The notes under the pieces: model-generated
What the model was told of the DNA's origin: nothing
Database searches by the model: none
The model's input: the letters and a program-made list of their open reading frames with translations, nothing else
Part shown: positions 1 through 64,000 of the stretch, piece by piece
Numbering within the stretch: the first letter of the stretch is position 1
How the letters are laid out: every line of letters begins with the position of its first letter
Program-made: the position numbers and the translations under genes
Origin: Burkholderiales bacterium
GTDB taxonomy: Bacteria > Pseudomonadota > Gammaproteobacteria > Burkholderiales > Burkholderiaceae_C
Assembly: GCA_016213205.1 (NCBI GenBank)
Contig: JACRAZ010000040.1
Location: 1 to 64,000 of the forward strand
Length of the DNA: 64,000 nt
Direction of reading: 5' to 3'

Positions 1-41
1 CTGCGCGGGCTGCGCACAGCGCCAGCGAGTCAGTTTACGAA

Positions 42-60
42 GCGTGCCCTGCGGGCACGC
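42..60 (-). terminator. perfect hairpin, possible ubiT operon terminator
   Basis: An 8-bp perfect stem (GCGTGCCC / GGGCACGC) with a 3-nt loop lies about 195 nt past the ubiT stop in the leftward direction. On the minus strand it is followed by TTCGTAAACTG, so the U-run is weak. A second inverted repeat (GTGGCAT at 137-143, ATGCCAC at 156-162) lies between it and ubiT. Positions 1-254 show no convincing gene. Confidence 0.4.
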
Positions 61-254
61 CGCCCCCCGAACCGCCCAAGACCGGCGCCTGCGAACGCGC
101 GCCGCAGGCTGAGCGCCCACGCCTTTGCGAACCACGGTGGCATTCGAAGGGTCGCATGCCACGACGGTGGGGGAGAGCCCCTGGGTCTGCGGGCGCGCCG
201 ACCCCAGCAAGCCTGCGTCCGCAACACGCCCAAGACTGGCCCACCGACCGCCGC

Positions 255-716
255 TCAGTGCCCAGCCATCCCCGGCCACAACGGCCCGATCGCATCCAGC
301 GTGTTCTTCAGCACCAGCCCCAGTTCGGTGTCGCCTTCCATCACCAGCGCGCGCTCGAAGAACAGCCGGTCGGCATCGTCCTCGCCGCGCACGAGCCGCC
401 ACAGCGCCTGGGCCTGCGCGCGGATGCGCAGTGCGGTGTCGCCACCACCGGGCGCGACGACGAACCCACGCGGGCCCAGCTGCAGCCGCACCCGCAGGCC
501 GGCCTCGATGAGCTCCACCTCCACCGTGCGGCCGGACAGGGCGCTGCGGCTGGCCGCGTCCAGCCTGGGCAGCAGCACGCGGTCGAGCACCCGGGCCACC
601 ACGAACGAGGGCGGCTGCGTCGGCAGGCGGCGCACCAGCGCACGGGCCTGTTGTGCGGCCTGGGCCAGCAGGGGCGGCAGTGTCGGCAGCGGGGGGCGAC
701 CGTGTGGTGCGTTCAT
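255..716 (-). CDS. ubiT: UbiT, SCP2-type lipid-binding factor of anaerobic ubiquinone synthesis
   Basis: The 153-residue product fits UbiT, an SCP2 sterol-carrier-domain accessory protein that works with UbiU and UbiV in O2-independent ubiquinone synthesis. After a proline-rich start, the body alternates hydrophobic and basic stretches and ends in the typical SCP2 motif of an acidic loop followed by EGD and a helix (around residues 125-145). The ATG at 716 was chosen because it lies 5 nt after the ubiV stop; the same frame is open further upstream, but only as a shadow of ubiV. It is the last gene of cobA-ubiU-ubiV-ubiT. Assignment rests on the domain plus the unmistakable ubiUV neighbours. 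Confidence 0.86.
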   Translation of the reverse strand: MNAPHGRPPLPTLPPLLAQAAQQARALVRRLPTQPPSFVVARVLDRVLLPRLDAASRSALSGRTVEVELIEAGLRVRLQLGPRGFVVAPGGGDTALRIRAQAQALWRLVRGEDDADRLFFERALVMEGDTELGLVLKNTLDAIGPLWPGMAGH

Positions 717-721
717 GGTGT

Positions 722-1663
722 TCAGGCCTCCACGGCGGCCATGCCCGGCCGGCGCCGCGCAAACCCATCCACCCGGCGGCCGGGCGGGCCCAGCGTCGCC
801 AGCTCGGCCTGGGCGGCCGCGGCCGGTGCACCGTGGTTCAGCACCGCATCGAACAGCGCGAGCACGCGCGCAAACCCGTCGCTGCAAGGCGACAGGCGCA
901 CCGCCGATGCACCGGCCGCGCGCAGCGCGGCGCCCTGCCCCACCAGGCAGTGCAGCGCGGCCGATTGGGTCTGGATGCCGTTGAGCACCAGGAAGGGCTC
1001 GCCCTCGGTGGTGCGCAGCAGCAGGCCATCGGCATCGTCGCGGCAGCGGAAGTCGCACTCGTCCTTGTTGAGCCGGTGGTGACGCGCGGTGAAGCAGCGC
1101 GCCGACAGCGCCAGCGGCATGCGGCCGAAGCCGAACACCTCGGTGCGCAGCGGCCCGGCGGCACCGGCCACCGGCGTGGCCGGCGGGTTGATGCGGCTCA
1201 CCGCGTCGAGCGCCAGCTCCAGCGGCGGCACCCAGGTGGCCGCGCCCAGCACGGCGTGCTCTTCGAGCGCCTCGCGGCTGTAGATGTTGATGTGCGGGCC
1301 CAGCGTGAAAGGCTGGGCCTGGCCGGCGGCATGCAGCCCGGCCAGCACGCGCAGCGCCGAGACATCGCCCGCCTCCACCGCAAACTCGCCCTGCTCGGCC
1401 ACGCGGCGCAGCGTGCGCAGCTCGGCCTCGGACATCACCAGCGCCTGCGTGGCCAGCACCACCTGCTTGCCAGCGGCCACCAGCTCGCGGCCGATGGCCA
1501 GCCAGTCCTCGGTCTTGAACTCGTTGCGCCGCGAGCACACCACCTCGCCCAGCACCACGGTGCGGGCGGGGCTCTCGGCCACGTCGGCATAGAAGGCCAT
1601 CGTCTGCGCACGCGGCCACCAGTACTGCAGCGGGCCCACCGTCAAGTCCAGCGTCGTGTTCAT
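722..1663 (-). CDS. ubiV: UbiV, U32-family [4Fe-4S] protein for O2-independent ubiquinone hydroxylation
   Basis: The 313-residue U32-peptidase-like protein is the UbiV half of the UbiU-UbiV complex, which hydroxylates the ubiquinone ring without oxygen (prephenate is the known oxygen source in E. coli). The four expected cluster cysteines are present: C43 in VVCSRRNEFK, then C190, C203 and C207 in the SARC...DECDFRC segment. The family motif LGPHINIYSR lies at 121-130. The ATG at 1663 starts a protein of normal family length; the frame upstream is open only because it overlaps ubiU. It sits 22 nt after ubiU and 5 nt before ubiT. Confidence 0.95.
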   Translation of the reverse strand: MNTTLDLTVGPLQYWWPRAQTMAFYADVAESPARTVVLGEVVCSRRNEFKTEDWLAIGRELVAAGKQVVLATQALVMSEAELRTLRRVAEQGEFAVEAGDVSALRVLAGLHAAGQAQPFTLGPHINIYSREALEEHAVLGAATWVPPLELALDAVSRINPPATPVAGAAGPLRTEVFGFGRMPLALSARCFTARHHRLNKDECDFRCRDDADGLLLRTTEGEPFLVLNGIQTQSAALHCLVGQGAALRAAGASAVRLSPCSDGFARVLALFDAVLNHGAPAAAAQAELATLGPPGRRVDGFARRRPGMAAVEA

Positions 1664-1685
1664 CGCACCCTTCCTGCAGGCGGCT

Positions 1686-2705
1686 TCATCGCCACGGGCG
1701 GTCGTAGGCGCCCAGCGTGTGCTGCTGGCCCTCGGCCCAGCGCGCGAGCTGCGCACCCCAGCCCGGTTGTACGGCATAACGCGCGTTCGACGCGGCCAGG
1801 TCGATCGCCGAACGCCAGACCCGCGTCACCTCGGCCACGTAGGAGGGGCTGCGCTGGCGGCCCTCGATCTTGATGGCCTTGACGCCCGCTTCGATCAGCT
1901 GCGGCAGCAGCGCCAGCGTGTTCAGGCTGGTGGGCTCCTCGAGCGCGTAGTCGCGCGTGCGGTTCACCTCGAAGCGGCCCTTGCACAGCGTGGGGTAGCC
2001 GCGCGGTTCGTCGAGTGCGTAGTGGTCGATCAGCACGCCGTTGAGCCGCGCGTCCACGCCGCCACCGGCCTGCTCTTCCCAGCGCACCGCCGAAGGGGGC
2101 GAGCACACGCCCGCGGTGTTGGGCGATTGGCCGGTGACATAGGACGACAGCGCGCAGCGCCCCTCCACCATCACGCACAGGCTGCCGAAGCCGAAGACCT
2201 CGATGTCCACCGGCGTGTGGCGCACCACGTGCGCCACCTGTTGCAGCGTGAGCACGCGCGGCAGCACCGCGCGCGCGATGCCGTAGCGCTCGCGGAAGAA
2301 CTCGATCGCCTCGTAGGTGGTGGCCGAGGCCTGCACCGACAGGTGCAGCCGCATCTCGGGGTGGTGGCGGCGCGCGAAGGCCATCACCGCGGTGTCGGCG
2401 ACGATCAGGGCATCCGCACCCAGCTCGGCCGCGCGGGCCACCGCCCGCTGCCAGGGCACGGTGTCGCGCGCGTCGGCGTAGGTGTTCAGCGCCATCAGCA
2501 CCTCGCGGCCATGGGCGTGGGCATACCGCACGCCCTCGCGCACCTGCGCGTCGTCGAAGTTCAGGCCGGCGAAGTTGCGCGCGTTGGTCGCATCCTTCAT
2601 GCCCAGGTACACCGCGTCGGCACCGGCGTCCACCGCCAGCATCAAGGCGCGCAGCGAGCCGGCCGGGCACACCAGGGCCGGCTTGACGGGAGCGCTGTCG
2701 TTCAT
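1686..2705 (-). CDS. ubiU: UbiU, U32-family [4Fe-4S] protein for O2-independent ubiquinone hydroxylation
   Basis: The 339-residue protein is the partner of UbiV. It carries the U32 signature around residues 168-202 (EVFGFGSLCVMVEGRC) and the four cluster cysteines C177, C184, C201 and C241, with the spacing known for UbiU. The N-terminal motif LVCPAG followed by a TIM-barrel-like DAGADAVYLG is typical. Its ATG overlaps the cobA stop by four bases (ATGA), which implies translational coupling. In a denitrifier it keeps the ubiquinone pool filled when oxygen is absent, consistent with its place beside nirS. Confidence 0.95.
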   Translation of the reverse strand: MNDSAPVKPALVCPAGSLRALMLAVDAGADAVYLGMKDATNARNFAGLNFDDAQVREGVRYAHAHGREVLMALNTYADARDTVPWQRAVARAAELGADALIVADTAVMAFARRHHPEMRLHLSVQASATTYEAIEFFRERYGIARAVLPRVLTLQQVAHVVRHTPVDIEVFGFGSLCVMVEGRCALSSYVTGQSPNTAGVCSPPSAVRWEEQAGGGVDARLNGVLIDHYALDEPRGYPTLCKGRFEVNRTRDYALEEPTSLNTLALLPQLIEAGVKAIKIEGRQRSPSYVAEVTRVWRSAIDLAASNARYAVQPGWGAQLARWAEGQQHTLGAYDRPWR

Positions 2706-3538
2706 CGCAGGTCCGGCACCCGCATCGCGGCGGTGGCGTGCGGGCCCAGCACCTCGTGCAGGCTGACCACGCCGCCGATCATGATGAGCGCCGGCGGCTT
2801 CACGCCATGCACCAGCGCCAGCGTGGGCAGCGACTGCAGCGTGCCGGTGACCACCCGCTGGTCGGGCCGGGTGGCGCGTTCGATGGTGGCCGCCGGCGTC
2901 TCGGGCGCGAGGCCGTGCGCGATGAGCTGCTCGCAGATGATCGGCAGCGTGCCCACGCCCATGTACACCACCACCGTCTGGCGCGGGCGGGCCAGCAGTT
3001 CCCAGTCCAGGTCCAGGGTGCGGGCATCGGCCTCGCCACGCAGGTGGCCGGTGGTCAGCACCAGCGAGCAGGCGTGGTCGCGGTGGGTCAGCGGCATGCC
3101 GGCCATCGCGGCCGCGCCTTGCGCGGCACTGATGCCGGGAATCACCTCGAAGGGCACGCCGGCGGCGGCCAGGGCCTGGGCTTCCTCGCCACCGCGACCG
3201 AAGATGTACGGATCACCCCCCTTGAGCCGCAGCAGCGGCCGGCCGGCGCGGGCCAGGCGCAGCATCAGGTCGATGATGGCGTCCTGCGTGAGCGTGTGGT
3301 GGCCCGCTTCCTTGCCCACGTAGATGCGGTCGGCGCCGCGTGGCACCAGCTCCAGCACCTCCTTGCCCACCAGGTGGTCGTAGAGCACCAGGCTCGCGGC
3401 GCGCAGCGCCTTGCCGGCCTTGATGGTCAGCAGATCCGGATCACCGGGGCCGGCGCCCACCAGCGTGACCTTGGCCGGCATGTGAGCGGCCAGCCGCGCG
3501 CCGGCATCGAAGTGCAGGGGTTCGCCGATGACGCTCAT
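2702..3538 (-). CDS. nirE: uroporphyrinogen-III C-methyltransferase (SUMT), NirE/CobA type
   Basis: It makes precorrin-2 from uroporphyrinogen III with two S-adenosylmethionine molecules, the first dedicated step to heme d1 and siroheme. The 278-residue sequence has the SUMT signatures VTLVGAGPGDPDLLT (24-38), LRLKGGDPYIFGRGGEE (101-117) and VIPGISAA near 130. There is no CysG-type dehydrogenase/ferrochelatase domain, so it is a stand-alone SUMT. The start at 3538 gives normal length; an in-frame ATG at 3586 would add 16 residues. It heads the ubiUVT operon and diverges from nirS, so the call nirE (rather than cobA for cobalamin) rests on context. Confidence 0.92.
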   Translation of the reverse strand: MSVIGEPLHFDAGARLAAHMPAKVTLVGAGPGDPDLLTIKAGKALRAASLVLYDHLVGKEVLELVPRGADRIYVGKEAGHHTLTQDAIIDLMLRLARAGRPLLRLKGGDPYIFGRGGEEAQALAAAGVPFEVIPGISAAQGAAAMAGMPLTHRDHACSLVLTTGHLRGEADARTLDLDWELLARPRQTVVVYMGVGTLPIICEQLIAHGLAPETPAATIERATRPDQRVVTGTLQSLPTLALVHGVKPPALIMIGGVVSLHEVLGPHATAAMRVPDLR

Positions 3539-3612
3539 CGCAGGTGCCGCCCGTTCGGGGCTCGTCCGTGTGTCATGGGGACGCATGGTCTTTCAGCCAC
3601 TGCAGCCAGTCC

Positions 3613-3626
3613 TTAAACCAAGTCAA
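3613..3626. promoter_or_regulatory. FNR/DNR-type box between nirE and nirS
   Basis: TTAAACCAAGTCAA has the 5-4-5 layout of the CRP/FNR-family site TTGAY-N4-RTCAA: one half perfect, the other degenerate (TTAAA). It lies 150 nt before the nirS start and 74 nt from the nirE start, so it could serve either direction. A weak -10 candidate (GACGAT, 3650-3655) follows at about the spacing seen at other boxes in this window; TAGGGT at 3637-3642 is too close to the box for a class II promoter. It is the weakest of the six boxes. Confidence 0.55.
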
Positions 3627-3776
3627 GGACGCAACCTAGGGTCAGCACCGACGATTCGCCCCGCTCGGAGTGAGGAATCGCAGCCCCTGCCCGACCCATC
3701 GAAAAGCTCCCTTCGATGGCACCAGTGCTGCAACAGGGTCGCTGACGATGGCGGCCCGCCTGACGGAGTGCGAACA

Positions 3777-5468
3777 ATGATGACCCCGAAACTGTCGCGG
3801 CTCGCGGCGGCCCTGGCGGCGACGCTGGCGGTCAATGCCCAGGCCCAGGATGCTGCTGCCGTTGCTGCACCGGCCATGACCCAGGCCGAAGTCGAGATCG
3901 GCAAGAAGATCTACTTCGAGCGCTGCGCCGGCTGCCACGGTGTGCTGCGCAAGGGCGCCACCGGCAAGAACCTCGAACCGCACTGGAGCCGCAAGGTCGC
4001 CGATGGTTCCACGCAGGAGGGCGGCACGCTGAAGTTGGGCACCTCCCGGCTGGAAAAGATCATCGCGCTGGGCACCGAAGGCGGGATGGTCAACTATGAC
4101 GACATCCTGACCAAGGACGAGATCAACATCATGGCGCGCTACATCCAGCGCACGCCGGATGTGCCGCCCGAGTTCGGCCTGAAGGACATGCAGGCGAGCT
4201 GGAAGCTCCTCGTGCCGGTCGACCAGCGGCCGAAGAAGCAGATGAGCAAGGTGAACCTGAAGAACGTGTTCGCGATCACGCTGCGCGACACCGGCAAGCT
4301 GGCGCTGGTGGACGGCGACACCAAGAACATCTGGCAGGTGCTGGACACGGGCTACGCGGTGCACATCTCGCGCCTGTCGGCCTCGGGCCGCTACGTGTAC
4401 ACCGTGGGCCGCGACGGCCTGGTCACGCTGATCGACCTCTGGTACGAGACCCCCACCACCGTGGCCACGGTGAAGCTGGGCGCCGATGCGCGCTCGGTCG
4501 ACACCTCCAAGTTCAAGGGCTACGAGGACAAGTACCTGATCGGCGGCACCTACTGGCCGCCCCAGTACTCCATCATGGACGGCGAGACGCTCAAGCCGAT
4601 CAAGATCGTCTCGACCCGCGGCAACACGGTGGACGGCGAGTACCACCCCGAGCCGCGCGTGGCCTCGATCGTCTCGTCGATGATCAAGCCCGAGTGGGTG
4701 GTCAACGTGAAGGAAACCGGCCAGATCATGCTGGTGGACTACAGCGACATCAAGAACCTGAAGACCACCACGATCGAATCGGCCAAGTTCCTGCATGACG
4801 GCGGCTGGGACGCGAGCAAGCGCTACTTCCTGGTGGCGGCCAATGCCTCGCACAAGATCGCCGCGGTGGACACCAAGACCGGCAAGCTGGCCGCGCTGGT
4901 GGACACCAAGAAGATCCCGCACCCGGGCCGTGGCGCGAACTTCATGCACCCGCAGTTCGGTCCGGTGTGGGCCACCGGCCACCTGGGCGACGCCGTGATC
5001 ACGCTGATCTCGACGCCTTCGGAAGACCCGAAGAACGCCAAGTTCAAGCAGCACAACTGGAAGGTCGTTCAGGAACTGAAGACCAACGGCGCGGGCAACC
5101 TGTTCGTCAAGACGCACCCGAAGTCCAGCAACCTGTGGGCCGACATGCCGATGAACCCCGAGCGTGAGAACGCCGAATCGGTGTACGTGTACGACCTGAA
5201 GGACCTGAACAAGGCACCGGTGAAGATCGACGTGGCCAAGGACTCCGGCCTGCCGCAGACCAAGGCGCTGCGCCGCGCCACCCACCCGGAATACAACCAG
5301 GCGGGTGACGAGGTGTGGATCAGCCTGTGGGGCGGCAAGACGGACCAGTCGGCCATCGTGGTGTACGACGACAAGACGCTCAAGCTCAAGAAGGTGATCA
5401 CCGATCCGCGGATCGTCACCCCGACGGGCAAGTTCAACGTCTACAACACCCAGCACGACATCTATTGA
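3777..5468 (+). CDS. nirS: cytochrome cd1 nitrite reductase NirS
   Basis: It reduces nitrite to NO in the periplasm. The 563-residue precursor has a signal peptide cut near AQAQ-D (about residue 24). A cytochrome c domain follows, with CAGCH at 50-54 and a likely heme-c Met ligand at M104 (TEGGMVNYDD), then an eight-bladed heme d1 propeller. H196 fits the proximal d1 ligand. H340 and H382 are 42 residues apart, the spacing of the two active-site histidines of Pseudomonas aeruginosa NirS. There are two tandem ATGs (3777, 3780); GGAG at 3766-3769 is a good ribosome site. It is first in the nir cluster, behind the box at 3613-3626. Confidence 0.98.
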   Translation: MMTPKLSRLAAALAATLAVNAQAQDAAAVAAPAMTQAEVEIGKKIYFERCAGCHGVLRKGATGKNLEPHWSRKVADGSTQEGGTLKLGTSRLEKIIALGTEGGMVNYDDILTKDEINIMARYIQRTPDVPPEFGLKDMQASWKLLVPVDQRPKKQMSKVNLKNVFAITLRDTGKLALVDGDTKNIWQVLDTGYAVHISRLSASGRYVYTVGRDGLVTLIDLWYETPTTVATVKLGADARSVDTSKFKGYEDKYLIGGTYWPPQYSIMDGETLKPIKIVSTRGNTVDGEYHPEPRVASIVSSMIKPEWVVNVKETGQIMLVDYSDIKNLKTTTIESAKFLHDGGWDASKRYFLVAANASHKIAAVDTKTGKLAALVDTKKIPHPGRGANFMHPQFGPVWATGHLGDAVITLISTPSEDPKNAKFKQHNWKVVQELKTNGAGNLFVKTHPKSSNLWADMPMNPERENAESVYVYDLKDLNKAPVKIDVAKDSGLPQTKALRRATHPEYNQAGDEVWISLWGGKTDQSAIVVYDDKTLKLKKVITDPRIVTPTGKFNVYNTQHDIY

Positions 5469-5477
5469 TGCGCAGCC

Positions 5478-5512
5478 GCGCGCCGCGATCGAGGCACTCG
5501 ATCCCGGCGCGC
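5478..5512 (+). terminator. strong hairpin after nirS, likely attenuator or mRNA stabiliser
   Basis: Arms 5478-5492 and 5498-5512 (GCGCGCC...GATCGA / TCGATC...GGCGCGC) form about 14 pairs with one C-C mismatch and a 5-nt loop, 10 nt past the nirS stop. There is no U-run, so a full intrinsic terminator is unlikely. A partial stop or 3'-end protection that leaves more nirS than nirT mRNA would fit a need for abundant reductase. That role is inference. Confidence 0.55.
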
Positions 5513-5545
5513 GCCATCAGTGCAATTCACGCATTCGGAGGCTTC

Positions 5546-6145
5546 GTGGCCGATTCCACTTCCAACCCCGGGCCCCTGGCCCGCGCCTGGCGCTGGCTGC
5601 GCCAGCCCAGCAAGCTCTCGCTGCTCAGCCTGATGACCATCGGCATCGTCCTGGGCATTCTGCTGTGGGGTGGCTTTCACACCGTGGTCGAGGCCACGAA
5701 CCGCGAAGAGTTCTGCATCGGCTGCCACGAGATGCGGAACAACGTCTACAAAGAGTATTCCGAGAACACCATCCACTACACCAACCGCACCGGTGTACGT
5801 GCCACCTGCCCCGACTGCCATGTGCCGAAGGAGTGGGGGCCCAAGATGCTGCGCAAGATCCAGGCCTCGCGCGAGCTGTACGGCAAGCTCGTCGGCACGG
5901 TGGACACGCCCGAGAAGTTCGAGGCCAAGCGCCTGCAGCTGGCCCGGCGCGAATGGGCCCGCATGAAGGCCAACGATTCGCTGGAGTGCCGCAACTGCCA
6001 CAGCCATGAATCGATGGCCAAGACCGTGCAGAAGCCGCGTGCGCAGAAGTCGCACGAGATGGCCCTGAAGGACAAGGAGACCTGCATCGTGTGCCACAAG
6101 GGCATTGCGCACCACAAGCCCAAGGGCATGACTGAAGAAGACTGA
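5546..6145 (+). CDS. nirT: tetraheme quinol dehydrogenase, NapC/NirT family
   Basis: This 199-residue membrane-anchored cytochrome carries electrons from quinol to periplasmic acceptors, here most likely NirS. One N-terminal membrane helix (about 24-44) is followed by four CXXCH heme sites at 57-61 (CIGCH), 88-92 (CPDCH), 148-152 (CRNCH) and 180-184 (CIVCH), the layout of NapC/NirT. The start is GTG, preceded by GGAGG at 5537-5541 with a 4-nt gap. Its place directly after nirS supports NirT over NapC; the nap genes at the other end of the window have no napC in view, so sharing is possible. Confidence 0.9.
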   Translation: MADSTSNPGPLARAWRWLRQPSKLSLLSLMTIGIVLGILLWGGFHTVVEATNREEFCIGCHEMRNNVYKEYSENTIHYTNRTGVRATCPDCHVPKEWGPKMLRKIQASRELYGKLVGTVDTPEKFEAKRLQLARREWARMKANDSLECRNCHSHESMAKTVQKPRAQKSHEMALKDKETCIVCHKGIAHHKPKGMTEED

Positions 6146-6201
6146 GCCCACTCTTGCCGACGCATCGGGCTCGGCATCCCCCCCATCGAAAGGATCGTCC
6201 C

Positions 6202-7071
6202 GTGAGACTTCCCCGCCTGCTTCCCCTCACCACCGCCACCCTGCTGAGCCTGGCCGCCGCTGCCGCCACGGCAGCCGCCCCCGACTGGAGCAAGGTTCCG
6301 GGCAAGGCGATCACGCTGTACTACCCGGGCGTCTCGCCGATCGAGTGGATCTACAAGGGCACCGAACACAGCGGCGCCCGCGCGCTGAAGAAGGGTGAAA
6401 CCTGCGCCAGCTGCCACCACGCCGAAGCCGCCGACATGGGCAAGCGCATGGCCACCGGGCAGAAGCTCGAGCCCAAGGTCATCCCGGGCAAGGCCGGCAG
6501 CATCGCGGTCAATGTGCAGGCCGCGCACGACGGCGCCAACCTGTACCTGCGCTTCAGCTGGAAGCAGCCTGCCGGCGGCGCCGAGAAGATGGACAAGGAC
6601 AACGCCGTGAAGCTGGCGTTCATGCTCGAGGACAACAAGATCCCCGGGGCCGAGCTGTCGGGTTGCTGGGAAACCTGCCACGTGGACATGCGCACCATGC
6701 CCGAGGCCAAGGACGACAAGAAGACCAAGTACGTCAAGGACGGCAACCTGGGCACGGGCAAGTACTACGACCTGATGCAGTGGACGAGCAAGGGCGCCAA
6801 GCACGACGGCCACGTGGCCGACAAGCGCGTGATGGACGGCGGCAAGGCCCTGGTCGATGCCAAGGGCGAGAACAAGGGCGGCGAGTGGAGCGTGGTGTTC
6901 ACCCGCAAGCTCACCGGCGGTGAAGGCGACATCGCGCTGGCCGCGGGCAAGGTGGTCAACTTCGGCTTCGCGATCCACGACGACCACACGATCGGCCGCT
7001 TCCACCACGTGTCCAACGGCTACACGCTGGGCATCGACGCCAAGGCCGACATCACCGCGGCCAAGCAGTGA
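6202..7071 (+). CDS. periplasmic haem protein, ethylbenzene-dehydrogenase-gamma-like (EB_dh) domain
   Basis: The 289-residue secreted protein has a signal peptide (cleavage near TAAA-P, about residue 26) and one standard heme-c site, CASCH at 68-72. The remaining roughly 200 residues resemble the haem-binding domain shared by ethylbenzene/DMSO dehydrogenase gamma subunits and cytochrome c-552 types. A second motif, CWETCH near residue 155, has three residues between the cysteines and may bind another heme or a disulfide. The start is GTG with AAAGGA at 6189-6194. It probably passes electrons to or from NirS, but its partner is unknown. It takes the place that nirB or nirM occupies in pseudomonads, though it is not homologous by sight. 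Confidence 0.75.
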   Translation: MRLPRLLPLTTATLLSLAAAAATAAAPDWSKVPGKAITLYYPGVSPIEWIYKGTEHSGARALKKGETCASCHHAEAADMGKRMATGQKLEPKVIPGKAGSIAVNVQAAHDGANLYLRFSWKQPAGGAEKMDKDNAVKLAFMLEDNKIPGAELSGCWETCHVDMRTMPEAKDDKKTKYVKDGNLGTGKYYDLMQWTSKGAKHDGHVADKRVMDGGKALVDAKGENKGGEWSVVFTRKLTGGEGDIALAAGKVVNFGFAIHDDHTIGRFHHVSNGYTLGIDAKADITAAKQ

Positions 7072-7475
7072 TGCACACGGCGCACCGGCGCTGCGGCCCG
7101 CACGGGCTTGCACTCGCGCGCGCCGCGCTGGCCCTGGTGGCGCTGGCGCCCGCGCTGGCCCTGGCCCAGCCGGCCACCGGCGGCGGCGCCGCGGCCAGCG
7201 CAGCCACCGGCAACGGCCCGGTGGCCGAGGTGCTGATCCTCGACTACAAGTTCACGCCACCGGTGCTCACGGTGCGCGCCGGCACCACCGTGCGCTGGCT
7301 CAACCAGGAAAAGCGCACCACCCACTCGGTGCAGTTCACCCACCCGCCCGCGCCGGAAGGCGAGCGCATGTTCCCGGGCGAATCCTGGCTGCGGCGCTTC
7401 GACACTCCGGGGCGCTACGAGTACACCTGCGGCCCCCACCCGGAGATGAAAGGCCGCATCGACGTCACGCCATGA
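7071..7475 (+). CDS. periplasmic cupredoxin (plastocyanin/pseudoazurin-like)
   Basis: A 134-residue type-1 blue copper protein. A signal peptide ends near LALAQ (about residue 33), then a glycine/alanine linker leads to a single cupredoxin domain. The copper ligands are H85 (TTHSVQF), C120, H123 and M126 (CGPHPEM). Such proteins donate electrons to nitrite reductases, so it is a candidate mobile donor to NirS. The ATG at 7071 shares one base with the previous stop (TGATG); a GTG directly before it is an alternative start. Its own stop overlaps the next start (ATGA), so the three genes are translationally coupled. Confidence 0.88.
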   Translation: MHTAHRRCGPHGLALARAALALVALAPALALAQPATGGGAAASAATGNGPVAEVLILDYKFTPPVLTVRAGTTVRWLNQEKRTTHSVQFTHPPAPEGERMFPGESWLRRFDTPGRYEYTCGPHPEMKGRIDVTP

Positions 7476-8695
7476 AGCGACGTCTTTTGCTCGGCAGCGC
7501 GGCCGCGTGGCCCGTGGCACAGGCGCTGGCGCAGGCCGACGCCGCGCCCCAGGCGGCCTGGCTGGTGCTGGAACACCAGGGCCGCCAGCTCGCCTGGCTG
7601 GACCGCGACGGCCGCCGGATCGCGCAGCTGGACTGCCCGCAGCCGCTGCGCGGCAGCCTGCGCTTCAGCGCCGACCGCCGCCGTGCGGCGTGTGCCTCGG
7701 ATGCCGGCTGGCTGGGCCTGCTGGACTTGCCAAGCGCGCGCTGGCTGGCCCAGGCCGAGGGGGGTGGCCGCCTGGGCGACTTTGACCTCAGCGCCGATGG
7801 GCACTGGCTGATGGCCGGCTGGGCCGAGCCCGCGCTCGCGCGGCTGTTCGACGCCGCGCTGCAGCCGGTGCGGCAGTGGCCCATCGCCAGCGCCGACGGC
7901 CGCCTGCAGGCCCCAGTGGCCTGCGTGGCAGCGGCCACCGCGCGGCGCAGCTTCGTGCTGGCGCCGGCCACGCTGGCGCAGCTGTGGGAGATCTCGCACG
8001 ACCCCCGGGCCGAGGATTTCTACGAAGGCCTGGTGCACGATTTCCGCATGGGCGAAGGCGTGCCCAAGCGCGGCTACCTGAACCCGCGCCGCACCCTGCT
8101 GCCACTGCCGCTGGAGCGCCTGTGGTTCGACCACGAGCACACCGAAATCGTGGCCACGCCGCAGCCCGCGGCCGCCGGCGGGGCCGAGGCCGCGGCGGTG
8201 CTGCAGGTGGTGCACCTGGACGTGCGACGGCGCATTGCCACGGTGCCGCTGACGGGCGCGCCCGACCCCGCCGCCGCGCTGGCCCTGGTGCATGACGGGC
8301 GCCGCCTGCTGGCGGTTCCCAACCGCACCCGACCGGTGCTCGACCTGCTGGACATGGCCACCTGGCGGCCGGCCCGTCAGCTGGCGCTGCCCGCGCCCTG
8401 CCAGCGCTTGCGCGCCGAACCCGATGGCCGCCACCTTTGGCTGTTGCCCGGCCCCGGCAGCCCGGCGGGTGCCCATCGCCTGGACAGCCACAGCCTGGCC
8501 CTGCGGCCACTGCCGCCGGCGCTGGCGGACACGCTGGCCCAGGCCCGCGAGGTCCGCTTCGCCGCCGACGGCCAGGCCCTGCTGGCCATCGCCGGCCCGG
8601 CCGCCGACCGCCTGCTGCTGGCCGACACCCGGCACGACACGCCGCCGAAAGTGCTGCCCAGCCTGCAGGCGGTGGCCGTGCACGCGCTGCGCTGA
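7472..8695 (+). CDS. NirN/NirF-like beta-propeller protein without heme c domain
   Basis: The 407-residue secreted protein begins MKRRLLLGSAAAWPVAQ, a signal-like leader, and continues as a chain of propeller repeats. The region WEISHDP followed by DFRMGEG and PLPLERLWFDHEH parallels the same part of NirN (WEVSYDP...LDDFFFDQSYRH) encoded at 14280, so it belongs to the d1-type propeller group. It has no CXXCH. NirF (9246) is a separate, better-matching gene, so this is an extra, divergent paralogue. Possible roles are heme d1 storage, transfer to NirS, or a structural part with the upstream haem and copper proteins. The function is unassigned. Confidence 0.6.
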   Translation: MKRRLLLGSAAAWPVAQALAQADAAPQAAWLVLEHQGRQLAWLDRDGRRIAQLDCPQPLRGSLRFSADRRRAACASDAGWLGLLDLPSARWLAQAEGGGRLGDFDLSADGHWLMAGWAEPALARLFDAALQPVRQWPIASADGRLQAPVACVAAATARRSFVLAPATLAQLWEISHDPRAEDFYEGLVHDFRMGEGVPKRGYLNPRRTLLPLPLERLWFDHEHTEIVATPQPAAAGGAEAAAVLQVVHLDVRRRIATVPLTGAPDPAAALALVHDGRRLLAVPNRTRPVLDLLDMATWRPARQLALPAPCQRLRAEPDGRHLWLLPGPGSPAGAHRLDSHSLALRPLPPALADTLAQAREVRFAADGQALLAIAGPAADRLLLADTRHDTPPKVLPSLQAVAVHALR

Positions 8696-8798
8696 GCCGC
8701 AGGCCAGGGGCCGGCACGGCGACGTGCCGCGTTGCTCGCGCAATAGGCGCAGGCGCACGGCGCGCGGCGCCCTGCGCACCTGCAAGGAAGTGTCAGGC

Positions 8799-8812
8799 TT
8801 GACTCAGTTCAA
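8799..8812 (+). promoter_or_regulatory. FNR/DNR box with class II promoter upstream of nirC
   Basis: TTGACTCAGTTCAA is a near-perfect 5-4-5 dyad. A -10 candidate, CAGAGT at 8835-8840, starts 22 nt after the box, putting the box centre about 41.5 bp before the predicted start site (about 8847), which is the classic FNR class II layout. The box lies in the 200-nt gap between 8695 and 8896 and would start the nirC-nirF-nirDL-nirG-nirH-nirJ transcript. Confidence 0.8.
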
Positions 8813-8895
8813 GGACACCCGGGACCCCGGCGCGCAGAGTCGGCCACCGTGATGCTGCGGCGTTTCGCTGGCGTCGCACACAGGAGACCAGCGCC

Positions 8896-9249
8896 TTGCC
8901 ACCGACCCGTCGCCCGCTTGCCCGCGCCGCCGCCCTGGGCCTGATCGCCCTGGCGAGCGCCGTTGCCGCGCAGGACGTTTCGCCCGAACGGGCCCAGCAA
9001 CTGGTGCGCATGGTGCGCCAGGATTGCGGCTCCTGCCACGGCATGCGGCTCAGCGGCGGCCTGGGCCCCGCCATCACGCGCGAGGCGCTGGCCGACAAGC
9101 CGCTGGATTCGATGGCCGCCACCATTTACAACGGCCGGCCCGGCACCCCCATGCCCGGCTGGCGCACGATGCTCAGCGAAGCCGATGCGCGCTGGATCGC
9201 CGAGCGGCTGGCGCAGGGATTCCCTGACGAACAAAAGGTGCGGCCATGA
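8896..9249 (+). CDS. nirC: NirC, periplasmic cytochrome c55X
   Basis: A small mono-heme cytochrome of 117 residues: signal peptide to about AVAAQ (25), CGSCH at 44-48, and a Met ligand candidate in PGTPMPGW. In other denitrifiers NirC serves as an electron donor to NirS or in the last steps of heme d1 making. The start is TTG at 8896, supported by AGGAGA at 8882-8887; no better start was seen. Its stop overlaps nirF by four bases. Confidence 0.87.
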   Translation: MPPTRRPLARAAALGLIALASAVAAQDVSPERAQQLVRMVRQDCGSCHGMRLSGGLGPAITREALADKPLDSMAATIYNGRPGTPMPGWRTMLSEADARWIAERLAQGFPDEQKVRP

Positions 9250-10448
9250 AGCGACGCCATCTGCTCGAGTGGATGGGCGCCACCGCCACGCTGCCGCTGC
9301 TGCCCGCCTGCGCCACCGCCCCCGCCCCGACGCCCGCCCTCGTGGGCACCGGCGACCTGGGGGTCGTGATCGAGCGTGCGCGCGGCACGCTGGCGCTGGT
9401 GAACACCAGCACGCGCAGCCTGCTGGCCGAGGTGGCCGGCCTGGGCGACCTGTCGCACGCCTCGGTCGTGTTCTCGCGTGATGGCGCGTCGGCCTATGTG
9501 TTCGGCCGTGACGGCGCGCTCACCAAGGTGAACCTGCTCGCCCGCCGCATCGAGGCCCGCGTGATGCAGGCCGGCAACTCCATCGGCGGCGCCATCTCGG
9601 CCGACGGCACGCTGGTGGCCGCGCAGAACTACACACCCGGCGGCGTGAAGGTGTTCGACGCGAAGACGCTCGAGCTCGTGGCCGACATCCCCGCCGCCCA
9701 TGGCAACGGCCAGCTCTCGCGCGTGGTGGGCCTGGTCGACCTGCCCGGCCGCCGCTTCGCCTTCAGCCTGTTCGATGCCAACGCGATCTGGATCGCCGAC
9801 CTCTCGGGCGACGCACGCCAGCCCCGGCTGACCAAGTTCGAGGACATCGGCCGCCAGCCCTACGACGCGCTGGTCACACCCGACGGCCGGCACTACATCG
9901 CGGGCCTGTTCGGCGAGGACGGCCTGGCGCTGCTGGACCTGTGGGCCGCAAAGCCGCAGGTGCGCCGCATCCTCGGCGGCTATGGCCGAGGGCAGCAGCC
10001 GCTGCCGGTGTTCAAGATGCCGCACCTGCGCGGCTGGGCCGTGGCCGGACGCCGCGCCTACCTGCCGGCCATCGGCCGCCACGAGGTGCTGGTGGTCGAC
10101 ACCGACACCTGGGCCGAGGTGGGCCGCATCCCGGTGGCCGGGCAGCCGGTGTTCGTGATGGCGCGGCCTGACGGCCGTCAAGTGTGGGTGAACTTCGCGG
10201 TGCCAGACTACGACCGCGTTCAAGTGATCGACACCCTCACCCAACGCATCGTCACCACGCTGCAGCCCGGCAAGGCCGTGCTGCACATGGAGTTCACGCC
10301 GCGCGGCGAGGCGGTGTGGATCTCCGCCCGCGACGCCAATCGCGTGGTGGTGCTCGATACGCAGGACTTCCGCACGCTGGCCACGCTGGATGTCGATGCG
10401 CCCAGCGGCATCTTCTTCACCGCCCGCGCCGCGCGGATGGGGTTCTGA
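9246..10448 (+). CDS. nirF: NirF, heme d1 biosynthesis propeller protein (lipoprotein)
   Basis: The 400-residue d1-propeller protein is required for periplasmic heme d1 maturation. In Paracoccus it acts as a dehydrogenase-like protein binding a d1 precursor, before NirN. The N-terminus has a lipobox LPAC with C22 as the lipidation site, so it is probably anchored to a membrane facing the periplasm. It lacks a heme c domain. Characteristic runs are GRDGALTKV, AQNYTPGGVKVFDAKTLE and FKMPHLRGWAVAGR. The start overlaps the nirC stop (ATGA). Confidence 0.94.
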   Translation: MKRRHLLEWMGATATLPLLPACATAPAPTPALVGTGDLGVVIERARGTLALVNTSTRSLLAEVAGLGDLSHASVVFSRDGASAYVFGRDGALTKVNLLARRIEARVMQAGNSIGGAISADGTLVAAQNYTPGGVKVFDAKTLELVADIPAAHGNGQLSRVVGLVDLPGRRFAFSLFDANAIWIADLSGDARQPRLTKFEDIGRQPYDALVTPDGRHYIAGLFGEDGLALLDLWAAKPQVRRILGGYGRGQQPLPVFKMPHLRGWAVAGRRAYLPAIGRHEVLVVDTDTWAEVGRIPVAGQPVFVMARPDGRQVWVNFAVPDYDRVQVIDTLTQRIVTTLQPGKAVLHMEFTPRGEAVWISARDANRVVVLDTQDFRTLATLDVDAPSGIFFTARAARMGF

Positions 10449-10453
10449 GCATC

Positions 10454-11482
10454 ATGGACGACTGGCGCCTCTCACTGCTCAACCGCTGGCAACACGGCTT
10501 CCCGCTCGAACGCGAGCCCTTCGGGGCGATCGGCCGCGCGCTGGGGCTGCCGGCGGCCACCGTGATCCAGGGCCTGCGCGAGCTGCGCGGCAACGGCGCG
10601 CTCAGCCGCATCGGCGGCGTGTTCGGCACCGGCACCGGCGGTGCGGCACTGCTGGCCGCGATGGCGGTGCCCACCGAGCGCCTCGAAGCGGTGGCCGCCA
10701 TCGTGTCGGCCCACCCGGGCGTGAACCACAACTACGAGCGCGAAAACCAGCACAACCTGTGGTTCGTGATGACCGGGCGCGATGCCGAGAGTGTCGAGTT
10801 CGGCATGCAGTCGCTGGAGCAGGCCACCGGCCTGCCCGCGCTGCGCCTGCGCATGGAGCGCGCCTACCGCATCGACCTGGGCTTCGACCTGCGGCGCAGC
10901 GTGTCGCCCGGCACCGCCGGCGGTGTGCGCCCCGGGCACACGCCGACCGCGCCCGTCACCCCGCCGCCGGTGGCCGATGCGCACTGGGCCCTGGCCGCCC
11001 TGGTGGAAGACGGCCTGCCGCTGATCCACCGCCCGTTCGATGCCTGGGGCGAGGCCCTGGGCAGCACCCCGCAGGCCGTGATCGGGCAACTGCAGCACTG
11101 GCTGCGCACCGGCACGCTCAAGCGCTTCGGCGCGGTGGTGCGGCACCACGAACTCGGCTTCACCGCCAACGCGATGACGGTGTTCGACGTGCCCGACGCG
11201 CTGGTGGACGGCTGCGGCGCCGCGCTGGCCCGCGCCCCGGGCGTGACCCTGTGCTACCGCCGCGAACGCGCGCGCGGCTGGCCCTACAACCTGTACTGCA
11301 TGGTGCACGGCCGCGACCGCGCCAGCGTGCGCGCGGCGCTGGCCGAGGCGATCCCCGCCTGCGGCCTGGAAGACCACCCGCGCGCGGTGCTGTTCTCGCG
11401 CCGGCGTTTCAAGCAGACCGGCGCGCGGCGCTTCCGCGACCTGCCGGCCAGCCAGACGGAGGCGCAGCGTGTCGCTGCCTGA
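10454..11482 (+). CDS. nirDL: fused NirD-NirL siroheme decarboxylase subunit
   Basis: Two AsnC/Lrp-like modules are joined in one 342-residue chain: NirD (about 1-150, containing HPGVNHNYEREN, where the histidine is an expected catalytic residue) and NirL (about 172-330, containing RRERARGWPYNLYCMVHG). A Gly/Thr/Pro linker at about 150-170 joins them. With NirG and NirH it decarboxylates the 12 and 18 propionates of siroheme to give 12,18-didecarboxysiroheme. A NirD-L fusion is known in several lineages. The ATG at 10454 is 5 nt past nirF; the nirG start lies inside its end. Confidence 0.93.
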   Translation: MDDWRLSLLNRWQHGFPLEREPFGAIGRALGLPAATVIQGLRELRGNGALSRIGGVFGTGTGGAALLAAMAVPTERLEAVAAIVSAHPGVNHNYERENQHNLWFVMTGRDAESVEFGMQSLEQATGLPALRLRMERAYRIDLGFDLRRSVSPGTAGGVRPGHTPTAPVTPPPVADAHWALAALVEDGLPLIHRPFDAWGEALGSTPQAVIGQLQHWLRTGTLKRFGAVVRHHELGFTANAMTVFDVPDALVDGCGAALARAPGVTLCYRRERARGWPYNLYCMVHGRDRASVRAALAEAIPACGLEDHPRAVLFSRRRFKQTGARRFRDLPASQTEAQRVAA

Positions 11483-12023
11483 ACCCGCCGGGCCACAGGG
11501 CGCGGCGCGCCGGCATGCCGTCGAGCACGCGCCGCTGCCGCTGGAAGCGGCCGACCTGCGCCTGATCGACCGGCTGCACGGTGGCTTTCCGCTGGTGGAC
11601 CGCCCGTTTGCCGCGGTGGCGCGCGAGTTCGGCATCAGCGAGGAACTGCTGATCGCACGGCTGCGCAACCTGCTGGCGCACGGCGTGCTCTCGCGCTTCG
11701 GGCCGCTGTTCCAGATCGAGCGTGTCGGCGGCCGCTTCGTGCTGGCCGCGATGCAGGTGCCGACCGAGCGCTTTGGCGAGATCACCACGCTGGTCAACGC
11801 GCACCCGGAGGTGGCCCACAACTACCGGCGCGAACATGCGCTGAACATGTGGTTCGTGGTGGCCACCGAAACCCCGGCCGAGGCCGATGCCGTGATCACC
11901 GCGATCGAGGCCGAAACCGGCCTCGCGGTGCTGGCCTTCCCGAAGGAACGCGAGTACTTCGTCGAGCTGCGCCTGCCGCTGGGCCCGCAGCACCCGCCCG
12001 GAGCCGCGCATGGAGCTGGATGA
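11469..12023 (+). CDS. nirG: NirG, siroheme decarboxylase subunit
   Basis: The 184-residue AsnC-like protein has a winged-helix half (FPLVDRPFAAVAREFGISEE, about 40-59) and a ferredoxin-like half with HPEVAHNYRREHALNMWFV. It resembles NirD more than NirL, which fits NirG. The GTG start at 11469 overlaps nirDL by 14 bases, and its end overlaps nirH by 14 bases. It works with NirDL and NirH on siroheme. Confidence 0.92.
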   Translation: MSLPEPAGPQGAARRHAVEHAPLPLEAADLRLIDRLHGGFPLVDRPFAAVAREFGISEELLIARLRNLLAHGVLSRFGPLFQIERVGGRFVLAAMQVPTERFGEITTLVNAHPEVAHNYRREHALNMWFVVATETPAEADAVITAIEAETGLAVLAFPKEREYFVELRLPLGPQHPPGAAHGAG

Positions 12024-12492
12024 ATTCGACCGTGCGCTGATCGCCGCCACCCAGGGCGGCCTGCCGCTGGTGGAGCGCCCCTACGAGGCCGTGGGCGCCA
12101 TGCTCGGCGTGCCCGGCGAGGTGGTGCGCGAGCGCCTGGGCCAGATGCTGGCCGATGGCCTGGTGCGCCGCATCGGCGCGGTACCCAACCACTACCGGCT
12201 GGGCTTCACCGCCAATGGCATGACGGTGTGGGACGTGGACGACGCGCGCGTGGACGAACTCGGCGCCCAGGTGGGTGCTCTGGCCGGCGTGAGCCACTGC
12301 TACCGCCGCCCGCGCCACCTGCCGCTGTGGCCCTACAACCTGTTCGCCATGCTGCACGGCCGCAGCCGCGACGAGGTGGCGCGCCAGGCACGCGAGGTAC
12401 AGGCCCTGCTGGGCACGGCCTGCCGCGGCCACGACGTCCTGTACTCCACCGAAATCCTGAAGAAGACGGGCCTGCGCCTGAAGGGTGAGTGA
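12010..12492 (+). CDS. nirH: NirH, siroheme decarboxylase subunit
   Basis: The 160-residue member of the NirDLGH group is most like NirL: GGLPLVERPYEAVGAMLG near the start, GFTANGMTVWDV in the middle, and HCYRRPRHLPLWPYNLFAM, which carries the conserved Tyr/Arg-rich active-site region. It completes the decarboxylase set. The ATG at 12010 overlaps the nirG end, and only 3 nt separate its stop from nirJ. Confidence 0.92.
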   Translation: MELDEFDRALIAATQGGLPLVERPYEAVGAMLGVPGEVVRERLGQMLADGLVRRIGAVPNHYRLGFTANGMTVWDVDDARVDELGAQVGALAGVSHCYRRPRHLPLWPYNLFAMLHGRSRDEVARQAREVQALLGTACRGHDVLYSTEILKKTGLRLKGE

Positions 12493-12495
12493 TCC

Positions 12496-13737
12496 ATGTT
12501 CCGCATCACGCAGTTCATGCATGAATTGGCGCTCGCCGCGCGCGAAGGCCGCTACCCGACGATCCGCAGCGCCCGGCCACCCGGCCCGGTGGTGATCTGG
12601 AACCTGATCCGGCGCTGCAACCTCACCTGCGCGCACTGCTACGCGCTGTCAGCCGACCACGACTACGCCGGCGAGCTGAGCCATGCCGAGGTCAACACGG
12701 TGATGGACGACCTGAAGGCCTACCGCGTGCCGGTGCTCATCCTCTCCGGCGGCGAGCCGCTGCTGCGGCCGGACCTGTTCGAGATCGCGGCGCGGGCCAA
12801 GGCGATGCGCTTCTACGTGGGCCTGTCGACCAACGGCACCCTGATCGATGCGCCGATGGCCGACCGCATCGCCGCGGCCGGCTTCAACTACGTGGGCATC
12901 AGCCTGGACGGCATCGCCGCCACGCACGACAAGTTCCGCCGCCTCGAGGGCGCCTACGAACGCAGCCTCGCCGGCATCCGCCTGCTGCATGCGCGCGGCG
13001 TGAAGGTGGGCCTGCGCTACACGATGACCGCGATGAACGCGCACGACCTGCCCGCGCTGCTGCAGCTGATGCGCGACGAGGGCGTGGACAAGTTCTACTT
13101 CTCGCACCTGAACTACGCCGGCCGCGGCAACATCCACCGCGCCAAGGACGCGCAGTTCGCCGCCACCCGTGACGCGCTGGACCTGCTGTTCGACCGCGCC
13201 TGGGACGCGGTGCAGCAGGGTCTGGACGAGGAATACGTCACCGGCAACAACGACGCCGACGGCCCCTGGCTGCTGCACTGGCTGCAGCGCCGCCACCCCA
13301 CGCTGCAGGCCCGCTTCGGGCAAGCGCTGCGCTCGCGCCTGGTGGCCTGGGGCGGCAATTCCTCCGGCGTCAACGTGGCCAACATCGACAACCTGGGCAA
13401 CGTGCACCCCGACACCATGTGGTGGCACCACACGCTGGGCAACGTGCGCGAGCGGCCGTTCTCGGCCATCTGGTCCGACGTGAGCGAGCCGCTGATGGCC
13501 GGCCTGAAGGCCCAGCCGCGGCCGGTGGAAGGCCGCTGCGCCGCCTGCGCCCACCGCGACATCTGCGGCGGCAACACCCGCGTGCGGGCCCAGCAGGTCA
13601 CCGGCAACCCGTGGGCCGAGGACCCTGGCTGTTATCTCACTGATGACGAGATCGGCGTGCAGGGCGGTGGCGAACGCGTCGCGCTCACGCCCTTTGCCGG
13701 CCGGCGGCGGGTGCCGGTGGCGGTGGTGGCCGAGTGA
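12496..13737 (+). CDS. nirJ: NirJ, radical SAM enzyme of heme d1 biosynthesis
   Basis: This 413-residue radical SAM protein removes the propionates of rings A and B on the route to heme d1. The SAM-cluster motif is C41-x3-C45-x2-C48 (CNLTCAHC), followed by the SAM-binding GGEP (ILSGGEPLLRPD). A C-terminal cysteine set (C348, C351, C357, C379) fits the second iron-sulfur cluster of NirJ. It is the last gene of the nirC-J transcript; a new FNR/DNR box starts 8 nt past its stop. Confidence 0.95.
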   Translation: MFRITQFMHELALAAREGRYPTIRSARPPGPVVIWNLIRRCNLTCAHCYALSADHDYAGELSHAEVNTVMDDLKAYRVPVLILSGGEPLLRPDLFEIAARAKAMRFYVGLSTNGTLIDAPMADRIAAAGFNYVGISLDGIAATHDKFRRLEGAYERSLAGIRLLHARGVKVGLRYTMTAMNAHDLPALLQLMRDEGVDKFYFSHLNYAGRGNIHRAKDAQFAATRDALDLLFDRAWDAVQQGLDEEYVTGNNDADGPWLLHWLQRRHPTLQARFGQALRSRLVAWGGNSSGVNVANIDNLGNVHPDTMWWHHTLGNVRERPFSAIWSDVSEPLMAGLKAQPRPVEGRCAACAHRDICGGNTRVRAQQVTGNPWAEDPGCYLTDDEIGVQGGGERVALTPFAGRRRVPVAVVAE

Positions 13738-13745
13738 TTCCGGAC

Positions 13746-13759
13746 TTGTACAAGATCAA
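13746..13759 (+). promoter_or_regulatory. FNR/DNR box with class II promoter upstream of cupin-nirN
   Basis: TTGTACAAGATCAA is a 5-4-5 dyad in the 90-nt gap after nirJ. A -10 candidate, TAGAGT at 13782-13787, begins exactly 22 nt after the box, the same gap as at nirC, so the start site should be near 13794. The unit served is the cupin gene and nirN. Confidence 0.8.
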
Positions 13760-13827
13760 GGCGTGGCCCGGGGCCGGTGCCTAGAGTGGTCCACGGCCGC
13801 CTCGCCAGGCGGCCGGGAAGGACCGTC

Positions 13828-14283
13828 ATGAAACCCCATCACCACCTCTTCTCGCATGCCCGCGCCGGCGCTGGCGCCCTGCTGGCCGCACTGGCCTGCC
13901 TGCCCGCGATGGCGCAAACCCCGCCCCCGGCCTCGCCCCAGGGCAGCGGCTTCGTCTCGGCGCCGCTGATCAGCGCACCGATCACCGGTGACGACGGCAA
14001 GGAAGCGGTGCTGGTCAGCGCCACCCTCGCGGTGGGCGCCGCCACGCCGGTGCACCGCCACCCCGGTGATTGCATCGGCACCGTGGTCGAAGGCACCATC
14101 GAGATGCGCATCCCCGGCCAGGAGCCCCGGCGCTACAACGCCGGCCAGGCCTACACCAGCGCCCGCGGCACCACGCACCAGCTGGTGAACGTGGGCACCA
14201 CGCCGGCACGCTTCCTGAACACCTTGCTGGTGGACAAGGGCAAGCCCCGCATCGAGCCGGTGGCCGCCCCGGAGGCCAAGTGA
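13828..14283 (+). CDS. secreted single-domain cupin
   Basis: The 151-residue protein has a signal peptide (cleavage near AMAQ-T, about 30) and one cupin barrel. The first cupin motif is PVHRHPGDCIGTVVEGTIE and the second GQAYTSARGTTHQLVNVG, with three possible metal-binding histidines (HRH and THQ). No enzyme class can be read from it. It is coupled to nirN (its TGA overlaps the nirN GTG by four bases) and shares the FNR/DNR promoter, so a role in periplasmic d1 or NirS handling is likely but unproven. Confidence 0.75.
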   Translation: MKPHHHLFSHARAGAGALLAALACLPAMAQTPPPASPQGSGFVSAPLISAPITGDDGKEAVLVSATLAVGAATPVHRHPGDCIGTVVEGTIEMRIPGQEPRRYNAGQAYTSARGTTHQLVNVGTTPARFLNTLLVDKGKPRIEPVAAPEAK

Positions 14284-15854
14284 AGCGCGACATCTCCCTG
14301 AACCGGCTGCGCGCCGGCCTGGCCTCGGCGCTGTGCGCGCTGGTGCTGCTGCCGGCGCACGCCGCCGACGCATCGGACCCTGCGGCGCTGTACCAGCAGC
14401 ACTGTGCCGCCTGCCATGGCCCGCAGCGCACCGGCCTGATGGGCCCGGCGCTGCTGCCCGAGAGCCTGGAACGCCTGCGCGCGCCGGAGGCCCTGAAGGT
14501 CATCACCCAGGGCCGCACCGCCACGCAGATGCCGCCGTTCCACGACAAGCTCAAGGCCGACGAGATCGCCGCGCTGGCCAAGTGGATCTACAGCCCGGTG
14601 AGCCCGGCGCCACGCTGGGCCGAGGACGACATCCGCGCCTCGCGCACGGCACAGGCCGATGCGGCCACGCTGCCGGCCAGGCCGAAGTGGTCCGCCGACC
14701 CGATGAACCTGTTCGTTGTCGTCGAGGGTGGCGACCACCATGTCTCGCTGGTCGATGGCGACAAGTTCACCCGCATCCACCGCTTCCCCAGCCGCTATGC
14801 GCTGCACGGCGGCCCGAAGTTCACGCCCGACGGGCGCTTCGTGTACTTCGGCTCGCGTGACGGCTGGATCACCAAGTACGACCTGTGGAACCTGGTGGTG
14901 GTGGCCGAGGTGCGCGCGGGGCTGAACATGCGCAACATCGCTGTCTCGGGCGATGGGCAGTGGGTGATGGCGGCCAACTACCTGCCGCACACGCTGGCGC
15001 TGTTCGATGCCGACCTGAACCTGCGCCGGACCTATGACACCCGCACGCTGGACGGCAAGCAGAGTTCACGCGTGTCGGCGGTGTACGACGCCACGCCGCG
15101 CAAGAGCTTTGTCGTGGCGCTGAAGGACATCGCCGAGGTCTGGGAGGTCTCCTACGACCCGCAGGCGCCCGGCACGCCGGCCCAGCCCGGCCCGTTCGAG
15201 GTGCGCCGCACGCAGCTGGACGAGCCGCTGGACGACTTCTTCTTCGACCAGAGCTACCGCCATGTGCTGGGCGCCACGCGGCCGAAGGCCACATCGGCGT
15301 CCGGGCCCCAGGCCGAAGGCCAGGCCAGCGCGCAGGTGGTCAACCTCGACATCCGCAAGAAGGTCACCGACCTCGCCATCGCCGGCATGCCGCACCTGGG
15401 CTCGGGCATCACCTTCGCCTGGAACGGCACCACGGTGCTGGCCAGCCCCAACCTCAAGGGCGGCGCCATCGACGTGATCGACATGAAGACCTGGCAGCCG
15501 GTGAAGACCATCCCGACGCCCGGCCCCGGCTTCTTCATGCGCAGCCACGAGAAGACGCGCTACGCCTGGACCGATTCGATGATGAGCCCCACGGCCCGGG
15601 ACACGCTGACGCTGATCGACAAGGCCACGCTGCAGGTGGCGGCCCAGGTGAAGGAGCCGGGCAAGACGCTGGCCCACATCGAGTTCACGAAGGACGGCCG
15701 CCACGCCCTGGCCAGCGTGTGGGAAATGGACGGCGCGCTGGTGGTCTACGACGCCACCACCCTCAAGGAAGTGGCCCGGCTGCCGATGAGCAAACCAGTG
15801 GGCAAGTACAACGTGTGGAACAAGATCACACGTTCGGAGGGCACTTCACACTGA
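14280..15854 (+). CDS. nirN: NirN, c-type cytochrome with d1 propeller (dihydro-heme d1 dehydrogenase)
   Basis: The 524-residue periplasmic protein is related to NirS. It has a signal peptide to about AHAAD (30), a heme c site CAACH at 42-46, then an eight-bladed d1-binding propeller ending in GKYNVWNKITRSEG, close to the NirS C-terminus. NirN oxidises the dihydro form to heme d1 in the last step and can hand the cofactor to NirS. The start is GTG at 14280. It is the last gene of the nir region; the subtilase starts 44 nt later. Confidence 0.93.
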   Translation: MKRDISLNRLRAGLASALCALVLLPAHAADASDPAALYQQHCAACHGPQRTGLMGPALLPESLERLRAPEALKVITQGRTATQMPPFHDKLKADEIAALAKWIYSPVSPAPRWAEDDIRASRTAQADAATLPARPKWSADPMNLFVVVEGGDHHVSLVDGDKFTRIHRFPSRYALHGGPKFTPDGRFVYFGSRDGWITKYDLWNLVVVAEVRAGLNMRNIAVSGDGQWVMAANYLPHTLALFDADLNLRRTYDTRTLDGKQSSRVSAVYDATPRKSFVVALKDIAEVWEVSYDPQAPGTPAQPGPFEVRRTQLDEPLDDFFFDQSYRHVLGATRPKATSASGPQAEGQASAQVVNLDIRKKVTDLAIAGMPHLGSGITFAWNGTTVLASPNLKGGAIDVIDMKTWQPVKTIPTPGPGFFMRSHEKTRYAWTDSMMSPTARDTLTLIDKATLQVAAQVKEPGKTLAHIEFTKDGRHALASVWEMDGALVVYDATTLKEVARLPMSKPVGKYNVWNKITRSEGTSH

Positions 15855-15898
15855 GGTGATCCACCCGGTATGCCCCGTTCCCCGGACGAGGCATCCCG

Positions 15899-17659
15899 AT
15901 GAGTCACCGCCCAGCCCTGCTGCGTACCCTGGTTCCCGCTGCCGTGGCCCTGCTGTGTGCCACGGCCGCCGGCGCCACCGACATGGGGGCACGCCGCCTG
16001 GTGGCCGAGCCCACCACCGACCGCCTGATCGTCAAGTACCGGCCCGGCGTGAACCCCAGCGTGGCCCTGCCCGCGATGCGTTCGGCGCTGGCCGCGCGGG
16101 TGGCCGGCAACCGGCAGGGCGTGTCGATCACGCTGCTGCGGCAGACGGCCAGCGGCGCCCAGGTGATGGCGCTGAACCGCCACATGACGCACGGCGAACT
16201 GGAAACCCTGGCCGCCAACCTGCGCGCCGGCGACGCCAACATCGAGTACGCCGAGCCCGACCGCATCCTGCAGCCGCTGGCCACGCCCAACGACACCCAG
16301 TACGCCCAGCAATGGCACTGGAGCAACACCACCGGCGGCGTGCGCGCGCCGGCGGCCTGGGACCTGGCCACCGGCTCGGGCGTGACCGTGGCCGTCATCG
16401 ACACCGGGGTGCGCCCGCATGCCGACCTGGCGGCCAACCTGGTGTCCGGCTACGACTTCATCACCAACACCAGCACCGCCAACGACGGCGGCGGCCGCGA
16501 CAACGACGCCGCCGACCCGGGCGATGCGGTGTCGGCCAACTTCTGCGGCGCGGGCAGCCCCTCGTCCAACAGCTCGTGGCACGGCACGCACGTGGCCGGC
16601 ATCATCGCCGCGGTGGGCAACAACTCGACCGGCGTGGTGGGCCTGGCCTACAACGCCACGATCCTGCCGCTGCGCGTGCTGGGCCGCTGCGGCGGCTACA
16701 CCTCCGACATCGCCGACGCCATCACCTGGGCCGCCGGCGGCGCGGTGAGCGGTGTGCCGACCAACAGCACGCCGGCCAAGGTGCTGAACCTCTCGCTCGG
16801 GGGCTCGGGCGCCTGCGACACCACGACCCAGACCGCGATCAACAGCGCGCGCGCCAACGGCGCGGTGGTGATCATTGCCGCGGGCAACGAGAACACCAAC
16901 GCCTCCAGCTCCACGCCCGCCAACTGCAGCGGCGTGATCACCGTGGCCTCCACCGGCATCACCGGCGGCCGGGCCTCGTACTCGAACTACGGCAGCATCG
17001 TCACGCTGGCGGCGCCGGGCGGTGATTCGGGCAACGCCATCCTGTCCACCTACAACGCCGGCACCAGCGCGCCCGGGGCCGACAGCTACCAGGGCGAGAT
17101 GGGCACCTCGATGGCCACCCCGGTGGTGGCGGGCGTCGCGGCGCTGATGCTGTCGGTGAACAGCGCGCTCACGCCCGACGAGGTGAAGAACATCATGGTG
17201 AGCACGGTGCGGGCCTTCCCGGCCAGCTGCTCGGGCTGTGGCGCAGGCATCATCGACGCGGCGGCCGCGGTGCAGGCGGCCAAGGACGCGGCCACGCCGG
17301 CACCGATCAACGTGACCGAAGCGGAGAGCAACGATTCGATCGCCACCGCGCAGGCCGTGGCCTCGCTGCCGGCCACGGTAAGCGGCAGCATCGCCAGCGG
17401 CACCGATGCCGACCACTACCGCATCTCGGTGCCGGCAGGCCGCACGCTCAGCGTGTCGCTGCTCGGCGCGGCCGGCACCGGGCCGGGCCTGGGCGTGTAC
17501 ACCGCGCTGGGCCGCCGGCTGGTGGAACGGGCCGGCGCCACCGGCCAGACCCTGAGCTGGAGCCTGCCCAACCGCAGCAGCAGCGCGGTCACGCTGTATG
17601 TGCGGGTGAACCGCTCGGCCGGCAACACCGGCAACTACACGCTCACGCTGGGCATCTGA
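15899..17659 (+). CDS. secreted subtilisin-like serine protease (S8) with PPC domain
   Basis: The 586-residue preproprotease has a signal peptide (cleavage near AAGA-T, about 25), an I9-type propeptide (about 30-135), and a catalytic domain with the triad D168 (VIDTG), H228 (HGTHVAG) and S404 (GTSMATP), the oxyanion Asn lying in AAGNENTN. The last roughly 110 residues form a pre-peptidase C-terminal domain with the DADHYRISVPAG and NYTLTLGI signatures of Type II-secreted or extracellular proteases. The substrate is unknown. It does not belong functionally to the nir genes, though it is transcribed in the same direction. Confidence 0.93.
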   Translation: MSHRPALLRTLVPAAVALLCATAAGATDMGARRLVAEPTTDRLIVKYRPGVNPSVALPAMRSALAARVAGNRQGVSITLLRQTASGAQVMALNRHMTHGELETLAANLRAGDANIEYAEPDRILQPLATPNDTQYAQQWHWSNTTGGVRAPAAWDLATGSGVTVAVIDTGVRPHADLAANLVSGYDFITNTSTANDGGGRDNDAADPGDAVSANFCGAGSPSSNSSWHGTHVAGIIAAVGNNSTGVVGLAYNATILPLRVLGRCGGYTSDIADAITWAAGGAVSGVPTNSTPAKVLNLSLGGSGACDTTTQTAINSARANGAVVIIAAGNENTNASSSTPANCSGVITVASTGITGGRASYSNYGSIVTLAAPGGDSGNAILSTYNAGTSAPGADSYQGEMGTSMATPVVAGVAALMLSVNSALTPDEVKNIMVSTVRAFPASCSGCGAGIIDAAAAVQAAKDAATPAPINVTEAESNDSIATAQAVASLPATVSGSIASGTDADHYRISVPAGRTLSVSLLGAAGTGPGLGVYTALGRRLVERAGATGQTLSWSLPNRSSSAVTLYVRVNRSAGNTGNYTLTLGI

Positions 17660-17662
17660 CCG

Positions 17663-17686
17663 GGCGCGCCGCGCGCCGCGCGCGCC
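17663..17686. other. GC-rich hairpin between convergent genes
   Basis: GGCGCGC at 17663-17669 pairs with GCGCGCC at 17680-17686 across a 10-nt loop in the 33-nt gap between the subtilase and the kinase, which converge here. It could stop transcription from both sides, but there is no T-tract on either strand. Confidence 0.35.
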
Positions 17687-17692
17687 GCGGGC

Positions 17693-21631
<3,939 letters not shown>

Positions 21632-21776
21632 CTTCGGGCGTTCGCGTTGAGCCTGGTGGCCGGCACTGGCCAGCAGGCACGTTAGCCCAAGTCACTGTTG
21701 ACAGCGCTTGAAACAGCCCGGAAAAGCGCCTCCAGTTCAGCCGCCCGGCCCTGCCCGGGGAACCCACAAGGGCAGG

Positions 21777-21798
21777 CTGAGGGTTCATACAGTATTCT
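21777..21798 (+). promoter_or_regulatory. possible LexA-like site and -10 element upstream of 21847
   Basis: CTGA-N8-ACAG at 21777-21792 matches the CTGT-N8-ACAG SOS box except for one base. The right half ATACAGTA is canonical, the left half degenerate. TATTCT (21793-21798) would serve as a -10, with the site over the promoter. The downstream UvrD-like helicase gives the reading some sense. It remains a weak match by sequence alone. Confidence 0.35.
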
Positions 21799-21846
21799 TA
21801 TGGGTCTACGCAGTACCGCTGCCCACAACCACTGGAGGATCCGAGC

Positions 21847-22083
21847 ATGGCCAAAGAAGAGGTCAAGACCCGCATCGAAGCCGACGGCCTGCGCTACCGC
21901 AGCAAGGCCCCGGGCTCGCCCTTCGCGCCGGCCGGCGCGTTCGGCGGCTCCACGATGTCGTGCTTCCTGTGCGGCACGCACCGGCCCCGCACGATGCTGA
22001 AGATGCGCAAGCTGCTGGGCAAGTCCCAGACCGTGTGCAACCCCTCGTGCAAGGAAGTGGCCGCGCAGATCGCCGGGAATTGA
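21847..22083 (+). CDS. small conserved cysteine-pair protein
   Basis: The 78-residue basic protein carries two cysteine pairs, SCFLC (C39, C42) and CNPSC (C64, C68), which could form a zinc site. A run of Lys/Arg between them (RPRTMLKMRKLLGK) suggests nucleic-acid contact. A clear ribosome site (GGAGGA at 21834-21839, 7-nt gap) supports translation. I recall similar short proteins in Burkholderiales but assign no function. It may share its transcript with the helicase 73 nt downstream. Confidence 0.72.
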   Translation: MAKEEVKTRIEADGLRYRSKAPGSPFAPAGAFGGSTMSCFLCGTHRPRTMLKMRKLLGKSQTVCNPSCKEVAAQIAGN

Positions 22084-22156
22084 GCCCTCCCCTGCGCGCG
22101 GCGCGCGCGGTGCCGGGTTGGGTTCATGCACCGCGGTGGCAGACCCCCAGCTTGTC

Positions 22157-24232
22157 ATGGCCGCGCTGGCAGACCCCTTCGAGACGCTGAACCCCGAGCA
22201 GCGCGCCGCCGTGGAGCACGGCAGCGCCCCGCTGCTGGTGATCGCCGGCGCCGGCTCGGGCAAGACCCTCACGCTCGCGGCCCGCGTGGCCCGGCTGGTG
22301 CTGCAGGGCGCCGATCCACAACGCCTGCTGCTGCTGACGTTTTCCCGCCGCGCCGCGCACGAGATGCAGCGCCGCACCGGCCGGCTGCTGCACCAGGCGC
22401 TGGGCCTGCGTGCCACCCAGCAGGCGCCCCAGCTGCCCTGGGCGGGCACCTTCCACGCCATCGGCGCGCGGCTGCTGCGTGAACACGCGGCGCAGATCGG
22501 CCTGGCCGACACCTTCACGATCGCCGACCGCGGTGATGCCGAAGACCTGATGGGCCTGGTGCGCCAGGACCTGGGCCTGGCCGCCGCGAAGAGCCGCTTT
22601 CCGCTCAAGGGCACCTGCCTGGCCATCTACTCGCGCTGCGTCAACGCCCAGGCGCCGCTGGCCCAGGTGCTGGCCGAGCACTACCCCTGGTGTGCCGGCT
22701 GGGAGGCCGAGCTCAAGCGCCTGTTCCGTGCCTACGTGGCCGAAAAGCAGCGCCAGCACACGCTGGACTACGACGACCTGCTGCTGGCCTGGGACCAGAT
22801 GCTGACCGATGCCGCGCTGGCGCAGCAGCTGGGCGAGCGCTTCCCCTTCGTGCTGGTGGACGAATACCAGGACACCAACCGCCTGCAATCGGCCATCCTG
22901 CGCGCCCTCAAGCCCGCAGGCCACGGCCTCACGGTGGTGGGCGATGACGCGCAGTCGATCTACAGCTTCCGTGCCGCCGAGGTGCGCAACATCCTCGAGT
23001 TTGCGCAGCACTTCGGGCCCACGGCGCGGGTGCTGCCGCTGGAACGCAACTACCGCTCCACCCAGCCGATCCTCGATGCCTCGAACGCGGTGATCGCGCT
23101 CAGCCCCGAGCGCCATGCCAAGACCCTGTGGACCGAGCGCGCCGCCGCGCAACGGCCCCAGATCGTGAGCGTGCTCGACGAGATGGCCCAGGCCACCTGG
23201 GTGGCCGACAACGTGCTGGCGCAGCGCGAGGCCGGCCTGAAGCTCAAGCAGCAGGCGGTGCTGTTCCGCACCAGCCACCACAGCGCGGCGCTGGAGCTGG
23301 AGCTCACGCGCCGGCGCATCCCGTTCGTGAAGTTCGGCGGCCTGAAGTTCCTGGAGGCCGCGCACATCAAGGACGTGCTGGCCGTGCTGCGCTGGGCCGA
23401 GAACCCGAAGAGCCGCATCGCCGGCTTCCGGGTAGCGCTGCTGGTGCCCGGCATCGGCCCGGCCAACGCGCGCCGGCTGCTCGACGCGATGGACGCCGCG
23501 GCCCGCCCGCTGCAGGCCTTGGCCGAGTTCGAGCCACCGGCCAACGCGCGGGCCGACTGGCAGGCCCTGGTGGGCCTGATGCAGGCCCTGCGCGCACCCG
23601 GCGCCGGCCCTGGCCCGGCCGGCGGCGCCTGGCCGGCCGACCTGGAAGCCGTGCAGCGCTGGTACGCACCCCACCTGCAGCGCCTGCACGAGGAAGACGC
23701 GCCGGTGCGCCTGGCCGATCTGGAGCAGCTCACCCGCCTGGCCACGGCCCAGCCCTCGCGCGAGCGCTTCCTCACCGAGCTGACGCTCGACCCGCCCGAG
23801 GCCACCAGCGACGAATCCGGCCCGCCGCACCTGGACGAGGACTACCTGATCCTGTCCACCATCCACTCGGCCAAGGGCCAGGAATGGTCGGCGGTGACCG
23901 TGCTCAACGTGGTGGACGGCTGCATGCCGGCCGACCTGGCCACCGGCTCGGCCGCCGCCATCGAGGAAGAGCGCCGCCTGCTCTACGTGGCCATGACCCG
24001 TGCGAAGCAGCAGCTCGCGCTGATGGTGCCGCAGCGCTTCCACGTCACGCAGCAGCCGAAGTACGGCGACCGGCACCTGTACGGCTCGCTCACCCGCTTC
24101 ATCCCGCCGCCGGTGGCGGCGCTGTTCGAGCGCGTGGGGCCGGCCGCACCGCCGGCGCCGGCCGCCTGCGCGCCGGCCGCGGCCCCGCCACGCATCGACA
24201 TCGGTGAGCGCCTGCGCGCCGCCTGGGACTGA
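22157..24232 (+). CDS. UvrD/Rep-family ATP-dependent DNA helicase
   Basis: The 691-residue superfamily 1A helicase has Walker A GAGSGKT (31-37), motif Ia/Ib (TFSRRAAHEMQRR, GTFHAIGARLLREH), motif II with VDEYQDTN starting near D235, motif III GDDAQSIYSFR, motif IV LERNYRS, motif V TIHSAKGQEW and motif VI VAMTRAK. It is closer to PcrA/UvrD-like 'ATP-dependent helicase' paralogues than to housekeeping UvrD because it is shorter and the C-terminal tail differs. The ATG at 22157 was chosen; TTG at 22118 would add 13 residues. It presumably acts in DNA repair or fork restart. Confidence 0.9.
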   Translation: MAALADPFETLNPEQRAAVEHGSAPLLVIAGAGSGKTLTLAARVARLVLQGADPQRLLLLTFSRRAAHEMQRRTGRLLHQALGLRATQQAPQLPWAGTFHAIGARLLREHAAQIGLADTFTIADRGDAEDLMGLVRQDLGLAAAKSRFPLKGTCLAIYSRCVNAQAPLAQVLAEHYPWCAGWEAELKRLFRAYVAEKQRQHTLDYDDLLLAWDQMLTDAALAQQLGERFPFVLVDEYQDTNRLQSAILRALKPAGHGLTVVGDDAQSIYSFRAAEVRNILEFAQHFGPTARVLPLERNYRSTQPILDASNAVIALSPERHAKTLWTERAAAQRPQIVSVLDEMAQATWVADNVLAQREAGLKLKQQAVLFRTSHHSAALELELTRRRIPFVKFGGLKFLEAAHIKDVLAVLRWAENPKSRIAGFRVALLVPGIGPANARRLLDAMDAAARPLQALAEFEPPANARADWQALVGLMQALRAPGAGPGPAGGAWPADLEAVQRWYAPHLQRLHEEDAPVRLADLEQLTRLATAQPSRERFLTELTLDPPEATSDESGPPHLDEDYLILSTIHSAKGQEWSAVTVLNVVDGCMPADLATGSAAAIEEERRLLYVAMTRAKQQLALMVPQRFHVTQQPKYGDRHLYGSLTRFIPPPVAALFERVGPAAPPAPAACAPAAAPPRIDIGERLRAAWD

Positions 24233-24355
24233 CGCCGATGCCTCGGTCGCTCGGCCGGCACCGCATGGCGCGCACGGGCCGCGCCCGATGGCCTGGCCAG
24301 ACACCGCAACCCCAGATGCCGCGCGGCCCCTTCGGCGCGTGGTGGAGCGCCTGAC

Positions 24356-25306
24356 ATGCACCTGGACACCTGCCTCGCCATCGAGCACGCGCTGCGCGCC
24401 GCACCCACCGCCACCGAAACGCCGGACGTCGCCGCCTGGTGGCCGCAGTGGCAGGCACTGGCCGCCACCGGTGCGCCCACGGCCGCGCTGGCCATTCGCG
24501 GCGGCTTCGCGGCCGACCGCCTGGGCTGGGCCTTTGCCAGCGGCTACCAGGCGGCGCTGCGCGCGCTGCTGCCCGACCTGCCCGCCGACACGCTGGCCGC
24601 CTTCTGCGTGACCGAGGCAGGCGGCAACCGGCCACGCGACATCCGGACCACGCTAACGCCAGAACAGAGCGACACCGGCGCGGCCACCTGGCGCCTGGAC
24701 GGCGCCAAGCGCTGGACCACGCTGGGCCCGGCCGGCACGCTGCTGCTGGTGGTGGGTGCCGTGGTCGATGCCGATGCCGCCCGCCCGCTGCTGCGCGTGG
24801 CCCGGGTGCCGGTGCCCAGCGCCGGGCTCACGGTCGAGCCCATGCCGGCCACCGGCTTCGTGCCCGAGGTGCCGCATGCGCGGCTGCGCCTGCAGGGCGT
24901 GCGGGTGCCCGATGCCGCGCTGCTGCCGGGTGATGGCTACGACACCTGCGTGAAGCCCTTCCGCACGATCGAGGACCTGCATGTCACGCTGGCGGCGCTG
25001 GCCTGCCTGCTGCGCGAGGCACGCGCCCGGGCCTGGCCGGTGGCGCTGGCCGAGCGCGCCGCGGCGCTGATCACCTTGCTGGCCGGCCTGGCCGAGGGCG
25101 ACACGCGTGCGCCGGCAGCGCATGTGGCACTGGCCGGCGCGCTGCAGCTGGTGCAGGCGCTGTATGCCCAGGCCAGCGAGCTGTTCGCCGCCACGCCGGA
25201 CGAACCGGCCGCCCAGCGCTGGCGGCGCGATGTGCCGCTGTTCGGCGTGGCCGGTGCGGCGCGCACCCAGCGCGCCGCGCGGGCCTGGGCGGCCCTGGGC
25301 GGCTGA
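24356..25306 (+). CDS. divergent acyl-CoA dehydrogenase-family protein
   Basis: The 316-residue protein keeps the middle beta domain of acyl-CoA dehydrogenases (FCVTEAGGNRPRDIRTT near 82-98, RLDGAKRWTTLGPAGTLLLVV near 117-137, PHARLRLQGVRVPDAALL near 179-196). Both the N-terminal helical part and the C-terminal flavin/catalytic part are short. It may be an incomplete or specialised relative with altered catalysis. The ATG at 24356 follows a 123-nt gap with no obvious promoter. Substrate unknown. Confidence 0.7.
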   Translation: MHLDTCLAIEHALRAAPTATETPDVAAWWPQWQALAATGAPTAALAIRGGFAADRLGWAFASGYQAALRALLPDLPADTLAAFCVTEAGGNRPRDIRTTLTPEQSDTGAATWRLDGAKRWTTLGPAGTLLLVVGAVVDADAARPLLRVARVPVPSAGLTVEPMPATGFVPEVPHARLRLQGVRVPDAALLPGDGYDTCVKPFRTIEDLHVTLAALACLLREARARAWPVALAERAAALITLLAGLAEGDTRAPAAHVALAGALQLVQALYAQASELFAATPDEPAAQRWRRDVPLFGVAGAARTQRAARAWAALGG

Positions 25307-25331
25307 GCCCCCGGGCCGCAGCGCGCCAGGG

Positions 25332-26570
25332 TCAGTCCTGCGCCAGGTCCATCAGCAGCCGGGTGCTGAGGTACAGGCGCGGCACGATCGAATCGATCTC
25401 GATGTACTCGTCCTTGGCGTGGTAGCCCCAGCCGGCCAGGCCCAGGCTTTCCAGCACCGCGGCCTTGCCGCCGCGGTTGGCGTAACCGGCATCGGTGCCA
25501 CCACCGCTCATCGGGTGCAGCAGCAGCTTGCGGCCGTCCAGTTCGGCATAGATGGCCTGCGCACGCGCCGCCAGCGCCCGTGTGCGCGCATCCCCCACGA
25601 AGGGCGGGCGGCCCACCACCAGCTTCACGCTCACCTCGGTGTCGGGCACACGCCGGCTCTCGGCCACTTTGGCCTGCAGCGCCGCGGCCAGCTTATCGGC
25701 GGCGCCGGGGGCCATCAACCGCACGTCGGCCACGGCCACGGCCTTGTCCGGGATCTGGTTCAGTGTCTGGCCCGACACCACCTTGGTCCAGTTCAGTTGC
25801 GCGCCGGGAATGCCCTTGGCGATGTCCTGCGTCTGCAACACCTGGTGCGCCGCCTCGATCAATGCATTGCGGCCCTGGTCCGGCGCGGCACCGGCATGCG
25901 CGGCGCGGCCCGTGACCTCGAGCGTGGCGGTGCCCACGCCGGCGGCGGCCAGCAGCACGCCTTCGTCCCTTGCCACCGCCTTGGCGGCGATGGGCTCGTA
26001 GCTCAGCACCACGTCGTGCTGGTCGGCCAGCGTGGCAATCAGCTCCCCCGAATCGGTGGAGCCCGATTCCTCGTCGCCATTGAACAGCACGGTGATGCGC
26101 GCGTAGTTGCGCCAGCCCGCATCGCGCAGGATGGCCAGCGTGTGCAGCACCACGGCCACGCCGCCCTTGTCGTCGGCGATGCCCGGGCCGTAGAGGCGGT
26201 TGCCATCCTGGCGGATGGGCTGCGTGGCCAGGATGCCGGGCCAGTACACCGTGTCCAGGTGGGCGATGAGCATCAGCTTCTTGGTGCCGGTGCCGGTGAG
26301 CGTGCCCTTGACCATCGAGCCCTTGCCGCGCACCGGGCCGGAGCGCTCGGTGGCCAGGCCCAGCGCCTGGAGCCGGGCCTCGACATGCGCGGCCAGCCGG
26401 GCGATGCCCGGTGCATCCATGGTGCCGGATTCGATCGTGACCAGTTCCTTCAGTGTTTCGATCACCGCGGGCTGCGCGGCGCGTGCGGCGGCCAGCAGCT
26501 TTTCGTCCGGGGCCGCGGCGGCCGCAGCCGCGAAGGCGCACAGGGCCAGGGCCAGCATCGATGGCTTCAT
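25332..26570 (-). CDS. secreted M20-family metallopeptidase, glutamate carboxypeptidase (CPG2)-like
   Basis: The 412-residue protein has a signal peptide (to about AAAAP, 21) and the M20 di-zinc core: LIAHLDTVYW (His and Asp ligands near 103-105), GPGIADDKGG, and FNGDEESGSTDS with the catalytic and bridging glutamates. A dimerisation domain follows, with AAHAGAAPDQGRNA. The C-terminal MSGGGTDAGYA carries the last zinc-site region. It is probably an exported aminoacyl/peptidyl amidase releasing glutamate or similar residues. It is the last gene of a leftward group; the gap to the EamA gene is 88 nt. Confidence 0.87.
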   Translation of the reverse strand: MKPSMLALALCAFAAAAAAAPDEKLLAAARAAQPAVIETLKELVTIESGTMDAPGIARLAAHVEARLQALGLATERSGPVRGKGSMVKGTLTGTGTKKLMLIAHLDTVYWPGILATQPIRQDGNRLYGPGIADDKGGVAVVLHTLAILRDAGWRNYARITVLFNGDEESGSTDSGELIATLADQHDVVLSYEPIAAKAVARDEGVLLAAAGVGTATLEVTGRAAHAGAAPDQGRNALIEAAHQVLQTQDIAKGIPGAQLNWTKVVSGQTLNQIPDKAVAVADVRLMAPGAADKLAAALQAKVAESRRVPDTEVSVKLVVGRPPFVGDARTRALAARAQAIYAELDGRKLLLHPMSGGGTDAGYANRGGKAAVLESLGLAGWGYHAKDEYIEIDSIVPRLYLSTRLLMDLAQD

Positions 26571-26658
26571 GAGGATGGACGGAAGTGGTGCCAGCCGCCG
26601 AGTGTGCGGGCCCCTGCAGGCCTTGCACAGGCAGGCAAACCCGCCGCCCGGCAGCGGC

Positions 26659-27666
26659 TCAGCGCGGCTGGCGCATGCCCAGCCAGGTGCCGCCCAGCAC
26701 CGCGGCCAGGCCCCCCAGGTGCCAGCCGGTCAGCGGCTCGCCCAGCAGGGCCACCGCGAAGCCCACGCCGAAGATCGGCACCCAGTACACGTACAGCGCG
26801 GTGCGCGCCACGCCCAGCGTGCTGAGCGCGCGGTTCCACACCAGCGCACCCATCGCGGTGGCCAGCAGGCCCGACAGCGCGAGCATCAGCACGTGCCCGG
26901 CCGTCACGCGGGCGAAATCCACGCCCAGGGGCTGCGGCCGCAGCACCATGTGCGCCACAAGCATCAGCGCGCCAAAGAGGTGGATCACCCCGCTGACCTG
27001 CACGGCACCGAGCTGCCCTTGCGGCTGCTGCATCTGGCGCTGCACCAGCACGCCACCGCAGACCCAGGTGACCACCGAGCACAGCACCAGCAGGTCCCCC
27101 AGGCTGCCGCTGCCCAGCGCGGCGCCGGGACGGTTGAGCACCACCATCGCCACGCCGCCGAAACCCAGCGCGACCCCGGCCACCCGCGCCGGCGTGAGCC
27201 GGTCGCCCAGCCACAGCGCGGCCAGCAAGGCCGAGACCAGCGGGTTCAGCGCGATGATCAGCTCCGCATTGGCCGCCGTGGTGCGCGCCACGCCCTCGGT
27301 GAAGAAGATCTGGTTCAGGTACACCATCAGCACGGCGCAGCCCAACAGCGTGAGCGCCTGGCGCGGCGCCAGCCGGGGCCACAGCGCGTGGCGGTGCAGC
27401 AGCACCGCGGCCAGTGCGAGCCCGGCCACGACCATGCGCGCGGTGGCCACGGCCATGGTGTCGAACTGGCTGATCAGCAGCTTGACGACCGAGAGGTTCG
27501 CGCCCCACACGGCCATCGTGGTGAGCAGCAGCCAGCGCGTGGCAGCGATGCCGGCGTTGGCGTCGACCTGGCCGCTCACTTTGCGAGAAATGACCGGGGA
27601 TGGCGGATCGGCAGCAGCGGCGACGTCGGGATCGGTGTCATGCGGCGATTGTGATCGCGCGGGCAA
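26659..27666 (-). CDS. EamA/DMT-family metabolite transporter
   Basis: This inner-membrane protein has ten predicted helices in two EamA repeats (first repeat from about residue 43, WLLLTTMAVWGANLSVVKLL, the second from about 195). Conserved pieces are FFTEGVARTTAANAELIIALNPL and ALVWNRALSTLGVARTALYVYWVPIFGV near the end. The transported compound is unknown. The longest start is TTG at 27666; a GTG at 27579 would leave only 14 residues before the first helix. Neither has a clear ribosome site, so the start is uncertain. Confidence 0.85.
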   Translation of the reverse strand: MPARSQSPHDTDPDVAAAADPPSPVISRKVSGQVDANAGIAATRWLLLTTMAVWGANLSVVKLLISQFDTMAVATARMVVAGLALAAVLLHRHALWPRLAPRQALTLLGCAVLMVYLNQIFFTEGVARTTAANAELIIALNPLVSALLAALWLGDRLTPARVAGVALGFGGVAMVVLNRPGAALGSGSLGDLLVLCSVVTWVCGGVLVQRQMQQPQGQLGAVQVSGVIHLFGALMLVAHMVLRPQPLGVDFARVTAGHVLMLALSGLLATAMGALVWNRALSTLGVARTALYVYWVPIFGVGFAVALLGEPLTGWHLGGLAAVLGGTWLGMRQPR

Positions 27667-27711
27667 TCCCGTGCTGCAGGCCGGGTGGGCGGCGGCGGGT
27701 GCCGCCGGCGC

Positions 27712-28974
27712 TCAATCGGGCTGCGGCATCCAGCGGCGCAGGTGCAGGGCGTTGGCGCCGCGTTGCGCCTGCGCCTGCTTCAGCTCGTGGCGCGCGATGC
27801 TGCGCAGGTGCACCTCGTCCGGCCCGTCCAGGAAGCGCAGCGCGCGGCCCCAGGCCCACAGGCGGGCCAGCGGGGTGTCGGGCGAGAGGCCCATCGCGCC
27901 GAACACCTGCATCGCCCGGTCGAGCACCCGGGTCTGCAGTTGCGCGGTGACAAGCTTGATGGCGGCCACATCCGTGCGCGTGGCCGCCGGGCCCCGGGTG
28001 TCGAGCTTCCAGGCCGCGTGCAGCACCAGCAGCCGGGCCTGGTCGATCTCGACACGGCTCTGCGCGATCCAGTCCTGCACGTTGGCGAAGTCGGCCATGC
28101 GCTGGCCGAAGGCGCGGCGCTCGAGCGCGCGTTCGCACATCAGCGCCAGCGCCAGCTCGCACTGGCCGATGCTGCGCATCGCATGGTGCACCCGGCCCGG
28201 CCCCAGCCGCGCCTGCGCCAGCGCGAAGCCGGCACCGGCCTCGCCCAGCAGGGCCTCGGGGCCCACGCGCACGTCGCGGAACACCAGCTCGCAGTGGCCT
28301 TCGAGGGCCTGGTGGTCCATGACCGGGATGTTGCGCTCGATCACGAGCCCGGGCGTATCCATCGGCACCAGCAGGATCGAGTGGCGCGCGTGCGGCGGCG
28401 CCTGCGGCCGGTCGTCGCTGACACCCAGCACCACCGCGAGCCGGCAGTTCGGGTGCGTGGGGCCGGTGATGAACCACTTGCGCCCGTTGATGCGCCAGCC
28501 CGCGCCATCGCGGGTGAAGTGGGTCTGCAGCTGGGTGGGGTCGGACGAGGCGGTGTCGGGCTCGCTCATCGCGAAGCAGCTGCGGATCTCCCCGCGCAGC
28601 AGCGGGTCCAGCCAGCGCTCGGCCTGGGCCGGGTTGGCGAACAGCTGCAGCAGCTCCATCGTGCCGCTGTCCGGGGCGCTGCAGTTGAAGGCTTCGCTGG
28701 CCCACTGCACGCGGCCCATGGTTTCGGCCAGCGGCGCGTAGTCCAGGTGGCTCAGGCGGGTGCCGGGCTGGTCGTCGCGCAGGCCGGGCAGGAACAGGTT
28801 CCACAGCCCGAGTTCACGGGCCTTGGCCTTCAGCGGCTCCAGCACATCCAGCGGGTACAGGCCGGCATCGGCCCAGCGGTGCCACTCGGGCAGCGAAGGC
28901 AGCACGAGGTCGTCCATGAAGCGCTGCAGCGTGGCCTGCAAGGCCTGGGCGCGGGGCGAGGGGGCAAAGTCCAT
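27712..28974 (-). CDS. acyl-CoA dehydrogenase
   Basis: The full-length 420-residue flavoprotein oxidises an acyl-CoA to the 2-enoyl-CoA. Signatures include FAMSEPDTASSDPTQLQT (FAD/substrate loop), INGRKWFITGPTHPNC, RSIGQCELALALMCERALER and MQVFGAMGLSPDTPLARLWA. The C-terminal FLDGPDEVHLRSIARHEL fits the long-chain/ACAD10-11-like subgroup. The ATG at 28974 was chosen because residues upstream are low-complexity Arg/Pro. It lies close to the divergent relative at 24356, though in the opposite direction. Confidence 0.9.
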   Translation of the reverse strand: MDFAPSPRAQALQATLQRFMDDLVLPSLPEWHRWADAGLYPLDVLEPLKAKARELGLWNLFLPGLRDDQPGTRLSHLDYAPLAETMGRVQWASEAFNCSAPDSGTMELLQLFANPAQAERWLDPLLRGEIRSCFAMSEPDTASSDPTQLQTHFTRDGAGWRINGRKWFITGPTHPNCRLAVVLGVSDDRPQAPPHARHSILLVPMDTPGLVIERNIPVMDHQALEGHCELVFRDVRVGPEALLGEAGAGFALAQARLGPGRVHHAMRSIGQCELALALMCERALERRAFGQRMADFANVQDWIAQSRVEIDQARLLVLHAAWKLDTRGPAATRTDVAAIKLVTAQLQTRVLDRAMQVFGAMGLSPDTPLARLWAWGRALRFLDGPDEVHLRSIARHELKQAQAQRGANALHLRRWMPQPD

Positions 28975-29119
28975 GGGCGGCCGGGGCGGTGGGGTCGGCC
29001 GATTCTGGACAGCGCCCCGGGCCGCACCCTGTCGCCTGCGGGACCGGGCTGCCACACGGCGCGCCAGGTGTTGACGTAGCGCAAATCCGACGCGGCCAGG
29101 CGCGCCGCGGCGGGCGGGA

Positions 29120-30418
29120 TCAGGCGCTGGCCAGGCCCAGCTCGGCCGGCTGGCCGGCCGACAGCAGCGATTCGATGTGCGCGATGAGCGCCTCTTCCTC
29201 GTAGGGCTTGCCCAGCAGCACGCTGACGCCGGCCTCGTGGGCCACGGCGCGGTGCTTGTCGTCCGAGGAGGTGATCATGATGATCGGCATGTGCCGCGTG
29301 GCCGCCTGGCCGCGTACATGGCGCGTCAGCTCGAAGCCGTCCATGCCGGGCATCTCGACATCGGTGATCAGCACATGCGGCATTTCCTCGGCCATGCGCT
29401 GCAGCGCCTCGTTGCCATCCTCGGCCAGCACGAAGCGGTAGTGGAACTTGGCCAGCGCACGGCTGGTCTTGACCCGCACGACCTTGGAATCGTCGGCCAC
29501 CATCACCAGGGTCTGGGCCGGCGTGCGGGCGGTGCTGGCCGGCACCGGGGGCACCGGGGGGCGTTCGGCCGCGGCGCGCTCGGCGGCCAGGCGGGCGGCT
29601 TCGACTTCGGCGCGGCGCTGGGCTTCGGCCCGGGCGGCGACATCGGCCGCTTCGCGCTCGGCGGCCAGGCGTGCCTCTTCAGCCGCTCGAGCCACTTCGG
29701 CCAGACGCGCCACTTCGGCCAGGCGCGCCGCTTCGGCCAGACGTGCTGCTTCGGCCAGGCGCGCTGCTTCGGCCAGGCGTGCCTCTTCGGCCAGGCGCGC
29801 CTCTTCGGCCAGACGCGCCGCTTCGGCCAGGCGCGCCGCTTCGGCCAGGCGTGCCTCTTCGGCCAGGCGCGCCTCTTCGGCCAGGCGCGCCGCTTCGGCC
29901 AGACGCGCCTCTTCGGCCAGACGCGCCGCTTCGGCCAGGCGTGCCTCTTCGGCCAGGCGTGCCTCTTCGGCCAGGCGTGCCTCTTCGGCCAGGCGCGCCT
30001 CTTCGGCCAGGCGTGCCTCTTCGGCCAGGCGTGCCTCTTCGGCCAGACGGGCCTCTTCGGCCAGGCGCACCACTTCGGCCAGGCGGGCCTCTTCGGCCAG
30101 GCGGGCCTCTTCGGCCAGACGCTCGGCTTCGGCACGCGCCGCCGCCTCGGCCGCTTCGTGTTCGGCGGCGGCGCGCGCCGCCTCGGCCTTGCGCCCGGCT
30201 TCCTGCCGCGCTGCCGCGGCCGAGGCTTCCGCAATGGCGCGCTCGGCCGCGAGCCGGGCCGATTCGGCCTGCGTGGCCTCGTCGGTGTCCGGGCTCGGCA
30301 GCGAGGAAGGCGCCGGCGGTGGGGCAGGCTTGTCCAGGGGCCGGCGCTGGCGCAGCAGGTCCACCACCAGCCAGATCAGCAGCGCGGCCACCACGGACCA
30401 GAGCAGAAAATCGTTCAT
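29120..30418 (-). CDS. membrane-anchored response regulator with long repeat helix
   Basis: The 432-residue protein has one N-terminal membrane helix (about 5-23, FLLWSVVAALLIWLVV), a Pro-rich hinge (about 27-45), and a very long charged helix or coiled coil (about 50-290) dominated by 24 tandem copies of RLAExx at 100-243. The C-terminal receiver domain (about 302-420) has acidic residues D309/D310, phospho-acceptor D353 in ITDVEMPGMDG and K404 in LLGKP. There is no output domain. A receiver held away from the membrane on a stalk suggests scaffolding or polar localisation. The start at 30418 precedes the membrane helix directly. Confidence 0.82.
   Translation of the reverse strand: MNDFLLWSVVAALLIWLVVDLLRQRRPLDKPAPPPAPSSLPSPDTDEATQAESARLAAERAIAEASAAAARQEAGRKAEAARAAAEHEAAEAAARAEAERLAEEARLAEEARLAEVVRLAEEARLAEEARLAEEARLAEEARLAEEARLAEEARLAEEARLAEAARLAEEARLAEAARLAEEARLAEEARLAEAARLAEAARLAEEARLAEEARLAEAARLAEAARLAEAARLAEVARLAEVARAAEEARLAAEREAADVAARAEAQRRAEVEAARLAAERAAAERPPVPPVPASTARTPAQTLVMVADDSKVVRVKTSRALAKFHYRFVLAEDGNEALQRMAEEMPHVLITDVEMPGMDGFELTRHVRGQAATRHMPIIMITSSDDKHRAVAHEAGVSVLLGKPYEEEALIAHIESLLSAGQPAELGLASA
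29690..30121 (-). repeat. 24 tandem 18-bp coding repeats (RLAExx)
   Basis: Twenty-four head-to-tail 18-bp units encode RLAEEA, RLAEAA, RLAEVA or one RLAEVV. On the plus strand the unit reads roughly GCCTCTTCGGCCAGGCGC. Units differ mostly at the last two residues and at a T/C site, so the array has evolved by slippage or unequal exchange while staying in frame. It has no spacers, so it is not CRISPR. Confidence 0.95.
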
Positions 30419-30594
30419 CGAGCGTCGTCCTTGCATCGGCCCACGACCCCACGCACGACGCGGGCACAGATCGAGACCCAATCCAGCCAGAGGATAGCGG
30501 CGAAGCTCGGTCGCGATGCGTGGATTTGTGACGCCTCTGCCACCCAATCCTGCGCGGAAACAAGCGGTCACGGGCTTGCGGCATCATCCGGCGC

Positions 30595-31314
30595 ATGCAC
30601 ACGCGCGCCCCGATCCAGGCCCTGGTCTTCGACATCTTCGGCACCGTGGTCGATTGGCACGGCTCGATCGTGCGCGAGGGCCAGGCGCTGGCGCAGCGGC
30701 TGGGCCTGCCGGCGGTGGATTGGCCGGCTTTCGCCGAGGCCTGGCGAGCCGGTTATCGCCCGGCCATGGCCCGGGTGGCGCGTGGCGAGCTGCCATGGAC
30801 CCACATCGATGGCCTGCACCGCCTGATCCTGGACGAGATCCTGCCGCGCTTCGGCCTGCAGGCCCTGCCGGACGACGAGCGCGAGGCCCTCAACCGCGCC
30901 TGGCACCGGCTGGCGCCATGGCCCGACAGCGTGGAGGGCCTGACCCGGCTGAAGCGTCGCCACACGATCGCCACGCTGTCCAACGGCAACGTGGCGCTGC
31001 TGGTGAACATGGCGCGTCACGCCGGACTGCCCTGGGATTGCGTGTTCTCGGCCGAGATGATGGGCCGCTACAAGCCCGATCTCGAGGTGTACCGCCGCGC
31101 CGCGCAATGGCTGGGCCATGCGCCGGACCAGGTGCTGATGGTGGCCGCGCACCCGTCCGACCTGCGCGCGGCGCAGGCCGCCGGGCTGCAGGCGGCCTAC
31201 ATCCCGCGGCCGGCCGAGCATGGCGCCGGCGGCTGGATGGAATCGGCCGCGGGCTGCCACTTCGAGTGGCAGGCCGACAGCCTGACCGACCTGGCACGCC
31301 AACTCGGGGCCTGA
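30595..31314 (+). CDS. HAD-superfamily hydrolase, haloacid dehalogenase type II-like
   Basis: The 239-residue HAD protein has motif I VFDIFGTVVDW (nucleophile D13), motif II TLSNGN, and motifs III/IV GRYKPDLEVYRRAA and VLMVAAHPSDLRAAQAAG. The cap domain and sequence resemble type II (S)-2-haloacid dehalogenases, though many such genes act on other small substrates. The ATG at 30595 follows a 176-nt gap shared with the divergent response regulator. No functional link to neighbours is seen. Confidence 0.87.
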   Translation: MHTRAPIQALVFDIFGTVVDWHGSIVREGQALAQRLGLPAVDWPAFAEAWRAGYRPAMARVARGELPWTHIDGLHRLILDEILPRFGLQALPDDEREALNRAWHRLAPWPDSVEGLTRLKRRHTIATLSNGNVALLVNMARHAGLPWDCVFSAEMMGRYKPDLEVYRRAAQWLGHAPDQVLMVAAHPSDLRAAQAAGLQAAYIPRPAEHGAGGWMESAAGCHFEWQADSLTDLARQLGA

Positions 31315-31349
31315 TCGGCGCGGCAGGCGCGCCGGGCAGTGCGTGCCAA

Positions 31350-31395
31350 AAGCTGCATTTCAGATGTTGCTTCAGGACCGGCCCGCACCTAGAAT
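31350..31395 (+). promoter_or_regulatory. nsrR promoter and upstream NsrR-like half-sites
   Basis: TTGCTT (31367-31372), a 17-bp spacer and TAGAAT (31390-31395) form a sigma70-type promoter. It overlaps AAGCTGCATTT (31350-31360) followed directly by CAGATGTTGCT, both like the NsrR half-site AAGATGYATTT. Binding here would cover the -35 element. Confidence 0.5.
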
Positions 31396-31396
31396 A

Positions 31397-31415
31397 GATG
31401 CATTGCGAATGTACC
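31397..31415 (+). promoter_or_regulatory. NsrR-like operator at the nsrR start site
   Basis: GATGCATTG-C-GAATGTACC is an imperfect 9-1-9 dyad of the kind bound by NsrR. It begins right after the -10 element and so would block initiation when NsrR holds its Fe-S cluster. It lies 48 nt before the nsrR ATG, which points to autoregulation of the whole operon. Confidence 0.6.
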
Positions 31416-31462
31416 TTCGCCAGGCGCAACGGCGCGCCGTCCCACCCCGCCCCCACCCCGCC

Positions 31463-31933
31463 ATGAAACTCACCCGCTTCACCGACTACCGCCTGCGCGT
31501 GCTGATCTACCTGGCCGCCGAACCCGGGCGCCGGGCCACCGTGGCCGAGATCGCCACCGCGTTCGCGATCAAGGAGAACCACCTGACCAAGGTGGTGCAC
31601 TTCCTCGGCCAGCAGGGCTGGCTGGCCACGGTGCGTGGCAAGGGCGGCGGCATCGGCCTGGCGCTGCCGGCCGGCCAGATCCCGGTGGGTGCGGTGGTGC
31701 GCCAGACCGAAGGCGCCGACATGCCGGCCGAGTGCTTCGACAACGACAGCAACACCTGCAGCCTGAGCCGCATCTGCCGCCTGCGCGGCGTGCTGCAGGA
31801 GGCAGCGGACGCGTTCCACGCGGTGCTGGACCGCTACACGGTGGAGGACCTGGTGCACAACCGCCGCGCGCTGACGACGCTGATGACACGTTCGCGCCGG
31901 CCTGATGCTGCCACTGCCGCGCGCCCCGCCTGA
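31463..31933 (+). CDS. nsrR: NsrR, Rrf2-family nitric-oxide-sensing repressor
   Basis: The 156-residue Rrf2 regulator has an N-terminal winged helix (MKLTRFTDYRLRVLIYLA is the NsrR hallmark; KENHLTKVVHFLGQQGWL is the recognition part) and three cluster cysteines C91, C99 and C105 (x7 and x5 spacing). NO destroys the cluster and relieves repression. The ATG at 31463 is preferred because it gives the standard NsrR N-terminus; the open frame begins earlier. It is first of five close genes (gaps 11, 15, 7 and 6 nt), all tied to NO handling or metal centres. Confidence 0.94.
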   Translation: MKLTRFTDYRLRVLIYLAAEPGRRATVAEIATAFAIKENHLTKVVHFLGQQGWLATVRGKGGGIGLALPAGQIPVGAVVRQTEGADMPAECFDNDSNTCSLSRICRLRGVLQEAADAFHAVLDRYTVEDLVHNRRALTTLMTRSRRPDAATAARPA

Positions 31934-31944
31934 CGAGCCCCACC

Positions 31945-32316
31945 ATGATCACCCCCGCCGCCCCCCACCCCGACACAAGCACCGAGCCGGCGCCCCGCTT
32001 CGACTACAGCGGCGACCCGGCCTGGCAGGAACCAATCACCGAAGCCCTGCGCCGGGTGATCGACCCCGAGATGGCGCTGTCGATCGTCGACATCGGCCTG
32101 GTCTACCGCGTCGCCGTGCTGGCCGACCGGGTGCAGGTGGCGATGACCATGACCTCGGCCGCCTGCCCGGTGGCCGACCTGCTGGTGAGCGAGGTGGAGG
32201 CCGCGCTCGATGCGCTGCTGCCGGTGGACCTGGCGATCCAGGTCGAGCTGGTCTGGGAACCGGCCTGGACCCCCGAGCGCATGAGCCCCGACGCACGGCG
32301 CTTCATGCGTTGGTGA
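31945..32316 (+). CDS. MIP18/DUF59-family iron-sulfur maturation protein (SufT/PaaD-like)
   Basis: The 123-residue protein has the family hallmark VIDPEMALSIVDIGLVYRV and one conserved cysteine, C74, in MTSAACPVADLL. This family helps load Fe-S clusters. Beside nsrR it probably rebuilds clusters damaged by NO. It lacks the extra C-terminal zinc motif of PaaD. It lies 11 nt after nsrR and 15 nt before the next gene. Confidence 0.87.
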   Translation: MITPAAPHPDTSTEPAPRFDYSGDPAWQEPITEALRRVIDPEMALSIVDIGLVYRVAVLADRVQVAMTMTSAACPVADLLVSEVEAALDALLPVDLAIQVELVWEPAWTPERMSPDARRFMRW

Positions 32317-32331
32317 GGCGCGGGACGCACG

Positions 32332-33462
32332 ATGCCCACTCCACCCCCCCGCCGCCTGCTGGCCGCCCCGGTGGCCCTGCTGCTGGCCGGCGTGCTGCTC
32401 AGCGGCCTGGTGGGCGGCCTGCAACGCGCCGGCGCGGTGCTGCCCGGCTGGGCGCAACTGGCCTTGCCGGCCCCGGCCGCGGCCCTGCATGCGGCCTTGA
32501 TGATCAGCGGCTTCTTCGGCAGCGTGATCGGCGTGGAGCGCGCGGTGGCGCTGAAGTGGCGCCCCGCCTGGGCGGCGCCGCTGGCCTCGCTGCTGGGGGC
32601 CTGGGCGCTGCTGGCCGGCGCGGTGGCGGCAGGGGCCTGGCTGCTGGTGGCGGCCTCGGCCGCCTTTACCGTGGCCAGCGGGCTGATCGTGCGGCGCCAG
32701 CGCGCCGCCCACACGGTGCTGCTGGCGCTGGCCGCGCTGTGCTGGCTGGGTGGCAACCTGCGCTTTGCGCTCGGCGGCTTCGACGACACGACGCTGGCCG
32801 CCTGGTTCGCCTTCCTGGTGCTGACGATCACGGCCGAGCGGCTGGAGATGGCGCGGCTGATGCGCCACCAGCCGATCGCGCAGGCGAGCTGCTACGCCCT
32901 CGTCGCGCTGCTGGTGGTGGCGCTGCCGCTCACCGCGCTGGCGCCGCGGGCCGGCGGCCTGCTCTACGGCTTCGCGCTGATGGCGCTGGCCGGCTGGCTG
33001 GGCCTGTACGACATCGCCCGCCGCACCGTGCACAGCTTCGGGCTGGCGCGCTACATGGCGGTGTGCCTGCTGGGCGGCTATGCCTGGCTGGGCCTGGCCG
33101 GCGCGGCCTGGGCGGCCATGGCCACCGGCGCGCCCACCCGCGATGCGGCGCTGCATGCGCTGGGCCTGGGCTTCATCGTCAGCATGGTGATGGGCCATGC
33201 GCCGGTGATCCTGCCGGCCGTCACCGGCCTGAAGCTGCACTTCTCTGCGGTGTTCTATGCACCGCTGGCCTTGTTGCACGCCTCGCTGCTGCTGCGCCTG
33301 GGCGGCGGCCTGCTCGGGCCGGCCTGGCGTGTTGCCGGCGCCACGCTCAACCTGCTGGCCATTGCCAGCTTCGCCCTCACCGCGGTGTGGGCGGCCTTTG
33401 CCTGGCGCAGCATGCACGACAAGCCGGGCCGCCGCACCGACCGCCCCACCCTACGCCCCTGA
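32332..33462 (+). CDS. polytopic membrane protein, NnrS-like
   Basis: The 376-residue protein is almost wholly hydrophobic with about 12 membrane helices. The segment DAALHALGLGFIVSMVMGHAP parallels the C-terminal NnrS segment THALTAGAIGALTLGMMTRT of the next gene, and both hold histidines in a helix, as expected of heme or copper binding. It is therefore probably a distant NnrS relative. The function is not established. Gaps of 15 and 7 nt put it inside the nsrR operon. Confidence 0.65.
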   Translation: MPTPPPRRLLAAPVALLLAGVLLSGLVGGLQRAGAVLPGWAQLALPAPAAALHAALMISGFFGSVIGVERAVALKWRPAWAAPLASLLGAWALLAGAVAAGAWLLVAASAAFTVASGLIVRRQRAAHTVLLALAALCWLGGNLRFALGGFDDTTLAAWFAFLVLTITAERLEMARLMRHQPIAQASCYALVALLVVALPLTALAPRAGGLLYGFALMALAGWLGLYDIARRTVHSFGLARYMAVCLLGGYAWLGLAGAAWAAMATGAPTRDAALHALGLGFIVSMVMGHAPVILPAVTGLKLHFSAVFYAPLALLHASLLLRLGGGLLGPAWRVAGATLNLLAIASFALTAVWAAFAWRSMHDKPGRRTDRPTLRP

Positions 33463-33469
33463 GTCCACC

Positions 33470-34693
33470 ATGACCGTGCTGCTGCGCATCGACGAACCGG
33501 CCTCCCAGCGCCCGCCCCCCGGCCGCGGCTTCGCACTGTGGGCGCTGGGGTTCCGGCCGTTCTACCTGCTGGCCAGCGGGTTTGCCGCCCTGTCCATCCT
33601 GCTGTGGGCGCTGCAGTTCGGCGGCTGGCTGGACGCGGCCTACCTGCGCGGGCCGGTGTGGCATGCGCACGAGATGCTGTTCGGCTACACGCTGGCGGTG
33701 GTGGTGGGCTTCCTGTTCACCGCCGGCCAGAACTGGAGCGGCCAGCCCACGCCGAAGGGCGGCCTGCTGATGGCGCTGGCCCTGCTGTGGCTGGCCGGCC
33801 GGGTGCTGGTGGTCACGCCCTGGGCCATGGCCGCGGCGCTGGTGAACCTGGCCTTCCCGCTGGCCGCCGCCGCCGCGCTGGCCCGCGCCTTGGTGGCCGG
33901 CGGCAACCGGCGCAACTATTTCTTCGTGGGCCTGCTGCTGATGCTGGGGCTGGCGCAGGCGGTGGTGCATGCGGTGCAGATGAACCTGCTGGTGCTGCCC
34001 GCGGGCTTTGGCGCGCAGGCCGCGTTGCAGCTCGCGCTGGATGTGGTGCTGTTCATCATGGCGGTGATGGGCGGCCGCGTGATCCCGATGTTCACCAACA
34101 ACAGCGTGCCCGGTGCCCAGGCGCGGCGCCTGCCGTGGGTGGAGAAGGCCTCGCTGGGCAGCGTGCTGGCGCTGATCGCGGCCGATCTGCTGCTGCCACG
34201 CGGCCCCTGGACCGCGCCGCTGCTGATCGCGCTGCTGGGCGTGGCGATGCTGGCGCACGGGGCCCGCCTGTGGCTCTGGCAGCCGCTGGTCACCCGGCAC
34301 ACGCCGCTGGTGTGGGTGCTGCATGCGGCCTACGCGTGGATACCGCTGCACCTGGGCCTGCGCGCGCTGGCCGAGGCCGGCTGGGTGGCCAGCTCGCCCG
34401 CCACCCATGCGTTGACGGCCGGCGCCATCGGCGCGCTGACGCTGGGCATGATGACCCGCACCGCGCGTGGCCACACCGCCCAGCCGCTGCGCGCCGACCG
34501 CTGGGACACCCTGAGCTACGCGGCCGTGCTGGGCGCCGCGCTGCTGCGCGTGGCCGGCCCGCTGCTGCAGGCGCAGTGGCTGCTGCCGGCGGTGCTGGCC
34601 TCGGCGCTGCTGTGGTCGCTTGCCTTTGCCATCTACTTCTGGCGCTACTTCCCGCTGCTGACCCGCCCGCGTGCGGACGGCCGCCCCGGCTGA
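33470..34693 (+). CDS. nnrS: NnrS, heme/copper membrane protein for NO tolerance
   Basis: The 407-residue protein has twelve predicted helices and typical NnrS signatures: ALGFRPFYLLASGFAALS near 28-45, WHAHEMLFGYTLAVVVGFL near 64-82, GGRVIPMFTNNSVPG and MMTRTARGHT. NnrS binds heme and copper and protects against NO-driven damage to iron pools; it is induced by NO and by denitrification. The ATG at 33470 is 7 nt after the previous stop, and ccoG follows after 6 nt. Confidence 0.94.
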   Translation: MTVLLRIDEPASQRPPPGRGFALWALGFRPFYLLASGFAALSILLWALQFGGWLDAAYLRGPVWHAHEMLFGYTLAVVVGFLFTAGQNWSGQPTPKGGLLMALALLWLAGRVLVVTPWAMAAALVNLAFPLAAAAALARALVAGGNRRNYFFVGLLLMLGLAQAVVHAVQMNLLVLPAGFGAQAALQLALDVVLFIMAVMGGRVIPMFTNNSVPGAQARRLPWVEKASLGSVLALIAADLLLPRGPWTAPLLIALLGVAMLAHGARLWLWQPLVTRHTPLVWVLHAAYAWIPLHLGLRALAEAGWVASSPATHALTAGAIGALTLGMMTRTARGHTAQPLRADRWDTLSYAAVLGAALLRVAGPLLQAQWLLPAVLASALLWSLAFAIYFWRYFPLLTRPRADGRPG

Positions 34694-34699
34694 CGCGCG

Positions 34700-36154
34700 A
34701 TGCCCATGGACACCGAAACCCAAGCCCCCGCCGCGACTGCCGGCGCCGCCGATGCCGACGCCGCGCTGCGGGTGTCGATGTACGAGAAGCAGGTCAAGAT
34801 CTACCCGCGTGCGGTGACCGGCTGGTTCGCCGGCTGGCGCTGGGCCCTGGTGTGGCTGACCCAGCTCGTGTTCTACGGCCTGCCCTGGCTCAACTGGAAC
34901 GGCCGCCAGGCGATGCTGTTCGACCTGGAACAGCGGCGCTTCTTCGTCTTCGGCCTGGTGCTGCACCCGCAGGACTTCATCTACCTGGCCGCGCTGCTGG
35001 TGATCGCGGCGCTGGCGCTGTTCTTCTTCACCGCGGTGGCCGGCCGGCTGTGGTGCGGCTACGCCTGCCCGCAGACGGTGTACACCGAGATCTTCCTGTG
35101 GGTGGAGCGCCGCATCGAGGGCGACCGCATCGCCCGCATGCGGCTCGATGCCGCGCCCTGGAGCGCCGCCAAGGCGCTGCGCAAGAGCGCCAAGCACGGC
35201 GCGTGGATCGCGATCGCGCTGTACACGGGCTTCACCTTCGTCGGCTACTTCACGCCGGTGCGCACGCTGGCGGCCTCGGTGCTGGGCAGCGGCCTGTCGC
35301 CCTGGGAATGGTTCTGGGTGCTGTTCTACGGCTTCGCCACCTACGGCAATGCCGGCTTCATGCGCGAGCAGGTGTGCAAGTACATGTGCCCCTACGCCCG
35401 CTTCCAGAGCGCGCTGATCGACGCCGATTCGATGATCATCACCTACGACCGCGGCCGCGGCGACCCCCGTGGCTCACGCTCGAAGAAGGTGGACCCCAAG
35501 GCCGCGGGCCTGGGCGACTGCATCGATTGCACGCTGTGCGTGCAGGTGTGCCCCACCGGCATCGACATCCGCAACGGCCTGCAGAACGAATGCATCGGCT
35601 GCGCGGCCTGCATCGACGTGTGCGACGACGTGATGGACAAGATGGGCTACGCCCGTGGCCTGATCCGCTACGCCACCGAAAACGGCGTGCAGGGCGGCTG
35701 GAGCAAGCGCCAGATGGCCCGGCGTGCACTGCGGCCCCGGGTGCTGATCTACGGCAGCGTGCTGGCCACGGTGAGCGCGGTGTTCGTGGCCACCCTGTCG
35801 CTGCGGCCGGGCTTCGCGGTGGACGTGATCAAGGACCGCAACGTGCTCGCGCGGCCGCTGGACGACGGCGCCATCGAGAACGTCTACCGGCTGCAGATCC
35901 TGAACGGCAGCGAGCGCACGCGCCACTACCGCATCGGCGCCAGCGGGCTGGCCGGGCTGACGCTGGCGAGCCCCACCGATGCGACGGTGGAGCCCACCCG
36001 CATCGGCTCGGTGCCGGTGCGGCTGGTGCTGCCGCTCGAGGCCACGCAGGCCGTGCGCGGCCAGTCGAACCCGATCGTGTTCGAGGTGACGCCGCTGGAC
36101 GAGGACGACGCGAAGCCGGTGCGCGAGAAATCCACCTTCTTCGTGCCGCGCTGA
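34700..36154 (+). CDS. ccoG: CcoG/FixG-type polyferredoxin, copper reductase for oxidase assembly
   Basis: The 484-residue membrane ferredoxin has an N-terminal hydrophobic part with WCGYACPQTVYTE (C119, C123), two [4Fe-4S] motifs C274/C277/C280/C284 and C298/C301/C304/C308, another membrane helix near 345-365, and a periplasmic Ig-like tail. CcoG reduces Cu(II) for CuB insertion into heme-copper oxidases. No ccoNOPQ is in view, so here it may serve the alternative heme-copper enzymes at 50670-58431. It is the last gene of the nsrR operon. Confidence 0.92.
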   Translation: MPMDTETQAPAATAGAADADAALRVSMYEKQVKIYPRAVTGWFAGWRWALVWLTQLVFYGLPWLNWNGRQAMLFDLEQRRFFVFGLVLHPQDFIYLAALLVIAALALFFFTAVAGRLWCGYACPQTVYTEIFLWVERRIEGDRIARMRLDAAPWSAAKALRKSAKHGAWIAIALYTGFTFVGYFTPVRTLAASVLGSGLSPWEWFWVLFYGFATYGNAGFMREQVCKYMCPYARFQSALIDADSMIITYDRGRGDPRGSRSKKVDPKAAGLGDCIDCTLCVQVCPTGIDIRNGLQNECIGCAACIDVCDDVMDKMGYARGLIRYATENGVQGGWSKRQMARRALRPRVLIYGSVLATVSAVFVATLSLRPGFAVDVIKDRNVLARPLDDGAIENVYRLQILNGSERTRHYRIGASGLAGLTLASPTDATVEPTRIGSVPVRLVLPLEATQAVRGQSNPIVFEVTPLDEDDAKPVREKSTFFVPR

Positions 36155-36174
36155 AGGGCCTGCGCCCTACCGGA

Positions 36175-36600
36175 TCAAAGCATTGCTTCGCGCCGCGAGG
36201 CCTCGCAGACGAACTCTTCCAGTTCCGGGTCGAGCGCGTCGCGCGCGCTGACGATGCCCACCGGCTTGCCGTCCACCGCCACCGGCACGTGGCGGATGCC
36301 GCGTTCGTGCATCAGCGCCAGCGCATGGCCGAAGCTCTTGTCGGGGTGCACCGTCACCGGGCGCGGCGTCATCACATCGGCCAGCAGCGTGCCGCGCGGG
36401 TCACGCCCCTCGGCGATCACGCGCTGCACGGCATCGCGTTCGGTGAAGATGCCGGTCACCAGGCCATCCTGCACCACCACCACGGCGCTCAACCTGTCGC
36501 GGGCCATGCTGCTGCAGGCGTCGAGCACGGTGGTTGAAGGCGCGGCGGTGAGCAACTGCTCGGCCTGCATGACCTGCTTGATACGTTGGCTGAACATCAT
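36175..36600 (-). CDS. tandem CBS-domain protein
   Basis: The 141-residue protein consists of two CBS repeats (about 8-62 and 72-128: VMQAEQLLTAAPSTTVLDAC... and VMTPRPVTVHPDKSFGHALA...), a Bateman module that binds adenosyl nucleotides. No catalytic domain is attached. The tandem ATG start at 36600/36597 is uncertain by one residue. It converges with ccoG across 20 nt. Its regulatory target is unknown. Confidence 0.88.
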   Translation of the reverse strand: MMFSQRIKQVMQAEQLLTAAPSTTVLDACSSMARDRLSAVVVVQDGLVTGIFTERDAVQRVIAEGRDPRGTLLADVMTPRPVTVHPDKSFGHALALMHERGIRHVPVAVDGKPVGIVSARDALDPELEEFVCEASRREAML

Positions 36601-36687
36601 CGACTCCCACGAGAACTACCGTAGCGGCCAACGATAGCGATCGGCGCGCCGTGCCATTTGACGTTGCACAAGCCCGGCGCGGGGTGT

Positions 36688-37539
36688 TCAGGTGCCGGAC
36701 ATCGATTGGCGCAAACTCTGCACGGTGTCACGGATCAGGTGGCCCGAGATCGAGAAGCGCGGCGGGATGTCGGGCAGCGCATCGATGTCGAACCACGCGG
36801 CCTGCTCGATCTCGCCCGGCTGCGGGCAGATGTCGCCGCCGGCCCATTCGGCCGTGAAGGCCACCATCAGGCTGTGCGGGAAGGGCCAGCTCTGGCTGCC
36901 GAAGTAGCGCAGGTGCTTCACCCGCACGCCCACCTCCTCGGCCACCTCGCGGTGCACGCAGTCTTCCAGCGATTCGCCAGGCTCCACGAAGCCGGCCAGC
37001 GCGCTGAACACACCGGGCCGGAAGCCCGGCGATCGCGCCAGCAGCAGCTCGCGGCCGCGCCACACCAGCGCCATCATCGCGGGGCTGATGCGTGGGTAGC
37101 TCTGCTGGCCGCAGGCCGGGCAGCGGCGCGCGCGTTCGCCGGCCAGCAGCTCGGTGGGTGTGCCGCAGGCGCCGCAGTGGCGGTGCGTGCGGTCCCACTC
37201 CAGCACCTGCGCGGCGCGGCCGGCCAGCAGCATCAGCGGCTCGGGCAACGCCATCATCGCGTTGCGCAAGGGTTGCGCCTGCCAGTCGGGCGGCACGTGG
37301 GGCGCCATCACGGCCCAGCAATCCAGCCCGCCAAGCTGCCCCAGGTAGTGCCGCGCAACCGTCTCGAAGGGCCAGGCGCTCGACGCGGCCGGCAACGGCG
37401 CCAGCAGAACCGGCTCGCCCCCGGGCAGCAGCAGCCGGCCTTCGTGGAAGGCAAAACACCAGGCGCTGGCGCTGGGCGCGGACTGCGGTTGCACGGCAGG
37501 CGCGAACTCGGCCGCCCAGGAAGCATCGGGGTTCATCAT
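36688..37539 (-). CDS. nudC: NudC, NAD-capped RNA hydrolase / NADH pyrophosphatase
   Basis: The 283-residue Nudix enzyme has a zinc ribbon (C122/C125 and C140/C143, HCGACG...RRCPACGQ) and a complete Nudix box (GFVEPGESLEDCVHREVAEEVG). The NudC motif reads SQSWPFPHS instead of the usual SQPWPFPQS, a mild change. It cleaves NADH and removes NAD caps from RNA. The tandem ATG start is at 37539/37536. It is 30 nt upstream of the hydrolase-GNAT gene's stop in this direction, but has its own ribosome site, so a shared transcript is not certain. Confidence 0.93.
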   Translation of the reverse strand: MMNPDASWAAEFAPAVQPQSAPSASAWCFAFHEGRLLLPGGEPVLLAPLPAASSAWPFETVARHYLGQLGGLDCWAVMAPHVPPDWQAQPLRNAMMALPEPLMLLAGRAAQVLEWDRTHRHCGACGTPTELLAGERARRCPACGQQSYPRISPAMMALVWRGRELLLARSPGFRPGVFSALAGFVEPGESLEDCVHREVAEEVGVRVKHLRYFGSQSWPFPHSLMVAFTAEWAGGDICPQPGEIEQAAWFDIDALPDIPPRFSISGHLIRDTVQSLRQSMSGT

Positions 37540-37569
37540 GGCCCCGACTCTAGAGCCTGCGGCCGGGTG

Positions 37570-39549
37570 TCAGTCGTTCATCGGGTGCCCGGTCACCAGC
37601 GCCAGCGCGTCCAGCCGGGCCGAGTAGGCCACGGTTTCGTGGTCGCCCGGGTTCGGCCGGGCGATGAAGCCGAAGCTGTCGAACAGCGCGCGCATGCGCG
37701 GGTTCTTGCTGCGGTAGGTGGTGGCGTGGAATTCCTGTGCGCCCACCGACAGGCCCCATTCGATCAGCATCTGCATCAGGTGGCTGCCGATGCCCTGGCC
37801 GTGCAGATCGCTGCGGCGCGAGAACGAGACTTCGTAGTTGTCGGTCTCGCCCAGGCGGAAGGCATGCACCACGCCGATGATCTCGCCCTCGAGGTCGACG
37901 ATGAAGGCCGCGTGCAGCAGGTAGTCCAGCGAGTCGTGGTACAGCCGCGCCAGCCGGTCGGCCGAGGTCAGCGCCCCCAGCGAGATGGTGCCCATGTAAC
38001 GCGTGCGGCGGTCGTCGCTGGACAGGCGCTCGATGTACTCGCTGATCGCACCGATGTCGGGCTTGCCGGCCGGCCGCACCACGGCGTGGCGGCCGTCCTT
38101 CAGCGCGATCAGGTGCGCCGGCATCGCGCCCACGCCCTGCATCGAGGGCAGCGCGCGCGCCTCCTTGGTGAGGATGTCGCGCCAGTCCGGGTGCACCACG
38201 CCGAGCATGGCTTCCACCCGCTCGGTGTCGTTCAGGTTGCGCAGGTCGGCCGCGCCGTGTTCGGTGACCACCACCACCGGCAGGTCGGCGCCGATGGTGT
38301 GGTGCGCACCTTCGGGGTGCAGCGCGACGATCTTGCTTTCGAGCGAGCCGTCACGCAGCTTCGCCACGCTGGGCAGCGCGATGATCGCGATGCCCTTGTG
38401 CGCCCACGAGGCGCCGAGCGCGAAGTCGAACTGGCCGCCCACGTCGGAGTAGTAGTGGCGCTGGATGGTGGCGGCCGACACCTCGCCGGTGAGGCTGATC
38501 GCGATGGCGCTGTTGATGCTGGTCATGCCCTCGTTGTGCTTGATCAGCGCCGGATCGTTCACGATCTCCTGCGGCAGCACCGCGAAATCGGGGTTGTCGT
38601 GCATCCGGCGGTACAGCTCGCGCGAGCCGAGCACGAAGCCCACCACGATGCGGTCGCGCAGGTGCGGGCCATCACCGCGGCGGATCAGCCCGCTCTCGTA
38701 CAGGCGCAGCACGCCATCGGAGAACAGCTCCGACCACACGCCCTTGACCGAGACACCACGGTTCACCAGCGCATTGGCCACCGCGTTGGGAATCTTGCCG
38801 ATGCCCAGCTGGATCACGTTGGGCAACTGCAGCCCCGGCGTGGCGCCCGCCTCGCCGCACAGCAGGTCGACGATGCGGGCGGCGATCTCATCGGTCTCGT
38901 CGGCGCCGCCGTCACGGCTGGCGCTCATGCGGTGCTCGATCGGGGGTTCGTCGATCTCGAGCACCAGGTCGAAGTCCGACAGGCTCATCGCGCAGCCGGT
39001 CAGCATGCGCCGGCCGCTGGCCGGGTCGTAGCAGGACGCGATGTGCCAGCGCGGCATCTGCGGGTTCACCAGCGCCACCTTGAAGCGCGCCTGGCTCACC
39101 GGCGCGAAGTCGATGCCGGCGTTCAGGCCCAGCGTGACACGGCCATGCTCGTCCGGCATCGAGGTGTGGGCGATGGCCACGTCGGGGCGCCAGCGGTCCT
39201 CGAACAGGCGCGGCACCTGCGACAGGTTGCAGCGGATGTTGCGCGCCAGGCCGGCATTCACCAGCTGCCGCACGCCCGGCCCGATGAAGGGCGTGACGAT
39301 GCCCACGCCGCCCAGCACCGCCTTCTCCCAGCCCGCCGCGGGGCCGAGCGCGAGCACCTGGAACACGTCCACGTCGCGCAGTCGCTGCGGGTTGTCGAAG
39401 ATCCATTGCTCCACACCCACCACGCGGCCGGCATTGCCCGGCAGGTACAGCACCGGCCGGCGCCCGCCCTGGCGGCTGTCGGCCAGCCGGCGGGCAATGG
39501 TGTCCATTGCGGCCGTGAGGTCGGTACAGCATTCACTCGAGATCATCAT
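37570..39549 (-). CDS. acetyl-CoA hydrolase/transferase fused to GNAT acetyltransferase
   Basis: The 659-residue two-part protein has residues 1 to about 480 as a class I CoA-transferase/acetyl-CoA hydrolase fold (GIVTPFIGPGVRQLVNAGLA, EGMTSINSAIAISLTGEVSA, GAHHTIGADLPVVVVTEHGAADLRNLND). The last roughly 150 residues form a GNAT domain with acetyl-CoA loop QGIGSHLMQMLIEWG and RYMGTISLGALTSADRLARL. It may sense or use acetyl-CoA and acetylate a partner; such fusions occur in proteobacteria without a firm role. Tandem ATG starts are at 39549/39546, with GGAG upstream. Confidence 0.85.
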   Translation of the reverse strand: MMISSECCTDLTAAMDTIARRLADSRQGGRRPVLYLPGNAGRVVGVEQWIFDNPQRLRDVDVFQVLALGPAAGWEKAVLGGVGIVTPFIGPGVRQLVNAGLARNIRCNLSQVPRLFEDRWRPDVAIAHTSMPDEHGRVTLGLNAGIDFAPVSQARFKVALVNPQMPRWHIASCYDPASGRRMLTGCAMSLSDFDLVLEIDEPPIEHRMSASRDGGADETDEIAARIVDLLCGEAGATPGLQLPNVIQLGIGKIPNAVANALVNRGVSVKGVWSELFSDGVLRLYESGLIRRGDGPHLRDRIVVGFVLGSRELYRRMHDNPDFAVLPQEIVNDPALIKHNEGMTSINSAIAISLTGEVSAATIQRHYYSDVGGQFDFALGASWAHKGIAIIALPSVAKLRDGSLESKIVALHPEGAHHTIGADLPVVVVTEHGAADLRNLNDTERVEAMLGVVHPDWRDILTKEARALPSMQGVGAMPAHLIALKDGRHAVVRPAGKPDIGAISEYIERLSSDDRRTRYMGTISLGALTSADRLARLYHDSLDYLLHAAFIVDLEGEIIGVVHAFRLGETDNYEVSFSRRSDLHGQGIGSHLMQMLIEWGLSVGAQEFHATTYRSKNPRMRALFDSFGFIARPNPGDHETVAYSARLDALALVTGHPMND

Positions 39550-39809
39550 CGTTCTCCGTTCGTCGGCCCGCGCCCCGTGTGCGGGGTGCCCGGCCATCCA
39601 GTACAAGGCTAACTTTATTGCACTGCAGCAATTCCCCCGAACAAGGCCCGGAGTCGGGTGCATTCGTGGCTTGACCGGGCGTTGCAACATCCGGGCCGCA
39701 CCGGGCCCAAAGCGCGATAAACGGCGTGCACACCGGCCTGTTCGGAAGCCGCGGCCGCGCATCGCCATGCCAGGATCGAAGGCTCCCCACGCCACAAGAA
39801 GGAGCTCCC

Positions 39810-40163
39810 ATGGACCTGAATTCGGCCATCGCCGCGCACGGCGAATGGAAACTGAAGTTCCGTGCGGCCATCGCCAAGAAGGAACAACTCGACGCCGTCA
39901 CGATCGGCCAGGACAACCGCTGCGCCCTGGGCCAGTGGCTGCACGGCGAGGCCAAGGGGCAGTACGGCGGCCTGCAGAGCCATGCCCACTGCCTGGCGCG
40001 CCACGCCGAGTTCCACCAGCATGCGGGCAAGGTGGCCCAAGCCATCAACGCCGGGCGTTATGCCGAGGCCGAAGCCATGCTCGGCGCCGGCACGCCCTAC
40101 ACCCAGGTGTCCAGCGCCGTGGGCAGCGCCATCGTGGCGCTGCGCAAGGAAGCCCGGCTCTGA
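39810..40163 (+). CDS. stand-alone CZB (chemoreceptor zinc-binding) domain protein
   Basis: The 117-residue protein is one CZB domain: H10, C38 in CALGQWL, and H65-x3-H69 match the His-Cys-His-His zinc site of chemoreceptor CZB domains. Usually the domain is attached to methyl-accepting proteins or diguanylate cyclases; here it is alone. It could bind zinc or sense oxidants and pass the signal to a partner such as the cyclase-ATPase 169 nt downstream, but that link is only positional. The ATG at 39810 has GGAG at 39801-39804. Confidence 0.86.
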   Translation: MDLNSAIAAHGEWKLKFRAAIAKKEQLDAVTIGQDNRCALGQWLHGEAKGQYGGLQSHAHCLARHAEFHQHAGKVAQAINAGRYAEAEAMLGAGTPYTQVSSAVGSAIVALRKEARL

Positions 40164-40332
40164 GGCACCGCCGGGCCGTGCGCCCCCCGGCCCGGCAGGC
40201 GCATGGGTGCGGCGGCGCGGCCCGCGCTGTCGCCTGCGTGGCCGACGGCGGCCGCCACAGTGGCTACCATCGGCAGGGTTCGCGCCCGGCCTGGGCGCCG
40301 TGCGCCCGCCGCCAGCCCAGAACCACAACACG

Positions 40333-43300
40333 ATGCCCGGGACCCCCGCCGACCCCGCCGCTGCCGATGCCGCCGGCAGCCGCCGCTACCTGACGCTGCT
40401 GTTCTCCGACCTCAGCGACTCCACCCGCCTGGGCGAGCTGATGGAGGCCGAGCACTATGCGCAGATGTTGGCGGCCTGGCGCCGGCTGTGCCGCGACATC
40501 ATCCCGCGCCATGGCGGCCACATCGCCCGCATCCAGGGCGACGGCGTGCTCGCGCTGTTCGGCTACCCCGAAGCCCAGGAAGACGACGGCCGGCGCGCCA
40601 CCGAGGCCGCGCTGGAGCTGCATGCCGCGGTGCGCCAGCTGCGCGTGGGCGGCGTGGACGAGGCCGTGGGCCCGCTGTCGCTGCACTCGGGCATCCATGC
40701 CGGGCTGGTGTTCCTGTCCGACGGCGACGTGGAACGCGGCCGCTTCGAGCTGCTGGGCAACGTGCCCAACCTCGCCGCGCGGCTGGCCAGCCTGGCCGAG
40801 GCCGACGACATCTGCGTCAGCGAGGAGACCCTGGGCCCGCAGGCCTATTTCTTCACCACCGGCGAGCGCCAGTGGGTCACGCTCAAGGGCCGCACCGGCC
40901 CGCTGGCGGTGCTGCGCGTGCTGGGCCATGCGCCCACCAAGAGCCGCTTCGAGGCCATGATGCAGCGCGGCCTGTGCCCCTTCGTCGGCCGGGAGGCCGA
41001 GCTCAGGCTGCTGCGCGAGCACCTGCGGCGCGCCATCGCCGGCACGCCGCAGTGCGTGGCGCTGGCCGGCGGCCCCGGGCTGGGCAAGACGCGCCTGATC
41101 GAAGAGCTGCTGCGCCATGCGGCCGCCGAGCAGTGCCGCGTGCTGCGGGGTTACTGCGAAAGCTACCTCAGCGCCGAGCCGCTGCAACCCTGGCGCCAGA
41201 TGCTGCGCAGCCTGGCCGGCGAGGCCGTGGCCGACACGCCGGCCGACCCCGGCGCCGCGGCCCTGCCGGCACGCATCGACCAGCTCGCGGCGCAACGGCC
41301 GCTGCTGCTGGTGATCGACGACTGGCAGTGGGCCGACGAGGCCTCGCAGCAGGTGCTCGATGCCGTGCTCGCGTTGCAGCGGCCGATCCTGGTGCTGATT
41401 GCCAGCCGCGGCGGCGCGGCGACTGCCGGGCGCGGCGCGCTGGTGCCCGGCAGCGGCCCGGGGGCCATGCCGCTGGGCCGCGCGCCCGACGCCGCGATCG
41501 AGCTGCAGCCGCTGGACGACGACGCCACCGCGCGCGCGGTGGCGCACCTGCTGCCGGGCGCCGACCCCTTCCTGGCCGCCGAGATCCACCGCTATGCGGG
41601 CGGCATTCCGCTGTACATCGAGGAGCTGTGCCACTCGGCCGCGGCCCAGGGGCCGCAGGGCCTGGCCGAGCTGCGGCTGGACACCGGGGCCTGGCTCGAC
41701 GCCTTGATCGAATCACGCGTGGCGCGGCTGCCGCCCGAGCCGGCGGCACTGGTGCGCGCGGCCGCCGTCATCGGCAACGTGCTGCCGCTGTGGCTGCTGC
41801 AGCGCATCACCGGCCAGCCCTGCGACGCGGCGCGCCTGCAGGCGCTGGCCGAGCAGGACTTCCTGTTCGCCGGCGAGCAGCCCGGCACGCTTCGCTTCAA
41901 GCACGGCATCACGCGCGACGTGGTGTACCAGGCCGTGGGCCTGCACCAGCGCCAGCAGATGCACCGCCAGATCGCCCAGGCGCTGGCCGCCGCGGACGGC
42001 GCCGCGCCCGACGCGGCACCGGAACACCACGAGGCGCTGGCCTACCACCACGCCGCCGGGGGCCAGCATGCGCTGGCCGCGCACTATGCCGAGCTGGCCG
42101 GCGACAAGGCCATGGCCGCCTCGGCACTGGACCGCGCCCGCGCCCAGTACGCCGCCGCACTGCAGGCGCTGGACCGGCTGGCGCCGCTGGCGCCCGACAC
42201 CCAGGCGCGCTGGTGCGCGATCACGCAGAAGCTGGGCATGGCCTGCGTGTTCGACCCGCTTGCACTGGCCGATGGCGTGGCGGTGTTCGAGCGCGGCCTG
42301 GCCATGGCACGTGCCAGCGGCCAGCTCGACACCCTGGCCCGGGCGGAATACTGGCTGGGCTACATCTGCTACGCCAAGGGCATGGCACGCCGAGCCGTCA
42401 CCCACTGCGAGGCGGCGCTGGAACTGGCGCACCGCATCGGCGACGATCGCCTGGCCGCCCAGGTGCGTGCCACGCTGGGCCAGGCGCTGCTGTCGGCCTG
42501 CGAGTACGAACGCGCGTTGCCGCTGTTCGATGCGGCCATCGACACCAAGCGCCGCCAGGCCCGGCCGGGCAGCAGCATCGCGGTGGGCTCGGCCTACACG
42601 CTGGCCTGCAAGGCCACCCTGCTGGGTGATCGGGGCCAGTTCGCCCAGGCCGACGAGTGCTTTGCCGAGGCGCTGCACCTGGTGGCCGATTCACGCCACC
42701 AGGTGGCCAGTTCGGTGCGGCACTGGGTGAGCGTGGTGCGCCAGTGGCAGGGGCGCTGGGAGGAGGCCCTGCGCATGGCCGAGGAGTCGGCCCGCATCGC
42801 CGAAGGCGTGAAGAGCCGCCAGCAGCTGGCCATGGGCCGCGCGCTGGCTGGCTACGCACGCTGGGTGCTCACCCGCGCCCCCGAAGGCCTGCAGGCCCTG
42901 CGCGAGGCCGCGGCCTGGATCGAGGCCCGCAAGGGCGGGCTGGCCACCTCGCTGGTGCACGGCTGGCTGGTGGACGGCGCGCTCGCCAGCGGCGCCGAGG
43001 ACGAGGCCCGCCGCCATGCGGCGCGGCTGTTCATGCGCACCCGTGAACACGACCGCATCGGCGAGGCGCTGGGCTGCCGCGCGCTGGCCCGCGCCGCGGC
43101 CAAACTGAACGACTTCGCCAGGGCCGAACACTACCTGCAGCAGGCCCGTCAGGCCGCCCAGGTGCGCGGCTCGGCCCACGAAGCGGCCTCGAACCTGCTG
43201 TGCGAAGCCCAGATCGCGTTCGACCGCGGGCTGGTGTCCGCGGTGGGCGGACCGCTCGATGCCGCGACGCGCGCCTTCGAGGCCATGCACATGCACTGGC

Positions 43301-43338
43301 ACCTGGAACGGGCACGGCGGCTGCGCGAGCAGTTGTGA
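40333..43338 (+). CDS. class III nucleotide cyclase-AAA ATPase-TPR regulator
   Basis: The 1001-residue cytoplasmic protein has an adenylate/guanylate cyclase catalytic domain at about 17-180 (LLFSDLSDSTRLGE with metal ligand D26, and GDGVLALFGYP). An AAA/STAND ATPase follows, with Walker A GPGLGKT (247-253) and Walker B-like LLLVIDDWQWAD, then a long alpha-solenoid of TPR-like repeats (about 580-1000). Proteins of this plan are signalling switches; several keep cyclase activity. The ATG at 40333 was chosen, although the frame is open upstream through the CZB gene. The input signal is unknown. Confidence 0.88.
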   Translation: MPGTPADPAAADAAGSRRYLTLLFSDLSDSTRLGELMEAEHYAQMLAAWRRLCRDIIPRHGGHIARIQGDGVLALFGYPEAQEDDGRRATEAALELHAAVRQLRVGGVDEAVGPLSLHSGIHAGLVFLSDGDVERGRFELLGNVPNLAARLASLAEADDICVSEETLGPQAYFFTTGERQWVTLKGRTGPLAVLRVLGHAPTKSRFEAMMQRGLCPFVGREAELRLLREHLRRAIAGTPQCVALAGGPGLGKTRLIEELLRHAAAEQCRVLRGYCESYLSAEPLQPWRQMLRSLAGEAVADTPADPGAAALPARIDQLAAQRPLLLVIDDWQWADEASQQVLDAVLALQRPILVLIASRGGAATAGRGALVPGSGPGAMPLGRAPDAAIELQPLDDDATARAVAHLLPGADPFLAAEIHRYAGGIPLYIEELCHSAAAQGPQGLAELRLDTGAWLDALIESRVARLPPEPAALVRAAAVIGNVLPLWLLQRITGQPCDAARLQALAEQDFLFAGEQPGTLRFKHGITRDVVYQAVGLHQRQQMHRQIAQALAAADGAAPDAAPEHHEALAYHHAAGGQHALAAHYAELAGDKAMAASALDRARAQYAAALQALDRLAPLAPDTQARWCAITQKLGMACVFDPLALADGVAVFERGLAMARASGQLDTLARAEYWLGYICYAKGMARRAVTHCEAALELAHRIGDDRLAAQVRATLGQALLSACEYERALPLFDAAIDTKRRQARPGSSIAVGSAYTLACKATLLGDRGQFAQADECFAEALHLVADSRHQVASSVRHWVSVVRQWQGRWEEALRMAEESARIAEGVKSRQQLAMGRALAGYARWVLTRAPEGLQALREAAAWIEARKGGLATSLVHGWLVDGALASGAEDEARRHAARLFMRTREHDRIGEALGCRALARAAAKLNDFARAEHYLQQARQAAQVRGSAHEAASNLLCEAQIAFDRGLVSAVGGPLDAATRAFEAMHMHWHLERARRLREQL

Positions 43339-43365
43339 GGGCCGGCGCCGGGCGGCGCCCGGCCC
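43339..43365. terminator. bulged GC hairpin between convergent genes
   Basis: GGGCCGGCGCC (43339-43349) pairs with GGCGCCCGGCCC (43354-43365) with one bulged C and a 4-nt loop, starting right after the cyclase stop. It lies between convergent genes and may end both transcripts; the trailing T content is low. Confidence 0.45.
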
Positions 43366-43381
43366 GCTTCATCACCCGCGC

Positions 43382-46300
43382 TCAGGGCATCGGGCCGTCG
43401 AAGGTGAAGGCCAGCGGCACCGGGCTGGGCTTCATGGTTTCGGGCACCGCCACCAGCGCGGCCAGCATGCCCAGCAGGATGCCCATGCCGGCCTGGTAGC
43501 CGGGGCAGGCGTGGGTGGGGTGGGCACTGCCGGGCGTGCGGTTGCCGCCGAACACCGGCGACACGTCGGCCACGCCCTCGGCGAGCTGCTGCTGCGTGGC
43601 CGACACCAGCCCCAGCACCACGCGGTCCCCCGCGGCCACGCCTTCGCCGCCGATGCTGCCGGCCGCCACCGCAGTGCGCCACACCAGCTCGGGTGAGGGG
43701 CGCAGCTGCATCGCCGCGCGCAGCGGTGCCAGCAGCAGGCCCTTGGCCCGGGCCAGTTCGTCGGCGCCGGTGGCCAGCGGCCAGGCCGCGCGCAGCGACC
43801 AGAAGCTGCCGTCGCGCAGCCATTCGTTGAGTGAAAGCCGCAGGTTGCCATCCACCGTGGGCAGCATGCCCATCAGCGCGCCGGTGAAGGTGCGGGCCAC
43901 GAGGCCATCGTCGGCCCGGTCCGGGAACGCGGCGAGGATGGCCTTGGCCAGCTTCGGTTCACCCGCCGGCAGGCCCGGGAACGGGGGCTGCGGCGGCACG
44001 GTGCCGGCATCGCGGAACGGTGCCAGCCAGGCCAGCAACGAGGCCGTGAGCGCGTGGCCGATGTCCTGCCCGTGATGCTGCACATCGTCGCCCGGGTGGG
44101 GCTGGAACAGGTAGCGCGACGGCGCGGTGAACTGGCTGGGGTAGATCGTCGGATCGCCAGGCTGCCAGTTCCAGTCCCACGCGCCGCGCACGATGTGCGG
44201 CGAGCTTTCGGGCAGGCCGAACCACCACTGGCACAGCAGCGCGAGCACGCGGTCGCTCACCTCCTTCACGTCGAGGTTGAGCTCCCAGCGCGGCGCGCCG
44301 CTGAGCGCGGCGACCTTCTTCTCGCCGGCGATGTAGCCCGCGACCACCGCGCCGGTGAAGGCCTTGGCCAGCAGGAAGGCCTCGGCCTCGCCGATGGACT
44401 GGATCGCGGCATTGGTGGCGGACGACAGGGCTTGATAACGTCCATCCGACGTGTCATCGAGGCCGAGGTAGATCTCGCCGATCGACGCCGGCATGCGCGC
44501 GCGGTAGCCCGACACGCTGATCCGATCGGCCCCGTGGCCCAGCACCTCCATCACCAGGTCGTGCCGCGCCACGATCACGCCGTAGGGTGTGCGCAGCACA
44601 CCACCGTGGTACTGGCGGATCGCCGCCCACACCCCGGCGCTGATGTACTTCTCCTGCGCCTCCGGGTCTTCGAGCAGGGCCTTCCAGGCGGCGATGTTCT
44701 CGGCCTCGCTGCGCTGGCCCTGGGCCGCGAACAGCGCCTGGATGCGGCGCTCTCCCTCGGCGGCCGACCACACCGCGGCCGGCGCCGGCGCGGCCGCGGC
44801 GATGGCCTGCAGCCGCTGCAGCGTGGGCAGCGAGGGCGCGAAGGCATAGGTGCCCCACTCCAGCCGCACGAAGGGGCGCGGCGCCTCGTTCACGCCGGGG
44901 GCGGCATCCAGTGCCACGGTGTAGGCCTTGGGGTGGCCGGACTTTGCATGCTCGAAGCGGAAGTGGCGCTGCTGGCCGACCTCGGGCACGCCGAGCAACG
45001 GGTCGCTCTGGCCCGAGTAGCCGCCGGTGGAGTTGCTGCCGGCGATCCAGCGCTGCACCACCTCGAACTGCTCGCTCAGGCTGGCGTTGTAGGCCATGAA
45101 CACCAGGCCGCGTTCGGCGTCGGGCGCTTCGGCCTGCGGGGGCCCGTAGCTCATGCCGCGGCGCAGCAGGCGCGGCCGGCGGCCGCCCGGCTGCTCGCCC
45201 TGGCGCAAGGCCACCTGGCGCGGGTTGGCCCGCCGGATGTGGGCATGCAGCGGGCAGCGCCGGCCCTCGGGGTCTTGCGCGTAGTGGAAGTCGTTGCCCG
45301 GCCCATCGGCGGCCAGCGCGGGGCCGGCGCGCCAGCGGCCCATCATCTTGGCCAGCAGCAGTTCGCCATCGAGCCCGGTGCGGGTGCTGGCGGCGGCCAC
45401 GGCCTCGTTCAGCGCCGCCACGTCCTGCCGCAGCTTGCGCACCACCAGGAAGCTGCCGTTGCGCAGGAAGCCCAGGCGCTCGGCGTCGTCCGGGCGCTGC
45501 GGGTCGGGCTGGGGCGGGAAATCGGCCTCATTGGCATGGCCCAGCAAGGCCTCGCCCAGGTGCACCTGGTTCGGATAGCGGGGCCCGGACTCGGCCGCGT
45601 TGAACACCGGGTCGCTGGTGCCATCCACGAACCCGAAGTGCTCGACCGTCTCGCCGCCGGCATTGGCCAGCCGGCGCATCGCCTGCACCGACAGCACCTG
45701 CAGGCCGGCCGGCGGTGCGGGCGGCGCGAGGCCGGGCGCATCCAGCAGCGCGCACAGCGTGGCGTGCAACGGGTGGGCGGGGTCGTCCAGCGCGTGCACC
45801 GTGTTGCCCGGCGCCCCGATGCGCAGCTGCACCAGCAGGTGCACGGCGTTCATCTCCACCGCCACCGGCGGCTGGCCCGCCGGCACGCGCCAGTTGCGCT
45901 GCGGCAGGTGCCAGCGCCGGGGGTGGTTGGCACGGTAGTCGCCCAGCATGCTGGCGCGCGCGGCCATGCCCTCGCGGAACTCCTGCGGGAACCAGGCCAG
46001 CTGCGCCTCGGTGAGGCCCAGCGCGCGCAGGCCCTCGTAGGTGACGGCGAGGTTCACCGCCAGCGCGCCGGCGGCCGGCGGGGCACTGGCCACGCTCACC
46101 ATCGGCAGCAGCAGCTGCAGCAGCCGCCCGCCGGCGGCCGGCGTGTCGAAGCCCAGCAGCAGCAAGGCGCCATGGGTGTGGCCGCTGTACGGCCGCAGGA
46201 TGCCGGCCTGCACCTCGGGCAGCACGCTGGTGTCGGCCACCGGCGGCAGTGGCGGCAGCGGGCGCGGGCCGGCATTGACTTCGGGCGAGAACAGCCAGTC

Positions 46301-47149
46301 GAGCTGGCGCGCGAAGCGCAGGCGCGCCATGTCCTGCACCGGTTGCGGCGCGGCCTGGAGCAGCGGCACGAATTCGAGCAGCAGGTTGCGCGCCGCGCGC
46401 AGCAGCACCTCGCCATCGGCGGTGTGCGGCAGGTAGCTGTCGGTCAGCCGGTACAGCACCGCCAGCGACTGCAGGCCCTGGCGCAGCGCTTCCGCGCCGG
46501 CCGCGGGCGAGGCGGTGGCGGTGCGCCAGGCGATTTCCTCGGCGCTGCGCAGGTGGTGGCGCGTGGCCAGCAGTTCGGCGCGCGCCGGCCCCAGGCCGCT
46601 GCGCTGCAGGTGCTCGGTGGCCCGCAGCGCGTGCGCATCCTCCACCGTGAGGCCATGGGTGTGGAAGAAGAACGCCGTCTCCACCTGCACCCGCTGCACC
46701 CAGCCGCACCAGGCCTCGAAGCTGTGCGTGGACAGCACGTAGCCGGCCGTGTTGCAGAAGATGATGTCCAGCAGCGGCCCCACGCGCTGCCACAGCACGC
46801 GGATGTAGGACTCCCAGGTGCCGTCGAAGGTGACGGCCAGCAGCACCAGGTCGGTGGGCGGCGGGGTGACACGCTCGCCCTCGGGCAGCAGGTCACGCAG
46901 CTCGAGCACCGTGACGCGGAACGAGTGGATCTTGGCCACGCGCTCCACGCCGTCCGACAGCGGCCGCACCAGCGCGTACTCGTGCAGCGAGCTGCGGCCT
47001 CCGTTGAGTGTCTTGAGCAGGCGCTTGGTGCGGGTGCGGTAGGTCAGCGTGTCCAGCGAGGGCACCAGGCCCGGTTTCACCGGCGCCAGCAGCGTGAGGT
47101 CGCTTGCGCCCACCAGGGTTCGGCTCTTGGTGATGAGTTCTGCCCGCAT
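43382..47149 (-). CDS. DyP-type peroxidase fused to a cytochrome P450-like domain
   Basis: The 1255-residue protein has three regions. Residues 1 to about 260 hold a region of uncertain type with a ferredoxin-like pattern (LVLLAVTFDGTWESYIRVLW). About 310-785 is a dye-decolorizing peroxidase: GFVDG (506-510, distal D509), CPLHAHIRRANPR (632-644, proximal candidate H637) and LLRRGMSYG. About 795-1255 is P450-like, with a possible thiolate ligand C1215 in HACPGYQAG. The usual ExxR is replaced (A1145, Q1148 in AAMQLRP). The ATG at 47149 has GGGGAG upstream. No signal peptide. Fungal PpoA is a precedent for a peroxidase-P450 union, but with a different peroxidase. Substrate unknown. Confidence 0.8.
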   Translation of the reverse strand: MRAELITKSRTLVGASDLTLLAPVKPGLVPSLDTLTYRTRTKRLLKTLNGGRSSLHEYALVRPLSDGVERVAKIHSFRVTVLELRDLLPEGERVTPPPTDLVLLAVTFDGTWESYIRVLWQRVGPLLDIIFCNTAGYVLSTHSFEAWCGWVQRVQVETAFFFHTHGLTVEDAHALRATEHLQRSGLGPARAELLATRHHLRSAEEIAWRTATASPAAGAEALRQGLQSLAVLYRLTDSYLPHTADGEVLLRAARNLLLEFVPLLQAAPQPVQDMARLRFARQLDWLFSPEVNAGPRPLPPLPPVADTSVLPEVQAGILRPYSGHTHGALLLLGFDTPAAGGRLLQLLLPMVSVASAPPAAGALAVNLAVTYEGLRALGLTEAQLAWFPQEFREGMAARASMLGDYRANHPRRWHLPQRNWRVPAGQPPVAVEMNAVHLLVQLRIGAPGNTVHALDDPAHPLHATLCALLDAPGLAPPAPPAGLQVLSVQAMRRLANAGGETVEHFGFVDGTSDPVFNAAESGPRYPNQVHLGEALLGHANEADFPPQPDPQRPDDAERLGFLRNGSFLVVRKLRQDVAALNEAVAAASTRTGLDGELLLAKMMGRWRAGPALAADGPGNDFHYAQDPEGRRCPLHAHIRRANPRQVALRQGEQPGGRRPRLLRRGMSYGPPQAEAPDAERGLVFMAYNASLSEQFEVVQRWIAGSNSTGGYSGQSDPLLGVPEVGQQRHFRFEHAKSGHPKAYTVALDAAPGVNEAPRPFVRLEWGTYAFAPSLPTLQRLQAIAAAAPAPAAVWSAAEGERRIQALFAAQGQRSEAENIAAWKALLEDPEAQEKYISAGVWAAIRQYHGGVLRTPYGVIVARHDLVMEVLGHGADRISVSGYRARMPASIGEIYLGLDDTSDGRYQALSSATNAAIQSIGEAEAFLLAKAFTGAVVAGYIAGEKKVAALSGAPRWELNLDVKEVSDRVLALLCQWWFGLPESSPHIVRGAWDWNWQPGDPTIYPSQFTAPSRYLFQPHPGDDVQHHGQDIGHALTASLLAWLAPFRDAGTVPPQPPFPGLPAGEPKLAKAILAAFPDRADDGLVARTFTGALMGMLPTVDGNLRLSLNEWLRDGSFWSLRAAWPLATGADELARAKGLLLAPLRAAMQLRPSPELVWRTAVAAGSIGGEGVAAGDRVVLGLVSATQQQLAEGVADVSPVFGGNRTPGSAHPTHACPGYQAGMGILLGMLAALVAVPETMKPSPVPLAFTFDGPMP

Positions 47150-47371
47150 CTCGCTCCCCTCGGCGCGCATGGCGCGCGGATCCGGTGTGTCGGCGCGCGA
47201 TGGCGCGCTGAGCCTCGTGTTGGTAGGAACCGCCTGGACCGCCGCATTGTGGGACGCAGGCCGCGCGGGCCACAAGCGCGCGCCGCGGGCGACCTCCCCT
47301 GCCCTGACGACGCCGGCCCGCGGCCAGCGCTTGTTAAGCTGTGCCCACCCAGGCAGAGCGGAGAGCCCCCG

Positions 47372-47956
47372 ATGAGCGTGCGAGACAGGGTGCGGGTGCA
47401 GGCGGTGCGGCTGTTGTCGGACCACTGGTCCACCCTGAAGACCACCACCTTCGAGTGGCTGCGCGGTGATGGCCAGTGGCAGACCTGCCAGCGCGAGACC
47501 TACGACAGGGGCGACGGCGCCGCGCTGCTGCTGATCGACCCCATGCGCCGCACCGTGGTGCTGACACGGCAGTTCCGCTACCCGGTGTACATGAACGGCC
47601 ACGATGCGCTGATGATCGAGGTGCCCGCCGGCGCGCTGGACGGCGCCAGCCCCGAGGACTGCATCCGCGCCGAGGCCGAGCAGGAAGTGGGTTACCGGGT
47701 GCACCGCTTGCGCAAGGTGTTCGAGGCCTTCATGAGCCCGGGCGCGGTGACCGAGCGGCTGCACTGCTTCGTGGCCGAGTACGGCCCCGCTGACCGCATC
47801 GGTGCCGGTGGCGGCGTGCATGCCGAGGGCGAGGACATCGAGGTGCTGGAACTCGCGCTGGACGAGGCGCTGGCGATGGTGGCGCGCGGCGAGATCCGCG
47901 ATGCGAAGACGATCATGCTGCTGCAGTACGCGGCGCTGCACGGCGCAGCCGGCTGA
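47372..47956 (+). CDS. Nudix hydrolase, NudK-like, with degenerate Nudix box
   Basis: The 194-residue protein matches GDP-mannose pyrophosphatase NudK/ADP-ribose pyrophosphatase in length and flow (LLSDHWSTLKTTTFEW at the start, VVLTRQFRYPVYMNG in the middle). The box GALDGASPEDCIRAEAEQEVGY aligns with NudK, but the Glu after G-x5 is Ser, and the first Glu of the EExG metal site is Gln, so activity may be reduced or altered. The ATG at 47372 diverges from the peroxidase-P450 gene across 222 nt. MgtC follows 10 nt later. Confidence 0.84.
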   Translation: MSVRDRVRVQAVRLLSDHWSTLKTTTFEWLRGDGQWQTCQRETYDRGDGAALLLIDPMRRTVVLTRQFRYPVYMNGHDALMIEVPAGALDGASPEDCIRAEAEQEVGYRVHRLRKVFEAFMSPGAVTERLHCFVAEYGPADRIGAGGGVHAEGEDIEVLELALDEALAMVARGEIRDAKTIMLLQYAALHGAAG

Positions 47957-47966
47957 CAATCCCGCG

Positions 47967-49271
47967 ATGGACCTGATCGTTGCCCGCAACTTCCTGATCG
48001 CGCTGCTGATCGGCGCGCTGATCGGCATCGAACGCGAGAAGAAGAAGGTCGCCGACCCGAGCCAGGCCTTCGGCGGCATCCGCACCTACACCCTGCTGGC
48101 GCTGCTGGGCGCGGCCTCGGCCTGGCTGGCGCGCGAGCTGGGCACGCCGTGGGTGTTTGCCGCCGTGCTGGCGGTGGTGGGCGCGGCGGTGGTGGCCAGC
48201 TACGTGCTGCAGGGCCGCGCGAGCAACGAGACCCCGGGCCTCACCAGCGAGGTGGCCGCGCTGGTGGTGTGCCTGCTGGGCGCGATGGTGGTGGTGGGCA
48301 ACCCCACGCTCGCGGTGGCGCTGGCGGTGATCACCTCGGCGCTGCTGGCCTACAAGCAGCCGCTGCACGGCATGGTGCAGCGCATCGGCATCGAAGACCT
48401 CTATGCCGGCATCAAGCTGCTGATCGCCTCGTGCATCGTGCTGCCGCTGCTGCCCGACCACACGCTGGACCGCTGGGGCGCGATCAACCCCTACACGCTG
48501 TGGCTGCTGGTGATCCTGATCTCTGGGCTGTCGCTGCTGGGCTACGTGGCGGTGCGCATGCTGGGCCACAGCAACGGCACGGCGATCACCGGCATCGCCG
48601 GCGGGCTGGTCTCGTCCACCGCCACCACGCTGAGCTTTGCGCGCACCAGCGCCGCGGACGCGGCCGCGGATGCCGCGCACCCCGCGCCACCGCATGCCAG
48701 CCACCACGCGCTGTGCGCCGGCATCCTGCTGTCCTGGCTGGTGATGCTGCTGCGCGTGGGCGTGCTGGTGGCGATGCTGAACCCCGCGCTGCTGCCCTCG
48801 CTGGCGGTGACGCTGGGTGCGATGACGCTGGCCAACGCCGGCTTCGCGCTGTGGCACTACCGCGCCAGCCGGCACGACAGCCCACGCGCCGGGCCGGCCG
48901 CGGTGGCGGTGCGCAACCCGTTCAGCCTGAGCGCGGCGATCCGCTTCGGCGCGCTGTTCGCGCTGGTGATGCTGTGCGTGAAGATCGCCCAGGCGCATGC
49001 GCCGGGTTTCGGCGTCTACCTGGTCTCGGCGCTGGCCGGGCTGGTGGACGTAGACGCGATCACGCTGTCCATGGCCGCCAGCGCGCAGGGCGGCGAGTTG
49101 CTGGTGCAGGCCAGCCGGGCCATCACGGTGGCGGTGCTGGCCAACACGCTGGTCAAGGGCGCGATGGTGCTGGTGCTGGGCCGCGGCCCGCTGCGTGGAC
49201 AGCTCACCCGCGCCGCCGGCGGCATCCTGGCCGTGGCGCTGCTGGCGCTGCTGGCGCAGGCCGCGGCCTGA
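47967..49271 (+). CDS. MgtC/SapB-family membrane protein with DUF4010
   Basis: The 434-residue protein with about 12 helices has an N-terminal MgtC-like domain (ARNFLIALLIGALIGIEREKK, FGGIRTYTLLALLGA) and a C-terminal DUF4010 half (GNGTAITGIAGGLVSSTATTLSFAR-like region near 205-230, LVDVDAITLSMAASAQGG near 365). The family is linked to magnesium or membrane-potential homeostasis; the exact job is unknown. Its TGA abuts the TCA (stop on the other strand) of ctaA with no gap. Confidence 0.86.
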   Translation: MDLIVARNFLIALLIGALIGIEREKKKVADPSQAFGGIRTYTLLALLGAASAWLARELGTPWVFAAVLAVVGAAVVASYVLQGRASNETPGLTSEVAALVVCLLGAMVVVGNPTLAVALAVITSALLAYKQPLHGMVQRIGIEDLYAGIKLLIASCIVLPLLPDHTLDRWGAINPYTLWLLVILISGLSLLGYVAVRMLGHSNGTAITGIAGGLVSSTATTLSFARTSAADAAADAAHPAPPHASHHALCAGILLSWLVMLLRVGVLVAMLNPALLPSLAVTLGAMTLANAGFALWHYRASRHDSPRAGPAAVAVRNPFSLSAAIRFGALFALVMLCVKIAQAHAPGFGVYLVSALAGLVDVDAITLSMAASAQGGELLVQASRAITVAVLANTLVKGAMVLVLGRGPLRGQLTRAAGGILAVALLALLAQAAA

Positions 49272-50270
49272 TCAGCGCACCCAGCGCAGCAGCAGCGTCA
49301 GCATCAGCGCGGCGCCGAGGTTGTGCGCCAGCGCCGCCGCCAGCGGCAGCGTGCCGGCCGACAGCCACAGGCCCAAGCCCATCTGCACCACCACCAGGCC
49401 CAGCAGCAGGGCCGCGCCGCGCACGCGGCCCTGGCGCCAGGCCAGCAGGGCGGTCGGCAACAGCAGCAGCAGCAGCACGATGCCCGCCACCCGGTGCAGC
49501 CCCAGCGCCAGCGCGCCGGCCGGGTTCACCGGCCCGGCCGTCGCCGCGGCGAACACCGGTTCGCGCCAGGGGTCGAGCGCGGCCCAGGGCCAGCCTTGCT
49601 GCGCCGCGGCGGCCAAGCAGCCGCCCAGGCCTGAACAGCTCAGGCTCGCGAAGGAGGCGCTCACCAGCCCGCCCAGCAGCACCTGCACGAGCACGCCGCC
49701 CAGCGCCAGCGCGGCCCAGGGCCGCAGCGCACCACGTGGTGGCACGGCAGGCACGGCCAGGCGGGCCGCCAGCGCCAGCATCGCGAAGCCGCCCAGCAGG
49801 TTGCCCAGGGCCACCACCGGCAGCCGCGAGGCCGCCGTGCGCAGGCCCAGCACGGCCAGGAACAGGGCCACCGCCAGCAGCGCCAGCGCGGTGACGAGTT
49901 CGTCGGTGCGCCGCGGTCGCTCGCCCAGCGTGGACAGCACCAGCACGATCACCAGCACCAGCGCCACTGTGGCCACCACCCGGTGCGCCAGCCGCGCCAG
50001 CGCCACCTCGTGCGAGACCGTCTCGTTCTGCGCCATGCCCAGGCCCATCGTGGCGGCGCCGGCAGCGCCGGCCTGTGCCCCGGCCTGCTGCTCGCGCAAG
50101 GCCTGCCCGTAGCACTGGGGCCAGGGCGCGCAGCCGAGCCCGGCCTTGGACAGGCGCAGGAACGCGCTGAGGCTGGTGATGGCCAGCACTAGCACCGCGC
50201 ACAGCAGCGCGATGCGGTGGAAGCTCTGGCGGCGCCGGGCGGTATCCGGGGCGGGGGAGGCAAGCGTCAT
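49272..50270 (-). CDS. ctaA: heme A synthase CtaA/COX15
   Basis: The 332-residue membrane protein oxidises heme O to heme A. Eight helices were counted, with paired histidines near helix ends: HRIALL (about 18), ARLAHRVVA, LGLHRVAG and LAHNLGAALM. CAPWPQCYG, with the loop cysteine pair, sits near 47-55 and is typical of COX15/CtaA. The ATG at 50270 was chosen; an upstream in-frame start would add 20 Gly/His-rich residues. It diverges from the heme-copper operon that holds ctaB, so both heme-O and heme-A steps flank it. Confidence 0.9.
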   Translation of the reverse strand: MTLASPAPDTARRRQSFHRIALLCAVLVLAITSLSAFLRLSKAGLGCAPWPQCYGQALREQQAGAQAGAAGAATMGLGMAQNETVSHEVALARLAHRVVATVALVLVIVLVLSTLGERPRRTDELVTALALLAVALFLAVLGLRTAASRLPVVALGNLLGGFAMLALAARLAVPAVPPRGALRPWAALALGGVLVQVLLGGLVSASFASLSCSGLGGCLAAAAQQGWPWAALDPWREPVFAAATAGPVNPAGALALGLHRVAGIVLLLLLLPTALLAWRQGRVRGAALLLGLVVVQMGLGLWLSAGTLPLAAALAHNLGAALMLTLLLRWVR

Positions 50271-50471
50271 GGCGGGTCCGTGGCCGGGGTGTGCGCCGGC
50301 ATTCTCGGCGTTGCGCAGGCGCCCCGGCAACGCCCCCGAGCCGGCACGCGCGACCTGCCGGATTCTTGTTCTATTCCATTTTTTTGCCGGACCCCGCTGG
50401 CCAGAATCGCCTGCGCCTTATCACCCAGACGGGTGAGAGGCCCCCATTCAGACACGCCGAAGGAGTTGCCG

Positions 50472-50627
50472 ATGGACCAGCCCGATCAAGCCAATGAACC
50501 CGTGCCCTTCATGCAACAGCTGCTGGACAACCCGTTCCTGCTGCTGTTCCTGGGCGTGATGGTGCCGATGGTCGTTTACACGCTGTGGGGCGTGATCGAC
50601 ATCCTGACGATCCCGCTGGCCAAGTAA
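50472..50627 (+). CDS. single-helix small subunit-like membrane protein
   Basis: The 51-residue protein has one membrane helix (about 22-46, PFLLLFLGVMVPMVVYTLWGVIDIL). AGGAG at 50461-50465 with a 6-nt spacer supports it. It precedes the CuA subunit by 42 nt. By position it may be an accessory subunit of the heme-copper enzyme, like CcoQ or CtaF, but no homology was recognised. Confidence 0.7.
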   Translation: MDQPDQANEPVPFMQQLLDNPFLLLFLGVMVPMVVYTLWGVIDILTIPLAK

Positions 50628-50669
50628 GCCCGCGCGGCCGCCGATCACAACCAAGAGAGGGATACACCC

Positions 50670-51209
50670 ATGAGCGCCATCCTGCCGCCCGCAGAACGAC
50701 TTTGGTGGAAACACCCACTGGACCGCGTCGAGGGGACGTGGATCGTCATTGCCTTGATCTGGTGCCTGATCATGTTCTTCATGATGGTCGGCTGGCACAT
50801 CTACGGCAAGCAGAACCTGTCCACCGAAACCTACAAGACCACGCCCGAGAAATTCACCGCCAAGGCGCAGGCCATGGTCGACAAGTACACCGTGCGCACC
50901 GAGACGGCCGACAAGACCCCGGTGGTCGCGCCGCCCGCGGGCAGCGACATCTACATGGTGGCTCGTCTGTGGAGCTTCTGGCCGATTCTCGAGCTCGAGA
51001 AGAACAAGACCTACCGATTGCACCTGACGGCGATGGACTACAACCACGGCTTCTCGCTGCAGCCGGCCAACATCAACATCCAGGTCGTGCCCGGCTACGA
51101 GCACGTGGTCACCGTCACGCCGAATCAGAGCGGCACTTACTCGGTGGTGTGCAACGAGTACTGCGGGATCAACCATCACACGATGGTCGGCCGCATCTAC
51201 GTGAAGTAA
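50670..51209 (+). CDS. norY: CuA subunit II of heme-copper NO reductase-like enzyme (NorY)
   Basis: The 179-residue protein has one N-terminal helix (about 22-44) and a cupredoxin domain with CuA ligands H126, C161, E163, C165, H169 and M172 (CNEYCGINHHTM). It lacks the second helix of aa3 subunit II. With the next gene it forms the two-subunit layout of ba3 oxidases and of the sNOR (norSY) NO reductases of ammonia oxidisers. The following ctaB and SCO genes strengthen the sNOR reading, since norSY sits beside senC in Nitrosomonas. An ordinary oxidase cannot be excluded. Confidence 0.75.
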   Translation: MSAILPPAERLWWKHPLDRVEGTWIVIALIWCLIMFFMMVGWHIYGKQNLSTETYKTTPEKFTAKAQAMVDKYTVRTETADKTPVVAPPAGSDIYMVARLWSFWPILELEKNKTYRLHLTAMDYNHGFSLQPANINIQVVPGYEHVVTVTPNQSGTYSVVCNEYCGINHHTMVGRIYVK

Positions 51210-51224
51210 GGGGGGGAAGTCGAC

Positions 51225-52925
51225 ATGTCCACTTCAACCACATACCGCACCTGCCCGCGCAGCGGGCTGCAATTCGAGGCCAATGCCGAGAAGCTGATGA
51301 TCGTCAACGCCTTCGTGGCGGTGGTCTTCCTGCTCATTGGCGGCGTGCTGGCCATCGGCGTGGCGCTCACGCGCTGGCCCGCGATCCACTGGCTGCCGGC
51401 CGACACCTTCTACCAGGTGCTCACGGCGCACGGCATCGACATGCTGATCTTCTGGATCATCTTCTTCGAAGTCGCGGTGCTGTACTTCGCGTCCTCCACG
51501 CTGCTGCGATGCAGGCTGGCCACACCGAAGATCGCCTGGCTCGCGTTCTGGCTGATGCTCATCGGCGCGCTGATGAACAACATCGCGGTGTTCCAGGGCG
51601 GCTCCAGCGTCATGATGACGTCCTACGTGCCGATGATGGCCGCGCCGCACTTCTACCTCGGGCTGATCCTGTTCGCGGTGGGGGCGCTGATCGCCTGCTT
51701 CGTGTTCTTCGGCACGCTGGTGGTGGCCAAGCGCGACAAGACCTACCAGGGCTCGGTGCCGCTGGTCACCTTCGGCGCCATCACCGCGGCGATCATCGCG
51801 GTGTTCACCATCGCCTCCGGCGCGATCATCCTGATCCCGACCTTCCTGCAATCGGTGGGCCTGGTGAAGGAAGTCGATGCGCTGGTCTACCGCACCATCT
51901 GGTGGGCCTTCGGCCACTCGTCGCAGCAGATCAACGTCTCGGCCCACATCGCCATCTGGTATGCGGCGGCGGCCATCGCCTTCGGCGCCAAGCCGATGAG
52001 CGAGCGCGTCAGCCGTGGCGCCTTCCTGCTGTACATCCTGTTCCTGCAGCTGGCCAGCGCGCACCACCTGCTGGCCGACCCGGGCCTGTCCACCGGCTGG
52101 AAGGTCGTCAACACCAGCTACTTCATGTACTTCGCGGTGCTGGCCTCGATGATCCACGGCCTCACGATCCCCGGCGCGATCGAAGTGGCACAACGCGCCA
52201 AGGGCTACAACAAGGGCCTGTTCGAGTGGCTGCGCAAGGCACCGTGGAGCAACCCCACGTTCTCGGGCGTGTTCATCGCGATCATCGGCTTCGGCTTCCT
52301 GGGTGGCATCTCCGGCGTGATGATGGGCACCGAGCAGCTGAACATGATCATCCACAACACCATCTACGTGCCGGGGCACTTCCACGCCACGGTGGTGGTG
52401 GGCACCACGCTCACGTTCATGGCGCTCACGTACTTCCTGCTGCCGGTGCTGTTCCGTCGTGAAGTGATCAACCCCACGCTGGCGAAGTGGCAGCCGTACC
52501 TCTTCGGCCTGTCGATGTACTTCTTCTGCCTGGTGATGATGGGTGCCGGCACGCTGGGCGTCTCGCGCCGGCACTGGGACATGGCCTTCCAGGGCCATGC
52601 GCTGGCCTACGAATGGCCGGGCGCGGCCTACCTGATGATGGGCCTGGTGGGCATTGCCGGCATCGCGGCCATCATCGGTGGCGCGATCTTCGTGTACATC
52701 ACGGTGGGCACGCTGCTGTGGGGCAAGCGGCTGGACGAAGGCGCCAAGAGCGCCCGCTTCACGCCGATTCCGCCCACCGCGCCCACGGCCGTGGCGCAGA
52801 CCTACGGCTCGGCAGGTTTTGCCGCGCCGGGCACCTTCGCCCTCGCGATGGTGTTCCTGGTGGCCTTCGTGCTGTACTACTTCATCAACTGGAAGTACCT
52901 GTCTCAACTCTGGGGCTTGAGCTGA
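51225..52925 (+). CDS. norS: heme-copper catalytic subunit, sNOR-like (NorS)
   Basis: The 566-residue subunit I has ligands H69 (low-spin heme), H231 and H280/H281 (CuB), and H385/H387 (GHFH; high-spin and low-spin heme). Instead of the oxidase helix-VI motif HPEVY it has HSSQQ at 231-235: the crosslinked tyrosine position is Q235. Loss of that tyrosine argues against normal O2 reduction and for an NO reductase of the sNOR type. cNOR and qNOR motifs (HLWVE) are absent. It lies 15 nt after norY. The call NorS is from ligands and context, not a tree. Confidence 0.78.
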   Translation: MSTSTTYRTCPRSGLQFEANAEKLMIVNAFVAVVFLLIGGVLAIGVALTRWPAIHWLPADTFYQVLTAHGIDMLIFWIIFFEVAVLYFASSTLLRCRLATPKIAWLAFWLMLIGALMNNIAVFQGGSSVMMTSYVPMMAAPHFYLGLILFAVGALIACFVFFGTLVVAKRDKTYQGSVPLVTFGAITAAIIAVFTIASGAIILIPTFLQSVGLVKEVDALVYRTIWWAFGHSSQQINVSAHIAIWYAAAAIAFGAKPMSERVSRGAFLLYILFLQLASAHHLLADPGLSTGWKVVNTSYFMYFAVLASMIHGLTIPGAIEVAQRAKGYNKGLFEWLRKAPWSNPTFSGVFIAIIGFGFLGGISGVMMGTEQLNMIIHNTIYVPGHFHATVVVGTTLTFMALTYFLLPVLFRREVINPTLAKWQPYLFGLSMYFFCLVMMGAGTLGVSRRHWDMAFQGHALAYEWPGAAYLMMGLVGIAGIAAIIGGAIFVYITVGTLLWGKRLDEGAKSARFTPIPPTAPTAVAQTYGSAGFAAPGTFALAMVFLVAFVLYYFINWKYLSQLWGLS

Positions 52926-52936
52926 CCTGAGTCGAC

Positions 52937-52956
52937 GCGGCGCCCTCGGGCGCCGC
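52937..52956 (+). other. intergenic hairpin between norS and ctaB
   Basis: GCGGCGCC (52937-52944) pairs perfectly with GGCGCCGC (52949-52956) across a 4-nt loop, 11 nt past the norS stop. A T5 run follows only 25 nt later, so it is more likely an mRNA 3'-end protector or partial stop than a full terminator. Confidence 0.45.
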
Positions 52957-53015
52957 GCCGGCCTTCGACTCCGCACCACGTTTTTCGCAACCGACAGCCT
53001 CACAGGACACTGGCC

Positions 53016-53912
53016 ATGAACACCACCGTTGCCGTTGCCAGCCGTCGCCCCGCCGGCCTGGCGCGCGAAGTACTCGGTCTCTTCAAGCTGCGCATCGGCG
53101 TGATGATCATGATCACCGCGCTGGTGGGCATGGTGGTCACGCCAGGCGCCAGCCTCAGCCTCGCGCAGGTGCTGGTGCTGGCCTTGTCGGTGCTGGTGGC
53201 CTCCGGCGCCGCCGGGGCCTACAACCAGTACTACGAGCACAACGTCGACCACCTGATGGCGCGCACCCGTGGCCGCCCCTTCGTCACCGGCCGGCTGCGC
53301 CACTCGCCGCTGTGGCTGCTGCTGATCGGCGGGCTGCTCGCCGGCGCGGTGGCCGCGGCCTGGTGGTCGCTCAATGCCCAGGCGGCGCTGTACAACTTCC
53401 TCGGCGCCTTCTTCTACGCGGTGGTCTACACCGTGTGGCTCAAACGCCGCAGCTGGCTCAACATCGTGATCGGTGGCCTGGCCGGCAGCTTCGCGGTGCT
53501 GGCCGGCGCCGCGGCGGTGGATCCGCAACTGGGCCCGCTGCCGCTGCTGCTGGCGCTGGTGCTGTTCCTGTGGACACCGCCCCACTTCTGGAGCCTGGCC
53601 ATCGCCAACCGCGGCGACTACGCCGCCGCCGGCGTGCCCATGCTACCGGTGGTGGTGGGCCCCGAGCGGGCCGCCCGCGTGGTGCTGCACAGCACGGTGG
53701 CGCTGGTGGTGGCCTCGCTGCTGCCGGCGTTCTTCGGTGCCGGCCCGATCTACCTGGCCGGCGCCGTGGCCGGGGGCGGCTACTTCATCGTGAAGGCCTG
53801 GCGCCTGGCACGGGCACCGAGCCGGCCCACCGCGATGGGCTCGTTCTTCGCCTCGCTGGTGCAGCTGAGCCTGCTGCTGGCGGCGGCCACGGTCGACGGA
53901 CTGATGCGATGA
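53016..53912 (+). CDS. ctaB: protoheme IX farnesyltransferase (heme O synthase)
   Basis: The 298-residue UbiA-family enzyme of the inner membrane attaches a hydroxyethylfarnesyl tail to protoheme. It carries the prenyl-diphosphate motif NQYYEHNVDHLMARTRGRP (about 70-88) and the second motif WTPPHFWSLAIANRGDYAAAGVPMLPV (about 188-214, with conserved HFW). It has about nine helices. The gene is between the heme-copper subunits and SCO, so it supplies heme O (or, with ctaA, heme A) to them. Confidence 0.94.
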   Translation: MNTTVAVASRRPAGLAREVLGLFKLRIGVMIMITALVGMVVTPGASLSLAQVLVLALSVLVASGAAGAYNQYYEHNVDHLMARTRGRPFVTGRLRHSPLWLLLIGGLLAGAVAAAWWSLNAQAALYNFLGAFFYAVVYTVWLKRRSWLNIVIGGLAGSFAVLAGAAAVDPQLGPLPLLLALVLFLWTPPHFWSLAIANRGDYAAAGVPMLPVVVGPERAARVVLHSTVALVVASLLPAFFGAGPIYLAGAVAGGGYFIVKAWRLARAPSRPTAMGSFFASLVQLSLLLAAATVDGLMR

Positions 53913-53982
53913 ACCCCGCCCGGCCACCCGCAGGAGACCCCTCCCGCCTGGCTCGACGGGCCGCAGGACCCAAGGTGCCCCG

Positions 53983-54828
53983 ATGACCCGACTGTGCTGG
54001 TGCCTGCTGCGGTGGCTGTTCGCGCTGTGCGCGATGGCCGGCGCGCAGGCGCAGCCCGCGCTCGATGCCGACGCGGCCCTGCGCGACAGCCAGGCCGCCA
54101 TCGGTCGCCAGCTGTCCGACCATGCGCTGCTGGACCGCCAGGGCCAGCCCACCCGGTTGTCGGCCTACCGCGGCAAGCCGCTGCTGGTGAGCTTCATCTA
54201 CACCGGCTGCTTCCAGATCTGCCCCACGACCACGCGCTCGCTGGCCAGTGCCGTCGCCGCGTTGAGCGAGACCTTCGGCGCGGACAAGTTCAACGTCGTC
54301 AGCATCGGCTTCAACCAGCCCTTCGATTCACCCGCGGCGATGCGCACCTTCGCCAAGCAGATGGGCATCGATGCGCCGAACTGGGACTTCCTCAGCCCGC
54401 CGCCGGCCAGCGTGGACGCACTGACACGCGAGTTCGGCTTCCGCTACCAGGCAACGCCGGCCGGCTTCGACCACGTGCTCACCGTGACGGTGGTGGATGC
54501 GCAGGGCAAGATCGTGCAGCAGGTGTACGGCGAACGCCTCTCGCGCGACAAGCTCGGCGAGCCGCTGCGCCGCCTGCTGCGTGATGCCCCGCTGCCGGCC
54601 GAATCGGCGCTCACCGGCCTGGTCGAGCGGGTGCGCATCCTGTGCACCGTGTACGACGAGCAGACCGGCACTTACCGCACCAACTACGGCCTGGTGCTCG
54701 AGATCGCCGGCGGCGTGACCTTCGCGCTGGCCATGATCTGGTTCTTCGTTGCCGAATGGCGAACCCGCCGCAGGCTGCGCCGCGCGCTCAGCCGGGCCGG
54801 CCCGCCGCTGCCGCAGCCCCCGCAGTAG
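53983..54828 (+). CDS. SCO/SenC-type copper chaperone
   Basis: The 281-residue thioredoxin-fold protein has copper ligands C76 and C80 (TGCFQICPTT) and H164 (GFDHVLT). An N-terminal signal or anchor (about 5-24) places it in the periplasm, and a C-terminal membrane helix (about 236-258) is an extra over typical Sco1, giving a two-anchor form. It probably builds CuA in NorY. senC is a neighbour of norSY in Nitrosomonas, as here. The ATG at 53983 follows ctaB after 70 nt. Confidence 0.9.
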   Translation: MTRLCWCLLRWLFALCAMAGAQAQPALDADAALRDSQAAIGRQLSDHALLDRQGQPTRLSAYRGKPLLVSFIYTGCFQICPTTTRSLASAVAALSETFGADKFNVVSIGFNQPFDSPAAMRTFAKQMGIDAPNWDFLSPPPASVDALTREFGFRYQATPAGFDHVLTVTVVDAQGKIVQQVYGERLSRDKLGEPLRRLLRDAPLPAESALTGLVERVRILCTVYDEQTGTYRTNYGLVLEIAGGVTFALAMIWFFVAEWRTRRRLRRALSRAGPPLPQPPQ

Positions 54829-54861
54829 GACGCCGCGCACGCCACCGTTCAGCTGCCTCCC

Positions 54862-56466
54862 GTGCCCCGGTTCCCCATGCATCCCGCCCGTGCCCTGCGC
54901 CTGGCCTCGCTCGATGGCTACCGCCGCCTCGAACAGGCGTTCGATGCGCCCTTCGGCGCCGCGCTGAACCCCTGGCGCCACCTGGGCGCGCTGGGCTTCG
55001 GGTTGTTCTGGCTGCTGGCCATCAGCGGCATCTACCTGTATGCGGTGCTGGACACCTCGGCCCAGGGCGCCTGGCAGTCGATCGACACGCTCTCGCGCGA
55101 GCAGTGGTACCTGGGGGGTGTGCTGCGCAGCCTGCACCGCTATGCGGCCGATGCCTTCATGCTGGTGATGGCCGCTCACCTGCTGCGTGAGCTGCTCGTC
55201 GGCCACTACGCCCGCTTCCGCCGCTTTTCCTGGCTCACCGGCGTGCCGCTGCTGCTGTTCGGTTTTGTCTGCGCGGTGGGGGGCTTCTGGCTCAACTGGG
55301 ACCAGCTCGGCCAGTTCTCGGCCCAGGCCACCGCCGAGTGGCTGGATGCGCTGCCGCTGTTCGCCGCCCCGCTGACCCGCAACTTCCTGCAGGTGGACGC
55401 GGTCAGCGACCGGCTGTTCTCGCTGTTCGTCTTCGTGCACCTGGGCATGCCGCTGCTGCTGGTGTTCGGCCTGTGGTTCCACATCCAGCGCATCAGCCGC
55501 GCGGCGGTGTTTCCGCCGCGCGCGCTGGCGCTGGGCACGCTGGCGGCGCTGCTGGGGCTGGCCCTGGCCGCGCCGGTGATGAGCCATGCGCCCGCCAACC
55601 TGGCCATCGAGCCAGCCCAGCTGGCGCTGGACTGGATCCTGCTGTTCATCCACCCGCTGGCCCGGGCCACCAGCCATGGCGCGGTGTGGGCCCTGCTGGC
55701 CGCGGCGCTGGCAGCGCTGCTGCTGCTGCCCTGGCTGCCCGCGGCCCGCAGCGCGCCGCAGCGCAGCCCCCTTGCCCCACCGGCCCCGGTGGCGGTGGTG
55801 GACCCGGACAACTGCAACGGCTGCCGCCGATGCTTCGACGACTGCCCCTACGCCGCCGTCACGATGGTGCCGCACCCGAACAAGCGCCTGCGCCAGCTGG
55901 CCGAGGTGGATGCCGATCTGTGCGCGAGCTGCGGCATCTGTGTCGGCGCCTGCCCATCCTCCACGCCCTTCCGCAGCGCGGCCGAGCTCGTCACCGGCAT
56001 CGACATGCCCTCCTCCCCGATCGGCCGGCTGCGCCACCAGCTGCAGCAGCGCCTGGCGGCCATGGAGGCCGGTGCACCGCGCCTCGTCGTGTTCGGCTGC
56101 GACCGGGGTGCCCGCGTGGACACGCTGGACGCACCGGACGTGGCCGCCTTCAGCCTGCTGTGCGCGGGGCAGTTGCCGCCCTCCTTCGTTGAGTACGCGC
56201 TGCGCGACGGGGCCGACGGCGTGCTCGTCGCCGGCTGCCAGGGCGTGGGCTGCGAATACCGGCTGGGCCAGCGCTGGACGGCCGAGCGCCTGGCCGGCAC
56301 CCGCGAGCCGCACCTGCGCGCCAGCGTGCCGCGCGAGCGGCTGCTGCAGGCCCAGGCCGATGCCGGCCAGGAGCCCACCTTGCGTGAGGCGCTGCAGCGC
56401 CTGCGCCAGCAGATCAACCCCGCCGCCGCCCCGGCGGCACCCACGGATGCCCCCGCGCATGACTGA
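54862..56466 (+). CDS. cytochrome b-2x[4Fe-4S] ferredoxin-MvhD-like fusion
   Basis: The 534-residue fusion has residues about 35-215 as a cytochrome b N-terminal domain with the four heme ligands H92/H106 and H193/H207. Two more helices follow, then two [4Fe-4S] motifs (C318/321/324/328 and C354/357/360/364). The C-terminal part is like MvhD/FlpD, the delta subunit that links hydrogenase and heterodisulfide reductase (C413, C434, C459, C464). It could pass electrons between quinol and a soluble carrier. Start: GTG 54862 or ATG 54877; neither has a ribosome site. It overlaps the next gene by 8 nt. Confidence 0.78.
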   Translation: MPRFPMHPARALRLASLDGYRRLEQAFDAPFGAALNPWRHLGALGFGLFWLLAISGIYLYAVLDTSAQGAWQSIDTLSREQWYLGGVLRSLHRYAADAFMLVMAAHLLRELLVGHYARFRRFSWLTGVPLLLFGFVCAVGGFWLNWDQLGQFSAQATAEWLDALPLFAAPLTRNFLQVDAVSDRLFSLFVFVHLGMPLLLVFGLWFHIQRISRAAVFPPRALALGTLAALLGLALAAPVMSHAPANLAIEPAQLALDWILLFIHPLARATSHGAVWALLAAALAALLLLPWLPAARSAPQRSPLAPPAPVAVVDPDNCNGCRRCFDDCPYAAVTMVPHPNKRLRQLAEVDADLCASCGICVGACPSSTPFRSAAELVTGIDMPSSPIGRLRHQLQQRLAAMEAGAPRLVVFGCDRGARVDTLDAPDVAAFSLLCAGQLPPSFVEYALRDGADGVLVAGCQGVGCEYRLGQRWTAERLAGTREPHLRASVPRERLLQAQADAGQEPTLREALQRLRQQINPAAAPAAPTDAPAHD

Positions 56467-56977
56467 CTCCCCCCGCACCGGTCTCACCGCCTGGTTGGGC
56501 CAGGCCCTGCTCTACGGCGCGTTTGCGCTGGTGATCGGCGTGTTCTCGCGCTGGCCGGTCTACCACCACCTCGCGCCCGACCAGGCCTTGCTCAAGCTCA
56601 GCTTCAACCACCAGGGCAAGCCGGTGTCCGAGTGCGTGCGCGCCAGTGCCGAAGAACTGGCCAAGCTGCCACCCAACATGCGCGCTCCGATGCGCTGCCC
56701 GCGCGAACGCTCGCCGATCACGGTGGAGCTGGACGTGGACGGCCGCTCCGCGCTGCGCCATGTGGCGCTGCCCAGCGGCTTGTCGCGCGACGGCGCCTCG
56801 GCCGTGTACCACCGCATGGCGCTGGGCGCCGGCACGCACCACATTGCCGTGCGGCTGAAGGACGACGTGCGCGGCAGCGGCTTCGGCTACACGCGCGAGG
56901 CCACCGTCACGCTCAAGCCGGCCCAGATCCTGGTGATCGACTTCGACCCCGAAAAAGGCGGGATCACGCTGCAATGA
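56459..56977 (+). CDS. membrane-anchored protein of unknown function
   Basis: The 172-residue protein has one N-terminal helix (about 12-31) and a periplasmic domain that reads as two beta-rich halves (KLSFNHQGKPVSECVRA and VELDVDGRSALRHVALP). Cysteines are at positions near 60 and 80. No known family was recognised by sight. A role like FixH/CcoH, small assembly or accessory anchors of heme-copper enzymes, is only positional. It overlaps both neighbours (8 and 4 nt), so it is tightly coupled with the following heme-copper gene. Confidence 0.68.
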   Translation: MTDSPRTGLTAWLGQALLYGAFALVIGVFSRWPVYHHLAPDQALLKLSFNHQGKPVSECVRASAEELAKLPPNMRAPMRCPRERSPITVELDVDGRSALRHVALPSGLSRDGASAVYHRMALGAGTHHIAVRLKDDVRGSGFGYTREATVTLKPAQILVIDFDPEKGGITLQ

Positions 56978-58431
56978 ACACCTTGACCACCCCCCTGTCT
57001 GGCGCCAGCCCCCGGCAAGGCGCCGCCTACAGCCCGGCCGGCCACGACTACGCGCTCAGCCTGCCGCAACAGGGCCTGCAGCAGCGGCTGGCGCGCGCCT
57101 GGCTGTGGCTGGGCCTGCTGGCGCTCATCGGCTCCGGGCTGTTCTCGGTGCTGCTGGTGCTCTCGCGCACGCCGGGGGTCAACCAGTGGCTGCCGGTGGC
57201 CGATTTCTTCCGCGTGGCGCTGGTGGTGCACGTGGACCTCTCGGTGCTGGTGTGGTTCATCGCGATGGCCGGCCTGCTGTGGAGCCTGAACAGCACGCCC
57301 GGCGGCCGCGCGTGGGGCTGGACGGCGCCGGTGCTGTGTGCCATCGGCACCGGGTTGATGTCGCTGGCCCCCTTCGTCGACCGCGCCGAGCCCATCATGG
57401 CCAACTACATCCCGGTGCTCGACGGCCCGGTGTTCCTGGCCGGCCTGGTGGTCTTTGCCTTGGGCACCGGCGTGCTGGTGCTGCGCAGCCTGTGGCTCGC
57501 ACCCCGGCTGGGCCTCGGGTTCGACGCTGGCGGCGCACTGCGCTTCGGCCTCAATGCCAGCGTGGTGGCCACCGCGGTGGCGCTGATGGCCTTTGCCTGG
57601 TCGCTGGCCGTGCTGCCCACGCCGCTGGCCGGCAAGGCCTACTACGAGATCCTGTTCTGGGGCGGCGGCCACGCGCTGCAGTTCACCTGGACGCTGCTGA
57701 TGCTGGTGGCCTGGCTCTGGCTGGCCGGTGCCTGCGGCGCGCCGGTGCGCCTGTCGCCGCGGCTGGCGCTGGCGATGTTCGCGCTGGCCCTGGTGGCGGT
57801 GTTCGTCACGCCCTACGCGTACCTGGCCTATGACATCGCCTCGGTCGAGCACCGCAACCTGCTCACCTGGGCCATGCGCGTGGGCGGCGGCCCGGCCATC
57901 CTGCCGATCGGCCTGGCGGTGCTGCTGGCGCTGCGCGCGGCGCCGGCCAGCGCCAACACGCCGGTGACGCGGCCGCTGCGCGCCGCGCTGCTGTCCTCGG
58001 TGCTGCTGTTTGCGGCCGGCGGGCTGATCGGCGTGTTCATCCAGGGCAGCAACGTGCGCATCCCGGCGCACTACCACGGCTGCATCGTCGGCGTCACGCT
58101 GGCGCTGATGGGTGCGGTGTACCACCTGCTGCCGCGCCTGGGCTACGGCACCCCCGGCTCGCGTTGGGCCGCATGGCAGCCCACGCTGTACGGCGCCGGG
58201 CAGTTGATGCACATCGTCGGCCTGGTCTGGTCGGGCGGCTATGGCGTGCAACGCAAGGTGGCCGGCAGCGAGCAGGTGCTGCGCAGCACCGCCGAGGTGG
58301 CCGGCATGGGCCTGATGGGCCTGGGCGGGCTGATCGCCATCATCGGCGGCGTGCTGTTCGTGGTGGTGGTGATCCAGTCGATGCGCCATCCGGCACCCGC
58401 GGCCGTGCGTGCAACACCGGGGGCCACATGA
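56974..58431 (+). CDS. divergent heme-copper oxidase superfamily catalytic subunit
   Basis: The 485-residue protein with about 12 helices matches subunit I in ligands: H86 (low-spin), H233 in helix VI (GGGHALQF), and H366/H368 (PAHYHG). The CuB pair in helix VII is not His-His; the aligned spot is E292-H293 (VEHRNL). No Tyr follows H233 at the oxidase distance. It is not CcoN, NorB or aa3 by motif. Replacement of a CuB histidine by Glu suggests iron or a different metal and NO reductase-like chemistry, as in several recently proposed NOR families. The cytochrome b genes on both sides overlap it by 4 nt or sit one gene away. Confidence 0.72.
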   Translation: MNTLTTPLSGASPRQGAAYSPAGHDYALSLPQQGLQQRLARAWLWLGLLALIGSGLFSVLLVLSRTPGVNQWLPVADFFRVALVVHVDLSVLVWFIAMAGLLWSLNSTPGGRAWGWTAPVLCAIGTGLMSLAPFVDRAEPIMANYIPVLDGPVFLAGLVVFALGTGVLVLRSLWLAPRLGLGFDAGGALRFGLNASVVATAVALMAFAWSLAVLPTPLAGKAYYEILFWGGGHALQFTWTLLMLVAWLWLAGACGAPVRLSPRLALAMFALALVAVFVTPYAYLAYDIASVEHRNLLTWAMRVGGGPAILPIGLAVLLALRAAPASANTPVTRPLRAALLSSVLLFAAGGLIGVFIQGSNVRIPAHYHGCIVGVTLALMGAVYHLLPRLGYGTPGSRWAAWQPTLYGAGQLMHIVGLVWSGGYGVQRKVAGSEQVLRSTAEVAGMGLMGLGGLIAIIGGVLFVVVVIQSMRHPAPAAVRATPGAT

Positions 58432-60344
58432 TCCAGCGTCTGCAAGCCCTGCTGCAGTGGATGTTCCTGCAGGTCGAGGGCCTGTTCAACCGCGCCTTCG
58501 GCGACCGGCTGAACCCGATCTACCACCTGGGCGCGATCAGCTTCTACCTGTTCTGGTTGGTGGCCGGCAGCGGGCTGTACCTGTATGCCTTCTTCGAGAC
58601 CGGCGTGGCCGGCGCCTACGACTCGGTGGAGGCGCTCACGCACCACCAGTGGTTCGCCGGCGGTGTGCTGCGCAGCATCCACCGCTACGCATCGGACGCG
58701 ATGGTGCTGACCATGCTGCTGCACATGCTGCGCCACTTCGCGTTCGACCGCTTCCGGGGCTTTCGCTGGTTCTCCTGGGTCAGTGGCGTGTCGCTGATCT
58801 GGGGCGTGTACATCTCGGGCATCAACGGCTACATGCTGCCCTGGGACAAGCTGGCGCAGTTCGTCATCGTCGCCAGCTTCGAATGGCTGGATTGGCTGCC
58901 CGGCTTCGGCGGCACGCTGGTGCGCAACTTCATCTACACCACCAGCGTCAACGACCGCTTCTTCTCGCTGCTGTCGTTCATGCACATCGGCATCCCGCTG
59001 GTGGTGCTGCTGCTGATGTGGATCCACGTGCAGCGCGTGCCCAAGGCACGCACCAATCCCCCGCGGCCGATCATGATCAGCGTCACGCTGATGCTGCTGG
59101 TGATGTGCGCCGTGAAGCCCGTGCTCAGCCAGGGCGGCGCGGCCCAGCTGGACCAGGCCGTGCCCGATGTGCAGCTCGACTGGTTCTACCTCGCCGTCTT
59201 CCCGCTGTTGTACCTATCGCCGCTGGGCCAGGTGTGGGCGCTGCTGGTGGGTGCCAGCACCGTGCTGGCGCTGCTGCCCTGGCTGCCGCCGCGCTGGCGG
59301 CGCGGCCCGCAGGGCAGCTTCCAGATGCACCTGCATGGCAGCCCCCGCGTGGTGAGCGTGCGTCAAGGCGAAACCCTGCTCGAAGCCGGCCTGCGCGCGG
59401 AGATCCCGCTGCCCTTCAGCTGCCGCTCCGGCGGTTGCGGCCAGTGCCGCGCCAGCCTGCTCAACGGCCGCGTCAACGACGGTGGGGCGCAGGCCGCGTC
59501 GCTCACGCCCCAGCAGCGCCAGCGTGGCGACATCCTGCTGTGCTGTGCCTGTGCCCTGTCGGATGTGGAGATCGAGGTCGAGGGCCTGGACCTGCAGGCC
59601 GAAGGCGAGCAGTCCCGCTACACCACGCGCGTGGTGGGCCTGGACCGCCTCTCGCCCGACGTGATGCGGCTGACGCTGGCCCTGATGGACGGCCGGCGCC
59701 TGCGCTACCAGGCCGGCCAGTACATCCAGGTGGTGCTCGAGGATGGGCAGCGGCGCGCCTACTCGTTCACCGCGCCCGGCGACGAGACCGACCGCATCGA
59801 ACTGCACGTGCGCCTGATGCCCGGCGGCCGCTTCACCACCCAGGTGTTCGAGCGCATGAAGCTCGGCGACGAACTGCAGATCGAAGGTCCGATAGGCGCC
59901 TTCGTGCTGCGCGAGCCGAGCCCGAAGCCGGTGATCTTCGTGGCCGGGGCCACCGGCTTCGCGCCGGTGAAGAGCCTGCTGGAGGAGGCGTTCCGCTCGG
60001 GCATCGACAAGCCGCTGCACTTCTACTGGGGCGTGCGGCGGCCCGCCGACCTGTACCTGCGCGAGCTGCCCGAATCCTGGGCGCGCGAGCACGCGAACTT
60101 CCACTTCGTGCCCGTGATTTCCGAGCCCGACGCGGCCGATGGCTGGAATGGCCGCACAGGGCTCGTCCACGAAGCAATCCTGCAGGATTTTCCGGACCTC
60201 TCGGGCCACCTGGTCTATGCCTGCGGTTCCCTGAAGATGGTGGAAGCCGCGCGCCCGGCCTTCGTGGCGCAAGGCCTGAGCGACGACGCGTGCTTCTCCG
60301 ACGCCTTCACCCCCGCCGCTGCTGCGCCCGCGCAATTGACTTGA
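58428..60344 (+). CDS. cytochrome b-[2Fe-2S]-FAD/NAD(P)H oxidoreductase fusion
   Basis: The 638-residue chain has a cytochrome b N-terminal domain at about 25-210 with H85/H99 and H186/H200. Two helices follow, then a plant-type [2Fe-2S] domain at about 300-385 (C332, C337, C340 and C372 or C375). An FNR-type flavin domain (RAYSFTAPGDE near 443-453) and a nucleotide domain (VAGATGFAPVKSLL near 505-518, YACGSLKMVEAA) complete it. It could move electrons between NADH and heme b and so to the quinone pool or the neighbouring heme-copper subunit. The ATG overlaps the previous stop by 4 nt. The next FNR/DNR box overlaps its stop codon. Confidence 0.8.
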   Translation: MIQRLQALLQWMFLQVEGLFNRAFGDRLNPIYHLGAISFYLFWLVAGSGLYLYAFFETGVAGAYDSVEALTHHQWFAGGVLRSIHRYASDAMVLTMLLHMLRHFAFDRFRGFRWFSWVSGVSLIWGVYISGINGYMLPWDKLAQFVIVASFEWLDWLPGFGGTLVRNFIYTTSVNDRFFSLLSFMHIGIPLVVLLLMWIHVQRVPKARTNPPRPIMISVTLMLLVMCAVKPVLSQGGAAQLDQAVPDVQLDWFYLAVFPLLYLSPLGQVWALLVGASTVLALLPWLPPRWRRGPQGSFQMHLHGSPRVVSVRQGETLLEAGLRAEIPLPFSCRSGGCGQCRASLLNGRVNDGGAQAASLTPQQRQRGDILLCCACALSDVEIEVEGLDLQAEGEQSRYTTRVVGLDRLSPDVMRLTLALMDGRRLRYQAGQYIQVVLEDGQRRAYSFTAPGDETDRIELHVRLMPGGRFTTQVFERMKLGDELQIEGPIGAFVLREPSPKPVIFVAGATGFAPVKSLLEEAFRSGIDKPLHFYWGVRRPADLYLRELPESWAREHANFHFVPVISEPDAADGWNGRTGLVHEAILQDFPDLSGHLVYACGSLKMVEAARPAFVAQGLSDDACFSDAFTPAAAAPAQLT

Positions 60345-60354
60345 TATCGGTCAA
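60341..60354 (+). promoter_or_regulatory. FNR/DNR box overlapping the end of the cytochrome b-FNR gene
   Basis: TTGATATCGGTCAA is a perfect TTGAT-N4-GTCAA. A weak -10 candidate (CACACT, 60376-60381) lies 21 nt downstream, giving a start site near 60388, at or just before the ATG of the next gene. Confidence 0.78.
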
Positions 60355-60388
60355 CCTGTTGCACCAGAAGTCCGGCACACTGGATTTC

Positions 60389-60766
60389 ATGGTTCAGCCG
60401 ATTCCGCCAATTCGCGTCATGCCCGTCGAGGGCGCGGTGAAGGTGGCTTCGTGCCACGCCTGCCTGCAAAGCCCGGAAGGGCCGTCCTGCCGCAGCGCGG
60501 TGGGCCAGGCATGCGAGGCACCGGTGCTCAGCGGCCCGCACGATGAAGTGCAGCGCCTGCTGGATGCACTGTCGCTGAGCCTGGCCAGCGAAGGGGGCTC
60601 CTCCGGCATCGGGCTCGTGCGCGGCTTGCGCGTCGAGCCCGGCGAAGTGGAACTGGCCCTGGCCGTGGACCCGCATTGCCGCGGCGCGGCGCTGGCCGAC
60701 ACCGCCTTCCAGACCCTGCGCGCCCTGCTGCCCGATACCGACATCTACGTGACCCACGCTGCGTAA
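60389..60766 (+). CDS. DUF59/MIP18-like cysteine-containing protein
   Basis: The 125-residue protein has cysteines C22, C25, C34 and C42 near the N-terminus. The C-terminal half (PGEVELALAVDPHCRGAALAD, C97) resembles the DUF59 fold used for iron-sulfur assembly. It may help build NapA or other Fe-S centres. The predicted start site of its FNR/DNR promoter nearly coincides with the ATG at 60389; a start at 60419 (MPVEGAVKV) would give a normal leader. It is 142 nt before napD. Confidence 0.62.
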   Translation: MVQPIPPIRVMPVEGAVKVASCHACLQSPEGPSCRSAVGQACEAPVLSGPHDEVQRLLDALSLSLASEGGSSGIGLVRGLRVEPGEVELALAVDPHCRGAALADTAFQTLRALLPDTDIYVTHAA

Positions 60767-60835
60767 CGAAGCGCGCGTGGGTGGCCCCGCCGGGCCGTGC
60801 GCACCGCGCCGTCAGGGCGTGGCGCACGGCGGCGA

Positions 60836-60849
60836 TTGATGCATCTCAA
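60836..60849 (+). promoter_or_regulatory. FNR/DNR box with class II promoter upstream of napD
   Basis: TTGATGCATCTCAA, a 5-4-5 dyad, is followed after 22 nt by GACAGT (60872-60877) as -10. The predicted start site is about 60884, 24 nt before napD. Confidence 0.75.
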
Positions 60850-60907
60850 CGCAATGTGAGCTGCGCACTGCGACAGTGCGCGCCTCGCCGCCAACCCGAA
60901 ATCCCCC

Positions 60908-61231
60908 ATGAGCATCCTCGGAGTGATCGTGCGCACCCGCGTCGAAGACCTGCCCGCCACCGAAACCGCGCTGCGCGCCCTGCCCGGCGTGGACGTGGCC
61001 GAGATGCTGGTGGCCGACGGCCGCCTGGTCATCGTGATCGAGGACACCGCCGAGCACGCCGCCGCCGCCACCATGGCCGGCATTGCGTTGTGGCCGCAGG
61101 TGCTCAACACCTCGCTGGTGTACGAGTACTCGGGGCCGGATGCGCCCTCGCCGATGCAGGGCGTCGAGCAGTACGCCGACTGGCGCAGCAGCCTGCGTGA
61201 TCTGGCGCAGAAGCCGCCCCGACCGGCTTGA
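60908..61231 (+). CDS. napD: NapD, NapA signal-peptide chaperone
   Basis: The 107-residue ferredoxin-fold protein binds the Tat signal of NapA and holds it back until the cofactor is inserted. The start MSILGVIVRTRVEDLPATE and the central LPGVDVAEMLVADGRLVIVIED are family signatures. The C-terminal tail (YSGPDAPSPMQG...) is longer than in E. coli. The ATG at 60908 follows its own FNR/DNR promoter. It is the first of the nap genes in view. Confidence 0.93.
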   Translation: MSILGVIVRTRVEDLPATETALRALPGVDVAEMLVADGRLVIVIEDTAEHAAAATMAGIALWPQVLNTSLVYEYSGPDAPSPMQGVEQYADWRSSLRDLAQKPPRPA

Positions 61232-61241
61232 ACCAGATTAA
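61228..61241 (+). promoter_or_regulatory. second FNR/DNR-like box, between napD and napA
   Basis: TTGAACCAGATTAA overlaps the napD stop. It has both half-sites with one or two changes each. CAGCAT (61264-61269) lies 22 nt further, predicting a start site near 61276 and a 41-nt leader for napA. Confidence 0.6.
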
Positions 61242-61316
61242 GGATTAACCCTGATCTGCGGAGCAGCATCAGGTTTGAAAAGACCCTGACGAGATCCAGG
61301 ACACGGAGTCCCCACC

Positions 61317-63875
61317 ATGCAAGCCAATCGCCGCGATTTCATCAAGACCCAGGCCCTCACCGCCACCGCTGCGGCGGCCGGCATCCCGATCATCGTCGAG
61401 GCCGCACCGGCCGACGCCACCAAGCCCCAGACCGCGAGCGACGTGGCCGTGCGCTGGGACAAGGCGCCCTGCCGCTTCTGCGGCACCGGCTGCGCGGTGA
61501 TGGTGGGTGTGCAGGACGGCAAGGTGGTCGCCACGCAAGGCGACCCGGAAGCGCCGGTGAACCGCGGCCTGAACTGCATCAAGGGCTACTTCCTGTCCAA
61601 GATCATGTACGGCAAGGACCGCCTGACCACGCCGCTGATGCGCAAGAAGGACGGCAAGTACGACAAGAACGGCGAGTTCGTGGCCGTGAGCTGGGACGAG
61701 GCCTTCGACCTGATGGCCGCCAAGTGGAAGGAAACCCTCAAGACCGACGGCCCGACCGGCGTGGGCATGTTCGGCTCCGGCCAGTGGACCGTGTGGGAGG
61801 GCTATGCCGCCGCCAAGCTGTGGAAGGCCGGCTTCCGCTCGAACAACCTCGACCCGAACGCACGCCACTGCATGGCCAGCGCGGTGGCCGGCTTCATGCG
61901 CAGCTTCGGCATCGACGAGCCCATGGGCTGTTATGACGACATCGAGCAGGCCGACGCCTTCGTGCTGTGGGGCAGCAACATGGCCGAGATGCACCCGGTG
62001 CTGTGGAGCCGCATCACCGACCGCCGCCTGTCGAACCCGCATGTCAAGGTGGCGGTGCTGTCCACCTTCGAGCACCGCAGCTTCGACCTGGCCGACCAGA
62101 GCATCATCTTCAAACCGCAGACCGACCTGGCGATCCTGAACTACATCGCCCACTACATCATCACGAACAAGGCGGTGAACACCGACTTCGTGAAGAAGAA
62201 CGTCAACTTCAAGAAGGGCGCCGACGACATCGGCTACGGCCTGCGCCCGGCCCACGCGCTGGAAAAGGACGCCAAGAGCAACGGCTACCCCGGCGCCGAG
62301 GGCAAGCCCAAGGGCAACCCGAACGATTCCACCCCGATGACGTTCGAGGAATACGCCAAGTTCGTCAGCGAGTACACGGCCGAGAAGGTGAGCGCGCTGT
62401 CGGGCGTGCCGGTCAAGCAGCTCGAGGCGCTGGCCAAGCTGTACGCCGACCCGAAGGTGAAGGTCATGAGCCTGTGGACCATGGGCTTCAACCAGCACAC
62501 GCGTGGCACCTGGGCCAACAACATGGTCTACAACATCCACCTGCTCACCGGCAAGATCAGCCAGCCGGGCAACAGCCCGTTCTCGCTGACGGGCCAACCC
62601 AGCGCCTGCGGCACCGCGCGCGAGGTGGGCACCTTCGCGCACCGCCTGCCGGCCGACATGGTGGTGACCAACCCCGAGCACCGCAAGGCCACCGAAGCGA
62701 TCTGGCAGCTGCCCGACGGCACCTTGCCCGACAAGATCGGCCTGCACGCCGTGGCCCAGAGCCGCGCGCTGAAGGACGGCAAGCTCAAGTGCTACTGGAC
62801 CAGCACCACCAACAACATGCAGGCCGGGCCCAACATCAACGGCGAGATCTGGCCCGGCTGGCGCAACCCGGCCACCTTCGTGGTGGTGAGCGATGCCTAC
62901 CCCACCGTCAGCGCGATGGCGGCCGACCTGATCCTGCCCAGCGCGATGTGGGTCGAGAAGGAAGGCGCCTTCGGCAACGCCGAGCGCCGCACCCAGTTCT
63001 GGCGCCAGCAGGTGGCGGCACCGGGCCAGGCCCGCAGCGACCTGTGGCAGTACATCGAGTTCAGCAAGCGCTTCAAGATGGAAGAGGTGTGGCCGGCCGA
63101 GCTGCTGGCCAAGAAGCCCGAGTACAAGGGCAAGACCCTGTTCGACGTGCTTTACAAGAACGGCAAGGTCAACAAGTTCCCGGTGGCCGACCTGGCCAAG
63201 GTGAACGGCAAGTACATCAAGGACTACGTCAACGACGAATCCAAGGCGCTGGGCTTCTACCTCCAGAAGGGCCTGTTCGAGGAATACGCCGAGTTCGGCC
63301 GTGGCCACGGCCACGACCTGGCCCCGTTCGACACCTACCACGAGGTGCGCGGCCTGCGCTGGCCGGTGGTGGACGGCAAGGAGACGCTGTGGCGCTTCCG
63401 CGAGGGCTACGACCCGTACGTGAAGAAGGGCGAGGGCGTCAAGTTCTACGGCAACAAGGACGGCAAGGCCAACATCTTCGCGCTGCCCTACCAGCCCGCT
63501 GCCGAAAGCCCGGACAAGGAGTTCGACCTGTGGCTCTCGACCGGCCGCGTGCTCGAGCACTGGCACACCGGCTCGATGACGCGCCGCGTGGCCGAGCTGC
63601 ACCGCGCCGTGCCCGAGGCGGTGCTGTTCATGCACCCGGACGACGCCAAGGACCGCGGCATCCAGCGCGGCATGCAGGTGAAGGTGCAATCGCGCCGGGG
63701 CGAGATCCTGCTGCAGGTGGAGACCAAGGGCCGCAACAAGGTGCCGCGTGGCCTGGTGTTCGTGCCCTTCTTCGACGAAGGCCGGCTGATCAACAAGCTC
63801 ACGCTGGACGCGACCTGCCCGATCTCGAAGGAAACCGACTTCAAGAAGTGCGCCGTCAAGGTGGTGCGGGCCTGA
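61317..63875 (+). CDS. napA: NapA, periplasmic nitrate reductase catalytic subunit
   Basis: The 852-residue molybdoenzyme reduces nitrate to nitrite in the periplasm. It has a Tat signal NRRDFIK (4-10), one [4Fe-4S] cluster at C52, C55, C59 and C87 (CRFCGTGC...NCIKG), and molybdenum ligand C185 ([11 protein letters not shown]). The MGD-binding regions include [18 protein letters not shown] and [16 protein letters not shown]. Full length; the ATG is 86 nt after napD, preceded by ACGGAG. It feeds nitrite to NirS. Confidence 0.98.
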
Positions 63876-63904
63876 CTTCCTAACCCTTCAAGCGTGCGTC
63901 CGTC

Positions 63905-64000
63905 GTGAACCTCAACCGCCGCCAGGTGCTGCAGGCCAGCGCCAGTGCCACCACCGCCGCGCTGATCGCCGGCGGCGCGGTGGCGCTCGGGCGGCCCGCG
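63905..64000 (+). CDS. napG: Tat-targeted protein, probably NapG (cut by window end)
   Basis: Only 32 codons are visible, from a GTG at 63905: a Tat-type N-terminus with NRRQVLQAS and an alanine-rich hydrophobic stretch (TTAALIAGGAVALG). In many nap operons napA is followed by the ferredoxin genes napG and napH, and NapG carries just such a leader. The cysteine motifs that would prove it lie outside the window. napB is the other possibility but lacks a Tat leader. Confidence 0.6.
   Translation, partial: MNLNRRQVLQASASATTAALIAGGAVALGRPA

Follow-up and report, generated by a model that had tools for sequence, protein, structure and literature searches.

An eNOR operon of a Burkholderiales bacterium encoding cytochrome b fusion proteins and a heme-copper paralogue without the helix VII histidine pair of CuB

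Genes of the locus

The stretch of DNA analysed, hereafter the window, comprises 64,000 nucleotides of contig JACRAZ010000040.1 from a Burkholderiales bacterium. Four ORFs lie on its forward strand at 54862–60344, with successive end-to-start overlaps of 8, 4 and 4 bases. The first, bFlpD (54862–56466, 534 aa), consists of a cytochrome b part with four heme histidines, a 2×[4Fe-4S] ferredoxin and an FlpD/MvhD domain (Pfam Cytochrome_B, two 4Fe-4S motifs and FlpD). It is followed by the anchor protein (56459–56977, 172 aa), with one N-terminal transmembrane helix and a beta-sandwich domain, by HCO2 (56974–58431, 485 aa), a protein of the heme-copper-oxidase fold, and by bFNR (58428–60344, 638 aa), in which a cytochrome b part with four heme histidines is joined to a [2Fe-2S], FAD and NAD(P) reductase part (Pfam Cytochrome_B, Fer2, FAD_binding_6 and NAD_binding_1). 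A first-pass annotation of this DNA had described four overlapping genes with these domains, including MvhD-like and FNR-like modules, and both the ORF coordinates and the Pfam assignments agree with it.

These genes form the 3’ half of an operon of eight genes beginning at 50670, and a free-standing four-gene complex is therefore ruled out. The 5’ half, on the same strand, encodes a cupredoxin subunit II (50670–51209; PF00116) with the complete CuA motif CNEYCGINHHTM, a catalytic subunit I (51225–52925; PF00115, 219 bits), the heme O synthase CyoE (53016–53912; TIGR01473, 263 bits against a cut-off of 210) and a SCO1/SenC copper chaperone (53983–54828; PF02630). A CtaA/COX15-like protein (PF02628, 104 bits), divergent from canonical heme A synthase, is encoded on the reverse strand at 49272–50330. 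In its aligned copies asparagine 177 (46/46) stands at what we take to be the place of one heme-ligand histidine, and arginine 113 (45/46) presumably at that of the glutamate of ExxH. An Rfam scan of the window produced no match.

The subunit I gene at 51225 carries GHSSQQ in helix VI, with glutamine at the position of the cross-linked tyrosine, AHH in helix VII and PGHFH in helix X. The diagnostic glutamine, the six metal-ligand histidines and the cupredoxin subunit II directly upstream place it in eNOR, a known but rare and little-studied nitric oxide reductase, which Murali et al. in 2024 reportedly treat as a family of the heme-copper superfamily. Judged by this signature, the gene, omitted from the first-pass annotation, is the likely NO reductase of the operon and would reduce NO to N2O. 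As far as the consulted parts of the sources go, eNOR is a family of the heme-copper superfamily thought able to conserve energy (PMC8756737, PMC10734462), and the signature glutamine is given in Table A4 of PMC8756737. Genes of this family are easily annotated as cbb3 or cytochrome c oxidase, and one such case was met in this analysis. Occurrences of eNOR are also reported from Chloroflexota and Halobacteria.

Residue conservation was assessed in a set of 80 loci, the best 80 of 564, picked through their HCO2. Incomplete ORFs were left out, which kept 80 HCO2, 78 anchor, 71 bFlpD, 71 bFNR, 65 eNOR and 64 subunit II sequences; the window's own copy is included in the residue counts from this best-80 set. 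The alignments for folding and searches comprised, each with the window added, 46 of the 80 HCO2, 41 of the 78 anchor, 29 of the 65 eNOR, 27 of the 71 bFlpD and 25 of the 71 bFNR sequences. The set overlaps with a sample of 100 relatives used below: locus L086 is seemingly the same contig as L027, and L111 the same as L032.

The metal-ligand histidines of eNOR (H69, H231, H280, H281, H385 and H387) are invariant in 66/66 sequences of the best-80 set, as are C161, C165, H169, M172 and H126 of subunit II (65/65). GHSSQQ is found in all 65 relatives with a complete eNOR gene, beside the window's own copy, and the most divergent eNOR examined has AHSTQQ, in which the glutamine is retained. The cofactor ligands of the cytochrome b fusions are equally constant. 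In the best-80 set all four heme histidines are invariant in both bFlpD and bFNR (72/72 each), as the first-pass annotation had proposed for the window; the same count applies to the eight ferredoxin cysteines of bFlpD, to C413, C434, C459 and C464 of its FlpD domain, which correspond to the [2Fe-2S] ligands of MvhD/FlpD, and to the [2Fe-2S] site of bFNR (C332, C337, C340 and C372). The cytochrome b half of bFNR matches the bFlpD profile model with E = 2.7e-105, which marks the two cytochrome b parts as paralogues at the sequence level. Within the operon, no dehydrogenase was recognised that could partner FlpD.

The anchor has no Pfam or NCBIfam match and belongs to no known family, with Cys59 and Cys80 invariant in 79/79 copies of the best-80 set. 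Its AlphaFold2 model is confident (pLDDT 94.6); a fold search of the PDB with it gave nothing at E ≤ 0.001, and TM-scores were low. PDB sequence searches with the anchor and HCO2 produced no match at the limits used.

Gene order, co-occurrence and genomic context

The exact eight-gene order is found in 50 of the 80 loci (best 80 of 564), which rules out a chance string of genes. At the 50 loci of this set with a length of at least 19 kb, eNOR and the anchor are always present, bFlpD and bFNR are present in 47 each, and at least one of the two fusions is found in every case. Since the loci were picked by HCO2, they cannot tell how frequent eNOR without HCO2 is. Gene order was also retained beyond this set. 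An alphaproteobacterial plasmid carries subunit II, eNOR, CyoE, SCO, bFlpD and anchor in unchanged order, and in 9 of 17 regions from another group bFlpD and anchor end or flank an eNOR cluster that contains neither bFNR nor HCO2. In the remaining 8 regions bFlpD was not found near eNOR; seven of these genomes carry it elsewhere, and one (G168) does not. Synteny in relatives, on which the first-pass annotation had made its proposal depend, is thus present. The conserved unit is not the four-gene set proposed there: the widest conserved core extends from subunit II through eNOR, CyoE, SCO and bFlpD to the anchor, whereas HCO2 and bFNR belong to the operon in some lineages only. HCO2 is part of it in Burkholderiales, some gammaproteobacteria and one further lineage.

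Among 398 phylum-wide genomes eNOR was found in 30, bFlpD in 34 and both in 29. Hence bFlpD occurs in 29 of 30 eNOR genomes versus 5 of 368 others (Fisher p ~8e-38, kinship not corrected), and is a near-obligate partner of eNOR. HCO2 matches were obtained in all 30 eNOR genomes; this count was set aside because the HCO2 model also matches eNOR, and in one genome (G258) the sole match was eNOR itself.

The genome of the window contains nirS, nosZ and cytochrome c1, and its sole NOR-like COX1 gene is eNOR. Among the 100 relatives, a strong NirS match was found in 14 of the 15 genomes with HCO2 versus 23 of the 85 others; NirK scored over the cut-off in 8 genomes, none of which has HCO2. The association with NirS is not general, since the operon is also carried by Castellaniella, for which the consulted part of PMC11046850 describes nirK and norBC. 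Castellaniella defragrans DSM 12141 and Acidovorax sp. 210-6, two denitrifying strains with the operon, each have in addition a COX1-family gene, probably a qNOR, in an open frame of 768–783 codons. In 37 of 65 sequences an FNR-type site TTGAT-N4-ATCAA with at most two mismatches was found ahead of the subunit II gene, against ~4.6 expected after base shuffling. The best such site upstream of the window's own subunit II has three mismatches, and we therefore make no regulatory claim for this genome.

The heme-copper site and neighbourhoods of HCO2

HCO2 matches Pfam COX1 with 44 bits (cut-off 34.8). Its AlphaFold2 model (pLDDT 89.6) has the 12-helix fold of subunit I, and Foldseek matches include ba3, cbb3, aa3 and NOR structures (best E 6e-9). 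In the best-80 set the heme histidines of helices II and X (H86, H366 and H368) are invariant in 81/81 sequences. Helix VI reads GHxLQF, the RK pair is also kept, and His233-x-x-Gln236 is found in 81/81 sequences of the operon set and in 61/61 other homologues. The site of the CuB histidine pair in helix VII was located via a profile-profile alignment with eNOR; in the best-80 set it is occupied by Ala282 (70/81) and Tyr283 (80/81), with histidine at position 283 in 1/81, and phenylalanine replaces the catalytic Tyr/Glu/Gln in 80/81. The helix VII pair is found in none of the 61 other homologues where the position was readable. Thus, of the CuB/FeB ligands of catalytic oxidases and NORs, the helix VI histidine is kept and the helix VII pair is absent. 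Among the short-form homologues outside the operon, 25 of 46 keep a single histidine at position 283, so their site is degraded rather than gone (one locus, L182, was excluded before the counts on short-form loci and on this site).

The HCO2 clade is widespread, and its members outside the operon are frequent neighbours of genes for heme A synthase or cytochrome c biogenesis, with no eNOR beside them. In 23 of the 46 short-form loci CtaA adjoins HCO2, at a distance of at most 200 bp or with an overlap; 13 of these pairs are co-directional, all from one family (f71), and 10 are on opposite strands, from five other families. One CtaA adjoining HCO2 has the motif EYIHR, and at one CtaA-HCO2 locus (L167) no further respiratory gene was recognised among the scanned neighbours. 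In 22 of the 46 loci no CtaA was found in the stretch scanned, some of these ending at contig ends. Homologues of the long, TPR-associated form have ResB/ResC and multiheme cytochrome genes as neighbours.

Judged from its residues, HCO2 is unlikely to be an NO reductase, and the missing CuB pair and the occurrence without eNOR rule it out as the main one; we thus depart from the first-pass annotation, which had treated this protein as a possible NO-reducing centre. As it probably binds hemes but forms no normal binuclear site, we regard HCO2 as accessory. Its part may be that of a heme-handling factor or a diheme relay, or it may carry a remodelled site.

Proposed electron transfer to eNOR and comparison with known systems

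The best explanation, in our view, is an eNOR operon with its own membrane electron-transfer unit, in which HCO2 is an accessory; as a whole, we give it about an even chance of being correct. The direction of electron flow and the role of HCO2 are what we infer from the data above. For bFlpD the most suitable reading is a subunit that carries electrons across the membrane, between cytosolic carriers and eNOR, and together with the anchor it would form a unit specific to eNOR. A dehydrogenase may dock on the cytosolic FeS domains via FlpD, or NADH may feed them by way of the FAD domain of bFNR, and these domains would exchange electrons with two membrane-spanning b hemes. On the periplasmic side these hemes, aided by the beta domain of the anchor, could communicate with the CuA and heme centres of eNOR or with nearby quinone, and eNOR would then turn NO into N2O. 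HCO2 might act as an electron relay or, jointly with the CtaA-like protein, in the delivery of heme to eNOR and its maturation. A link of NADH or ferredoxin to NO had been suggested in the first-pass annotation; it remains plausible because bFlpD co-occurs with an NO reductase, with eNOR instead of HCO2 as the NO centre. Several considerations count against this explanation. CuA is normally fed by periplasmic cytochrome c or cupredoxin, and cytochrome c1 is encoded in the genome, so that eNOR could do without a cytosolic donor. The operon has no recognised dehydrogenase for FlpD, bFlpD was not found near eNOR in 8 of the 17 regions from the other group, and the NirS association has its exception in Castellaniella. 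Moreover, outward electron transfer from the cytosol would cost membrane potential, and the position of HCO2 beside CtaA fits a part in biogenesis better than one in electron transfer.

The latter observation leads to a rather unlikely alternative, in which HCO2, the CtaA-like protein, CyoE and SCO would make, hold or insert the hemes of A-type heme-copper enzymes, or reduce them during insertion. The cytochrome b-FeS/flavin proteins would supply the electrons; a possible reason is that heme A cannot be made in the O2-dependent way under denitrifying conditions. The adjacency of CtaA in half of the short-form loci outside the operon, the ResB/ResC neighbourhoods of the long homologues, the presence of CyoE and SCO within the operon and a CtaA-like protein without the ExxH glutamate and one histidine are all consistent with it. 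However, bFlpD and anchor accompany eNOR in clusters without HCO2 and bFNR, some genomes with a CtaA-linked HCO2 gave no match for bFlpD, nearly half of the short-form loci show no CtaA in the stretch scanned, and two b hemes, two cubanes and an FlpD domain amount to much machinery for a chaperone step.

We consider it improbable that HCO2 acts, through a remodelled site, as a second terminal reductase, receiving electrons from NADH or ferredoxin via the b hemes and passing them to NO or another acceptor. It keeps the low-spin and high-spin heme histidines, the RK pair and His233-x-x-Gln236, and a different metal site is conceivable because Tyr283 is conserved and a single histidine persists in 25 of 46 short forms. 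Against this stand the absence of the helix VII pair from every readable homologue, the phenylalanine at the catalytic position, the complete eNOR within the same operon and the occurrence of HCO2 without the cytochrome b fusions.

A quinone-linked bifurcation, the other option of the first-pass annotation, or reverse transfer is about equally improbable. Both cytochrome b parts run past helix D into a hydrophobic stretch with an Asp-Trp pair (D257-W258 and D251-W252), invariant in 72/72 sequences each (best 80 of 564) and apparently a degenerate relic of the Qo motif. The first-pass annotation had held the Qo/C-terminal domain to be lacking: the C-terminal half is indeed replaced and PEWY is gone, but the chain continues past helix D. 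Quinol would be oxidised at this Qo-like site, with one electron passing to eNOR while the other would reach FlpD/ferredoxin or NAD+ through the b hemes. The bc-type four-histidine cytochrome b, the FeS and FAD/NAD domains and archaeal iron-oxidation clusters in which cytochrome b and ferredoxin genes lie beside heme-copper genes favour such a scheme, whereas the PEWY glutamate is not kept, no Rieske protein or c-type cytochrome was found among the operon genes scanned, and quinol-driven reduction of NAD+ or ferredoxin is steeply uphill.

Returning to the electron-transfer unit of eNOR, a bolder joint reading is possible, one we find doubtful: eNOR and its cytochrome b-FeS/flavin partner would form a supercomplex that bypasses the quinone-bc1-cytochrome c route; HCO2 would found a new CuB-less clade of the heme-copper superfamily. 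NO respiration would then draw directly on cytosolic carriers or feed them, and HCO2, beside CtaA and ResBC, would perform heme handling, act as a relay or hold a remodelled His-Gln-Tyr site. NO reduction yields the greenhouse gas N2O, and a cytochrome b partner that is near-obligate and can be recognised from sequence offers a handle on how eNOR obtains electrons, as well as a better genomic marker for it, bFlpD. If true, a clade with degraded CuB tied to heme biogenesis would be a branch of the superfamily other than ordinary terminal reductases.

PEWY is the Qo motif of the cytochrome b of bc1 and b6f complexes. The fusions share with these proteins and with archaeal SoxC (PF00033) two heme histidine pairs 14 residues apart, and their NCBIfam matches are under the cut-off. 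They differ in having Asp-Trp for PEWY and a ferredoxin-FlpD or ferredoxin-FAD-NAD part for the C-terminal half; neither a Rieske protein nor cytochrome c1/f was found among the ten genes scanned with Pfam, cytochrome c1 being encoded elsewhere in the genome. HdrA2/MvhD modules likewise place two 4Fe-4S motifs ahead of FlpD/MvhD and its four invariant cysteines, whereas in bFlpD this arrangement is joined to a membrane cytochrome b and lacks the HdrA flavin domain; the match of its C-terminal part to NF040770 (HdrA2/MvhD) is far under the cut-off. The eNOR-cytochrome b partnership is not described in the literature searched, a search that did not include the main eNOR paper. The reductase itself resembles described eNOR in its glutamine, six metal histidines and CuA-type subunit II upstream, and the consulted parts of PMC8756737 and PMC10734462 describe subunits I and II and mention no cytochrome b-FeS/flavin partner, anchor or HCO2-like paralogue. 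The closest likeness to bFlpD, compared by its listing in Table A3 of PMC8756737, is the Chloroflexi protein RME88945.1, which unites cytochrome b6, ferredoxin and FlpD in one chain; its listed domains are C1 cytochrome, cytochrome b6, DMSOR-beta-like and FlpD, and the C1 cytochrome sets it apart from bFlpD.

Position of the four genes in the window

The four overlapping genes were found where the first-pass annotation had placed them: bFlpD, a cytochrome b-ferredoxin-FlpD/MvhD fusion (54862–56466), the anchor, a protein with a single transmembrane helix (56459–56977), HCO2, a divergent heme-copper-fold protein (56974–58431), and bFNR, a cytochrome b-[2Fe-2S]-FAD-NAD reductase fusion (58428–60344). 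The junction overlaps are 8, 4 and 4 bases, and the assigned domain content was borne out by a Pfam and NCBIfam domain search. In relatives with both genes complete, the bFlpD/anchor junction overlaps in 57/70 loci (order swapped in 5), the anchor/HCO2 junction in 67/78, and the HCO2/bFNR junction in 46/71 (swapped in 7). The set is not a free-standing complex: upstream on the same strand lie genes for a short subunit II (from 50670), a COX1-family protein (from 51225), CyoE (from 53016) and SCO (from 53983), and the eight genes form one operon. A CtaA-like gene is divergent from it (49272–50330, minus strand). On the 3' side are NapD (from 60908) and an ORF from 61317, putatively NapA by our own reading.

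Helix VI of the protein at 51225 reads GHSSQQ. The hallmark of the nitric oxide reductase eNOR is Gln where the cross-linked Tyr would be (Table A4 and section 2.7.1 of PMC8756737). The motif is kept in 65/65 relatives with a complete eNOR gene and the six metal His in 66/66, and subunit II retains its CuA ligands in 65/65; therefore a complete eNOR precedes the four genes. FNR-type sites are present 5' of subunit II in 37/65 sequences and absent from the window's own copy. The CtaA-like protein lacks the Glu of ExxH and has one heme-ligand His replaced by Asn (46/46), so a function as an ordinary O2-dependent heme A synthase is improbable.

According to our own motif reading, the genome contains aa3 and two cbb3-like COX1 genes besides eNOR and HCO2. 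The assembly, which is 94% complete, yielded no COX1 gene resembling cNOR or qNOR; it contains nirS (3528–5468, plus strand, in the window), nosZ and cytochrome c1. Given this gene content, eNOR is likely the NO reductase of a denitrifier. The genomes of L050, L058 and L101 each have an additional COX1-family gene in a long open frame (768–793 codons), probably qNOR by length, so that eNOR would not be the sole NO reductase everywhere. The nirS, nap and eNOR genes all lie within 64 kb. Like nirS, another ORF matching cytochrome d1 (6857–8695, plus strand) is located at the start of the window. A 1567-residue ORF (43382–48085, minus strand) gives a weak C-terminal match to DyP-type peroxidase, Dyp_perox_C being the sole domain hit; on visual inspection its C-terminal region resembles a P450.

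Conservation of the operon and of its core

Contigs of GTDB genomes were scanned with the HCO2 alignment, yielding 564 relatives, the best 80 of which were used as loci. By title these 80 are largely beta- and some gammaproteobacterial, including Acidovorax, Comamonas, Simplicispira, Ramlibacter, Castellaniella and Piscinibacter. One MAG contig titled Bordetella parapertussis (L086) seems identical to contig C80 of G001, from the window's genus, and the title is probably a mislabel. Synteny in relatives had been proposed as the check on the set, and the exact order subunit II-eNOR-CyoE-SCO-bFlpD-anchor-HCO2-bFNR was found in 50 of these best 80 of 564 loci. Among those of at least 19 kb (n = 50, from the best 80 of 564), eNOR and the anchor are each present in 50, bFlpD and bFNR each in 47, and at least one of the two fusions in all 50. 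The nine loci lacking eNOR among the best 80 are 4–14 kb long. Gene order is swapped in some of the 80, and two anchors occur in L100 and L113. bFlpD is missing in L084 and in two Castellaniella loci (L096, L101), and bFNR in L097, L109 and L122.

Among 100 relatives, HCO2 was found in 15 genomes and eNOR in 15, with 14 in common. Both mismatches fit contig ends: the HCO2-containing contig of G015 begins inside CyoE, and in G011 a broken eNOR is followed by CyoE, SCO, bFlpD and the contig end. A strong NirS match occurs in 14/15 HCO2 genomes vs 23/85 other relatives, the single exception being 61% complete. NirK exceeded the cut-off in 8/100 relatives, none of them with HCO2. Passages of PMC11046850 describe nirK and norBC in Castellaniella genomes, which speaks against a strict link between NirS and the operon.

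Across 398 phylum-wide genomes, eNOR was found in 30, full-length bFlpD in 34, and both in 29; the Fisher values for these co-occurrences take no account of kinship. bFlpD without eNOR occurs in G219, G235, G243, G322 and G372, four of which are 69–82% complete, and G243 is in 730 contigs; eNOR without bFlpD occurs in G168 only. In a second group of the same phylum, bFlpD-anchor follows or adjoins subunit II-eNOR-CyoE-SCO in 9/17 fetched regions, with bFNR and HCO2 absent inside the cluster. L230 covers the end of the L168 cluster; in L168 a short-form HCO2 is located roughly 5 kb past subunit II. The remaining 8/17 regions showed no bFlpD close to eNOR, and in 7 of the 8 genomes concerned it is encoded elsewhere. 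An alphaproteobacterial Defluviimonas plasmid (L253) retains the six genes from subunit II to the anchor in unchanged order, annotated as hypothetical protein, cbb3-type oxidase, heme o synthase, SCO, cytochrome b N-terminal protein and hypothetical protein, with GHSSQQ in eNOR and both anchor Cys. A hemerythrin-family gene (12092–12496) is located directly 3' of this anchor. Operonic HCO2 also occurs in L171 and L214 of family f71, both genomes having two tandem bFlpD genes. Since other lineages have the six-gene core without HCO2 and bFNR, the genes that accompany eNOR most constantly are bFlpD and the anchor; HCO2 and bFNR belong to the operon in some lineages only.

The heme-copper-fold protein HCO2

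The AlphaFold2 model of HCO2 is confident (pLDDT 89.6) and has the heme-copper fold, with structural matches to ba3, cbb3 and aa3 oxidases. The His of helices II and X, the helix VI His and the RK pair are retained. The helix VII His-His pair is missing, profile alignment with eNOR placing Ala282 and Tyr283 opposite it (Ala in 70/81; Tyr in 80/81, His in one). It is absent from every readable one of 61 further homologues (3 operonic, 12 long, 46 short; L218 is unreadable there), while His233 and Gln236 are present in 61/61. Position 283 of the 46 short forms is a single His in 25, Phe in 13, Tyr in 4 and other residues in the remainder; the single His indicates a CuB site that is degraded rather than uniformly emptied. 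A metal site of two-His or His-Tyr type is conceivable from these residues. A tree that included eNOR, aa3 and cbb3 sequences, built by a quick method and flagged by the program for long branches, unites 33/33 HCO2-type proteins in one group (SH-aLRT 100), eNOR being the next; operonic copies are placed at two spots.

Outside the operon, CtaA adjoins short-form HCO2 in 23/46 loci (kinship ignored). In 13 of these, all from f71, the two genes run in the same direction; in the other 10, from five other family codes, they lie on opposite strands. Long or TPR-associated homologues (L041, L042, L174, L177, L178, L209, L210, L217, L218; TPR shown by Pfam solely in the first three) occur with multiheme cytochrome c, NHL-repeat and ResB/ResC-type genes. 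An ABC-2 type transporter pair follows the HCO2-type gene in L168, L175, L176, L198 and L199. The CtaA, ResB/ResC and multiheme cytochrome neighbourhoods argue for a function in the handling of hemes or cytochromes. Together with the missing His pair, they speak against the earlier suggestion that HCO2 reduces NO. It may act as a relay, in maturation or as an unusual reductase.

Cytochrome b fusions, the anchor and proposed electron transfer with eNOR

The heme and FeS ligands of bFlpD and bFNR are invariant in aligned relatives, and the cytochrome b of bFNR is a paralogue of that of bFlpD. Judged from hydropathy by eye, both have about six membrane spans, with the FeS/flavin domain on the N-terminal, presumably cytosolic, side. 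An Asp-Trp pair C-terminal to helix D is invariant in both, at the position that PEWY takes in bc1. The anchor is predicted by AlphaFold2 to have one transmembrane helix and a beta-sandwich; it carries two invariant Cys, and searches of Pfam, NCBIfam and the PDB yielded nothing matching it within the thresholds applied.

A literature search returned no paper joining MvhD, cytochrome b and heme-copper, and the titles listed for missing CuB ligands included nothing of the HCO2 kind. The eNOR papers searched mention no cytochrome b-FlpD-type partner, and a claim of novelty extends to these papers only. For the linkage of bFlpD and the anchor to eNOR, the evidence is close to the best that genomics can offer. 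The cofactors are read most economically as serving electron transfer: electrons would be exchanged between cytosolic carriers and eNOR via bFlpD and the anchor, in either direction and perhaps with a part for quinone. Among known proteins, a cytochrome b6-FlpD protein of Chloroflexi is listed in a domain table of PMC8756737.
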